A stretch of 41,090 nt of DNA from a virus: IMG/VR virus record IMGVR_UViG_3300035698_002650, positions 1 through 41,090 of that record; one strand, written 5' to 3'. This document shows positions 1 to 41,090 of this stretch, piece after piece. How positions within the stretch are numbered: position 1 is the first letter of the stretch; every line of letters begins with the position of its first letter. A model generated the notes under the pieces. The model did no database searches and was not told the DNA's origin. It saw nothing but the letters and a program-made list of their open reading frames with translations. The position numbers and the translations under genes were made by a program.

Positions 1-2
1 AA

Positions 3-785
3 AAGGGTCAGTCTGACAAGGACGAGAAAATGGAGAAAGAAGGTGAGTTCCGTGGGTTCGGGCCGTCTCTTAACGGTATTGGTGACGGACCGGATTGTGA
101 CATACCAAAGATAGACCCATTCATAAAAGCAAGGACTACGGAAGCCATAAAGAGAATGATACGCAGGAAGAATATAGGCAGTAGGCAGAATACGGTAAGG
201 GGTAAACTAAACTCTAAGCGGATTGGTAGGTACCCTAGTAAGTTTCTGTTTTCACAAAAGACCAAGCCTAGTCCTGACACTGTGTTGTACATACTAGCAG
301 ACCTGAGTGGGTCCATGTATGACGACAAGTTAATTGTATTGATCCAAATATTAAGGCTTTTGGACAGTATTAGAATTCCGCATTTTAAGTTAGAGGTACG
401 TGGGTTCAATAAGTATTACTTTAAGGATAAGCAAATAGGTTATAACGTTTCACATGGTACTGTTCGCAGTGCGACTGGACACGGTGCTGGTGACAATAAC
501 GACGCAGAGTCTTTAGAAAGAATACTCGGTGAAATGAATATGGACAGTACGCCTAACAAAAAATTGTTGGTTTTGTCTGACGGTCATCCTGCGTCTTGTG
601 GAAAGTATGCAGGCAATCAAGACGAAATGCTAAGAAAGATTGCTAAGGGTATTAAATATCCTTACATATCGTTGGGGATACTGGACAGCGCCGTGGAGGA
701 GTATTACGACAACAGTCGTGTGATAAATGATCTGGCGGACTTTCCAGAAATATTGGGCAGGGAGGTAACTAGGTTGTTAAAATGA
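3..785 (+). CDS. VWA-domain protein, CobT-like (5' end outside window)
   Basis: The reading frame is open to the window edge, so the gene probably begins upstream; the first internal ATG is at 30. Counted from that ATG, a von Willebrand A domain fills most of the protein. It has a MIDAS metal-binding motif DLSGS near residue 93, an acidic GDNNDAESL segment, and a LVLSDGHP strand, as in the C-terminal half of cobaltochelatase-type CobT. In phages such proteins usually follow a MoxR/CobS-type AAA+ ATPase, which would lie outside this window. The N-terminal part is basic and may be a linker. The VWA fold is clear. The cellular role, possibly an ATPase-driven remodelling complex, is inferred from the family only. 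Confidence 0.75.
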   Translation, partial: KGQSDKDEKMEKEGEFRGFGPSLNGIGDGPDCDIPKIDPFIKARTTEAIKRMIRRKNIGSRQNTVRGKLNSKRIGRYPSKFLFSQKTKPSPDTVLYILADLSGSMYDDKLIVLIQILRLLDSIRIPHFKLEVRGFNKYYFKDKQIGYNVSHGTVRSATGHGAGDNNDAESLERILGEMNMDSTPNKKLLVLSDGHPASCGKYAGNQDEMLRKIAKGIKYPYISLGILDSAVEEYYDNSRVINDLADFPEILGREVTRLLK

Positions 786-839
786 TTGATAAGTATAGCA
801 ATATATGTTATAGTATGATATAAGTTTATTATTAAAAGC

Positions 840-1136
840 ATGAAAATAGAAATAGAGCAATTAAGGGTAGAGGACAAGGAGTTTGGTGGAAAGTCTTGTA
901 AGAGTGTCAATATTCGACAGGGTGAGGATTGGTATAGTACATTGGATTACGATGGTTGGACAAGCGAGTTTAAAGAGGGTGAGGTCATAGACGTTTATGT
1001 ATACGAAAGGGAAGGGCGTGATGGTAGGGTGTTTCTTAATTTCAAGAGACTGAGTGGATTAGCAAAGGATATGGAAGATATGAAGAACCGTTTGGACGCG
1101 TTGGAAAGGAAAGTTAATGGTGATGTAAGTGAATAA
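840..1136 (+). CDS. Small protein, OB-like N-terminus and coiled-coil C-terminus
   Basis: This 98-residue protein has no family I recognise with certainty. Residues 1-70 alternate short beta-like strands (GEVIDVYVYE, GRVFLNFK) and resemble a small OB-type nucleic-acid-binding fold. Residues 74-95 form a heptad-patterned helix (KDMEDMKNRLDALERKV) likely to oligomerise. It has its own AT-rich leader with TTTATTATTA five bases before the ATG and no Shine-Dalgarno. Its position two genes before a single-strand DNA-binding protein fits a role in DNA replication or recombination, but that is inference. Confidence 0.6.
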   Translation: MKIEIEQLRVEDKEFGGKSCKSVNIRQGEDWYSTLDYDGWTSEFKEGEVIDVYVYEREGRDGRVFLNFKRLSGLAKDMEDMKNRLDALERKVNGDVSE

Positions 1137-1159
1137 TTTAAACTGTCAGTATAATTAGG

Positions 1160-1534
1160 ATGAAAGAGTTAATCAGTAATTACGTGAAGGCTCTAAATGA
1201 GTTGGCAAGGATGGAAGAGGTGTTAAAGCCTTTGAAAGCGAAGGTGACTAATGCTAAGACGGCATTACACGATGCAATGGAAGAGAGTGGGGCACGTAGA
1301 ATAGTTCATGAGGAATTGGGATCGGCAACATTGACGGTTAAAAAGGGACTTAGGGTGGTGGACAAAGTAAAGGTAGTAATGGAGTTACAGAGAAGGGGTG
1401 TGGACCAGCAGGCATACATGGATGTCTCCATGGCGAAAATGAACAAGGTGGTCAAGCAATTAGTAGATGAGGGTGTTGAGCTCGAGGGAATAGACAAAGT
1501 AGAAAGTAAATATATAAGTTTTAAAGCAAAGTAG
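1160..1534 (+). CDS. Coiled-coil phage protein, Gp157-like layout
   Basis: The 124-residue protein opens with a long helix (about residues 1-42), then a segment EESGARRIVHEELGSATLTVKKG, then further helices. A helical N-terminus, an ESG turn and a beta hairpin are the layout of phage Gp157-type and similar single-strand-annealing-region proteins, but sequence similarity by eye is weak. It lies two bases before the single-strand-binding protein gene, so the two are probably co-translated. Call it a hypothetical replication-region protein. Confidence 0.55.
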   Translation: MKELISNYVKALNELARMEEVLKPLKAKVTNAKTALHDAMEESGARRIVHEELGSATLTVKKGLRVVDKVKVVMELQRRGVDQQAYMDVSMAKMNKVVKQLVDEGVELEGIDKVESKYISFKAK

Positions 1535-1536
1535 TT

Positions 1537-2085
1537 ATGGAATTTTTACCAGAAGAGTACAAGATACCAAGTTCGGATGATGGGTATTTAAAACCAATAG
1601 AGGGGACAATTAAGTTCAGAGTACTGAGTCAGCCTATTCTAGGAATGGAGTATTGGATTGATGATGGGGATAAGAGAAAGCCTATGAGAGTTAGGATGGG
1701 GGAGAATACACCAGTTAAGTATGCGGATTCGACAAAGCACTTTTGGGTGTTGTGTGCATGGAATTGTGACGAGGAAAGAGTACAGATTTTAACAATTACT
1801 CAAAAGTCGATCCAGAAGGCTATTGTAGCGCATACAAAAAACAAGGATTGGGGTAGTCCGTTTGATTATGATTTAACTATTACAGGTGAGGGCAAGGGAT
1901 TTGATCGAGAGTACAGTGTAATGGCAAGTCCTAAAACTAAACTAGACAGTAAAATTCAAGAACACTATGACGGCTTAGAGATCAATTTAGAGGCTTTATA
2001 CGATGGAGACAACCCGTTCCAAGCAGTTGAAGCAGATGAGACCGTTAAAGACGCTGTAAGTGAGGTAGTAGAATCGTTAAAATAA
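1537..2085 (+). CDS. Single-stranded DNA-binding protein, gp32-like
   Basis: The 182-residue protein has the pattern of a common phage ssDNA-binding family: an initial FLPEEYKIP segment, a KFRVLSQPILGMEYW strand pair, HFWVLCAWNCDE, a QILTITQKSIQKAI helix, WGSPFDYDLTITGEGKG and a YSVMASP strand. The acidic C-terminal tail (after about residue 150) is typical of replication ssDNA-binding proteins, which use it to recruit partners. It would coat single-stranded phage DNA during replication and recombination. The stop TAA overlaps the next ATG (ATAATGATT), which implies coupled translation. Family confidence is good from pattern alone; no alignment was run. Confidence 0.7.
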   Translation: MEFLPEEYKIPSSDDGYLKPIEGTIKFRVLSQPILGMEYWIDDGDKRKPMRVRMGENTPVKYADSTKHFWVLCAWNCDEERVQILTITQKSIQKAIVAHTKNKDWGSPFDYDLTITGEGKGFDREYSVMASPKTKLDSKIQEHYDGLEINLEALYDGDNPFQAVEADETVKDAVSEVVESLK

Positions 2086-2492
2086 TGATTGATACTGAGG
2101 TAATACTAGAATTAAAGAAAGAGATTGAGGGGGAACTAGAGACACGTTTAGGTGGTCAATTGAGTGAGGACGCTTTTAAATTAGCAGTTTACAAAGTTAA
2201 TTTAGGAAAGTTAGTAGCGGACACTCAATTGGCTTATGATAAGAAATATAATTTAAGGAAGTACAAACTAGCAAAGGGGGCGTATGATTTAACGGAGGAA
2301 ATGACACAGGGCAAGGCTAGTATGTTAGCAGAGGTGAAAGTTAAAGAGGAAAGGGAAGAGGAAGCAAAGGCAAGGTATCAATTAAAGTTAATGACTAACC
2401 TTTATAGGGATGTAGAGACTTTAATAACAGTCATTCAGACTAGAATAAAGTATTTAGAAGGTGAAAAGCGTGAGGCCGTGGTACAAATATAA
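2085..2492 (+). CDS. Hypothetical helical protein
   Basis: The 135-residue protein is almost wholly alpha-helical and highly charged, with a strong coiled-coil segment around residues 75-105 (KVKEEREEEAKARYQLKL). I recognise no family. Its start overlaps the stop of the ssDNA-binding protein gene, so it probably belongs to the same replication operon and may partner with that protein. No signal peptide or membrane segment is visible. Confidence 0.6.
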   Translation: MIDTEVILELKKEIEGELETRLGGQLSEDAFKLAVYKVNLGKLVADTQLAYDKKYNLRKYKLAKGAYDLTEEMTQGKASMLAEVKVKEEREEEAKARYQLKLMTNLYRDVETLITVIQTRIKYLEGEKREAVVQI

Positions 2493-2533
2493 ACAAGAGT
2501 ATTAGAAAGAGTTAATTTATTAAAACATACTAC

Positions 2534-2737
2534 ATGAAGTATTACACATTATACGAGGTAGCCAAAAGGACTGGTATGTCTGCGGGTACTGTATACAGTA
2601 GGAGACGCATGAAGGACGCCCAAAAGAATTGGGGTATTGAATTGAAGGACGGCAATTGGGTTGTACCTGAAAACAAAATGCACCTTTGGAAGAAGGGCGA
2701 GAAACTTCGTAGGGGTAGAAAAGTTACCATAAGATAG
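2534..2737 (+). CDS. Small helix-turn-helix protein, MerR/excisionase-like
   Basis: This 67-residue protein reads YTLYEVAKRTGMSAGTVYSRR at its start, a winged helix-turn-helix of the kind found in excisionases and phage HTH_17 proteins: a Tyr-rich strand, the EVAKRTGMS helix, then the recognition helix TVYSRR. The middle WGIELKDGNWVVPE resembles the wing. The C-terminus is very basic. It may regulate the downstream block or act as a DNA-bending accessory factor. An AT-rich element TTAATTTATT lies about 12 bases before the ATG and there is no Shine-Dalgarno. Confidence 0.65.
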   Translation: MKYYTLYEVAKRTGMSAGTVYSRRRMKDAQKNWGIELKDGNWVVPENKMHLWKKGEKLRRGRKVTIR

Positions 2738-2762
2738 TACAATTAAATTAAGTGTTAGAGTT

Positions 2763-3578
2763 ATGAGCAATATACTTATTGTTGGTTACGGCGTTGTCGG
2801 TAAAGGAATGCACAAGATTTTTCCTGACGCAGACACTTTCGACAAAGACCCTTACTGTGGCGCGGTTTATTCCAAACCAGAAGACGTTGGTAAGGTAGAC
2901 CTTGCAATTATTTGCGTGCCAACTCCGATTGGTAAGGACGGTTTTACATGCGACACTTCCATAGTAGAGAGTGTGTTTGACTGGTTAAGGGCACCGTTAG
3001 TATTGATTAAGTCTACGGTAGCACCTGGTACGACTGACAAATTAAACGATTCTTACAAGCATGGTGAAGTTTGTTTTAGCCCAGAATACATGGGCGAGTC
3101 TACTTATTACACACCACCTGAGTATTTAAACCCAGAGAACCCACGAGGTCATGGCTGGGTAACGCTTGGGGGAGCCCCTGGTGCCACTAGAACGCTTCAA
3201 GAGATATTTGAAGTAGAATTGGGACCTTGTGCAAAGTTCGTGCGTGTAACGGCCAAAGAGGCTGAGGTGGTTAAGTACATAGAAAATGTGTTTTTTGCTA
3301 CTAAGGTTACTTTTGTTAATGAGATGTACGACATGTGTGAGGCTTTGGGTGTTGATTGGTACCAAGTAAGAGGCGCATGGTTACAAGATCCTAGAATTTG
3401 CCCAATGCATACATCGGTATTTAAGAGTAAGCGTGGTTATGGTGGTAAGTGTTACGGAAAGGACATCAGGGCTTTGGTGAGTGCTTGTAAGAATGCAGGT
3501 GCAGACCCAGAGTTACTTGAGACTGTGATTAAGGTAAACAATAAAATCAGAAAAAGGAATGGGCTTAGTGAAGAGTAG
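2763..3578 (+). CDS. UDP-glucose/GDP-mannose dehydrogenase-like, short form
   Basis: This family oxidises a nucleotide sugar (typically UDP-glucose to UDP-glucuronate) with two NAD+. An N-terminal Rossmann fold is clear (GYGVVGKG, residues 8-15), as are CVPTPIG at 51-57, KSTVAPGTT at 83-91 and SPEYMGE at 106-112. The central helix keeps the conserved Lys171 and Asn175 (KYIENVFFATKVTFVNE). The catalytic cysteine appears in GYGGKCYGKD (Cys230). At 271 residues it is far shorter than the usual 390-450, and the C-terminal UDP-binding domain is missing. It could still be active with another partner, or use a different substrate. It opens the sugar block and overlaps the deacetylase gene by 20 bases. 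Confidence 0.8.
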   Translation: MSNILIVGYGVVGKGMHKIFPDADTFDKDPYCGAVYSKPEDVGKVDLAIICVPTPIGKDGFTCDTSIVESVFDWLRAPLVLIKSTVAPGTTDKLNDSYKHGEVCFSPEYMGESTYYTPPEYLNPENPRGHGWVTLGGAPGATRTLQEIFEVELGPCAKFVRVTAKEAEVVKYIENVFFATKVTFVNEMYDMCEALGVDWYQVRGAWLQDPRICPMHTSVFKSKRGYGGKCYGKDIRALVSACKNAGADPELLETVIKVNNKIRKRNGLSEE

Positions 3579-4149
3579 GATAGAAATTAGTATAGACGAC
3601 GGTGATCCAATGGATACGCGTACTATTGAACTGCTTAATAAGTACGGTTTAAAAGGTATGTTTTATATACCTAGTAATAGTTGGGGGTTTGAGAACTTGG
3701 ATTGTTACAAGGATCATGAGGTTGGTGGTCATACAAAATCACACCCAGTTTTACGTGGGTTGCCGTATGAATTGCAATTATTAGAAATTGAGGCAAACAA
3801 GGGCGAATTAGAGAAGAGGTTAGGTCGTAAGGTCACCTCTTTTTGTTATCCAAGAGGCAGGTATTCAAATGATACGATCGAGATATTAAAGAAGGTTGGT
3901 TACGAAGAAGCAAGGACGACAATTGTTTTAAAGACTGATTACAAAGACCCTTTTAGGAAGCACACAACTATTCATTGTTACCAAAGAAGTGAGTACGAGG
4001 GGGTAGACTGGCTAGAAAAAGCCAAGGAAATACTACGAAAGAATCCAGAGTACTTTGGCGTGTGGTTTCATAGCTGGGAGATTACTAAGTACGACGAATG
4101 GGATAAGTTGGAGGAATTGTTTAAATTTATGAGCGAGTATGATGGATAA
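3559..4149 (+). CDS. Polysaccharide deacetylase, NodB-type
   Basis: The 196-residue protein is a compact carbohydrate esterase 4 domain. Motif 1 is SIDDG (residues 11-15, catalytic Asp13 and metal ligand Asp14). Motif 2 is HTKSH (metal ligands His58 and His62). Motif 3 is CYPRGRY (around 96-102), and a late HSWE motif gives the C-terminal His171. Such enzymes remove N-acetyl groups from glycans with a divalent metal. No signal peptide is seen, so it should act in the cytoplasm on an intermediate, or in the virion. It overlaps the dehydrogenase gene, supporting one pathway. Start chosen at the ATG next to AAAAAGG. Confidence 0.8.
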   Translation: MGLVKSRIEISIDDGDPMDTRTIELLNKYGLKGMFYIPSNSWGFENLDCYKDHEVGGHTKSHPVLRGLPYELQLLEIEANKGELEKRLGRKVTSFCYPRGRYSNDTIEILKKVGYEEARTTIVLKTDYKDPFRKHTTIHCYQRSEYEGVDWLEKAKEILRKNPEYFGVWFHSWEITKYDEWDKLEELFKFMSEYDG

Positions 4150-4420
4150 GAAGGCAGGAGCTAAGAGAGATTGGGAGTCCGACTTGCATAAAGTACTAGA
4201 TGAATGGATGGATAGCCGACAACATACTAACCATTGTGCTGCATGGTCAGAAATGCAATGCTGTTGTTTGGACAAGCAGGATCATATTGATGAGTTTAGG
4301 AGGTGTGAGGTAAGGCCAGTTATTATCAGGTTTATTAAAAAACTGTTGGATGAGGACAATGGTGTTGTGCGTGTGCCAGAGGCGGGCGAGAGCGTGCCCA
4401 ATACGGTTATAGGTGAATAG
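4139..4420 (+). CDS. Small Cys/His-rich hypothetical protein
   Basis: The 93-residue protein overlaps the deacetylase stop by 11 bases. It has a cluster NHCAAW...MQCCC...H around residues 32-48 that could bind a metal ion, followed by a basic helix (RPVIIRFIKKLL). Similar short Cys/His proteins are common in phages, but I recognise no family. There are no membrane segments. Its job inside the sugar block is unknown. Confidence 0.55.
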   Translation: MMDKKAGAKRDWESDLHKVLDEWMDSRQHTNHCAAWSEMQCCCLDKQDHIDEFRRCEVRPVIIRFIKKLLDEDNGVVRVPEAGESVPNTVIGE

Positions 4421-4449
4421 TAAACTATTTAAATTTATTCAGGAAAGCA

Positions 4450-4929
4450 ATGTATAAGCTAAAGAAAGACCTAAAGAAGGGAGACCTAATCAACACAGAT
4501 CTAGGTAAGGACGTTTGTGAGGAAGTAGTGGGTAGGTGGAAACCAGAGAACGGAGAGAGGTATTGGTATGTTGATTCTTATTGGGGAGAGAGTTTTCATA
4601 TTTGGAGTGGAGATAGCATTGATAAATGGAATTACAAGATGGGTAATTGTTTTCAAACAGAGAAGGAAGCTGAGTCTTACAAGGAACGAATAGAATTCAT
4701 AGCAGAATTTGAGGAGTACTGGAGGGAATGTAATGGAGATTGGAATCCTACTGATGATCCTGAGGTTTGTAAATATGCAATATATGGGTATGGTGGTGTG
4801 TTTGAGGTCGCAGTGTGTACATGTATGGAAAACAGTTATCTCTTTGAGGGCCGTGAGACAGCACAGGGAGCAATAGACAAATTCGGAGATAAGTTACGTA
4901 TGTTGAGTCCACATTGGAAACCAGAATAA
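4450..4929 (+). CDS. Hypothetical acidic, Trp-rich phage protein
   Basis: The 159-residue protein is rich in Trp, Tyr and acidic residues. A central MGNCFQTEKEAESYKERIEF segment resembles the short recurring phage motif in which a GN-F-T-x-EEAE stretch precedes a helix. A C-terminal repeat of the idea appears as EGRETAQGAIDKFGD. No catalytic signature is visible. The gene has a TTTAAATTTATT leader (4428-4439) 11 bases before the ATG. Real gene, function unknown. Confidence 0.6.
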   Translation: MYKLKKDLKKGDLINTDLGKDVCEEVVGRWKPENGERYWYVDSYWGESFHIWSGDSIDKWNYKMGNCFQTEKEAESYKERIEFIAEFEEYWRECNGDWNPTDDPEVCKYAIYGYGGVFEVAVCTCMENSYLFEGRETAQGAIDKFGDKLRMLSPHWKPE

Positions 4930-4968
4930 TACAAGTTTAACAGGATATTAACTTATTAGATAGAAGAT

Positions 4969-5853
4969 ATGAAAATACACATTGCATGGCAAAGTAAAGG
5001 TCGCGGAGGAGGTGGATTTACTTTTTGTGACACGTTTAAAAAGGGCGCATTGGCACGTGGTCATAGTGTGACAGATTGGGATTCTGTAGACGAGTGGAAG
5101 AATGCTGACGTAGTACTGATACCAAGTGCAAGTGTAATTACTAAAGAGTATTTTAGAGAAATGAAAAGTGCTGGTAAGAAGATTGTGTTGCGTGCGGATA
5201 ATATACTCAAGAACAGTCGTAATAGTAATGTAGGCATGAATAGAATGTCAGAGTTCTCAAAGGGGTCGGATTTGGTCATTTACCAGTGTAAGTGGGCACA
5301 GAACCTTTTGGAAGACTTTACAGGAAAGCACGGTAAAGTAGTCTACAACGGTATTGATTTAGACGTGTTCAACAAGGAAGGAAATAAGCTAGAGATAGAA
5401 GGAGACCCTATATACGTTTACAGTCGTGCAAGTAGAGGGGAGACTAAGGGTTGGCACATAGCATGGGCTGAGTACAGAGACATTTGGAGAAAGAACAAAG
5501 ACGCTAAATTGTTAATCATTGGAAATTTTAGACCAGAGTTAGTAGAAGCTAATTTTGATTTCTTTAATAGAGAGAATTATGAGTACTTAGGTATGTTGAA
5601 TTTAGAACAGGTTGCAGACGTGTATAGGACTGCGGATTACTTGATAGCACCATATTTTGAGGACGCGTTTTCAAATTCGTACCTCGAAAGTTTAATGTGT
5701 GGTTGCGAGCTTTATTCGAGTTACAAGGAATTGATGTTGAGTGGTGGCACTAAGGAAATGCTGACACTCCATACAATGCAAAAGAGTGACTATTTCGGAA
5801 AGGAAAGGATGATCGACGAGTATATAAAATGTTTTGAAGAAATATGCAAATAG
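4969..5853 (+). CDS. Glycosyltransferase, GT-B fold (GT4-like)
   Basis: The 294-residue protein has the two-lobed layout of retaining GT4 enzymes. The N-lobe starts MKIHIAWQSKGRGGGG and includes DVVLIPSASV. An inter-lobe VVYNGIDLDVF motif (about residues 124-134) is characteristic of the family. The C-lobe has AKLLIIGNFRPEL, and YLIAPYFEDAFSNSYLESLMCG is the region holding the acidic donor-binding residues of the EX7E type. It is shorter than typical (about 350-400), mostly in the N-lobe. It would transfer a sugar from a nucleotide donor to an unknown acceptor. The stop overlaps the next gene. Confidence 0.8.
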   Translation: MKIHIAWQSKGRGGGGFTFCDTFKKGALARGHSVTDWDSVDEWKNADVVLIPSASVITKEYFREMKSAGKKIVLRADNILKNSRNSNVGMNRMSEFSKGSDLVIYQCKWAQNLLEDFTGKHGKVVYNGIDLDVFNKEGNKLEIEGDPIYVYSRASRGETKGWHIAWAEYRDIWRKNKDAKLLIIGNFRPELVEANFDFFNRENYEYLGMLNLEQVADVYRTADYLIAPYFEDAFSNSYLESLMCGCELYSSYKELMLSGGTKEMLTLHTMQKSDYFGKERMIDEYIKCFEEICK

Positions 5854-6143
5854 TTAAAAGGGATAAAGTATACCTGATAGATGGGCATGCCTGTATCAAG
5901 GGTGATGACGGTGTGTATTATATGATCCCGTATAATACGATGCAGATTGAAACTGATTCAACAGGCTATACATATAGCACGGCGTCTAGCATACCGCATC
6001 CATCTGAAATTGGGCACTTAGAATTAGATATAACTGATTACGAGTATGTATTGGGCGCCGATATTGAGTTGGTGGATGAGGCTTGTGTTGGGAGTGAGGT
6101 TAAGGATATAATAGGCGAGGTAGTAGAAAAATTAAAAGACTAA
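5844..6143 (+). CDS. Hypothetical protein
   Basis: The 99-residue acidic protein starts inside the end of the glycosyltransferase gene (10-base overlap). It opens with beta-like strands (QIVKRDKVYLIDGHACIKG, VYYMIPYNTMQIE) and ends in an amphipathic acidic helix (SEVKDIIGEVVEKLKD). No family recognised. The tail resembles the acidic helical C-terminus of the ssDNA-binding protein at 1537-2085, which may be chance. Confidence 0.55.
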   Translation: MQIVKRDKVYLIDGHACIKGDDGVYYMIPYNTMQIETDSTGYTYSTASSIPHPSEIGHLELDITDYEYVLGADIELVDEACVGSEVKDIIGEVVEKLKD

Positions 6144-6160
6144 ATTATTACAAATAAAGA

Positions 6161-6625
6161 ATGAGATATTGTGTAATTAATGAGACAGACGTTCCACAGG
6201 AGATTGCAGGTCATGAGGACGTTTTATTCCACGGAAGGGTTTTCAACAGTAAGGATTGTAAGGAGAAAGACCATAGCTTTATGGACGATTTGTTTCGTAA
6301 GGAATCCGAGTATAAGGTTGTAGCTTTTCAGGTTGTTGAGGAACAATTAACACCTTGGTTGCGGGAGTATATAGAAGGAAACGGTGTTACGTACACTAGA
6401 TCTAAGACGGTAAAAGACCTTAGTAAAGAGTGGGGGTTAGAGACTAAAGAGGAGACTGTAGAGGAAGTAAAAGAGGTTAAAGCTATAAAAGACGTGAGGG
6501 AAGTGATTAAAATGCCGTACAATGAACTAAGGGCTTTAGCAAAGAAACAAGGTCATAAGGTTGGGAATATGAAGGGTGACGACCTTAGAGAGTTGATGAG
6601 TACTGAAGCAGTGAGGTATGTTTAA
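6161..6625 (+). CDS. Hypothetical protein with C-terminal HeH/SAP-like helix pair
   Basis: In this 154-residue protein, residues 1-85 have no recognisable family. A Lys/Glu-rich linker (KEETVEEVKEVKAIKDV) leads to KMPYNELRALAKKQGHKVGNM..DDLRELM, which has the spacing of HeH/LEM or SAP-type small DNA-binding helix pairs seen at the ends of phage proteins. The leader carries TAAATTATTA 10 bases before the ATG. A nucleic-acid-binding role is plausible but not shown. Confidence 0.55.
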   Translation: MRYCVINETDVPQEIAGHEDVLFHGRVFNSKDCKEKDHSFMDDLFRKESEYKVVAFQVVEEQLTPWLREYIEGNGVTYTRSKTVKDLSKEWGLETKEETVEEVKEVKAIKDVREVIKMPYNELRALAKKQGHKVGNMKGDDLRELMSTEAVRYV

Positions 6626-6826
6626 ATGTTGCCAGAGACCATAGAAATTAAAGGCAAAGAATACGAGTTGAACGTTCGGGAAATAAAAGGGCATAGAGGA
6701 ATTATATATGTGGTTTCATATGAGAATAATAATAAGAAGCTTGTTATTTACATGGGTGAGGACATAAGGACAGTAAAAACAAAGATGTTAAATTATATAA
6801 CAGGGAGGTTTGATGTCACTTTATAG
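6626..6826 (+). CDS. Hypothetical small beta-rich protein
   Basis: The 66-residue protein begins directly after the previous stop (TAA then ATG). It reads as alternating strands (ETIEIKGKEYEL, GIIYVVSYE, KLVIYMGED) with a final basic helix, suggesting a small beta-sheet fold. No family recognised. Its end overlaps the following methyltransferase gene by 14 bases, so it belongs to the same transcript. Confidence 0.5.
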   Translation: MLPETIEIKGKEYELNVREIKGHRGIIYVVSYENNNKKLVIYMGEDIRTVKTKMLNYITGRFDVTL

Positions 6827-7436
6827 GCAGGTTTTAGAAACGTACTTAAAGACAATTACTGTAAAGTGTCATAGCGCAATAGACATTGGTGGGAGTGCCT
6901 ACCCAGTTAGTGGACGTGTAGGCAGTTGGAAGGTTAAGCAGTACGACATAGTAGACAATAATAGTGAAAAGGACTGGCACGACAAATGGAGCAAACCTGC
7001 CTATTTATTTGACATAGAGTCTGCCAAATTACCACCTACATTAACTAGTAAATACGAGATAGCATTTATGCTTGAAGTTGCAGAGTACCTAATAAACCCA
7101 TTACAAGCACTTACAAATGTATACGGCATGTTAGAGGAGAGTGGTTTGTTTTATTCAAGTTGGCCGACTCTTTACGGGCTTCACAATCCGTACACCCTCG
7201 ATAGTTTAAGATACACTAAGTTTGGGTTAAAAAGGTTGTTTGAGAGTGCTGGGTTTAACATTATAGACATAGTGCCACGTAAAGTTACGGTAGGGCTTGC
7301 GGCATTGCAGCAGTTTTATGGTTTAGAGGGTATGCGTGTTGCTAAAGGATTGAGTGAAGTGTACGATGCTGGGTATATAATTAAAGCAGTAAAGCCAGGT
7401 GTAGCATATAAAATTGGTAGTTCTAAGAATGATTAG
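6813..7436 (+). CDS. SAM-dependent methyltransferase-like protein
   Basis: The ATG at 6813 follows a good GGGAGG ribosome-binding site (6803-6808), one of the few in the window. The 207-residue protein shows a class I methyltransferase pattern: motif I region SAIDIGGSAYP, a KQYDIVDNN strand 2, EIAFMLEVAEYLINP as motif IV, and the post-motif ALTNVYGMLEESGLFYSSWP. Motif I is atypical (GGSAYPV rather than GxGxG), so cofactor binding is not assured. The C-terminal KFGLKRLFESAGFNIID helix and strand are normal for the family. It is the first of three consecutive methyltransferase-like genes. Confidence 0.65.
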   Translation: MSLYRQVLETYLKTITVKCHSAIDIGGSAYPVSGRVGSWKVKQYDIVDNNSEKDWHDKWSKPAYLFDIESAKLPPTLTSKYEIAFMLEVAEYLINPLQALTNVYGMLEESGLFYSSWPTLYGLHNPYTLDSLRYTKFGLKRLFESAGFNIIDIVPRKVTVGLAALQQFYGLEGMRVAKGLSEVYDAGYIIKAVKPGVAYKIGSSKND

Positions 7437-7896
7437 ACTGAATATTGGGTGCGGCCCTAAGGCCGTAAGGGAATTAAGGAGACCGGGATATATTCATGTG
7501 GACAAAGAGAATTATGGGCAAGATATTATTGCAGACGCATTGGATATAGATTTGCATTACAAAGGTGGGACTGTGGACGAGATAGTGTGCGACATGTTTT
7601 TAGAGCATCTACGGAATGAAAAGGTCGTGGAATTTCTAAATGTATGTTGGCATGTTTTAAAGGATAGTGGTAGAATAGAAATAGAAGTGCCTGTTTTCGA
7701 TAGAGGCGGGGCTTACGAAATAACTCACAAAAGCTATTACAGTAAGCATACTTTTGAGAGTTTTGAAAGAGAAGAAGTGTGTAAAGAGTGTGGGTTGAAA
7801 CCATTTAAGGTCACTGACGTAATACAAAATGAAAAGGGGAATATCTACTGTACTTTGACTAAAGTTAAAGATTATATAATACCAATGAGAACATGA
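7429..7896 (+). CDS. SAM-dependent methyltransferase, class I
   Basis: The start is the ATG at 7429 (overlapping the previous stop as ATGATTAG), giving MIRLNIGCGPK; the glycine-rich LNIGCG is motif I. Next comes GYIHVDKENYG with the acidic residue that binds the SAM ribose. EIVCDMFLEHLRNEKVVEFL fits motif IV, and WHVLKDSGRIEIEVPVFDRGGAY is motif V/VI. The 155-residue protein is a minimal domain without a recognition module. It resembles methyltransferases found beside glycosyltransferases in polysaccharide loci, where they methylate sugars. Substrate here is unknown. Confidence 0.75.
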   Translation: MIRLNIGCGPKAVRELRRPGYIHVDKENYGQDIIADALDIDLHYKGGTVDEIVCDMFLEHLRNEKVVEFLNVCWHVLKDSGRIEIEVPVFDRGGAYEITHKSYYSKHTFESFEREEVCKECGLKPFKVTDVIQNEKGNIYCTLTKVKDYIIPMRT

Positions 7897-8435
7897 GTGT
7901 AATTAACTGGTACCAAACAATTCCAGAACTAGGCATAAAAGGTCGATATGATACACCGAAGGAATTCGACAAGATTGGGTTACCTGAAGATCTTCATGGG
8001 AAAACGGTATTGGATATTGGGTGTAATAGCGGGGCATTTATGGCAGAATGTTTAAAGAGGGGTGCAAGGTACGTCTCTGGTATAGAACCCAATCCAGAAT
8101 GGAGAATAGTGTGTGGCGGCACATTACTTGAATTGGGTTGGCATCCAGAGGAGTTTTTTATCGACGAGGCTGTATCAGAGTATGGATTTACAAAGGATCC
8201 AGATATCGTATTGTTACTTTCAGTACTTCACCTTGATGAGAACCCAGACCCGCAGCCGATACTGAATGATGCTTGGAAGAGAACAAAAGAACTTTTAATA
8301 GTGGAGATTAACGACCGATTACAGAAAGTACCAATTAAATTACCCAAAGGAGCTGTGAAATATGGAACGAACAAGGATAATCGTACCGTCTGGCACTGTT
8401 ATAAAGGTAAAAATAAAAGATCTAAGGGTAAGTAG
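7893..8435 (+). CDS. SAM-dependent methyltransferase, class I
   Basis: The 180-residue protein starts with ATGA overlapping the previous stop. Motif I is TVLDIGCNSGAFM, followed by GARYVSGIEPNPEW with the acidic SAM-ribose ligand, and DIVLLLSVLHLDENPDP as motif IV. The C-terminus ends in a short strand VWHCYKG that matches the end of the kinase-like/methyltransferase fusion at 9933-10985 (IYHCYK). The two methyltransferase domains may therefore be paralogues or share a substrate class. Substrate unknown. Confidence 0.75.
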   Translation: MSVINWYQTIPELGIKGRYDTPKEFDKIGLPEDLHGKTVLDIGCNSGAFMAECLKRGARYVSGIEPNPEWRIVCGGTLLELGWHPEEFFIDEAVSEYGFTKDPDIVLLLSVLHLDENPDPQPILNDAWKRTKELLIVEINDRLQKVPIKLPKGAVKYGTNKDNRTVWHCYKGKNKRSKGK

Positions 8436-8748
8436 TGAGGATGCTTGGCATGACGAATATATAAAAAAGAACGGAGACAGTATTGCTAAATCTGTAATGG
8501 TAGAGGTTTACAGGGGGAATATTAAACCGCTAAAGGATTGGTGTGAGAGTCGAGAAATGGACTGGAGGTGGAAAGTGTGGCAGTTATTCTTAGTGTATAA
8601 GCTAGTAACTGAAAAAGGTCAGATGGAACCGATACGAATTTACAGGAATTACAAGATCAATACAGGACACAAACGGTCGAGTGCAATGTGGGTCATGGGA
8701 AAGAAAGAAATAGAAGCGGAAGTAGTACCAGATAACTTTAAACTTTGA
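8362..8748 (+). CDS. ParB/sulfiredoxin-fold protein
   Basis: The start lies 74 bases inside the previous gene and is supported by AAAGGAG at 8346-8352, a real Shine-Dalgarno. The 128-residue protein begins with a KIKDLRVS strand. Near its end are QMEPIRIYRNYKINTGHKRSSAMWVMGKKEIEAEVV, the ParB N-domain signature with a GHKR turn in place of GERR and a following helix. The long insertion between the two halves is unusual. ParB-fold proteins in phages bind DNA or act as CTPase or nuclease-like partners of methylases. The role here is not known. Confidence 0.65.
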   Translation: MERTRIIVPSGTVIKVKIKDLRVSSEDAWHDEYIKKNGDSIAKSVMVEVYRGNIKPLKDWCESREMDWRWKVWQLFLVYKLVTEKGQMEPIRIYRNYKINTGHKRSSAMWVMGKKEIEAEVVPDNFKL

Positions 8749-8752
8749 GGCT

Positions 8753-9610
8753 ATGTCAAGTATAGGTTGCTTCATCACTGCAGGAAATGAGAGAGTACAT
8801 CCTTTAGACAGGGGGGATTCTCTTGAGGCTTGCATAAAAAGCTGTTGTGATGTTTCTGACGAAGTGGTTTTGGTGAGTGGTCATGAACTAGACATTAGGT
8901 TAGTAGCATTGACACATAAATATCCTAAACTAGCGTTGATAGAACGGTTGTGGCCGTATGAATTCGATTGGTCTGAATTGCCCAGGGCTATGAATTTCGG
9001 TTATAGTTACCTTGACACTGACTGGGCTCTAAGAATAGATACAGATTATATATTTCATGAGGACGACACAGACAGGATTAAAAAGACGCTTAATAAGCTT
9101 GGGGACTATCCAGTTGCAACATTCCAGAAGTTTAGCTTTGTACTCCATGACAAGTGTTACCAGAAAGGTGGGTTACCAATAGCGATAAACAAACGCCTTG
9201 TAGGAGCCCAGTATGCCTTTGGACTGGCAACAAACAAAAAAACAGACCTATGTTACCCCATACGGGCTACCGGCTCGAATAGGGGTATCCCAGAGGGCCG
9301 TTATGAACCAGAGAAATTTGGAAGGACTGGGGTGGCGGTTTATAACTACGACTACAGTTTCAAGACTTTAGAACAAACCAAGGAAGAGTTTTGGAGGTTC
9401 TCACAAGCGTACCACAGTTATTTCGGAGAGTGGAAGTGGGGAAATACCAAGGAGAAGTCGTTTTTAAAGTTTATTGAAATGATGAACGGCCGATTAGGTA
9501 AGTGTAATTATGAGATTGGGGATAGAAGGACTCATCCCAAATACATACAAAACGACATAGATAATTTAAGTGAGGACCAATTCGCAAAGAATGGTTGGAA
9601 TAGACTATGA
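8753..9610 (+). CDS. Glycosyltransferase-like, GT-A fold (GT2-like)
   Basis: The 285-residue protein starts with IGCFITAGNER, the first strand typical of GT2 domains, then SDEVVLVSGHELDIRLVAL. RAMNFGYSYLDTDWALRIDTDYIFHEDD carries the NxG helix and a DTD metal/nucleotide-binding triad around residue 99. The C-terminal half is less familiar, with aromatic-rich WRFSQAYHSYFGEWKWG. It would transfer a sugar from a nucleotide donor. Glycosyltransferases of this kind with unusual C-termini occur in phage and capsule loci. Acceptor unknown. Confidence 0.7.
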   Translation: MSSIGCFITAGNERVHPLDRGDSLEACIKSCCDVSDEVVLVSGHELDIRLVALTHKYPKLALIERLWPYEFDWSELPRAMNFGYSYLDTDWALRIDTDYIFHEDDTDRIKKTLNKLGDYPVATFQKFSFVLHDKCYQKGGLPIAINKRLVGAQYAFGLATNKKTDLCYPIRATGSNRGIPEGRYEPEKFGRTGVAVYNYDYSFKTLEQTKEEFWRFSQAYHSYFGEWKWGNTKEKSFLKFIEMMNGRLGKCNYEIGDRRTHPKYIQNDIDNLSEDQFAKNGWNRL

Positions 9611-9936
9611 AAAAACTAGATATATTCGAGGATGCTAAGAATTTAGATATTGTAGATTTCTCCGAGAAGGAAAGGGTAAAGAGGTTAATGTTTGACAATG
9701 CCAAGTTAACAGATCATGGTGTTGAGGTTTACGTACATTATTATATAAGGATTGGGAAGCAAGAGGGGTGGTCTTCGGTACAATTTGTTTCCAGATTAGG
9801 TGAGATGAAACTAGGTACAGAGGAGAAATTTATTGGGTGGGGAATGAAGAAAATGGAGGAAGTTTTTAATAGTCCACCTTCTAAGGATGGTGAAGATGTT
9901 GAGGTTATATCAAATAAGATTGCATTTCTAAAATGA
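9607..9936 (+). CDS. Hypothetical protein
   Basis: The 109-residue protein overlaps both neighbours by four bases (ATGA junctions). It is mainly helical (EKERVKRLMFDNA, VYVHYYIRIGKQEGW, KKMEEVFNSP), with no membrane segment and no recognised motif. Its tight coupling between a glycosyltransferase-like gene and the kinase-like/methyltransferase fusion suggests an accessory role in the same pathway, which is inference from position. Confidence 0.55.
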   Translation: MKKLDIFEDAKNLDIVDFSEKERVKRLMFDNAKLTDHGVEVYVHYYIRIGKQEGWSSVQFVSRLGEMKLGTEEKFIGWGMKKMEEVFNSPPSKDGEDVEVISNKIAFLK

Positions 9937-10985
9937 AAGAGTATGAAATATCACAAAGAAAGGGTAAGCATTGTGTAATAATGGGTCACCCAGACGACAG
10001 TAATAAGATACTTAAGGTGTTTACAGCGTATCCACAGAAAGACTGGGAGGGGTTAGAAGAAATGCGTTGGGGAGACTTACCAGCAAGGGGACAGCCGAGT
10101 ATGTCGGTCAAACTGATTGAAGCTACTAAAATACAAAACATTTGCTGGATGCACGATTTGGCACCGAGGGTTTATGAAATAGTTCGGGTCACGGAGGGAA
10201 AGTATAAGTACTACGCACAAGTAATAGAAGACCTAGGAGACAATCACGCAGAGAGTCAGGATAAAGCTCAGGAAGTGTACAACAAGGTTAAGGAGCTAGG
10301 AAAGATTTATGGGTTTGGTAATGAGAAGGACGACGTAAGTACAAGGGACGTAATGCAGGGCATGTTGGTTGACTTTAACACGTTTCATTTTAAGGAAGGG
10401 TATTTAGACAAGGTTAAAGACAAGTACTGTGAGTATGCAAAATATGGAGACAAGATTTATTATCATCCAATTTCAGAATGGGGTTTAACAGGTTCACCAA
10501 GAAAAGTGAGTAGGTTTGAGCAAATGGGACTTGATAAGATAGATTTTAAGAACATGAATGTCTTAGATTTAGGCTGTGCAGGCGGTATGGTATGCAGGTA
10601 CGCAAAGGACAGAGGTGCAAGTAGTGTATTGGGCATAGATTACCCTGGTTGTGGCACACCAGATCCGATTAAAGGAGCGTATCTTTCAAGTAATATGTTG
10701 GGCTATTGGGATATTAACTATCTTGAACGTGATATGACTAAATGGTCTGGTAATTACTTACCAAAAGCCGACATTGTGCTTTACTTGAGTATAAATTATC
10801 ATATCGGAATACCAGAATGGTTGCCGCGAGTTACCGAGGAAGTGTGCATATTTGAGGACAATTCTAAGAATAGGGATGCAAAGGCAGTATTGGAAAAGAT
10901 GTTTAGAAAGGTTGAGTACATAGGTGGGACGACTGACCATGCAACTGAAGATAACCCGAAATTAATATATCATTGTTATAAATGA
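9933..10985 (+). CDS. Kinase-like domain fused to SAM methyltransferase
   Basis: This is a 350-residue two-domain protein. Residues 1-165 look like a small protein-kinase-like/aminoglycoside-kinase-like fold: KILKVF (Lys28 in strand 3), a hinge-like YAQVIEDLG (94-102), and GMLVDFNTF (143-151) in the place of the metal-binding DFG strand. The usual HxD...N catalytic loop is not evident, so it may be a pseudokinase or substrate-binding module. Residues 195-350 are a class I methyltransferase: NVLDLGCAGGM (motif I, about 209-219), SSVLGIDYPG, DIVLYLSINYHIG (motif IV) and a final YHCYK strand. Coupled kinase and methyltransferase suggests sequential modification of one sugar or base, but the substrate is unknown. 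Confidence 0.65.
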   Translation: MKEYEISQRKGKHCVIMGHPDDSNKILKVFTAYPQKDWEGLEEMRWGDLPARGQPSMSVKLIEATKIQNICWMHDLAPRVYEIVRVTEGKYKYYAQVIEDLGDNHAESQDKAQEVYNKVKELGKIYGFGNEKDDVSTRDVMQGMLVDFNTFHFKEGYLDKVKDKYCEYAKYGDKIYYHPISEWGLTGSPRKVSRFEQMGLDKIDFKNMNVLDLGCAGGMVCRYAKDRGASSVLGIDYPGCGTPDPIKGAYLSSNMLGYWDINYLERDMTKWSGNYLPKADIVLYLSINYHIGIPEWLPRVTEEVCIFEDNSKNRDAKAVLEKMFRKVEYIGGTTDHATEDNPKLIYHCYK

Positions 10986-11473
10986 AAATACATTCAAAAG
11001 AAATAGTACATTTACCGTGGTCAAGACTTGGTAATTGGAAACAGGAACTGAGAGGGGTGAGAAACTGTATTGCGGTACTTCATGCAGATGAAGCAATAAA
11101 GACAGGGATTGGTACTGCGGATATAGAATATATTGTTGAGAATGATATTACATTAGCGATTGAGAATGTTAGGAATACAAAATACAATAACATTGGGTGT
11201 ACAAAGGATCAGGTTGTGAGGATAATAGATGGATTACCAACCAGTAACTTTGGATTGTGTTATGATACTGCACACGGGAGGATCAACAACGAGGATATAT
11301 TCGTATGGAGTGATGTGGCGGACAGGATTGCACTATTCCATTTTGCGGACAGTATTGGTGTTAAATGTGGACAACCGATTGGTAGTGGAGAAGTGGATTT
11401 TGTAAGGGTATTTGAATTTATGAGAGAACACTACAAGAATCCAATTCCGATAATTTATGAAATAGGCGGATAA
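10982..11473 (+). CDS. Sugar isomerase/epimerase-like TIM-barrel, short
   Basis: The 163-residue protein matches the C-terminal two thirds of xylose-isomerase-like/AP-endonuclease-2 TIM barrels: ITLAIENVRN (with a glutamate metal ligand), FGLCYDTAHGR (Asp/His ligands), RIALFHFADS (His ligand) and the GSGEVDFVRVFEF loop ending IPIIYEIGG (terminal Glu). The metal site is thus largely present. The family usually has 250-290 residues, and the first two or three beta/alpha units appear shortened. It would isomerise or epimerise a sugar or sugar acid. The start overlaps the previous stop (ATGA). Confidence 0.7.
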   Translation: MKIHSKEIVHLPWSRLGNWKQELRGVRNCIAVLHADEAIKTGIGTADIEYIVENDITLAIENVRNTKYNNIGCTKDQVVRIIDGLPTSNFGLCYDTAHGRINNEDIFVWSDVADRIALFHFADSIGVKCGQPIGSGEVDFVRVFEFMREHYKNPIPIIYEIGG

Positions 11474-11892
11474 TGTTGACCAAACAAATTTACAAGCAGT
11501 GGTTGTATACAGATAGGTTAAAGGAGTTTGAAAAGGAGCATAATTTTTCAGAACAGACGTTGGGGAAGATTAACGGGAATTTACGGTGTAGGTATTGCAA
11601 GGAGGTGGTTGATGAGAAAGACTTTGACAAAACAAGTACGTATTGGTGGCCTTACGTTTGGTATGTGTGTCACAAAGCCTGTAAGGTAGAAGGTGAGAGG
11701 GACGAGGCGTATGAGTGTCAAAAGGTAGATGCTGATTGTAATGACTGCAAATACTTTAACAGGGAAGAAGTTAGTTTGAACGGTGATGTATGGACAGGGG
11801 TTTGTAGTAAGACTGGTAAAAAAGTCAAGGGATGTCCCAACACAAGTACTGGACACGATTGTTTTGAACATAGAAAGGATAATTTATTATAA
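11473..11892 (+). CDS. Cys-rich zinc-binding phage protein
   Basis: The 139-residue protein has a first CxxC pair (RCRYCKE, about 37-40), then YVCHKAC, and a second module beginning DADCNDCKYFNR (about 81-92) and closing with GVCSKTG, KGCPN and DCFEHR. The DCNDC-plus-CFEHR arrangement recurs in small phage proteins of unknown role. It probably binds two or more zinc ions and may contact nucleic acid. It starts on the A of the previous TAA. Confidence 0.65.
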   Translation: MLTKQIYKQWLYTDRLKEFEKEHNFSEQTLGKINGNLRCRYCKEVVDEKDFDKTSTYWWPYVWYVCHKACKVEGERDEAYECQKVDADCNDCKYFNREEVSLNGDVWTGVCSKTGKKVKGCPNTSTGHDCFEHRKDNLL

Positions 11893-11899
11893 CAAGTGT

Positions 11900-12136
11900 A
11901 TGAAAATAACAATGACCATAGAGGATGAGCAATTTAAGACGTGGGAAAATAGTAAGGGGAATTCAAAGTTAGTTGCAGCGATTGAGTTGGAAGACGATAC
12001 GGAATGGTGGAAGGATGGTAAAATATTGTGGCAAATGATAGCAGGGATGATTATTGATATATCCGAAAGAGAGGAGAGTTTTGTTCTACCAAAGTTTGTA
12101 CAAGAGTATAAAGAATTCTTAAAAGGAAAATCATAA
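11900..12136 (+). CDS. Hypothetical small acidic protein
   Basis: The ATG at 11900 is preferred, giving 78 residues; an earlier in-frame start would overlap the zinc-protein gene by 110 bases. The protein is acidic with strand MKITMTIEDEQFKTW, then a helix (ILWQMIAGMIIDISE) and a basic C-terminal helix. No recognised family. It ends the gene string before the 12.2-kb tandem duplication and probable promoter. Confidence 0.5.
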   Translation: MKITMTIEDEQFKTWENSKGNSKLVAAIELEDDTEWWKDGKILWQMIAGMIIDISEREESFVLPKFVQEYKEFLKGKS

Positions 12137-12147
12137 TAATGAATCGG

Positions 12148-12233
12148 GAAGTATATATTTGTTATAAATAATTTGTTATAATTTAATCATGAAGTATATA
12201 TTTGTTATAAATAATTTGTTATAATTTAATCAT
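12148..12233 (+). repeat. 43-bp perfect tandem duplication
   Basis: Two exact 43-bp copies lie head to tail (12148-12190 and 12191-12233), with the first four bases of a third. Each holds TATATATTTG, TATAAATA and TGTTATAATTTAATCATG, so both a promoter-like box and an ATG are duplicated. Only the second ATG (12232) opens the long gene; the first (12189) opens an 11-codon frame that ends within copy two. Confidence 0.95.
12217..12225 (+). promoter_or_regulatory. Extended -10 promoter candidate
   Basis: TGTTATAAT is a perfect extended -10 (TGnTATAAT) at 12217-12225, and the same box occurs 43 bases upstream at 12174-12182. Transcription would be expected to begin about seven bases after the box, on or next to the A of the ATG at 12232, giving a leaderless or nearly leaderless mRNA. 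No good -35 is visible at 17 bases, as is normal for extended -10 promoters. This is sequence evidence only. Confidence 0.55.
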
Positions 12234-13944
12234 GAAGATAGCTTTAGTATATGATAAACCGCAGAGCGCTATTCACAGACTTTGTCTGTCGATAATCAAA
12301 CACAACCCACATTTAGAATTTATTAGTGTTCCGTTACATCCCAAGAGAGCCGATCAAGTACAGATCGACAATGCAAAGAAAGCATTTAAAGAGTGTGATA
12401 TTTTACATGTTGCTTATTGGAAGTCTGGATTACGCATGAGGGAAGTGGTCAACCCGTTAGAATGGGAGCAGAAGAAGAAGATACTTTGCCACTATAATCC
12501 GTATGACGTGGCGTTAACCAGAAAGCGTGCAGGAGACCTTGAGGGGTTGATTGAATGGACTGGTAAAGACGAGGATTCGGTCGCTAAATGGGGAGACATG
12601 TTTGATATTGTTATTGTTGGTAATAGTTCAATGTGGGCTGAATACCCAGTTGCAAGACATATTAGTTACGGTATAGATTTAGACTTCTGGACGTACAAGG
12701 AAGAGTACACAGAAGAGAAAGTAGTTAACATGGTAGTGGCAAGGATAGAGGGTAAAAAGGGCTGTTTAGAAGTTGCTAAAGCGTGTAAGGAGCTAGGGTA
12801 TAAGTTTGTTTTAGTAGGCAGGATTTCAAAAAGAGATTATTTCGATGAGGTGGCTAATGTTTACAAGGACGACAAGGTCAAAGGGACTGGTACGTTCGAG
12901 TTTAAAGAGAATATTACTGACGAGGAGTTAAAAGACGTCTATCATAGTTCAGCAATACACGTTTGTAATAGTATAGACGCCTTTGAGAGTGGCACCTTAC
13001 CTTTATTGGAGGCTATGGCCAGTGGTTGCCCTGTATTAACTAGAAACATCGGTCATGTACCAGATGTATGTAACGACTCCATGAGTAATATGGTAGTCCG
13101 TAAGGGCGAGCAGAGTGATGTAGAAGACCTTAAAAGGGAACTAAAGGGATTAATGGGTAATATTGCGGTACGCCAGAACATACGTAAAAAAGGGTGGGAC
13201 ACTGTAAAGAATTGGGGTTGTAAGAGAATGGCTTGGAAGTTTGAAAAACTTTACTACGAACTAGTAAGTAGTGGGATGCCGTTTGTTTCTGTGATTATAC
13301 CTACCAAGGACAAGCCAGACGTATTAGTGAAGTGTCTTTCAAAAATGGTTGTTCAGGATTACTTGCCAATGGAAATAGTTATTGCAGACAGTGGAGACAC
13401 GCCGTTTGACATTGAGCTTTACAAGAAGTCTGTTATGGACAAAGTAGGAAAAGCTGGTTTGGACTTGAAACTACCGCCTATAAAATACTTACACTTTGAC
13501 AACAAGGGTGAGTACACGCTTGCAAAGGCTAGGAATCTGGCCGTATTAAGGGCAAGTGGTGACACACTAGTGTTCTGTGACGAGAGAATCGGTGTAGAGC
13601 AAAACGCTGTTGGTGAGTTTGTGAAAGCTATATTAACGAATGAAGGTGCTTGGTTCTGGGGTCAGAAGGACGGTTGTGACAAGAGCTTTGTAGAAAACTG
13701 GTCTTGTGTAAAACGCAAGGTATTGATAGCCCACGGTATGTTTAACGAGAGTATTTGCAGTACATACGGTTGTATGACACAAGAAATCAGGACACGTATG
13801 GAAGGAATGGACTACGGTAAGGTACCTTTTGCTTATGTAGCGAGTGCTAGGGCTAAAGGGCTAGGAAAAGCGACTGGTAGAAAGAAGCGTAGGGCAGAAA
13901 TTATAGAGTCTAAGGACAAGTTATATAAGTTATACAAACTCTAG
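12232..13944 (+). CDS. Bifunctional glycosyltransferase, GT4 + GT2 fusion
   Basis: This 570-residue protein has two domains. Residues 1-345 are a GT-B (GT4-like) transferase: an ISYGIDLDFW inter-lobe motif, VVARIEGKKGCLEVAKAC, KFVLVGRISK and ESGTLPLLEAMASGCPVLTRN carrying the EX7E-type donor site. Residues 348-560 are a GT-A (GT2-like) domain starting PFVSVIIPTKDKPDVL, with MEIVIADSGD, TLAKARNLAVLRASGDTLVFCDER. The acidic triad of the GT2 half is CDER rather than DxD. Such fusions add two sugars in sequence. The ATG follows the duplicated promoter. Its last bases sit one base before the next gene's start. Confidence 0.8.
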   Translation: MKIALVYDKPQSAIHRLCLSIIKHNPHLEFISVPLHPKRADQVQIDNAKKAFKECDILHVAYWKSGLRMREVVNPLEWEQKKKILCHYNPYDVALTRKRAGDLEGLIEWTGKDEDSVAKWGDMFDIVIVGNSSMWAEYPVARHISYGIDLDFWTYKEEYTEEKVVNMVVARIEGKKGCLEVAKACKELGYKFVLVGRISKRDYFDEVANVYKDDKVKGTGTFEFKENITDEELKDVYHSSAIHVCNSIDAFESGTLPLLEAMASGCPVLTRNIGHVPDVCNDSMSNMVVRKGEQSDVEDLKRELKGLMGNIAVRQNIRKKGWDTVKNWGCKRMAWKFEKLYYELVSSGMPFVSVIIPTKDKPDVLVKCLSKMVVQDYLPMEIVIADSGDTPFDIELYKKSVMDKVGKAGLDLKLPPIKYLHFDNKGEYTLAKARNLAVLRASGDTLVFCDERIGVEQNAVGEFVKAILTNEGAWFWGQKDGCDKSFVENWSCVKRKVLIAHGMFNESICSTYGCMTQEIRTRMEGMDYGKVPFAYVASARAKGLGKATGRKKRRAEIIESKDKLYKLYKL

Positions 13945-13945
13945 T

Positions 13946-15130
13946 ATGAAGAAGATTCTTAATAAGGACGGTATGATAGAAGTCAAAGACCGCCCTAAAG
14001 GTTTGAAAGTGCTTGGTGTTGTTTGGCACACCGTACACAATAGGAATTTGGCTATGTTACCATTCTTTGAGGAATACGATTTCATGGTAGAGCCTTGGAG
14101 GGGTGGGTTTGCTAGGAGTCAAAGACCTTTCCCAGACAATTGTAAGTACGTAAACACGTTTAAAGCTGGTCATTACGACTTTGCGTTGTTACACTTAGAC
14201 CAACAGTCATTGTTAATGGAGAGTGACGGCAAGGGTGTTTCAGGGGACAGTAGGGCCAAGAGTAAAACACTCGACGAAATGATAGCAATGGTGAAAAGGG
14301 TAGACCCTGATTTGCCGATAGTAATAATTAATCACCACACACCGTTTCATGACACTAGGCCGACACACGAGGTCATAGAGCGATGCAAAAAGAAGGTTGG
14401 TGATGCATATATGATTTGTAATAGTTACCAAGCTCAAAAACAATGGGGATTTGGTGATGTTATAACGCATGGGCTGCACGCAGAAGAATGGGGGTTTGAC
14501 GTTAAAAGGTTTAAGCTTACAGGAGAGTATGTAGTACCAGTTAAAGAACCGAGAGTAGTTATTGTATTGTCTAATGGTGGTATGGAACTCGCTTACAGGA
14601 GAGTTTTTGCAAGAGAAGTATGTAAAATACTTGAGGAATACGGTATTGACTGGCAGTGGATTAGTGTTAACAAGAAACAGTTTGGCAATTTCGACGATTA
14701 CAGAGACTACATGGCAAAAAGTTTAGTACACTTCTTCCCCGCTTGGCAATCGCCTAGACCCCGCTCTCGGACCGAAGGTCAATTGTCGGGGCAATGTATA
14801 GTAACAACACCATATCATGACGCAGACACTATTTTTAACAGTGGTAAGTTAGTACAGAAATTCGATATAGACAAGGTTGTTGAAGAACACATAGAATGGA
14901 ACGAGAACACTAACGGGTTCTTGACTAGTACGGCGGTTAAAAAAGACCCCCGTATGATGGACAATCCACAGACTACGGCTGACTTAATAAGGTACTTATT
15001 AGTAGAAAGGCCTGACATAGCCTTAGAAGTGGGCAAAAGGGGTCAGCAGTATGCAAGAGATAATTTTAATGCAGAGGGTTTTGCAAAGCAATGGGAGAAG
15101 TTCCTAAAGGACAAAGGGATATGGAAATAG
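13946..15130 (+). CDS. Glycosyltransferase-like protein, GT-B fold
   Basis: The 394-residue protein has the alternating layout of a GT-B enzyme: GLKVLGVVWHTVHNRN, FALLHLDQQSLL, LPIVIINHHTPFHDTRP and MICNSYQAQ in the N-lobe, then RVVIVLSNGGMELAYRRVF, HFFPAWQSPRPRSRTEGQLSGQCIVTTPY in the C-lobe. The last stretch is where GT4 enzymes hold SEGFGLPxLEAMA, so the donor site is divergent. A C-terminal helix with GKRGQQYARDNFN closes the fold, as in GT4. No signal peptide. Specific activity unknown. Confidence 0.65.
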   Translation: MKKILNKDGMIEVKDRPKGLKVLGVVWHTVHNRNLAMLPFFEEYDFMVEPWRGGFARSQRPFPDNCKYVNTFKAGHYDFALLHLDQQSLLMESDGKGVSGDSRAKSKTLDEMIAMVKRVDPDLPIVIINHHTPFHDTRPTHEVIERCKKKVGDAYMICNSYQAQKQWGFGDVITHGLHAEEWGFDVKRFKLTGEYVVPVKEPRVVIVLSNGGMELAYRRVFAREVCKILEEYGIDWQWISVNKKQFGNFDDYRDYMAKSLVHFFPAWQSPRPRSRTEGQLSGQCIVTTPYHDADTIFNSGKLVQKFDIDKVVEEHIEWNENTNGFLTSTAVKKDPRMMDNPQTTADLIRYLLVERPDIALEVGKRGQQYARDNFNAEGFAKQWEKFLKDKGIWK

Positions 15131-15228
15131 GTATAATGGTTGTGGTGATATTTTTGTTATTGTCACCGATATTAATACCGTTGATATGGTTGCAAGTACT
15201 TATATTAAATATTAAGGACAAGAAATGA
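15121..15228 (+). CDS. Small single-pass membrane protein
   Basis: A 35-residue frame starts at the ATG at 15121 (10-base overlap with the previous gene) and ends with TGA overlapping the next ATG. Residues 4-29 are almost wholly hydrophobic (MVVVIFLLLSPILIPLIW), followed by KDKK, a classic one-pass segment with positive-inside C-terminus. It fills an otherwise empty 94-base gap with ATGA-type coupling on the downstream side, which argues that it is real. It could anchor a glycosyltransferase to the membrane or be part of an unrelated small-protein function. Confidence 0.55.
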   Translation: MEIGIMVVVIFLLLSPILIPLIWLQVLILNIKDKK

Positions 15229-16097
15229 AAGGAGCAATTTATACAGCAGAAAAGAAGAATGCTAGGACACCTAATTCAGTAGGGTCTAGTCGTATTCGTG
15301 GCACGTGGTTAATGAGGTACTGGCCAGAATTGACCGAATACATGATAGGCGGCGAGTACGAGTTTTGTATATTTCAAAAGGCGTGGCACAAACAATTGAT
15401 TTGTGGTGACGTTGGACTAGAAAACGGTTTTGAAGGTATAAAGATATTTGATAGTTGTGATCCAGACTGGCTAGAAAGGGAGGACGCTTTTGAATTCTAC
15501 AACGCTTGTGACGCTGTAACGTGTTCTACGAAAGCATTGCAACATTATATTCAGATGTTACTACCTGACAAGATAGTCAAGTACATACCAGACAGGGTTG
15601 ATTTAGAGGAGCACAAAAATGTTAAGGCTACTCACAGAAAGAAATTGACTGATTTGGTGTGGTTTGGGTACTCGCATAATTTCCACTACATACAAAAGTC
15701 GCTACCAGTACTTAAAAAGCACGGCATAAGATTAACGGTGTATTCTGACACGGCCATTCAATTGGGCAATGCGGACGACAGACTGTTTGAGTGGAGGAAG
15801 TATGACTATGAAAGACTCCACGACGAATTGATTAGGTTTGACGCTGCGATATTCTCAAGTGAGCGTGAAAAAGTAGACCACAGGGGACGTTTTAAGAGTC
15901 CTAACAAGCAAATTACGTGTAAAGCTTTAGGAATACCAGTAATACATAATGAAAAGGAATTGAAGCTAATGATGGATGTTGAGGCGAGGAAGAAAGCGGC
16001 CAAGGCAGGGCGTAAGTGGGTAGAAGAAGAAATGGACGTTAAGCAAAGTGTGGTAGAATACAAGAAATTAATCGAGGAGATTAAGAGTGTCAAGTAA
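15225..16097 (+). CDS. Glycosyltransferase-like protein, GT-B fold
   Basis: The 290-residue protein opens with SVGSSRIRGTWLMRYWPEL, the N-terminal loop of GT4-like transferases. It continues with GGEYEFCIFQKAW, IKIFDSCDPDW, DAVTCSTKALQHYI, KIVKYIPDRVDLEEH (the inter-lobe strand) and DLVWFGYSHNF. FDAAIFSSEREKVDHRGRFKSPNKQITCKALGIPVIHNEK is in the C-lobe donor region. The protein is short for the family. It is translationally coupled to the small membrane protein upstream. Donor and acceptor unknown. Confidence 0.65.
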   Translation: MKGAIYTAEKKNARTPNSVGSSRIRGTWLMRYWPELTEYMIGGEYEFCIFQKAWHKQLICGDVGLENGFEGIKIFDSCDPDWLEREDAFEFYNACDAVTCSTKALQHYIQMLLPDKIVKYIPDRVDLEEHKNVKATHRKKLTDLVWFGYSHNFHYIQKSLPVLKKHGIRLTVYSDTAIQLGNADDRLFEWRKYDYERLHDELIRFDAAIFSSEREKVDHRGRFKSPNKQITCKALGIPVIHNEKELKLMMDVEARKKAAKAGRKWVEEEMDVKQSVVEYKKLIEEIKSVK

Positions 16098-16311
16098 AGA
16101 AGCAGAAATAAAAAAGATCGCAAGTGAATTGGGTGTGACTAACATACAAATGGAAATAGACAGGAAAGTTAACGAGTTGTCTGGTAAGACTGTGGGTGAA
16201 ATACAGGAATGGGTGAGAAAGGTTACAGGCGACGGTGAAAAGGCTATATTCTTGGACTTGTGTGTTGCAGTCGCGTTAGGTAATTTAATCAATCCGAACA
16301 ATGTCAAATGA
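16087..16311 (+). CDS. Hypothetical small helical protein
   Basis: A 74-residue frame starts at GTG 16087, placed nine bases after GAGGAG (16075-16080), a true Shine-Dalgarno. It is helical, with a hydrophobic stretch IFLDLCVAVALGNLI near the C-terminus too short and polar to be a confident membrane segment. No family recognised. It overlaps both neighbours, ending the glycosyltransferase block. Confidence 0.5.
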   Translation: MSSKEAEIKKIASELGVTNIQMEIDRKVNELSGKTVGEIQEWVRKVTGDGEKAIFLDLCVAVALGNLINPNNVK

Positions 16312-16570
16312 AGACTTAAAAAAGAACTTAGATAAAATGGCTGCAGACGGGTACTTTCAGGAGGACCTGAAGGTACAGGCCGGAACATTTAGTTTAGAAG
16401 ACTTCCAGGAAGATAAATTATTAAAAGAGAAGCATGAAAGTAAAAAAGGTAATAGGAAGAAGGGTGCTAATAAAACCAATAAGGGAGGAGTACAAGGGAA
16501 AACTGATAGTACCAGAGCAAATAAAAAAAAGACCAAGAAAGGGAAGGATACTAAAGGTGGGACAACTTAG
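16301..16570 (+). CDS. Hypothetical protein, basic C-terminus overlapping groES
   Basis: An 89-residue frame starts within the previous gene's end. Residues 1-45 (MSNEDLKKNLDKMAADGYFQ, SLEDFQEDKLL) look like ordinary coding. Residues 46-89 are Lys/Gly/Thr-rich and lie entirely over the GroES-like gene in another frame. The basic tail may simply be the shadow of the GroES codons, with the stop reached late by chance, or a genuine dual-coding segment. The first half is the better supported part. Confidence 0.45.
   Translation: MSNEDLKKNLDKMAADGYFQEDLKVQAGTFSLEDFQEDKLLKEKHESKKGNRKKGANKTNKGGVQGKTDSTRANKKKTKKGKDTKGGTT
16414..16423 (+). promoter_or_regulatory. AT-rich start-associated element of the GroES gene
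   Basis: TAAATTATTA sits 10 bases before the ATG at 16434. The same 10-mer precedes the ATG at 6161 at the same spacing, and a one-base-longer version (TAAATTATTAG) precedes 23323. Because it lies inside the upstream frame, its conservation supports 16434 as the real GroES start. Confidence 0.5.
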
Positions 16571-16697
16571 GGACTACGATTTAAAGGTAGGCGACATAGT
16601 GCATTACGATAGGTTCACAGAGCAGATTATAGGAGAGGGTGACACACCAGAAATACTTATTAACGAAGGTAATTTAATAGCTATAGAAAATGAGTGA
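16434..16697 (+). CDS. GroES-like co-chaperonin (Cpn10)
   Basis: The 87-residue protein has the full Cpn10 beta-barrel pattern: VIGRRVLIKPI (strand 1), a short mobile-loop region KGKLIVPEQIKKRP, KGRILKVGQ, then LKVGDIVHYDRFTEQII, and the last strand NEGNLIAIE. It would cap a GroEL chamber during folding of phage proteins, probably the capsid, as known for T4 gp31. No GroEL is encoded in the window, so it would have to work with host GroEL. The mobile loop lacks the usual GGI-hydrophobic tripeptide and instead has KLIVP, so docking needs testing. Confidence 0.8.
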   Translation: MKVKKVIGRRVLIKPIREEYKGKLIVPEQIKKRPRKGRILKVGQLRDYDLKVGDIVHYDRFTEQIIGEGDTPEILINEGNLIAIENE

Positions 16698-17163
16698 TAT
16701 AACATGGAAGACAGAAACAATCGACGTTAACAAGTTAAAGGGTTTGAAAAACAACCCTAGGTCTGACGTGGACATTGAGTCTCTTAAAAAGGACATAGAC
16801 TCTGTAGGCAATTTCAAACCGCTAGTAGTAGACCGTGATTACACTGTATTAGGCGGTAACCAACGTATGACTGTGTTAAAAGGAAAGGTCGAGGTGAGTA
16901 GGCCAGAGAGAAGATTAACAAAGGAAGAGCGTGACAAGGTAGTCATTCTAGACAATGTACATAGAGGTGGTTTTGACCCTGACATGTTACTAGCAGACTT
17001 TAAAGAGGCTGTAGAGAGTCTAGGAATGGACAATCTGTTAGCACAATTAGATACTGAGGATTATTCACTAAAAAATACAGAAGTTGATGTTGATGAAATG
17101 GAAGACGAATTAAATTGTACATGCCCTAAATGTGGATTCAAGTTCCAAGACCAAAACTCATAA
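16690..17163 (+). CDS. ParB-fold protein with C-terminal zinc ribbon
   Basis: The 157-residue protein begins with a typical ParB/Srx domain: IDVNKLKGLKNNPRSD, SLKKDIDSVGNFKPLVVDRDYTVLGGNQRMTVLKG, in which GGNQR replaces GERR. EERDKVVILDNVHRGGFDPDMLLADF follows, as in phage ParB-domain proteins linked to DNA methylases. The end CTCPKCGFKF supplies two CxxC-type pairs, so a small zinc ribbon. Its 3' end overlaps the DNA methyltransferase gene by 32 bases, which strongly suggests the pair work together on DNA modification. Confidence 0.75.
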   Translation: MSDITWKTETIDVNKLKGLKNNPRSDVDIESLKKDIDSVGNFKPLVVDRDYTVLGGNQRMTVLKGKVEVSRPERRLTKEERDKVVILDNVHRGGFDPDMLLADFKEAVESLGMDNLLAQLDTEDYSLKNTEVDVDEMEDELNCTCPKCGFKFQDQNS

Positions 17164-18181
17164 GTTTCCATATAAATGGTACTTAAAGGATGGCTACCCT
17201 GCGAAAGGGATTGAGTATCATGGAAAGAAAGTGTTTAGTACTTTTGCTTGCGGTGGGGGCTCAACAATGGGTTATAAACTAGCTGGGTATGATGTAATAG
17301 GGGCAAATGATATTGACCCCAAAATGATGAAAGTATATAAGGAGAATCATGACCCAAGAATGTATTACCTTAATGATATTAGAGATTTTAATAAGTTAAT
17401 TAAGGAAGGTAAGGTAAATAAAGAGTTGTATGAATTAGATATTTTAGATGGTAGCCCACCATGTAGTACATTTTCAATGGCAGGAAGCAGGGAAAAGGTA
17501 TGGGGAAAAAAGAAAAGATTTAGGGAAGGTCAGTCGGAACAAGTATTAGATGATCTGTTCTTTTATTTTATAGAGACTGTGGGGCTATTGAAGCCAAAGG
17601 TCGTAATAGCCGAGAATGTAAAAGGGTTGATACAAGGCAATGCTAAGGGGTATTTAACAGAGATTGTTAAACAATTAAAAGGATTGGGTTATAAAGTGCA
17701 AGTATTTTTGTTGAATGCCGCTAGTATGGGCGTACCGCAAAAGAGGGAAAGAGTGTTTGTGATTGGATATAAAGTAAGTGCAAAGAAATTAAACTTGAGG
17801 TTTAATGAAGAGCAAGTTTTATACAAAGAGTTTGACGAAGGTACTGTAAGTAGCTTTAAAATGCCTTCGAAATGCTTTATCCCATATTGGAAAAAGACAA
17901 AACCGGGTAGCTCCCTGAGTAAGGTCCACCCAAAAGGTCATTATTTCAATTCTATTAAACTTAGCAAGAATAGGGTCATGAACACAATAGTTAGTCATAG
18001 TACTCTTATGCATTACAAGCAATGTCGATTGTTGACTAAAAGGGAGCTGACAATAGCGGGTACATTTCCACTGGATTACGATTTTTTAGATATTAAGTCA
18101 CAATATCTCATAGGAATGAGTGTACCGCCAGTAATGATGGCACAGATAGCGAATGAAGTATATAATCAATTGTTAAATTAA
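17132..18181 (+). CDS. DNA (cytosine-5)-methyltransferase
   Basis: The 349-residue protein has the ordered motifs of Dcm-type C5 methyltransferases: motif I FACGGGSTMGYKLAG, motif II IGANDIDP, motif IV DGSPPCSTFS with the catalytic Cys (about residue 111), motif VI VVIAENVKG, motif VIII VPQKRERVFVIG, and motifs IX/X near RELTIAGTFP and QYLIGMSVPPVMM. The target-recognition region (about 225-290) is ordinary in length. It would methylate cytosine in phage DNA, perhaps for protection from restriction. GTG at 17132 is the likely start, inside the ParB-like gene. No cognate restriction enzyme was seen. Confidence 0.9.
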   Translation: MDSSSKTKTHKFPYKWYLKDGYPAKGIEYHGKKVFSTFACGGGSTMGYKLAGYDVIGANDIDPKMMKVYKENHDPRMYYLNDIRDFNKLIKEGKVNKELYELDILDGSPPCSTFSMAGSREKVWGKKKRFREGQSEQVLDDLFFYFIETVGLLKPKVVIAENVKGLIQGNAKGYLTEIVKQLKGLGYKVQVFLLNAASMGVPQKRERVFVIGYKVSAKKLNLRFNEEQVLYKEFDEGTVSSFKMPSKCFIPYWKKTKPGSSLSKVHPKGHYFNSIKLSKNRVMNTIVSHSTLMHYKQCRLLTKRELTIAGTFPLDYDFLDIKSQYLIGMSVPPVMMAQIANEVYNQLLN

Positions 18182-18202
18182 CATAAATAGAGTCTAAATA
18201 CT

Positions 18203-18535
18203 ATGGCAGCAGCTAAAGGTAATCAGAATGCAAAAGGGAATAAAGGGGGTGGCAGAAAGAGCGCTTACCAAGAGGCCCAAGACGCTTCATTTTTGTGGGA
18301 CATATTTCTTAACGAGTATTCAGTAGAAGATATAAAGGACAAGCTTAAAAAGGGAAAGTTTAGTGTAAAGGACGTATGGATAAGTAAGTTAGTAGGAGGC
18401 AATGAAAGAATGTTGGGTATGTTGGTACAAAAGCTATTTCCTGACAAGATATTAGAGGAGAGTAATGTAAAAGGGAAGATTGAAGTAATTTACAATGACC
18501 CTACAAAGGATGGCCCAAGTAAAACTGACGAATGA
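18203..18535 (+). CDS. Terminase small subunit-like protein
   Basis: The 110-residue protein starts with AKGNQNAKGNKGGGRKSAYQE, a Gly/Lys/Asn-rich DNA-binding leader typical of phage small terminase subunits and related proteins. It continues with helices (SVEDIKDKLKKG, SVKDVWISKLVGGNERML, MLVQKLFPDKIL). It would recognise the packaging site and hand DNA to the large subunit encoded immediately downstream, with a 41-base overlap. The assignment rests on the N-terminal pattern and position. Confidence 0.7.
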   Translation: MAAAKGNQNAKGNKGGGRKSAYQEAQDASFLWDIFLNEYSVEDIKDKLKKGKFSVKDVWISKLVGGNERMLGMLVQKLFPDKILEESNVKGKIEVIYNDPTKDGPSKTDE

Positions 18536-19733
18536 CTTCATAGAATTAAGAAGGGCATTTAACAATCCTGCTAAGTTTGTATCTATAAGCGCTGGAAGGC
18601 GTTCAGGAAAGACGTTTGAAGCTTTTGACTGGCTGTATAAGTCATTAATGGTAGGCGGCGCTAGACATGCGCTGTGGGTCGATACACGGCAATCTAATAT
18701 TGATAAGTATATAGAGCGATATTGTATGGTGAGGTTAGAACCCATATGGAAAGACCAATGTAGGTATGATAGGCAGAAAAAGGTATTGCACATATTAGAC
18801 AAGTACATAGATTTTGGGTCGGCAGAGAAAGCAGAGAACTTAGAAGGGTTTCAATATGACAGGATACTGATTAACGAGGCTGGTATTGCTTTAAAGAGAC
18901 CGCAATTGTGGGATAATACCATACAACCTATGACTAAGGGTAAGGAAAACAAAACAAGGATTATAGGGACACCAAAAGGAAGAAACAAATTCTATTTACT
19001 TTACAGTATGGGGAACGAGGGACTCGAGGAGTACAAGAGTTTTACTTTTTCAGCGTATGAATCACCATTTTGGGAGAAGGATGAATTAGACAGGATTAAA
19101 GCACGAGTGCCTAGTGGTGTGTGGCAACAAGAATATATGGCACAATTCCTTGAGAACAATGCTGGAGTGTTCAAGGGGGTGAGAGAATGTGTAAAGGGAC
19201 ATGGTTTCATTAAAGAGGCTGAGGAAGGAAAGAGCTATGTAATCGGAGTGGACCTAGCAAAACATACGGACTTCACGGTAGTAATAGTTATTGAGACGGG
19301 TACTAATAATGTAGTGTTTATGGACAGGTTTAATCAAATAGACTGGGTGTTCCAAAAGAAAAAGATTATAGATATATGGGAAAGGTTTAATAAGTGCCCG
19401 ATGTTACTAGACAGTACTGGGGTTGGCGATCCTGTGTTTGACGATTTGTATAGAGTAATGGATTATAAAATAGAAGGTTATAAAATAACATCCCCGAGCA
19501 AAAAGGAATTGATAGAAGGTCTGAGTTTGGCTATTCAAAGGGGTGACATAGGTTACCCTGGTAATGGGGTATTAATTAGTGAGTTAGAAGCGTACGAATA
19601 CCAGATAAGTAAATCTGGCGTAGTGAAATACAATGCCCCTGAAGGACTACATGATGATTGTGTTATAGCACTAGCTTTGGCGTGGCAATTGGCTAAACCA
19701 GACAATGAAGAGGCCGAGATATACGTTTTCTAG
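18495..19733 (+). CDS. Terminase large subunit
   Basis: The 412-residue packaging motor protein has Walker A SAGRRSGKT (about residues 32-40), a Walker B-like YDRILINEAG (with the catalytic Glu) and a coupling motif RIIGTPKGR. A C-terminal RNase H-like nuclease follows, starting VIGVDLAKHTDFTVVIVIE and ending GLHDDCVIALALAW, where the Asp residues hold the metal ions. The start could be ATG 18495 or ATG 18510. The length and motif order are normal for the family. It cuts and translocates phage DNA into the capsid through the portal. Confidence 0.9.
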   Translation: MTLQRMAQVKLTNDFIELRRAFNNPAKFVSISAGRRSGKTFEAFDWLYKSLMVGGARHALWVDTRQSNIDKYIERYCMVRLEPIWKDQCRYDRQKKVLHILDKYIDFGSAEKAENLEGFQYDRILINEAGIALKRPQLWDNTIQPMTKGKENKTRIIGTPKGRNKFYLLYSMGNEGLEEYKSFTFSAYESPFWEKDELDRIKARVPSGVWQQEYMAQFLENNAGVFKGVRECVKGHGFIKEAEEGKSYVIGVDLAKHTDFTVVIVIETGTNNVVFMDRFNQIDWVFQKKKIIDIWERFNKCPMLLDSTGVGDPVFDDLYRVMDYKIEGYKITSPSKKELIEGLSLAIQRGDIGYPGNGVLISELEAYEYQISKSGVVKYNAPEGLHDDCVIALALAWQLAKPDNEEAEIYVF

Positions 19734-19777
19734 TGTGAATTATAGGACATAGATTGAAACAAGGTAGATTTTTATTC

Positions 19778-19807
19778 CACCTCGGGAGGGGTGAGCATAT
19801 TTTGTTG
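19778..19807 (+). terminator. Possible weak terminator after terminase
   Basis: CACCTC and GGGGTG (one U-G pair) flank a GGGA loop, followed by ATATTTTG. The stem is six pairs and the U-run is interrupted, so termination would be weak. The 190-base gap 19734-19923 also holds the promoter below and no gene. Confidence 0.35.
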
Positions 19808-19864
19808 TAGGTACAGCATTCTCATTTTTAGTTATTTTGATGTATTCCCATGTATATAGGGTAC

Positions 19865-19893
19865 TTGACATATTATGCATAACATAGTATAAT
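19865..19893 (+). promoter_or_regulatory. Consensus sigma-70 promoter
   Basis: TTGACA (19865-19870), exactly 17 bases, then TATAAT (19888-19893). Both hexamers are perfect and the spacing is optimal. The predicted start is near 19900, about 24 bases before the first ATG at 19924. It drives the small-protein/phosphoesterase block and may continue into RtcB. Confidence 0.85.
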
Positions 19894-19923
19894 GATGTTA
19901 TAAATAATTTAAGCTAAGAAACA

Positions 19924-20106
19924 ATGGTTTTACAGAGATTTAAAAATGAGGATAGTGGTACAGAATATTTGGTTGGTGTTAATGACGAGTGCATTGTACA
20001 AAGCGCAGAGATGGTAGAGGATACTGGTGTCGAGTTCTTATCCGCGATTATGATTGCAGCTGTGTTTATTTCGGGATTTGTGTGTGGCAGGATATCGAAG
20101 GATTAG
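19924..20106 (+). CDS. Small protein with C-terminal membrane helix
   Basis: The 60-residue protein has a soluble, acidic N-terminal half, while residues 38-56 (FLSAIMIAAVFISGFVCG) form a likely transmembrane helix followed by RISKD. It is the first gene after the perfect promoter at 19865. No family recognised. Small early membrane proteins of this type in phages often affect host metabolism or superinfection, but no evidence here points to one function. Confidence 0.6.
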   Translation: MVLQRFKNEDSGTEYLVGVNDECIVQSAEMVEDTGVEFLSAIMIAAVFISGFVCGRISKD

Positions 20107-20133
20107 TTCTTTCAAAGTACAGTATCAGCCGTC

Positions 20134-20298
20134 GTGGCAAAGGCGAGGTGGTTGGCAAGTAAAATAAAGCGGGAGCAATGTATTTTCTGTGATGAGCTTG
20201 GACAACGACACCATGAGGATTATAAACATCCGTTAGATGTTGTATTCCTTTGTCCTTCACATCATAAGCAATTACATGATGGTACGATCAAACTGTAA
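20134..20298 (+). CDS. Small zinc-finger/HNH-like phage protein
   Basis: A 54-residue frame starts at GTG 20134, in the same frame as the gene upstream but after its stop. It reads AKARWLASKIK, then CIFCDELGQRHHEDYKHPLDVVFLCPSHHKQLH. This is a recurring minimal phage family: a CxxC pair, an HHxDY-xPLxV strand and a C-xx-HH end. The fold resembles an HNH finger, but no full nuclease active site can be assigned. It is too short for a homing endonuclease. Likely a zinc-binding DNA/RNA-associated protein. Confidence 0.65.
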   Translation: MAKARWLASKIKREQCIFCDELGQRHHEDYKHPLDVVFLCPSHHKQLHDGTIKL

Positions 20299-20323
20299 AT
20301 CAGGGACTATTTTAAAGAATAAG

Positions 20324-20332
20324 TTAAATTTA
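20324..20332 (+). promoter_or_regulatory. AT-rich element deciding the start at 20345
   Basis: TTAAATTTA ends 12 bases before ATG 20345. At other genes the same element ends about 9-13 bases before the start (for example 31302-31310 before 31322, 32042-32050 before 32064). ATG 20333 directly abuts the element, so 20345 is preferred. Confidence 0.55.
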
Positions 20333-20344
20333 ATGAGAAGAAAG

Positions 20345-20659
20345 ATGACTATTAGTAAGGTTCAAGGCAGTCACGAATTAAACGAAGGGGAGTTAGAAAT
20401 ATTGAGGGAAAAGATACAGGGCGAATGGCTTGTATATGATTATAGGACAGGAAGTTATGAAGGGAGTGGGTTTTGTGTATGGAGGGATGGTGATGATTAC
20501 TATTATGGTGATATGTCGCATTGTTCGTGTTACGGACCTGTAACAAACCTAACATCTTCTATACCATATGATTATGAACAGATTAAGGAGATTGCCAAGA
20601 AATATAACTCAAAGCGTGTGATGGATTATATAGATGAGGATAAACTAAGTAAAAAGTGA
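20345..20659 (+). CDS. Hypothetical acidic protein
   Basis: Translation from ATG 20345 gives 104 residues; ATG 20333 would add four. An AT-rich element and a GAAAG stretch support the later start. The protein has a strand-rich core with aromatic clusters (EWLVYDYRTGSYEGSGFCVW, DDYYYGDMSHCSCYG) and a C-terminal helix. HCSCYG might bind a metal, but a single short cluster is weak evidence. No family recognised. Confidence 0.6.
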   Translation: MTISKVQGSHELNEGELEILREKIQGEWLVYDYRTGSYEGSGFCVWRDGDDYYYGDMSHCSCYGPVTNLTSSIPYDYEQIKEIAKKYNSKRVMDYIDEDKLSKK

Positions 20660-20660
20660 G

Positions 20661-20789
20661 ATGAACTTTGAGGGGCATCAGAATGGTAGTATATGGGCAT
20701 TTATTATAGTTATAGCTATTGTGGTGATAGCTTGGGCCGTAGAGAAAATCTTCGGTGTTTGTATTCTTGGTTCGTGTATTATAAATTAA
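20661..20789 (+). CDS. Tiny single-pass membrane protein
   Basis: The 42-residue frame starts at ATG 20661, one base after the previous TGA. A strongly hydrophobic helix (WAFIIVIAIVVIAWAV, about residues 12-27) is followed by EKIFGVCILGSCIIN with two cysteines. Orientation is probably N-out. Tight packing and good composition suggest a real gene; function unknown. Confidence 0.5.
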   Translation: MNFEGHQNGSIWAFIIVIAIVVIAWAVEKIFGVCILGSCIIN

Positions 20790-20801
20790 TCAAAGAGTCT
20801 A

Positions 20802-20882
20802 GTGAAAAGAATAGATGTAGGTGAGAACGTAGTGTTGATTGTTATAGTCGTTATGTTCTTTTTAGCAGTGATTTTAATTTAG
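20802..20882 (+). CDS. Tiny hydrophobic protein
   Basis: The 26-residue frame at GTG 20802 reads MKRIDVGENVVLIVIVVMFFLAVILI, a basic N-terminus followed by a near-complete membrane helix. It ends 10 bases before the phosphoesterase gene. Length makes this tentative, but it matches the adjacent tiny membrane protein in style and fills an otherwise empty gap. Confidence 0.4.
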   Translation: MKRIDVGENVVLIVIVVMFFLAVILI

Positions 20883-20892
20883 TAATTGGTGA

Positions 20893-21396
20893 ATGATATA
20901 CGTTATATCTGATACGCATTTTGGACACCGAAAGCTAGAAGAGTACGAGGATAGGAAGCCTGGTTTTGAGAAGGATATTATTAGGAAGTGGAATAACGTG
21001 GTAAAACCGACAGACACAGTGATACATTTAGGGGACTGGTGTTTGGGTAAGTATAAGCATTTGAGTAATTCAAAAACAATCAGTTACTGGAGGGGGAAAT
21101 TGCAAGGGAATGTGATACTAGTAAGGGGGAACCACGACAGAGAGACCTGTGAATGGTATATGAATCATGAGTTTCAGTTTTGTTGCGACAGGTTCGATAT
21201 GACTTATCGGGGTAAGAGGTTGTGTTTTACCCATAAGCCGATACCGATAGGGAATTTTGATTACAATATACACGGTCACAGTCATGGTAATGCTCATAGG
21301 GACGAAGAGCATTGTGATTTTTACGGAGAAAGGCATATAGAAATATCGATAGAGAAGATGGGGTCAGTAATAAGTTTAAAATCGTTAGTAGAATGA
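20893..21396 (+). CDS. Calcineurin-like metallophosphoesterase
   Basis: The 167-residue protein carries the full set of metal-binding motifs in order: ISDTHFGH (Asp7, His9), HLGDWC, VRGNHDRE, a FTHKP motif and HGHSHG. It is the compact form of the family common in phages. It hydrolyses phosphoester bonds, possibly of nucleic-acid 2',3'-cyclic or terminal phosphates, though substrates vary widely. It lies one small gene upstream of RtcB, an RNA ligase that needs particular RNA end phosphates, so a joint role in RNA-end processing is possible. Confidence 0.85.
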   Translation: MIYVISDTHFGHRKLEEYEDRKPGFEKDIIRKWNNVVKPTDTVIHLGDWCLGKYKHLSNSKTISYWRGKLQGNVILVRGNHDRETCEWYMNHEFQFCCDRFDMTYRGKRLCFTHKPIPIGNFDYNIHGHSHGNAHRDEEHCDFYGERHIEISIEKMGSVISLKSLVE

Positions 21397-21516
21397 TTAG
21401 ACATGAGTACAGAGTGTTAAGTAAGGTTTTACATATGTAGAGGGAAGATATCCTTTAGTGGACCCACACGTGGGGGCAACCGTAAGAATGGGAAAACAGA
21501 GTTTAAGGAGGGTAAA

Positions 21517-21669
21517 GTGTATATAGATTACACGGATGGTGTCGAGTTGTCTCGGGTAACAACGAAATTATTAGAGGGTGGAATTATTAAGAAGGAGGAT
21601 AGTAAGAAGTTTGTACCGAAGGGAAGGAGTAAGTCCGATAAGCCTAAGAAGTTTATGATAGATAGATAA
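21517..21669 (+). CDS. Hypothetical small basic protein, start uncertain
   Basis: The frame ending at TAA 21667-21669 is open from 21421. GTG 21517 follows GGAGGG with good spacing and gives 50 residues (YIDYTDGVELSRVTTKLL, then a Lys-rich tail). The upstream codons (YICRGKISF, TEFKEGK) also look like coding, yet no ATG, GTG or TTG precedes them except ATG 21403, which is cut off by TAA at 21418. The gene may be longer with an unusual start, or damaged. A CCCAC-AC-GTGGG inverted repeat sits at 21463-21474. Confidence 0.45.
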   Translation: MYIDYTDGVELSRVTTKLLEGGIIKKEDSKKFVPKGRSKSDKPKKFMIDR

Positions 21670-21685
21670 TTTTAGAGTTAATATC

Positions 21686-22870
21686 ATGCAAATAGTAGAA
21701 ACAGAGAAGATGCCAATAAAGATGTGGTTAGACGATATAGAGGATGGTGCAATGGAGCAAATCAAGAACATTGCAAACCTTCCTTTTGTGTATAAATGGG
21801 TCGCAGTCATGCCGGATTCGCACCAAGGTTACGGAATGCCGATAGGTGGTGTTGTGGCACTGGATAATGTGATCAGTCCGAATATGGTTGGTGTGGACAT
21901 CGGGTGTGGAATGTGTGCTATAAATACTGGTTTGAAAGAAATTACACAAGATCAGTTAAAGGAGGTTATGGGCGGGGTTAGAGAGGTAGTACCTGTTGGG
22001 TTTAACAAACATCAGAAAGGGCAGGACGTAGGATTAATGCCTAGCACTATGTATCCTGGGTTGCCTAGCTGTGGTGTGGTGGTTAAAATGGAATATGAAA
22101 ACGCAATGAGATCCTTGGGGACTTTGGGTGGAGGTAATCATTTTATAGAGATACAAAAAAGTGAGTTTGGTCATATTTGGATAATGATTCACTCAGGAAG
22201 TAGGAATCTTGGTAAAAAGGTGTGTGATTATTACAATGATATCGCTAAAGACTTGAATAAAAAGTACTATACTCCAAACGTTATAGAGCAAGACTTGGCA
22301 TTTTTACCGGTAGAGACAGAAATAGGACAAGCATATATTAAGGAAATGCAGTATTGTGTAGACTTTGCATTCTCTAATAGGAAATTAATGATGGAAAGAG
22401 TTGTTGCTGTTTTCAATCAGGTTATGGATGGTGAAGTTGGGACTTCTGAGATGATTAATATTGCACATAATTATGCAAGTTTAGAGAATCATATGGGTAA
22501 AAACGTTTGGGTGCATAGAAAGGGTGCCACGAGCGCTAAGAAGGGTGAGATGGGGATCATTCCTGGTTCTATGGGTACCAAGTCATATATTGTAGAAGGT
22601 CTTGGTAGTCGTGAGTCATTCATGAGTTGTTCACACGGGGCAGGGAGGAAAATGAGTAGGTCTCAAGCGAGTAGAGAATTGACGTTAGAAGAGGCAGATA
22701 AGGCAATGGATGGGATTATCTATGGTAGGTGGGGTAAGACCCGAAAGGGAGGACTAGACTTTGGTGAAGCACCTCAGGCATACAAGGACATTTCCAAGGT
22801 AATGGAAAATCAGAAAGATCTTGTTAAGCCGATTGTAGAACTCACCCCGTTGGCTGTGATCAAAGGTTAA
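21686..22870 (+). CDS. rtcB: RtcB-type RNA ligase
   Basis: The 394-residue protein has the diagnostic RtcB motifs: VMPDSHQGYGMPIGGV (His46), NMVGVDIGCGMC with the metal ligands Asp71 and Cys74, LGTLGGGNHFIEI near residues 146-156, MIHSGSRNLG, and SCSHGAGRKMSRSQA (about 315-330) with the histidine that is guanylylated. RtcB joins RNA 2',3'-cyclic-phosphate or 3'-phosphate ends to 5'-OH ends with GTP and Mn2+. In a phage it could repair tRNAs cut by host anticodon nucleases. Neighbours are a phosphoesterase upstream and a second promoter just downstream. Length is close to E. coli RtcB. Confidence 0.93.
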   Translation: MQIVETEKMPIKMWLDDIEDGAMEQIKNIANLPFVYKWVAVMPDSHQGYGMPIGGVVALDNVISPNMVGVDIGCGMCAINTGLKEITQDQLKEVMGGVREVVPVGFNKHQKGQDVGLMPSTMYPGLPSCGVVVKMEYENAMRSLGTLGGGNHFIEIQKSEFGHIWIMIHSGSRNLGKKVCDYYNDIAKDLNKKYYTPNVIEQDLAFLPVETEIGQAYIKEMQYCVDFAFSNRKLMMERVVAVFNQVMDGEVGTSEMINIAHNYASLENHMGKNVWVHRKGATSAKKGEMGIIPGSMGTKSYIVEGLGSRESFMSCSHGAGRKMSRSQASRELTLEEADKAMDGIIYGRWGKTRKGGLDFGEAPQAYKDISKVMENQKDLVKPIVELTPLAVIKG

Positions 22871-22890
22871 TGGTGACTGTTTAAACCTAC

Positions 22891-22919
22891 TTGACATATT
22901 ATTATATATACTGTATAAT
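22891..22919 (+). promoter_or_regulatory. Consensus sigma-70 promoter
   Basis: TTGACA (22891-22896), 17 bases, TATAAT (22914-22919): a second exact match to the consensus, as at 19865. The leader after both promoters contains similar TTAAATAAATTTTAGC / TATAAATAATTTAAGC elements. It drives the gene at 22967 and presumably the phosphatase fragment and the structured RNA region downstream. Confidence 0.85.
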
Positions 22920-22966
22920 GTAATGTATTAAGAATGTGGTTTAAATAAATTTTAGCTTTATACAAT

Positions 22967-23305
22967 ATGTGGGAGTTTATACTATTTGTTATGTTAGGAA
23001 GTAAGGTAAGTCTTTCTGGAGTCCAAGGTGGTGTACCTAAGCAGGTCGCACAGACTCCTGTAGTGGCTCTAAACGAGTGGGATACTGATTGGGGGGATAA
23101 ATACTTACCTGCGCCAGAAGAAACGCCTGTAGAGCTCATTGAGGGGTCTGAGGATTGGAATTCAGAATGGGGAGACGAGTATTTACCAGACGTAAGTGAG
23201 ACGCCTGTAGAGACTGACGAAAATTGTCCGTTAGGGATAGTGGTTTGGTCATGGGACGGTGAGTTAGACGTAGAGTCTGATCCTATTGAGTGTATGTATA
23301 AGTAA
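22967..23305 (+). CDS. Acidic protein with duplicated Trp motif
   Basis: In this 112-residue protein, residues 1-18 (MWEFILFVMLGSKVSLSG) may be a weak signal or membrane anchor. Two copies of the pattern W-D/N-x-D/E-WGD-x-YLP...ETPVE follow (about residues 43-61 and 67-86: EWDTDWGDKYLP and DWNSEWGDEYLP), then a tail NCPLGIVVWSWDGELD. The protein is very acidic, suggesting binding to a basic or aromatic partner. It is the first gene after a perfect promoter. No family recognised. Confidence 0.6.
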   Translation: MWEFILFVMLGSKVSLSGVQGGVPKQVAQTPVVALNEWDTDWGDKYLPAPEETPVELIEGSEDWNSEWGDEYLPDVSETPVETDENCPLGIVVWSWDGELDVESDPIECMYK

Positions 23306-23322
23306 ATTATTAGTTAGATGGT

Positions 23323-23529
23323 ATGGGTAAATATGAAAAAATATGGGTAATTAGTGATATTCACGGTTGTTACAGGCCATTGGAAGAGCTTTTAAAGAAA
23401 CTCCCGATTAAAAAGGAGCACCAAGTTGTCTTTTTGGGTGATTATATTGACCGTGGGCCAGATTCAAAGAGAGTTATAGAGAATATTAGGAAATTGTTGT
23501 CTGGGATCGGAATATTTCTTAATAGGTAA
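23323..23529 (+). pseudogene. Truncated PPP-type metallophosphatase
   Basis: The 68-residue frame matches only the first part of Ser/Thr phosphatase/ApaH-PrpE-type enzymes: VISDIHGCYRPLEELL (Asp12, His14) and VFLGDYIDRGPDS (Asp40). The protein ends with GIGIFLNR where the GNHE motif should follow; the remaining two thirds of the family is missing. No downstream piece with GNHE was found before the next gene. It is probably a remnant, although the first metal-binding half might retain a structural role. The structured region begins directly after its stop. Confidence 0.7.
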
Positions 23530-23541
23530 GGTTAATATTTA

Positions 23542-23859
23542 ATAGTAGCCGGTTGCTGACCAAGCTCGCCGGCTACTATCAGGTATTAAGGTACTTGAGT
23601 GGCTTGGAAGGGGATATGTTTAAGGGTCACATCCTTTTAGGCGTGTCGAAAGACAAGCGGAGATCCTGAGCTGGGAACCTCATTGACGTTCGCACTGGCT
23701 TAAAGATACAGGTGGTTCGAACACCTTAAAAAGAGTTGCAATTTAGTTAGGTAGAGCTCGAGAGCTTTTGTTTAAAGCTCGACACTTGAAAATAATGTTT
23801 GTGTTCTCTCTGTAGCGGAGAGCCGTATTCCTATTTCTGATAACCTAGCTGTATAGGTT
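23542..23859 (+). ncRNA. Probable structured RNA, unidentified
   Basis: The 368 bases from 23530 to 23897 hold no convincing reading frame but at least seven stem-loops in order: an 11-bp perfect stem 23542-23552/23569-23579; an 11-position stem with one mismatch 23608-23618/23628-23638; TGTC-GAAA-GACA at 23644-23655 with a GNRA tetraloop; AGGTG/CACCT at 23710-23726 around a GTTCGAA loop; GAGCTTT/AAAGCTC at 23762-23780; CTCTCTG/CGGAGAG at 23806-23822; and AACCTA/TAGGTT at 23842-23859. GTTCG at 23688-23692 can pair with CGAAC at 23718-23722. No tRNA, tmRNA, RNase P or intron signature fits. Strand is inferred from the upstream promoter. Confidence 0.6.
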
Positions 23860-23897
23860 TATGTATTAGGTAAGTATATAAAATAATACTAAGTAAG

Positions 23898-24317
23898 ATG
23901 TTAGAATATCACATAGATGGTGGATGCAAGGGCAACGGTAGGGCGGATGCTACTGGTGTTTGTGTAGTTACGGACCAGTATGGTAATTTGGTATTAGAGG
24001 CCCCTTTAGAGGCAGGCAAAAAGAGTGGTAAATTGACATTTGACCGCATTACAAACAACATAGCCGAGTACGAAACACTGAGATTGTTATTATTAAGAAT
24101 AAGTAAGGTCGAAGAAGACGTTAAAGTGTATTCCGACAGTGAGTTGTTAGTACATTGTGCAAACCTAGAGTGGAAGTGTAGTAACGGTGATTTAGCGATT
24201 ATACTTATGTGGGTGTTATTTTTACTAGACAAAAGGAAGGGAAATTTTGAATTGGTGTGGGTGCCTAGGGAGAAGAACCTCGCAGGTATTTACATAGAAG
24301 ACAAGTACAGTATTTAG
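23898..24317 (+). CDS. RNase HI-like protein, last catalytic Asp missing
   Basis: The 139-residue protein shows the RNase H fold: EYHIDGGCKGNG (Asp7), NNIAEYETL (Glu57), VYSDSELLV (Asp80) and a final WVPREKNLAG strand-helix. In active enzymes the last motif is usually REKNxxAD with a fourth acidic residue; here the position is Gly130 and the C-terminus ends nine residues later. It may have reduced activity, use a different residue (Glu134 or Asp135 nearby), or bind RNA-DNA hybrids without cutting. It lies directly after the structured RNA region. Confidence 0.75.
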   Translation: MLEYHIDGGCKGNGRADATGVCVVTDQYGNLVLEAPLEAGKKSGKLTFDRITNNIAEYETLRLLLLRISKVEEDVKVYSDSELLVHCANLEWKCSNGDLAIILMWVLFLLDKRKGNFELVWVPREKNLAGIYIEDKYSI

Positions 24318-24393
24318 GCGGGTTGCCATACGATTGACTTTAGGAGTTCCAGAGTATAAAATGTAATACCTCACTAAAATCAGTCCTCAAGAA

Positions 24394-24417
24394 ACAATAA
24401 TTAATTTAGATTATTGT
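24394..24417 (+). promoter_or_regulatory. Inverted repeat just before the portal start
   Basis: ACAATAAT and ATTATTGT form a perfect 8-bp stem around an eight-base AT loop, ending three bases before the portal ATG (24421). As RNA it would fold next to the start codon; as DNA it could be an operator. The gap 24318-24420 also has TTGACT and TATAAA 15 bases apart, a poor promoter candidate. Confidence 0.45.
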
Positions 24418-24420
24418 ATT

Positions 24421-27400
24421 ATGGCGAAGAAAAGCGACGTTAAGTTGGATATTGTTGAATTCCCACAACCACCAGCACAAAAAGCAGAAGATTACTTAAA
24501 AGCATACAGAGGTTGGGTTTACTCAGCAGTGAGTTTAATTGCTAAGAACGCTTCCACAGTTCCTATAAAACTGTACAAACGTACTGGTACTGGTGCTACA
24601 GAGACTATAGAACAAGTTTACGACCACCCAGCATTAACGACATTAGAATTCGTCAACGACATGCAGACTGGACAACAGTTAGCAGAAATAACATTCACTT
24701 ATTTAGACTTGGTTGGTGAAGCCGTTTGGGTATTGCTCAAAAATGGTGACACGATTACAAGTATTATTCCCTTAAGGCCTGATTGGATAGACGTGGTGCC
24801 TGACGGCAGTGGCGGTGTTAAGGAATACATTTTCAGACCTAGTGGTGGTGGTGACACCGTGCGTTTAGACGCGGACTGTGTCATATTTTTCAGGAATTTT
24901 GACCCAACCAACCTTTACAGAGGGCTTGGTGTGGTACGTGCAATGGCTACGGATATAGATATAGACGACTTTTCAGACGCATACAACAGGAACTTCTTTT
25001 TTAACAGTGCAATGCCGTCTATGATTATATCTACCGACAAGAAACTTGGTAAAGAGGGCGCTAAAAGGTTCATACAAAGCTTACAACAAGGCCACGGTGG
25101 CACTAGAAACGCCCACAAAGTAGCATTCATGGAGAAAGGTAGTGTTAAAGTAGACTTATTGTCTGCTAACATGCAGGAATTAGACTTTCAACAGAGTAAA
25201 GAGCGATTAATGGAAAAGATTTTGGGCGGGTTTCACTTGAGTAAGGCTAATATAGGACTTACTGACAACGTGAACCTTGCTAATGCTCGGGCTCAAGAAA
25301 CTCGGTTCATGAAACTGGTTGTTAAACCAAGACTTGTGAGTTACGTAGGGTTTTTAAACGAGTTTTACTTGCCAAAGTTTGAAGGTACGGAAGATATGTT
25401 CTTCAATTTTGAAGACCCAGTACCAGAAGACACAAAGGCTAAACTGGAAATGGTTAGAGTTATGTCTCAAGAAGGCATACTGACTACTAACGAAATACGA
25501 GCAGAATATGGGCGTGAACCACTTGATGGTGGGGACGCTATTTACAAACAAGTGAATTTAGTACCAACTATTGGTGACGTGGACTCTAGTATAGATCCAA
25601 GTGAGGATGTGGATGAAAATGACGATGATGACAAAGATGATAACAAGGATGATGATAAGGACGACAAAGGTTTTAAGGGATTGTTAAAGAGAGTATTTAA
25701 AAAGAAGGTTAAGCAACAGACAATTATGGTTGTTATGAGAAAGAAGCCGGTAGACGCTAATAGGAAAAAGACTAGAGAGGATTTCAAGTTTGGTGCGCCA
25801 GTGCGACCAAGGAACCCTAAGCAAGTGCAATTAGAAGGGCTTTACAAGGCCGTTTCGCACGAACTTAAGGTTGCAGTAACAGAAATGATGAGAACGGCCA
25901 GAAAGGACCCAGAAGACGTGATAAACGAACAGGCTAAGGATATGTACTGGAAGGAGTTTGTGACCCGTACAGACATACAAGAGGACGCCATGCAGGTTGT
26001 TTTGAGACAGTTGGCTAACCAGCAAGAGAAAGCGGTTATAGCTAATGCAAAGAAACTTGCTAGTAGTATTAACAGCGGTACGCAGAACAGGCCACAGGCG
26101 TTTGCGTTTAGCATGAGAAGTGAGAACAAGAAGTGGAAAGAGCAAATTAGACCGTTCTTGGCAAAGATTATTAAAAAGAGGGGTAACCAAGTACTTACAG
26201 AATTGAGTGAAAAGAGTGTGAAGGAAGTGGACTTGTTTGATATGGCAGCAGATGAGGTGGAGGAGTACTTGGCTAAACTGGGAGTTGAATTTGTCAGTCA
26301 AGTTAATGAGTATACTAGAGAACAATTACTAAGAACGATTAGCGAGGGGTTAAGGGAGAATGAAACCGTACAAGACATTATTAACAGGATTACTGCCGTG
26401 TACGCAGGACTTAGAGGTTACCGTGCAGAGAGGATAGCAAGGACTCAGGTTTTACAGTCTAATAACTTTGCTACCTTAGAGTCTTACGGTCAGTCTGGTG
26501 TTGTAGCCGCTAAAGAGTGGCTGACTGCTGGCGACGAGAAGGTTAGAGAGGCTCATGTAGCTGCAGACGGGCAAGTGGTGTTAATAAACGACTCATTTGA
26601 CGTGGGTGGTGAGAAATTAATGTATCCACAAGACCCAAATGGTAGTCCAGAAAATATCATCCAATGCCGTTGTACTATGTTACCTGTAACAACAGCACAA
26701 TTCAGTGCGCAGGAGGAAATGAGGAGGAAGGAGAAACAACAAACTATAAGGGAGGTTTCTAGTAAGGTTTTGGACAGGGTTATTGACGAAGAATTGAAAT
26801 TTGGGGTTGAGAACGTTGAAAAACTTAAAAGCAGGGAGCAGGAATTGATGCAGAAACAGAACGAAGTTGTTAAAGAGACCGTGGACAGAGTGGAAGAAGT
26901 CATTGAGAGAGGCAAAAAGGTTAAGGAAAGAGAGGCAAAGAATGAAGAAGTTGAGTTAAAGGCTATTGTAGAGGGTGAAATAGAGGACAAACAGGATGAA
27001 GCAGACCAGATTGACGGAATTATTAAGGAAAAGCGCAAGGATTTGGACGGTATTGGTGAGGAAAGAGAGGCTATACTAGACAAAGCTCACACGGACGCAG
27101 AAGTTGTTAGAGATAGAAACAACAAGGAGTTGGTAAAGAAGCTTGCTAAGGGTGATAAGTCGCTCAAGGACATGAAAGAGAAGTTTAAAAAGAAGGTTGA
27201 GGAGAAAAAGGAAGAGGTTAAGAAGGTGGACGGAGTACTTAAGGAGAAAGAAAGAGACCTTGAGAGAATAGACAAGAAAAAAGAGGCTGCTTTGGACGAG
27301 GTTTTGACTGAAGCTGACAAATTAAGAGAGAAAAAAGCAAAGGGACTTGAGTTAGAGGTTGCAGAGGGTGAGGAATCACTCAAGGCAATAGACAACAAGT

Positions 27401-27600
27401 TCAAAGGCAAGAGGGAAAAGGTCAAGGAATTGGAAGCGCAGGAGAAGGGTTTAAAGGCGTCTATTAAAGAAGCACAGGCAAAGGTGACTGATATGATAGA
27501 GAAGGGCAAATCTAAAGCTAAAACCTACTTAGAGGGCGCTAGAAAGAAGATTAAATTATTAAGAGACAAGATTGATGACGCAAGTAACAAAGGAGATTAA
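24421..27600 (+). CDS. Portal protein fused to MuF-type head protein and coiled coil
   Basis: This is a 1059-residue fusion. Residues 1-385 are an HK97-type portal: VYSAVSLIAKNASTVPIKLYKR, the wing and NLYRGLGVVRAM region, and KERLMEKILGGFHLSKANIGL, ending in EIRAEYGREPLDGGD. An Asp/Lys-rich linker (about 397-425) leads to residues 450-750, the Mu gpF/SPP1 gp7-like minor head domain: RAERIARTQVLQSNN, ESYGQSGVVAAKEWLTAGD, REAHVAADGQ, and PENIIQCRCTMLPV. Residues 760-1059 are a long charged coiled coil with repeating KEKxxDLxxI units. The portal forms the DNA entry ring. Normally portal and MuF are separate genes, so this is an unusual triple fusion. Confidence 0.85.
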   Translation: MAKKSDVKLDIVEFPQPPAQKAEDYLKAYRGWVYSAVSLIAKNASTVPIKLYKRTGTGATETIEQVYDHPALTTLEFVNDMQTGQQLAEITFTYLDLVGEAVWVLLKNGDTITSIIPLRPDWIDVVPDGSGGVKEYIFRPSGGGDTVRLDADCVIFFRNFDPTNLYRGLGVVRAMATDIDIDDFSDAYNRNFFFNSAMPSMIISTDKKLGKEGAKRFIQSLQQGHGGTRNAHKVAFMEKGSVKVDLLSANMQELDFQQSKERLMEKILGGFHLSKANIGLTDNVNLANARAQETRFMKLVVKPRLVSYVGFLNEFYLPKFEGTEDMFFNFEDPVPEDTKAKLEMVRVMSQEGILTTNEIRAEYGREPLDGGDAIYKQVNLVPTIGDVDSSIDPSEDVDENDDDDKDDNKDDDKDDKGFKGLLKRVFKKKVKQQTIMVVMRKKPVDANRKKTREDFKFGAPVRPRNPKQVQLEGLYKAVSHELKVAVTEMMRTARKDPEDVINEQAKDMYWKEFVTRTDIQEDAMQVVLRQLANQQEKAVIANAKKLASSINSGTQNRPQAFAFSMRSENKKWKEQIRPFLAKIIKKRGNQVLTELSEKSVKEVDLFDMAADEVEEYLAKLGVEFVSQVNEYTREQLLRTISEGLRENETVQDIINRITAVYAGLRGYRAERIARTQVLQSNNFATLESYGQSGVVAAKEWLTAGDEKVREAHVAADGQVVLINDSFDVGGEKLMYPQDPNGSPENIIQCRCTMLPVTTAQFSAQEEMRRKEKQQTIREVSSKVLDRVIDEELKFGVENVEKLKSREQELMQKQNEVVKETVDRVEEVIERGKKVKEREAKNEEVELKAIVEGEIEDKQDEADQIDGIIKEKRKDLDGIGEEREAILDKAHTDAEVVRDRNNKELVKKLAKGDKSLKDMKEKFKKKVEEKKEEVKKVDGVLKEKERDLERIDKKKEAALDEVLTEADKLREKKAKGLELEVAEGEESLKAIDNKFKGKREKVKELEAQEKGLKASIKEAQAKVTDMIEKGKSKAKTYLEGARKKIKLLRDKIDDASNKGD

Positions 27601-27988
27601 AGAGAAGGTTCTCCGAGAAGTAAGAAAGGACGAGCTTGAGACAGACAAAGAGTTAGAGGAATTGCTTTCTAGGAAGTCTAAAATGTTTGATTTACTCAAG
27701 AGGATTATTGTGGCGGTTAAGAAAATCAAGTTAGTGCCACAGGAGGAAATGAATGTGTGGGTGCGTAACCCGCAAAAGGCTCAGAAAGAGATTAAAGTGA
27801 GTAATTTAAAAGACATTGAGCCTGTAAAAGAAGTGAAGGTGAGTAACCTTTCCGAGGTGAAGTACCCAGAGAGTGTGAAAGTAGTTGGTATGGAGGAATT
27901 GATTAAGACTGTAACTGAGCAAAACGATTTGATTAAGAAAATGAATGCAGAATTAAGGAACGTTAAGAATAAACTTGATAAGAAGTAG
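27575..27988 (+). CDS. Hypothetical virion-region protein with KVSNL repeat
   Basis: The 137-residue protein from ATG 27575 overlaps the portal fusion's end by 26 bases. The N-terminal 45 residues are a charged helix continuing the style of the upstream coiled coil. The middle carries the repeat KEIKVSNLKDIEPVKEVKVSNLSEV (two KVSNL units), then SVKVVGMEELIK. The C-terminus is a coiled coil (DLIKKMNAELRNVKNKLDKK). The repeat is shared with the next protein, so the two likely contact each other or a common partner in the virion. Confidence 0.55.
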   Translation: MTQVTKEIKEKVLREVRKDELETDKELEELLSRKSKMFDLLKRIIVAVKKIKLVPQEEMNVWVRNPQKAQKEIKVSNLKDIEPVKEVKVSNLSEVKYPESVKVVGMEELIKTVTEQNDLIKKMNAELRNVKNKLDKK

Positions 27989-28933
27989 ATGGTTGACGAC
28001 ATAAAAAAGGAATTAGACGAGTTCATTGGGGACGACACAGTCCAAGCCCTTAAGGGTGTTATTAAAACAATCAAGGAAAACGGTGTAGACAATGTTGCCT
28101 TGAATGAGCTTGTTAAATATGAGGAACGGCTAGTCAAGGACAATATAGATGTTAAGAGTTTGTTAATAGAATTGGTCGAGTGGGCGGACAAGTTTAAAGT
28201 GGACGTGCCTAAAGAGTTTGAAGTCACGGTTAAAAACCAATTAGAATTGCCAGAATACCCTAAAGAAATGAAGGTGTCTAATTTAAAGGACATTAAAATA
28301 CCAGAAGTAAGAATCCCTAAGCCTGTAGACACGGTAGGGATTAAGGAAAGTAAATGGTTAGGGAATTCGTTAGGTACTATTGTGAAAACGATTGGTAGTG
28401 TAACAAAACAAGTTACTGAAAGCTTGTTTAGGGCTAGAATTGTAGGTAATAGTAGTCCTGCACAAGCCATTGCGGTGCGAATGGTTACTAAGGACGGTAA
28501 GAAGTTCACGGAAGGTGGTGGTGGGACGATTATAACTGGAAATAGAAATCCTGGGTTGGTACCGTTTAAGACTGCGGCAAGGGTTAGTAAAGAGGCACTA
28601 ATAGACGACGATAGGCATTTACAAGTAGACGTATTAACAGCACCACAACCCTCTTCTGCAACGAATTTTGAGGGTGGGCCAGTTACGGTTGGGACTGCGG
28701 CGGTAGAAATAACATTTACTGGTGTAACTCAGTCTATACAAATAGAATCAGATGTGGATAATACTGGGTATATTTACATAGGTAAGAGCAATGTAACAAA
28801 CGCTGGTGCTAATGCTATGTCAAAGTTAGAACCCGGGGCATCAATAGCTATGAGCCTAAATGACGCTAGTGCGGCTGTTTATGCAGTGAGTGACACAGCT
28901 GGGCAAACTATTTATAAATTGGCAACAATATAA
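27989..28933 (+). CDS. Hypothetical virion protein, KVSNL repeat and beta C-terminus
   Basis: In this 314-residue protein, residues 1-75 are helical. Residues 76-120 contain PKEMKVSNLKDIKIPEVRIPKPVDTVGI, sharing the eight-residue KVSNLKDI with the preceding protein. A helix follows (SKWLGNSLGTIVKTIGSVTKQVTESLF), then a beta-rich end (about 220-314: TVGTAAVEITFTGVTQSIQIES, GYIYIGKSNVTNAGANAM, LEPGASIAMSL). The last part resembles the C-terminal domain found in phage structural proteins adjacent to fibers. A head or neck decoration or fiber-attachment role is likely from position; not proven. Confidence 0.6.
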   Translation: MVDDIKKELDEFIGDDTVQALKGVIKTIKENGVDNVALNELVKYEERLVKDNIDVKSLLIELVEWADKFKVDVPKEFEVTVKNQLELPEYPKEMKVSNLKDIKIPEVRIPKPVDTVGIKESKWLGNSLGTIVKTIGSVTKQVTESLFRARIVGNSSPAQAIAVRMVTKDGKKFTEGGGGTIITGNRNPGLVPFKTAARVSKEALIDDDRHLQVDVLTAPQPSSATNFEGGPVTVGTAAVEITFTGVTQSIQIESDVDNTGYIYIGKSNVTNAGANAMSKLEPGASIAMSLNDASAAVYAVSDTAGQTIYKLATI

Positions 28934-31305
28934 TGATACGAAAAGAACACTCCTCGACATATAAAAACTTCATACAGCTTAATACTAGCTACGCCGGGCT
29001 TACTCCTGAGGGTAGAAACAATTGGAATACTGACGAGGGAGTACCAGAATGGGGATTGGGTGGTGGTAATGTTGTGTGGCAGGGACCACTTGAAGATTTA
29101 GTAAAAGTAGTTAATAAAACGGGTTCAGATTTGGTCAATGGTAGGGTTGTATATATTAACGGGGCGCAAGGTAATAGAGCAACCGCAGCTTATGCAGATA
29201 ACACGGACACAGACACTATTTTCGTAGCCGGTATTCTTACAGAAACCATAGCTAACAACGGAAACGGGTATGTTGCTACGTCTGGCAGAATTCGAGATTT
29301 GAATACAACAGGCTCGTTAGTCGGTGAGACCTGGGCTGATGGACAGAACTTGTATTTATCAACTAGTGGTAATTTGACCAATGTTCACCCTTCAAACCCA
29401 GCTCATGCAGTAATTATAGTGTGTTCTGTAGAGCGAGCACATGCAACTGAAGGTGTGCTTCTATTAACTACTGTTTATTCTTTTACTTTAGGAAATAACT
29501 ACAACGGAACTTTAAGGCAATCAATTATAAACAAGAGTACAGGCAATGCAGCGGGGCCTAGTTTTACAGTAGTTAATGATCAGGGGTATAGGGCTTCACT
29601 TAGTATTTTTGGTGACAGTCATGCCACACTACCTAATATTGCGGGATTGTACAATGAAGGCTATGGAGAAACCGCTTATGTAACCGATGGTAATAAAGAC
29701 CATGTTTGGCATAACGACCCAACGGACTCGCACGATTTTAGTGCGTTAAGCTATGAAACAATGAGGTTGTCTGTTACTGGGGATTTAACTAATCCGGGTT
29801 ACACTTCAAATAAAAACTTCACAGACTCGTCTCATTACACTGGGTTCCCAAACAGAGCAGACACTTCTCTTAGTTGGGACGATGGAACTTACACATTAAC
29901 ACTAATAGCTTCGGCGGACGATATTTGGATTAATGGGGTGGCTTATGAAATCGACACATTAACTAAGCAATTATCAGTAGCTCAAGAAGCGGCTACCAGT
30001 ATGTATTGGTTTTGGATAACTGCTCCTGGCGGAGTACCACAATTAAATTGTAGCGATACATTCCCTGGGTTTGACGTTTGTTTGACTGCGGAAATATATT
30101 GGAACACTACAACATCGGAGGGCCCTTTAGTCGATGAAAGACATTGGTTTGGTAGAGACCATTGGAATCATGAGTATTTACATGAAACGTTTGGTGCTAG
30201 GTATGCTGAAGGACTTGCAGGAACTTTTGATAACACAAGTTTGACTATAGAGGCAGGTGAGTTTTATGACGAAGATATTGAACACGAAACGGTGCAAGAA
30301 ACTACAGCTAAAGTCTTTTATCACAATGGTGATGCTGATTGGGCATGGGATGTACTGAGTACTCCATATAAAGTAGTTAATCCAGGTGTAGATGATACGC
30401 TTTACTACAACAATGGAAATGCTTTGGCAACTGTAAATAAGAATAGACATACATGCTCATGGGTTTATATCTCTGGTGATGAAGATAATTCTGTTCATAT
30501 TTATATAGATGATGCTCAATATACAAACAAAGCATCTGCTAGAGCAGCTACACCACCACCAAGAGGATCCTTAACAAGTCCAGAAGACAAATTTATTTAT
30601 AAAATTATATATAAAAACAAAGGTGGAACGCCAACTTATATTGAAGACGACGACTTTAGGGTGTCTGCGGAATCCCCTAGCGGTGTAACTACTGACCATG
30701 GTTCTTTAGCTGGTCTTACAGACGACGACCATGACCAGTACGCTTTATTAGCTGGTAGGGCTGGTGGTCAGACACTAATAGGTGGTACAGACTCAGGGGA
30801 CGATTTAACATTGCAAAGCACGAGTAACGCTACTAAAGGGAGTATATTTCTTGGAGTGAATTCGGTTTATGACGAGGTTAACGACAGGTTAGGTATTAAT
30901 ACACTTGCCCCAGAAGCGGCTTTAGAAGTGAAAACCCCAACTACTACGTTGAGGAACATTATTATCCGTAGGATAGATTCACAGACGGCGGATTGTTTAG
31001 AAGTCCAGACCGAAGCAGACGTAGGATTGTTTACAATAGACAAATCTGGTTATGTGGTTATTGGTGACGGTGGTGCAGACGGACTTTTGAGGCTTAGAAC
31101 AAGTTCAGGTTTTGGTAAACAAGCTCTTTCTATAGACCAGAATGACGCAGACAAAGCTTTTATAGATTTTCAGGGTACGAGTGCAGCGAGTGTGGCCAAT
31201 AACATAACTACTTGGACTACTGGCAACAGTATACAAGGGTTCATTAGGCAGGAGGTAAACGGTGCAGTAGTTTGGATGCCTTACTACGACGCACCAACAA
31301 GTTAA
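28933..31305 (+). CDS. Fiber-like virion protein
   Basis: The 790-residue protein is beta-rich and Gly/Thr/Asn-rich. A recognisable fiber segment begins near residue 595: DHGSLAGLTDDDHDQYALLAGRAGGQTLIGGTDSGDDLTLQSTSN, followed by a beta repeat region RLGINTLAPEAALEVKTP. That stretch is common in phage tail or head fibers before the receptor-binding tip. The first third (VVNKTGSDLVNGRVVYINGAQGN) looks like a beta-sandwich base domain. Its place between portal and capsid genes rather than after the tape measure suggests a head fiber or a displaced receptor-binding protein. Starts on the stop of the previous gene. Confidence 0.75.
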   Translation: MIRKEHSSTYKNFIQLNTSYAGLTPEGRNNWNTDEGVPEWGLGGGNVVWQGPLEDLVKVVNKTGSDLVNGRVVYINGAQGNRATAAYADNTDTDTIFVAGILTETIANNGNGYVATSGRIRDLNTTGSLVGETWADGQNLYLSTSGNLTNVHPSNPAHAVIIVCSVERAHATEGVLLLTTVYSFTLGNNYNGTLRQSIINKSTGNAAGPSFTVVNDQGYRASLSIFGDSHATLPNIAGLYNEGYGETAYVTDGNKDHVWHNDPTDSHDFSALSYETMRLSVTGDLTNPGYTSNKNFTDSSHYTGFPNRADTSLSWDDGTYTLTLIASADDIWINGVAYEIDTLTKQLSVAQEAATSMYWFWITAPGGVPQLNCSDTFPGFDVCLTAEIYWNTTTSEGPLVDERHWFGRDHWNHEYLHETFGARYAEGLAGTFDNTSLTIEAGEFYDEDIEHETVQETTAKVFYHNGDADWAWDVLSTPYKVVNPGVDDTLYYNNGNALATVNKNRHTCSWVYISGDEDNSVHIYIDDAQYTNKASARAATPPPRGSLTSPEDKFIYKIIYKNKGGTPTYIEDDDFRVSAESPSGVTTDHGSLAGLTDDDHDQYALLAGRAGGQTLIGGTDSGDDLTLQSTSNATKGSIFLGVNSVYDEVNDRLGINTLAPEAALEVKTPTTTLRNIIIRRIDSQTADCLEVQTEADVGLFTIDKSGYVVIGDGGADGLLRLRTSSGFGKQALSIDQNDADKAFIDFQGTSAASVANNITTWTTGNSIQGFIRQEVNGAVVWMPYYDAPTS

Positions 31306-31321
31306 ATTTATTATTAGTAAA

Positions 31322-31585
31322 ATGGCAATAGACATAATAGGGCACTTAAATACAGAGAGCACTCTGACAGCACAAGAAAAGGTTCGTATGTTGGGCGACT
31401 TTTGTACAAGTCATGGGTACCTAGAAGAGATTTCAGAAGATGGGGATGACGTAGTGGAGAACCCAGTCAGTAAGAAGGAGTTTGCAAACAGGGTGATCAT
31501 AGAGTACATTAAGAGGAAGGTAGAAAAGGAGAGAAGAAAAGTTGTAAATGCTGCGAACGTGATAGAGGAATTAATTTTAGAGTAG
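31322..31585 (+). CDS. Hypothetical helical protein
   Basis: The 87-residue, mostly helical protein has an acidic middle (EEISEDGDDVVENP) and a basic helix at the end (RKVEKERRKVVNAANVIEEL). It has a TTAAATTTATTATTAG leader (31302-31317) and no Shine-Dalgarno. No family recognised. It lies between the fiber-like gene and the Com-like protein, in the virion block. Confidence 0.55.
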   Translation: MAIDIIGHLNTESTLTAQEKVRMLGDFCTSHGYLEEISEDGDDVVENPVSKKEFANRVIIEYIKRKVEKERRKVVNAANVIEELILE

Positions 31586-31591
31586 AGTAAA

Positions 31592-31759
31592 ATGAACGTA
31601 CAAGAAGCACTTCGGATCATAGACAAGGTTTTAGCTAACGTTAAAGGGACTAGGATGGACCATCAGAGACTGACAGAAGCAGTCCAAGTATTAAGGTTAG
31701 AAATAGCAAAAGCAAAGAAAATAGAAACAGAACTAAAGAAGGATATAAAAAAGAAATAA
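31592..31759 (+). CDS. Small helical protein
   Basis: The 55-residue frame at ATG 31592 reads VQEALRIIDKVLANVKG, a DHQRLTEAVQVLRLEI helix and a Lys-rich tail. It has the window's typical element TTAATTTTAG (31571-31580) 11 bases before its start. This supports it as a real gene even though it is short. No family recognised. Confidence 0.55.
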   Translation: MNVQEALRIIDKVLANVKGTRMDHQRLTEAVQVLRLEIAKAKKIETELKKDIKKK

Positions 31760-31775
31760 CATTAATAGGAATAGT

Positions 31776-31967
31776 ATGGTTGAATTTCGTTGTAAAAAAT
31801 GTAATAGGAAGTTGGGTATGGAGCACATCATAGAGGGTGAACTAGAAGTGCGGTGCCCAAGGTGTAAAACGTACAATACTCTGCGTTCTGGAAGGACAAG
31901 TAGAGTGATTGACACGTTCAGGCCGAAAATATATAATAAGGACGAGAAAATTAATAAGTCCCTTTGA
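31776..31967 (+). CDS. Com-like zinc-finger protein
   Basis: The 63-residue protein has FRCKKCNRKLG, then ELEVRCPRCKTYN: two CxxC pairs about 18 residues apart, with the order and spacing of phage Mu Com (a zinc-finger RNA-binding translational regulator). The basic C-terminal region (RSGRTSRVIDTFRPK) fits nucleic-acid contact. Com activates translation of the Mu mom DNA-modification gene; whether a target exists here is unknown, though the window does encode DNA modification functions. Located just before a terminator. Confidence 0.7.
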   Translation: MVEFRCKKCNRKLGMEHIIEGELEVRCPRCKTYNTLRSGRTSRVIDTFRPKIYNKDEKINKSL

Positions 31968-31990
31968 GGATGGTAAGTTGAGGCTTTTAT

Positions 31991-32044
31991 ATGCCCGAAT
32001 AGATTATGTCTAACGACGTAGTTTGTTCGGGCATTTTTGTTTTA
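31991..32044 (+). terminator. Rho-independent terminator between virion units
   Basis: ATGCCCGAA and TTCGGGCAT make a nine-base-pair stem (31991-31999/32026-32034) followed by TTTTTGTTTT. The 26-base loop holds a smaller stem (ATGTC/GACGT). It ends the portal-to-Com unit just before the protease gene. Confidence 0.75.
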
Positions 32045-32063
32045 AATTTAATATAAGATAAAG

Positions 32064-33392
32064 ATGTCAAAAATCAGTAAAGTAGACGCGGCAGAGGGTT
32101 ATCACAGATTATCCAATCCAAAATTCAAGGGGGAAGTAGAGAAATTAGAGCGTAAAACACTCGATTCTAAGCTTGGGATTAAGGGTTTATACTCTCCAGA
32201 GAAGAATATGATTAAGACTTATTTGTTTGACAATACCGCTTGGACGAAAGACGAGGCTAAAGAGTGGGTTGGAGAACATGCAGTACAAGGAAAGGGGCTA
32301 AAAACAACGGCTACTATTGTGAGAAGTAAGGAAGGTATGTTGGCCATTGCGTCAGACTCTTCTGAGGACAGGGACGGTGAAGTTATTGATATAGAGGGTT
32401 GGGACTTAAAAGCGTTTAAAAAGAATCCTGTATTACTTTGGTTGCACAATCGTGCACAAGGCCATAACGGGTTGCCAATCGGTAAAGCAGAGAAGATTGG
32501 TTATAAAATGATAGACGGTAAGAAACGACTAGTGTTTGAGCCAGTATTCGACAATTCTACAGCATTTAATAGGACTGTAAAGAAAATGGCAGAGGAATTA
32601 GGGTTGCTTAATACGTTTTCAGTAGGGTTTTTACCAAAGGAAATGGAAGGCAATAAATTCACGAAACAAATGTTACTCGAGATTAGTCTTGTTCCAGTGC
32701 CATCAAATAGTAACGCAGAATTCATTCAAAGAGCAAAGGACTTTGGTGTTACAAGAGAAGACGCTATTAAATTCGTAGAAATAAAAGCAGTCGTGCCTTA
32801 CAGAGCTTATGTACCAGCAGCAGAATCAAGAGGTTGGGACTCTGGTGCAGCAATCGGTGGTGTAAGAGGCTGGGCAGGAGGTCCAGACAAAGAAGAAATT
32901 GATTTTAACCAGTATAAAGAAGCATTTACATGGTATGACGTACAGGATGAAAAGAAATTCGGTGCGTACAAGCTTCCACACCACGAGGTGGTTGGAGACG
33001 AGTTAGTAACTAACTGGAAAGGTGTGGTATCTGCTATGGCTGCATTACTAGGCGCTAGAGGCGGTGTAGACGTACCAGAGGGCGATAGAAAGGGTATTTA
33101 CAACCACTTGGCTAAGCACTACAAGCAATTTGACAAAGTGTCGCCTGAATTCAAGTTAGTTGAAACACAAGAATTAAAGGACGTGTTTGAATATCTGGAC
33201 GAGGTGTCACAAAAGGAAGGAATGAAGGAATTGAGAAAGATTACTAATAAAACGTTAGCGGTTATTTGTAAGGTTAAAAAGGAGCAAGTAAAGGAAAAGG
33301 AAAAACTTAATACAATTGACAGCAAACTTACCAAAGCCCGAGTTATTAAATCACTTGGTGAGTATGTTAAAGGGAAGGAAACTTCCAAGTAG
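32064..33392 (+). CDS. HK97-type prohead protease with extra C-terminal domain
   Basis: The 442-residue protein's protease domain occupies about residues 80-245: AIASDSSEDRDGEVID, VLLWLHNR with the catalytic His (about residue 127), NTFSVGFLP with the catalytic Ser, and MLLEISLVPVPSNSNAEF. It matures the capsid by cleaving the scaffold or N-terminal arm. A C-terminal module (about 290-370: FGAYKLPHHEV, VSAMAALLGARGGVDVPEGDRKGIYNHLAKHYKQF) is known from phage proteases and related head proteins but is of unclear function. A basic helical tail ends the protein. Normal gene order places the capsid next. Confidence 0.85.
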   Translation: MSKISKVDAAEGYHRLSNPKFKGEVEKLERKTLDSKLGIKGLYSPEKNMIKTYLFDNTAWTKDEAKEWVGEHAVQGKGLKTTATIVRSKEGMLAIASDSSEDRDGEVIDIEGWDLKAFKKNPVLLWLHNRAQGHNGLPIGKAEKIGYKMIDGKKRLVFEPVFDNSTAFNRTVKKMAEELGLLNTFSVGFLPKEMEGNKFTKQMLLEISLVPVPSNSNAEFIQRAKDFGVTREDAIKFVEIKAVVPYRAYVPAAESRGWDSGAAIGGVRGWAGGPDKEEIDFNQYKEAFTWYDVQDEKKFGAYKLPHHEVVGDELVTNWKGVVSAMAALLGARGGVDVPEGDRKGIYNHLAKHYKQFDKVSPEFKLVETQELKDVFEYLDEVSQKEGMKELRKITNKTLAVICKVKKEQVKEKEKLNTIDSKLTKARVIKSLGEYVKGKETSK

Positions 33393-33418
33393 GTAATTAA
33401 TTTTTAGTTTTATTTATT

Positions 33419-34648
33419 ATGAAGGAGATAGACAAAAGTTTAATAGAAGAAATAGTAAAAGAGCAGTTAGAGGCTAAAGAGTCTGTTGAAGCAGAAAGTA
33501 AGTCGAAGGAAACTGTTGAGGAAAGTAAAGTTGAAGTTAATGTGCCAGCAGATGAGATCATGCAAGAAGTTGCAAAGAACATTGTTGACGCTATTAAAGG
33601 TCAGCTAGGCGGTGACTCTGAAGATGCAAAGTATCTTAAGGGACAACTTTATAGCCGCGAGGAAGGACTCAAAGCAGTGAAATACCCTTCGATGAAAGAG
33701 TTGAACAATCTGGACGACAATGAAAAGATTGCTGTTTACTTCAAAGCACTCTTCAGTAAGAACAAGACTGCAGAGGACAACGCGATACTTAAGGGGTTGT
33801 CAGAAGGTACTGCTGGAGACGGTGGTAACTTGGTTCCTGTTCCATTAAGAGCAGAGATCATTAGGTTAATGGGTGATAGGTCAGTTATGCGAGGACTCGC
33901 TACGATACTACCAATGACTTCACAGACATTGGAGATCCCAACATTGGCTAACAACGGTTACGCTAACTGGATTCCAGAGCGTGTAGTGAAAACAACTACA
34001 TCAGCTGAATTTGGAAAAGTTACATTGACTGCGCAAAAGTTGGTTGCAAGAATCTTAATTTCAGAAGAGCTTAATGACGACTCTATTGTCGCTTTGGTTC
34101 CATGGATTACTCAACAGTTTGCTGAGTATATTGCTACGGCAGAAGACAGAGCATTTTTCACTGGTACTGGTGTAAACCAACCACGAGGAATATCTATAGA
34201 GGCTATTACGCAACGTGCAACTGGTGGTGTGCTTGACTTTGATGAAGTGAATTATCTTTACCGATTAGTTCGTCAGTCAGTCAGAAACTCACCTAAAGCA
34301 GCATTTATTGCTCATGGAAGCGTTATTGCTAAACTTGAAAGAATCAAGGACACTGACGGTGGATATATTTGGAGACGTGGACTAGGTAGAACAGCAGGTC
34401 AAACTGAGGTGTTACCAGACACTATCTGGGGACGTCCTATCTATGAACAAAACGACTTGAGTCAAAGCGAACTCTATTTCGGTGATTGGAGTAAGTATTA
34501 TATTGGTGATCGTAAGAAACTATACATACGACAAACTGATACTACTGAAACGTCATGGACAGAAGACGCAATTGACATTAAGGCTGTTGAACGAGTGGAT
34601 GGAAGAGCAGGTTTGCTTGGAGCATTTGCTAAGTTGACAGGTATATAG
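33419..34648 (+). CDS. Major capsid protein, HK97 fold
   Basis: The 409-residue protein has an N-terminal 110-residue charged helical delta domain (EEIVKEQLEAKESVEAESKS) acting as built-in scaffold, expected to be removed by the protease. The mature part starts near KGLSEGTAGDGGNLVP and contains EIIRLMGDRSVMRGLATILP (E-loop region), PERVVKTTTSAEFGKVTL, LVARILISEELNDDS and WITQQFAEYIATAEDRAFFTGTGVNQPRGI. All are hallmarks of the HK97 family. It builds the icosahedral shell. The start at 33419 is supported by a TTAATTTTTAG element. Confidence 0.9.
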   Translation: MKEIDKSLIEEIVKEQLEAKESVEAESKSKETVEESKVEVNVPADEIMQEVAKNIVDAIKGQLGGDSEDAKYLKGQLYSREEGLKAVKYPSMKELNNLDDNEKIAVYFKALFSKNKTAEDNAILKGLSEGTAGDGGNLVPVPLRAEIIRLMGDRSVMRGLATILPMTSQTLEIPTLANNGYANWIPERVVKTTTSAEFGKVTLTAQKLVARILISEELNDDSIVALVPWITQQFAEYIATAEDRAFFTGTGVNQPRGISIEAITQRATGGVLDFDEVNYLYRLVRQSVRNSPKAAFIAHGSVIAKLERIKDTDGGYIWRRGLGRTAGQTEVLPDTIWGRPIYEQNDLSQSELYFGDWSKYYIGDRKKLYIRQTDTTETSWTEDAIDIKAVERVDGRAGLLGAFAKLTGI

Positions 34649-34658
34649 TTTTTTGAGG

Positions 34659-34689
34659 GCTGGGTACTAGTGAGGGCTTTGTACTCAGC
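34659..34689 (+). terminator. Stem-loop after the capsid gene, possible attenuator
   Basis: GCTGGGTAC and GTACTCAGC pair over nine bases (one G-U) around a 13-base loop. There is no clear U-run immediately after it, so it may stabilise the capsid mRNA end or partly attenuate transcription rather than terminate. Confidence 0.45.
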
Positions 34690-34721
34690 ACTTAATAAAT
34701 TAAATTTAGTCTTTTTAAGAC

Positions 34722-35000
34722 ATGAAGAGAGTAGAGTTTTTAAAGGATCATAGAGAGCATAAGGTAGGAGACATTGTAGAGGTGGCTAACAATGATTGTT
34801 TTTACCTAGAGCAAGAAGGTGTTGCTGTTTGGTTGGACAGGCCAGAGATAAAGGAAGTGAAGGTTGTGGAAAAGGCAGTTAAAAAGGTTGTAAAGAAAGT
34901 AGTAAACAAGGTAGCAAAGAAGGTAGTAAAGAAAACAGTACGTAAAAGAAAGACTAAGGAAATGACGGCAGGTAAAAAGAAAGGTTATAAAACTAAGTAA
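34722..35000 (+). CDS. Small phage protein, DUF7210-like, Lys-rich tail
   Basis: In this 92-residue protein, the N-terminal half (VEFLKDHREHKVGDIVEVANNDCFYLEQEGVAVWL) is a compact domain widely seen immediately after phage capsid genes. The C-terminal half repeats KKVV/KKVA units (KAVKKVVKKVVNKVAKKV) and ends with basic RKRKTK. This could bind packaged DNA or the inner capsid surface. The TTAAATTTAG element 13 bases upstream supports the start. Confidence 0.7.
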   Translation: MKRVEFLKDHREHKVGDIVEVANNDCFYLEQEGVAVWLDRPEIKEVKVVEKAVKKVVKKVVNKVAKKVVKKTVRKRKTKEMTAGKKKGYKTK

Positions 35001-35019
35001 GTTAATTAGGTACTGAAGA

Positions 35020-35703
35020 ATGGCAATAGTTAGCGGGGCACTCACAACTGTGGACAGAACGAAAAGCTATTTAGGACTTGGCACATTAACAGATACAGAA
35101 ACAAGTGTAATGGAAATGTTGATAAACGCTGTTACTGCGTATGTGGAAGACTATACCGGCAGGACGTTCATGAAGACTGCATACAGTAACGAGGTTTATG
35201 ACGGTCCTTATGATTACAGGATTGTACTCAACAATTACCCTGTGTTTGAGGACGAGACATTTACTTTCCAGAAGAGAGACGCCGGTGGTAATAGTGATGA
35301 TTGGAGTACGATTGACGCAAGCGACTATTTTGTGGACTGGAACGAGGGTGTGATTGAAGCAGCAGGTAGGGCGAAGCTTATACTGGACGTGAACAAGTAC
35401 AGAGTTACTTATACAGCTGGTTATGACTACGACAATATAACTACTTTCCTGGGTAATACAAAGGCAGGGGACTTGGAACTAGCGGCAATGGATATGATAG
35501 CGGCAAGGTGGTTTAGTAGAAAAGGTAGTCCAAACATTAAGGGTGAGAGGTTGGGGGATTATTCAGTCACTTACGGTAGGTCTGATTCAGTTGGTGCTTT
35601 TATGAAGACTGGTGACGGAACGTCGATATCAATGGTTGAGTCGATACTGGACAAGTACGCAAGGTTTGAGATTACTTCAGCTTTAACTCCAAAGAACACA
35701 TGA
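35020..35703 (+). CDS. Head-tail connector protein (head completion)
   Basis: The 227-residue protein starts ALTTVDRTKSYLGLG, ETSVMEMLINAVTAYVEDYTGRTF, the helical bundle of gp6/gp15-type head-completion proteins. It continues with YDYRIVLNNYPVFEDETFTFQKRD, a long beta hairpin (YFVDWNEGVIEAAG) and KYRVTYTAGYDYD with the usual aromatic turn. A final helix holds AAMDMIAARWFSRKGS. It forms the first ring on the portal. Order and length are normal for the family. Confidence 0.8.
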   Translation: MAIVSGALTTVDRTKSYLGLGTLTDTETSVMEMLINAVTAYVEDYTGRTFMKTAYSNEVYDGPYDYRIVLNNYPVFEDETFTFQKRDAGGNSDDWSTIDASDYFVDWNEGVIEAAGRAKLILDVNKYRVTYTAGYDYDNITTFLGNTKAGDLELAAMDMIAARWFSRKGSPNIKGERLGDYSVTYGRSDSVGAFMKTGDGTSISMVESILDKYARFEITSALTPKNT

Positions 35704-36023
35704 GCATAAAAAGTTTTTTTGGAAAAACTGTAATAGTACTAAGACTGAAAGCGGTTAGTGGTAACCGCAGGTCTATGACGACCACAGCGACTGTAGACGG
35801 TGCGATTCAGGAAATGGACAAGCAAAGTAGGACTGAAATAGGTTTAGTACAAGACAGGGCGTGGCAGGCGTACTTTGATATTACAGACGAAAACAATGTA
35901 AAGGAAGGGGACCTAATAGTGGATGAGGACGGCATGAGGTACAAAGTGAGTGAGGTGACTAAAAAGGATTACGGTATTAATCAGCATTTAGACGTAATTT
36001 TAATTGAATATAGTGATGGCTAA
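35700..36023 (+). CDS. Head closure/stopper-like protein
   Basis: The 107-residue beta-rich protein has FFGKTVIVLRLKAVSG, GLVQDRAWQAYFDITDENNVKEGDLIVDEDGMRYKVSEV, and DVILIEYS. GDLIVDEDGxRYKV is typical of head-closure (gp16/SPP1-like) proteins. It would plug the DNA channel and join the tail. It overlaps its neighbours by four and eight bases. The call rests on position plus this short motif. Confidence 0.65.
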   Translation: MSIKSFFGKTVIVLRLKAVSGNRRSMTTTATVDGAIQEMDKQSRTEIGLVQDRAWQAYFDITDENNVKEGDLIVDEDGMRYKVSEVTKKDYGINQHLDVILIEYSDG

Positions 36024-36423
36024 AAAGGGGGCGATACAAATTGAAATAAAGGGGCAGCGGAAACTGAACAAGCTTGCTAGGAACGCTAGTAAAGTAAACG
36101 TAAAGAGCGACTTAGGCAAAGCGTTGCGATTGGTCGGATTTACAGCGGAAAGAGGAATAAAAAAGGCAATTACTACTGAACCTACAAGGGCTATAGATAC
36201 GGGGCTTATGAGGGCGTCTGTGAGGTTGACTAGCATAAGTGAAGACGAAGTGCACGTTGGGCCGAATGTATATTACGCTATATTTGTACATGAAGGTACA
36301 AGACTCATGAGAAGGTCAAGGCCGTTCATACCGCATGGTGTGTTCTTAGTAAGTAAAGACATAGACCGTATTATGTTTAAGACTGGGCAGAAACTATCAA
36401 TTAAATTATTAGTAGGTGTTTAA
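36016..36423 (+). CDS. HK97 gp10-like neck/tail-completion protein
   Basis: The 135-residue protein starts from ATG 36016. It has IEIKGQRKLNKLARN, a LGKALRLVGFTAERGIKKAI helix, EPTRAIDTGLMRASVRLT and EDEVHVGPNVYYAIFVHEGTRLMRRSRPFIP. The DTG-LR-S and YA-FVHEGT-MxxRPFI patterns are the signature of the HK97-gp10 family, which acts at the head-tail joint. It overlaps the previous gene by eight bases. Confidence 0.85.
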   Translation: MAKKGAIQIEIKGQRKLNKLARNASKVNVKSDLGKALRLVGFTAERGIKKAITTEPTRAIDTGLMRASVRLTSISEDEVHVGPNVYYAIFVHEGTRLMRRSRPFIPHGVFLVSKDIDRIMFKTGQKLSIKLLVGV

Positions 36424-36881
36424 TGGGAGCTTGGGTAACATTGGGTTCACAGGTTTACAATTTAATAAATGATAATGCTACCGAATTGGGATTACAGGAA
36501 GTGTACGAAAATCCTAAATTAGAGTTTAGTGGTTATCCAGCGTGTTCTATATTCCCTAGCGACGTACCGAGTGATTATGAGACTACGACAGAGAACCAGA
36601 GGGATTACGTTTTTAAACTAAGAATATTCGACGAGCAGAAAAAACAGGGTTTAGGTAATGCTGTGGCAAGCCTGAAAGCTGTTTCCGATGCTGTCATGGA
36701 CAAGGTTGATGAGGACAATCAGGACCGATCTACGAATAAAGTTATTGGGATTGATATGCCAGTAAATTATATATTTATAAACATTTTCGCTGTGCCGGGA
36801 GTTTGGGGGCAGGCCGAAGATGAAGGGTTAGTATTTACGGAGCTAACTGTAATGGTAAGAGTGTCTTTTGACGCAAGCTAA
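36423..36881 (+). CDS. Tail terminator-like protein
   Basis: The 152-residue protein begins LGSQVYNLINDNATELGLQEVYENPKLEFSGYPACSIFPSDV. It continues with NQRDYVFKLRIFDEQKKQG, a helix, and TELTVMVRVSF at the end. This layout (helix, paired strands, a final beta strand) and the position before the tail-tube gene match tail-terminator proteins. It would cap the tail at its head end. One-base overlap with the previous stop. Confidence 0.7.
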   Translation: MGAWVTLGSQVYNLINDNATELGLQEVYENPKLEFSGYPACSIFPSDVPSDYETTTENQRDYVFKLRIFDEQKKQGLGNAVASLKAVSDAVMDKVDEDNQDRSTNKVIGIDMPVNYIFINIFAVPGVWGQAEDEGLVFTELTVMVRVSFDAS

Positions 36882-36908
36882 AGCAAGTTAAATTTTTAAA
36901 AAAGTAAA

Positions 36909-37889
36909 ATGGCAAAATATTCAGGCAGATTAGTAGACCTTGGGGTCGGAGTAGAGGCTGTTAGGGGGACTGCGGTAGACGCTACATTTTGGTTACCTAA
37001 GCAGGATTTCTCTTTCGACGACAAAGTAAATAAATTCAGAGTAACTTCTAGTGTTGGGTCACTAGCGGACTCTGAGCAAGCCCACGTGCTAACGAAATGG
37101 GGAGAGGGTGATGTAAGTGGCGAGGTTAGAGACGAGTCCATAGGTGTGTTTTTGAAGTCCCTTATGGGGACACTGAATACGACTGGACCTGCCGACAGTG
37201 CCTATACACACGTATTCACGCTGGGTAACAGTGTGTCTCACCCTAGTTTGACATTTGTTGTAAAGGACCCAAACACAACGGAGTCTTACGCATTGGTCAT
37301 GCTAAGTTCTATAGAGTTTTCACAAGATCTGGACGGAGTGCTGAATTACACAGCGTCATTTATTGGTAAAACGTCTGTAGGTGCGAGTGCAACAACTGCT
37401 TATACAGGGGAAAGCAAGTTCACAAAGCGACACACAGAGTTCAAGGTTGCAGGTAGTACTTCGGGATTGGCAGCAGCAAGTGCTATAAGTATTAAGAGTT
37501 TAACGTTAACAATAGCGCAGAACGTGTTGCCAGACAATGTGTTAGGAACGGCAGAACCGGAGGATTTTAATAACACGAACATGAGTGTTGAGGGAAGTGT
37601 TACATTGAACTATACGGACGAGACTTGGAAGAATTACATGAGGAACAATACGTATCGTGCTATGAACCTAAAGTGGACTAACACAGAGATCAGTATTGGT
37701 GCGGGTTCTACAAACCCTAGTATTCAATTCCAAATGCCAAAGGTAGACTTCTTTGAATGGGAGCCAAATTATGCACTGGACGAGATTGTGAGTCAGTCTA
37801 TTTCTTTCAAGGCAAACAAAGACATATCAACAAGTACAGAATTAATTACAATCACGTTGGTGAATGGTAATACAGGTGGTAATTATTAA
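36909..37889 (+). CDS. Major tail (tube) protein
   Basis: The 326-residue beta-rich protein has GVEAVRGTAVDATFWLPK at the start. LTFVVKDPNTTESYALVMLSSIEFSQDLDGVLNYTASFIGK follows, then KSLTLTIAQNVLPDNVLGTAEPEDFNNTNMSVEGSVTLNY. The paired modules with an E(P)xDF...SVEGSV strand are typical of siphovirus tube proteins. It polymerises round the tape measure protein. The start is supported by a TTAAATTTTTA element. Confidence 0.85.
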   Translation: MAKYSGRLVDLGVGVEAVRGTAVDATFWLPKQDFSFDDKVNKFRVTSSVGSLADSEQAHVLTKWGEGDVSGEVRDESIGVFLKSLMGTLNTTGPADSAYTHVFTLGNSVSHPSLTFVVKDPNTTESYALVMLSSIEFSQDLDGVLNYTASFIGKTSVGASATTAYTGESKFTKRHTEFKVAGSTSGLAAASAISIKSLTLTIAQNVLPDNVLGTAEPEDFNNTNMSVEGSVTLNYTDETWKNYMRNNTYRAMNLKWTNTEISIGAGSTNPSIQFQMPKVDFFEWEPNYALDEIVSQSISFKANKDISTSTELITITLVNGNTGGNY

Positions 37890-37910
37890 ATAAATTTATA
37901 GCCCTCAATT

Positions 37911-38222
37911 ATGAGTTTTATATTAAATAAAACGTTAGAATTAAGTAGTTATGGTGACGAGTGGAAAGGTTGTTTTATTACATTAAGAGAACCGACCGTA
38001 GAAGAGATGCAGACAATGAACAAGGATGAAGACGATGTAGAGGACAGTGTGGAGAGCGTTAAGAAGTTAGTACAAAAGTGCTTTGTGTCTGGGAAGGGGT
38101 TCAATGGCAAAGAAATTGTAGAAATTAAAGATGTGTCAAAGTTGCCTTATTCAATTTATAAGGCATGTGTCGATTTTTTATTATCAGGACAACCGACCTC
38201 GAAGGTAGATACAAAAGAGTAG
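37911..38222 (+). CDS. Tail assembly chaperone, upstream frame (G-like)
   Basis: The 103-residue acidic protein has GCFITLREPTVEEMQTMN, then CFVSGKGFNGKEIVEIKDVSKLPYSIYKACVDFLL. It sits between the tail-tube and tape-measure genes, as the lambda G gene does. Its last part overlaps the next frame and contains the slippery heptamer at 38174-38180. It binds the tape measure protein before tube assembly. Confidence 0.75.
   Translation: MSFILNKTLELSSYGDEWKGCFITLREPTVEEMQTMNKDEDDVEDSVESVKKLVQKCFVSGKGFNGKEIVEIKDVSKLPYSIYKACVDFLLSGQPTSKVDTKE
38174..38180 (+). promoter_or_regulatory. -1 ribosomal frameshift site T TTT TTA
   Basis: In the upstream frame, the codons read GAT TTT TTA TTA, placing T TTT TTA exactly in the X XXY YYZ register. 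A -1 slip continues as ATT ATC AGG and enters the downstream frame, giving a 176-residue fusion. Frame positions were checked base by base. Confidence 0.8.
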
Positions 38223-38440
38223 TAGCAGACGTAGTTTTAGGACTACCAAGTGATGACGGAGAGAAAGGAATGAGGTCCGAAGTAGAAGATTATGTTGGGC
38301 AAATGGTCTACAGGGAGAGGTTTGGTTTGAGTTGGGAAGAATTCAAGCAAGAGCCATACAGAGTGTACAAAATGAATACTATGATAGATACAATAGTTAA
38401 ACAGAACAGAAAGAATGGCAACAGACACAAGAAACATTAA
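38180..38440 (+). CDS. Tail assembly chaperone, frameshifted part (GT-like)
   Basis: This frame continues from the slippery site as IIRTTDLEGRYKRVVADVVLGLP, followed by VEDYVGQMVYRERFGLSWEEFKQEPYRVYKMNTMIDTI. It is the T part of a lambda-like GT product and is translated as the C-terminal 86 residues of a 176-residue fusion. An in-frame ATG at 38165 precedes it but lacks a ribosome-binding signal and is probably incidental. It overlaps the tape measure gene start by 26 bases. Confidence 0.75.
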   Translation: MIRTTDLEGRYKRVVADVVLGLPSDDGEKGMRSEVEDYVGQMVYRERFGLSWEEFKQEPYRVYKMNTMIDTIVKQNRKNGNRHKKH

Positions 38441-40739
38441 TTTAGTCATATCCGCAAAGGATAAGGCTACTGCGGCACTGAAAAGACTCGGTGCTGAGGT
38501 TGGGCTTTTGGGTATAAGTCTGGCTGCTCTTGGTGCGGCCGGTTTAAAACTAGGTGAAGACGCTGCTAGGGGTTTAGACCTACAAAGAGGGTTCATGAGA
38601 AGTTTCGGGAAAGATGTTAAGGGGAATCTTGACTCACTAAGAGAGTCTTCAAAGGGTACGATTTCAGATATAGAACTAATGGCCAGTTCAAATAGGGCTT
38701 CGCTGCTTGGAGTGACAAGCAGTATAGATGAACTAAACGCTATTATGGCTGCATCGAGAGTGCTTGGTAAAGACATGGGTATATCCATGACACAGGCTTT
38801 TGACAATATTGTAACTGGTGTTGGTAGGGGCAGTCCTTTGATATTGGATAACCTAGGAGTATTGATACCGGATGCTGTTAAGGAGTCGATTAAGCAGTTC
38901 GACGAAGCGACCCAAAAGCAATTAGTCATGCAGGAAGTTGTTAAACAGGGATCTAGTCTTTTACAGCAGTATGGCGGTGATACGGTAACGGCTGCGGATA
39001 AGATAGCACAAATGAAAGTGTCGTTTAAAAATGCGGCTACTGCAGCTGGTGCGGCGTTGTTACCTGCAATAATGAAAATATCTAATGTAGTAACACCTTT
39101 GATTAACCAGTTCGCAAATTTCATTAAAACAAATCAAGGGTTAATAAACACGATACTGAAGGTCGTGGGCGTAATGGCTTCGTTGGGTGCGGCGTTTTTC
39201 ATTGCAGGCAAGATAATAGCAGTCATTAGTGCAATAGGGGCATTTGTTAAAGCACTGCAAGTAATGAGTGCGGCGGCACTTGCTACACAGGCTAGTATGG
39301 GTGTATTGGGTATTGCAATCGCTGTATTGGGTCTGATAATCGGTAGGGCTGTAACAAAATCGGTTGACATGTCCAGTAACATGAATGCGACTAGCGACGC
39401 TATGGTGGACGTTTCTAAAAACGCAGTGAGTACGGGTAAGAACCTTGGTGGGTTGTCATCAAAGGGAGCCAAGGCTGCAAAGGATTTAGCAAAGGCATTT
39501 TCGGAAGCTAAAAAGCGAGTCCAAGAATTGAATGATGAGATTAAAAAAGAAAACGAGGCTTTTAATGAGCAATTGATAGACATAGTAGATCGTAGGAAGG
39601 ATGCTATAAAGAGCAATAAGGCTCTGTTGGATGATGAGAGGAAGGCGTTCGAGGAAGCACAAAAGGCCATGACAGAGGACCATGAGGACGCTGTTGACAC
39701 CCAAGAAAGTAAAACTATGGAAACGATAGCGTCATTAAAGGCTTTGATTGCATTGAAACAGTTATTAGGCGGTGAAGCGTCACAAGAAGAAATAGCTGCA
39801 CTGCAAGAAAAGATCAGGGAAGAAGAGAAACTGGGAGAGGATGCACTGAACAAACTAAAGGAAGATCAGGTTAAAGAGACGGAGGACTTGAAGACAGAGT
39901 TTGAAGAGCGTACAAGCGAACTCGAGAATAAAATAACCACAGACGAGGAGCTTTTGACTAAACACGCAGAGGTTATAAAGAAGATTAATAGGGATGTGTT
40001 AAAAGACGATATAGAGAAGTTGGTGGAAAATCACCAAGAAAGATTGGTAGCATTGAACGAACAGATAGCGAAGGAGAAGACTAAAATGATGGAGGGCGGT
40101 GAGAATTTCGGTGGTGTTGTGGGTGGTATGGGTGCGGATTGGGACGAATTACTGAATGACATAAACGGATCTGAAATAGACTGGGATGGTATTGTGCAAC
40201 CGTTAACACTAGAGAGTATAGGCAAAAGTATTGGTGACGAGTTTGTAAATATCGGGTTGTTTGTAGTTGCGCATTTCAACGCTGCGGTTTTTGGGTTTTT
40301 GGCGTTTGTTACAAGGATTGGTGCAGACGTTGCTAAAATGATAAGTGATACTATTAATTCTATACCAGCACTACAGAAAATAATCGGGGGACACTTTAAA
40401 GGGGAAGCTGCTACGGCGGAATTTAAGGCACAGGAATCGGCTAAAACCTTTGATGAGTTCATTGAGGCAAGAGATACTATAGGTGGTGCATTGGCTGGTG
40501 GTACAGATTTTGCAAAGGGTGGTGCTACATTGGTCGGTGAAGAAGGTCCTGAGATTGTTAATATGCCGAGGGGTGCACAGGTACTAACAGCAGGGGAGAC
40601 CAAGGCGGCTATGGGTGGTATAACGATTAACATAAATGGTGGGTTGACAGTGGATAGTGACGAAAGGATGAATTCGTTGATTAGTGAGATCGAGCTCAGG
40701 CTGGGCAATAGACTTAATTTAGATTTAAGAGGAGGGTAA
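38415..40739 (+). CDS. Tape measure protein
   Basis: The 774-residue protein starts NLVISAKDKATAALKRLG, the standard tape-measure beginning. Residues 70-190 contain SNRASLLGVTSSIDELNAIMAASRVLG and AADKIAQMKVSFKNAATAAGAALLPAI. Two hydrophobic stretches lie at about 240-275 and 297-312, and a long charged coiled coil at about 355-565. The end has AKGGATLVGEEGPEIVNMPRGAQVLTAGET, the family's usual C-terminal motif. At roughly 1.5 angstroms per residue it suggests a tail of about 115 nm, an estimate from family knowledge. Confidence 0.9.
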   Translation: MATDTRNINLVISAKDKATAALKRLGAEVGLLGISLAALGAAGLKLGEDAARGLDLQRGFMRSFGKDVKGNLDSLRESSKGTISDIELMASSNRASLLGVTSSIDELNAIMAASRVLGKDMGISMTQAFDNIVTGVGRGSPLILDNLGVLIPDAVKESIKQFDEATQKQLVMQEVVKQGSSLLQQYGGDTVTAADKIAQMKVSFKNAATAAGAALLPAIMKISNVVTPLINQFANFIKTNQGLINTILKVVGVMASLGAAFFIAGKIIAVISAIGAFVKALQVMSAAALATQASMGVLGIAIAVLGLIIGRAVTKSVDMSSNMNATSDAMVDVSKNAVSTGKNLGGLSSKGAKAAKDLAKAFSEAKKRVQELNDEIKKENEAFNEQLIDIVDRRKDAIKSNKALLDDERKAFEEAQKAMTEDHEDAVDTQESKTMETIASLKALIALKQLLGGEASQEEIAALQEKIREEEKLGEDALNKLKEDQVKETEDLKTEFEERTSELENKITTDEELLTKHAEVIKKINRDVLKDDIEKLVENHQERLVALNEQIAKEKTKMMEGGENFGGVVGGMGADWDELLNDINGSEIDWDGIVQPLTLESIGKSIGDEFVNIGLFVVAHFNAAVFGFLAFVTRIGADVAKMISDTINSIPALQKIIGGHFKGEAATAEFKAQESAKTFDEFIEARDTIGGALAGGTDFAKGGATLVGEEGPEIVNMPRGAQVLTAGETKAAMGGITININGGLTVDSDERMNSLISEIELRLGNRLNLDLRGG

Positions 40740-41090
40740 TGGCAGACCAATTATTATTTGGACCGTACAATTTGAGTGGTGGTAAATCACAGGTAAGCAG
40801 CGCTACTGTAAGGTCTGCGCCTAAGAAAATATTAGAAAGCATGAGGATAGCACGTCAGGACGGGTCTAAAGTAGTTAATACGAATTATGGTAACAAGCAA
40901 ATACAATTGAGCGGTAGGATAAAAAAGAAGGACATTCACAATATAGATTTTAGAGACATTCAGGACGAGTTTGACAATGCTATGAGTAAAGACCAGAGGT
41001 TACTAAGAATCGCTAGAAGCTGGACAAATATTAGTGACGTAGACTCACTTGGGGTTGGCGGTGGGTCGGCCTTTCCTGCGAATTTCAGTG
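40739..41090 (+). CDS. Distal tail-like protein, 3' end outside window
   Basis: The ATG at 40739 overlaps the tape measure stop and follows GGAGGG (a true Shine-Dalgarno). The first 117 residues read ADQLLFGPYNLSGGKS, RIARQDGSKVVNTNYGNKQIQLSGRIKKKDIHN, then DIQDEFDNAMSKDQRLLRIA. The strand-turn KQIQLSGRI and the early F-x-x-Y are consistent with the N-terminal belt domain of siphovirus distal tail proteins, which follow the tape measure gene. The rest of the gene lies beyond the window. Confidence 0.65.
   Translation, partial: MADQLLFGPYNLSGGKSQVSSATVRSAPKKILESMRIARQDGSKVVNTNYGNKQIQLSGRIKKKDIHNIDFRDIQDEFDNAMSKDQRLLRIARSWTNISDVDSLGVGGGSAFPANFS

Follow-up and report, generated by a model that had tools for sequence, protein, structure and literature searches.

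The window analysed here is a 41,090-bp IMG/VR virus record, a phage genome fragment, and the region of interest, a 368-nt segment at positions 23530-23897, is located within a loosely packed accessory block between the genes encoding the large terminase and the portal (Table 1). The block comprises genes for a metallophosphoesterase and the RNA ligase RtcB, a small ORF (22967-23305), a truncated phosphatase ORF and an RNase H-like gene. A preceding sequence-only reading had named RtcB, an N-terminal phosphatase fragment and RNase H as the genes around the segment, which is correct, and the perfect sigma-70 promoter that it placed upstream is real as well. The promoter is situated about 0.6 kb from the segment, with two ORFs intervening, and transcription through the segment likely starts at this predicted site. 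A second perfect TTGACA-17-TATAAT promoter is found at 19865-19893, likewise inside the accessory block, and the 33-nt surroundings of the two are 76% identical. The small ORF appears to encode an acidic protein with an internal repeat (EWDTDWGDKYLP / NSEWGDEYLP) and has no match in Pfam or PHROG. At most late-gene starts of this phage (e.g. 31322, 32064, 34722, 36909 and 37911), an AT-rich TTAAATTTA-like leader replaces the Shine-Dalgarno sequence; leaders resembling this type are also present in G010 (IMGVR_UViG_3300035698_025530), a 37.8-kb IMG/VR record.

Table 1. Coordinates of the segment, its parts and the neighboring genes in the window
Feature	Position	Strand	Evidence
Large terminase	18495-19733		
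RtcB RNA ligase	21686..22870	+	Pfam RtcB 3.1e-115
Consensus sigma-70-type promoter TTGACA-17-TATAAT (predicted)	22891..22919	+	12/12 match
Truncated NinI/PPP-like metallophosphatase ORF, 68 aa	23323..23529	+	Metallophos 1.2e-12, phrog_246 6.9e-20
Non-coding segment, origin of sequence unmatched	23500..23870	+	no coding signal, no protein-family/Rfam/DNA match
GC-rich part of the segment	23530..23730	.	GC 0.47
SL1, strong hairpin	23532..23589	+	MFE -30.5 kcal/mol
AT-rich leader of the RNase H-like gene	23871..23897	+	16-nt exact match to G010 late-gene leader
RNase H-like gene, 139 aa	23898..24317	+	phrog_531 6.3e-9, Pfam RVT_3 2.1e-4
Portal gene	24421-27600		

Relatives of the phage were sought via the RNase H, portal, tape measure and capsid proteins, and only G010 was found. 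The part of the window from 24421 to 40739 is syntenic with this genome, with portal, protease, capsid and tail genes at 25-71% identity. In G010, 2 nt separate the terminase gene from the portal gene, and no counterpart of the accessory cassette is present there; given this adjacency in a syntenic genome, the cassette is probably an insertion. One end of G010 carries cell-like genes, including that for an NrdG-type activase with the best relatives in Candidatus Dojkabacteria (WS6; 58, 53, 50 and 49%). The synteny suggests that the window, too, may come from a phage of CPR bacteria, and kinship with G010 suggests the same host group, Dojkabacteria.

The phosphatase ORF immediately upstream of the segment is an incomplete gene, in which the Pfam and PHROG matches cover the N-terminal part only. 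An intact 234-aa phosphatase is encoded in G010 (contig L016) and is 84% identical over residues 2-59, that is, up to about position 23500, with 82% identity of the DNA up to 23484. The coding score of the truncated ORF collapses at about 23480, and the native coding sequence ends at about 23484-23502. The C-terminal two thirds are missing, the loss beginning where the non-coding DNA starts; no C-terminal part is present anywhere in the window, which is a fragment of a genome that could carry a second, intact copy elsewhere. The homology breaks off at the GNHE active-site motif or immediately before it, a site that is uninterrupted in the relatives checked among those scanned. The coincidence between the end of the phosphatase homology and the beginning of the segment points to a junction formed by recombination or decay in the inserted accessory block. 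The possibility that a short direct repeat, TAGGTAAG, located near the two ends marks a target-site duplication was given no weight, because the ORF would be truncated even without the interval.

The unmatched DNA begins where the phosphatase homology ends and runs up to the AT-rich leader of the following gene. When all six frames were scored with the codon frequencies of the fragment's own genes, the plus strand of the segment yielded values from -0.004 to 0.026 and the minus strand lower ones, compared with 0.32 +/- 0.10 (minimum 0.125) for true coding 360-nt windows; all six frames of 23530-23897 thus score at the level of wrong frames. Each frame contains 6-11 stops, and searches with all six translated frames gave no Pfam or PHROG match at E<=10. 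The earlier description of a stretch devoid of a credible reading frame in a packed genome therefore holds. Most other apparent gaps are coding-like in one frame, and 23530-23897 is the longest truly non-coding gap of the 41-kb fragment. Five gaps, at 11893-12231, 16098-16300, 16571-16689, 20660-20892 and 21397-21685, show a clear one-frame coding bias and are likely to be short genes that fall under the ORF cut-off or use other starts. In composition, the first 200 nt of the segment are more GC-rich (Table 1) than the whole fragment (0.40) and the other non-coding gaps (0.22-0.34), and only 3.9% of the equal-size windows of the fragment reach this content.

Degraded coding sequence, which the sequence-only reading had listed as a possible refutation, was searched for specifically. 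An eroded C-terminal part of the phosphatase would fit the fragment of the right gene directly upstream, and the 368-nt gap is of the same order as the missing part (about 490 nt). None of its frames, however, retains similarity to the C-terminus of the intact protein, and, as described above, the segment has no codon bias, no family match and numerous stops, so that an origin from this or another gene is largely refuted and appears improbable.

The segment is non-coding and GC-enriched and is headed by a highly significant hairpin, SL1, located 3 nt past the stop codon that ends the truncated phosphatase ORF. SL1 comprises about 24 bp, folds with z -5.7 to -6.1 compared to shuffled sequence and is the second-strongest single hairpin in the window according to a single-hairpin scan. 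The 11-bp perfect stem reported previously is real and forms its core (23542-23552/23569-23579); no other perfect stem of at least 11 bp in the window encloses a loop shorter than 40 nt, although chance alone would yield about 0.33 stems of this kind. SL1 is not followed by a U-tract (the next bases are GGTACTTGAG) and is not among the results of the terminator scan, so it does not fit an intrinsic terminator; the missing U-tract makes mRNA protection, processing or attenuation likelier functions than intrinsic termination.

The closest known counterparts of SL1 are the intercistronic and post-stop hairpins of phages, which act as terminators, RNase-processing sites or 3'-protecting elements. 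Like these, SL1 occupies an intergenic gap and forms a long imperfect stem right behind a stop codon; unlike these, it lacks the U-tract and is followed by about 280 nt more of untranslated DNA. At least two further hairpins of this type occur in the phage. The strongest hairpin of the fragment (31978-32045, about 20 bp with a T-rich run behind it) is intergenic, between a short ORF and the putative protease gene that lies upstream of the capsid gene, and looks like an intrinsic terminator. Another strong hairpin (34646-34702) directly follows the stop of the major capsid gene, and its place is conserved in G010 (30244-30298; L080 12244-12298), where the flanks TTGAGGG and CACTTA are retained and the stem bases differ but still pair. 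Strong post-stop hairpins are thus a recurring feature of this lineage, and SL1 fits this class.

Fold significance was assessed by comparing energies with those of dinucleotide shuffles. The whole segment yields z -3.9, but when the segment was split and refolded, the signal was found to stem from SL1 alone. The remaining 305 nt (23593-23897) yield z -1.2 to -1.5, within the range of random 305-nt windows elsewhere in the fragment (-3.1 to +1.3), and both the count of pairs with probability above 0.8 and the ensemble diversity match those of the shuffles (p about 0.5). Energies that beat the shuffles across the entire element, as expected of a structured ncRNA, were accordingly not observed. 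Of the seven ordered stem-loops described earlier, SL1 is significant, whereas the others are roughly what composition alone gives. The hairpin with the GNRA (GAAA) tetraloop is not the favored fold, because its 5' strand is taken up by a competing 10-bp helix (23613-23622/23638-23647) with a probability of 0.95, and the GTTCG/CGAAC long-range pairing is a five-base complement of the kind expected by chance. The folding statistics hence give the notion of a stem-loop-dense structured RNA no support beyond SL1.

Searches against known RNA families were negative. The Rfam search that had been suggested produced no match to the segment, either at the gathering cut-off or at E<=10, and ARAGORN with default settings detected no tRNA-like domain; at 40-50% thresholds it returned mutually inconsistent tRNA and tmRNA calls, which were taken as noise. 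As positive controls in the inferred host clade, the tmRNA model passed its cut-off for 25 of 30 Dojkabacteria genomes, and 8 of 83 genomes carried matches, strong and weak, to the group I model. These results and the descriptor search described below bear out the earlier judgement that tmRNA, tRNA and group I introns do not fit.

The segment resembles tmRNA and phage tRNA arrays in its length and its RNA-repair neighbors, and differs from them in the lack of a tRNA-like domain and of any covariance-model score. A tmRNA or a tRNA gene cluster in permuted or degenerate form, related to the RNA-repair genes, would be in line with the tRNAs that adjoin RtcB or the phosphatase in other phage records and with a tmRNA-like tag ending in FALA-stop, with the stop codon in a small loop, that ARAGORN lists under very permissive settings. 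This candidate was rejected, since the segment has no tRNA-like domain and no RF00023 score although the same model works in the host clade; within the sensitivity of the models it is refuted and hardly credible.

Group I introns inserted in phage genes offer another parallel, as the segment is likewise positioned where an enzyme gene encodes a conserved active-site motif, but it has no catalytic-core signature, downstream exon or Rfam score. Candidate intron elements (AAGATA, GATCCTGAGC and a possible U-G P1) were evaluated with a hand-written core descriptor (P7 with a G-C binding pair, P3 and J8/7), a rough tool that serves as a supporting test only; the score of 29.0 was no better than the shuffled maximum of 30.1 +/- 1.8, and the RF00028 covariance model gave no match at E<=10. 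Two collinear exons were not found, the C-terminal phosphatase being missing from the window. If a mobile intron or a small mobile element had inserted at or near the GNHE codons and later lost its 3' part together with the downstream exon, its remnant would account for the position of the homology break, a typical target of mobile introns, and for the structured 5' end and higher GC. This is nevertheless a doubtful explanation, given the lack of group I or II matches in Rfam at E<=10, when in the host clade even divergent group I matches of about 39 bits can be picked up, together with the descriptor result, the missing downstream exon and the uninterrupted site in the scanned phosphatase relatives.

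The previously suggested link with ligation or processing by RtcB is unsupported, its basis being proximity alone, and the contigs of close RtcB relatives (54-69% identity) contain no counterpart of the segment detectable by blastn. In other phage records, a tRNA-Pro gene is found just downstream of RtcB (L002 6865-6938 and L003 4114-4187) and a tRNA-Gln gene just downstream of the intact phosphatase (L016 4693-4764); the window itself has no tRNA.

The homologue search proposed along with the sequence-only reading came back empty. No homologue of the segment was found among 50,697 phage records, 72,556 plasmids, the 39 IMG/VR records behind the RtcB or phosphatase relatives, 380 Patescibacteria genomes or 86 Dojkabacteria genomes, where the best E-value (0.005 per genome) is about the chance level over 86. 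Exact patterns in IMG/VR gave two matches for the SL1 stem and one for a central core motif, which by our own estimate is the chance level; a hairpin in one contig (L137) shares the 11-bp SL1 stem and has nothing else in common with the segment.

Enrichment of GC in intergenic regions is a feature for picking candidates for structured ncRNAs (PMC8632094). The segment is a non-coding, GC-enriched region of this kind and, like the candidates of that study, is longer and more GC-rich than the other intergenic regions of its genome; such candidates become families only via homologues with conserved structure, and for the segment none was found. The composition and unusual length keep the structured-RNA reading alive, at low probability. 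A new structured ncRNA family of a probably Dojkabacteria-infecting phage, released from the operon transcript and with SL1 as its 5' domain, would agree with the longest non-coding gap, the lack of coding signal and the z of about -6 for SL1. We consider it unlikely, because 23593-23897 folds like shuffled sequence, with competing folds, and because the segment has no homologue in the collections searched and is absent from the matching place in G010, the sole relative. Even more tentatively, it may be a narrowly distributed structured RNA of a CPR phage in an RNA-repair cassette (RtcB, phosphatases and RNase H, between terminase and portal) and a possible substrate or decoy for anticodon nucleases of the host or for RtcB. 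To our knowledge, few structured RNAs from phages of CPR bacteria have been described; if real, this would be one of them, located beside an RNA ligase.

The interpretation that we favor, and to which we assign about an even chance, is an untranslated spacer that carries one ordinary mRNA hairpin and marks a junction created by recombination or decay. The spacer would lie inside the accessory operon between the terminase and portal genes and would have arisen where the phosphatase lost its C-terminal two thirds, through a presumed recombination or decay event; a polycistronic mRNA from the promoter at 22891 probably runs through it, and SL1, in the manner of the phage's other long intergenic hairpins, most likely acts in cis on this mRNA as a stem-loop for 3'-end protection, processing or attenuation. 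The spacer reading is favored by the intact G010 phosphatase, 84% identical up to the break, with no C-terminal exon in the window, by the adjacent terminase and portal genes of G010, by the confinement of fold significance to SL1, by the two further strong intergenic hairpins and by the lack of Rfam, protein or DNA homologues for the remainder. Against it stand the GC content of the first 200 nt, higher than in other non-coding gaps, and the fact that phages seldom retain 300 nt of functionless DNA, while the missing U-tract speaks against SL1 as a classic terminator within the spacer. As it stands, the case illustrates how a single strong hairpin can lend an entire intergenic segment the look of a structured RNA, and it provides an example of a phage phosphatase cut at an active-site motif that is intact in a relative.
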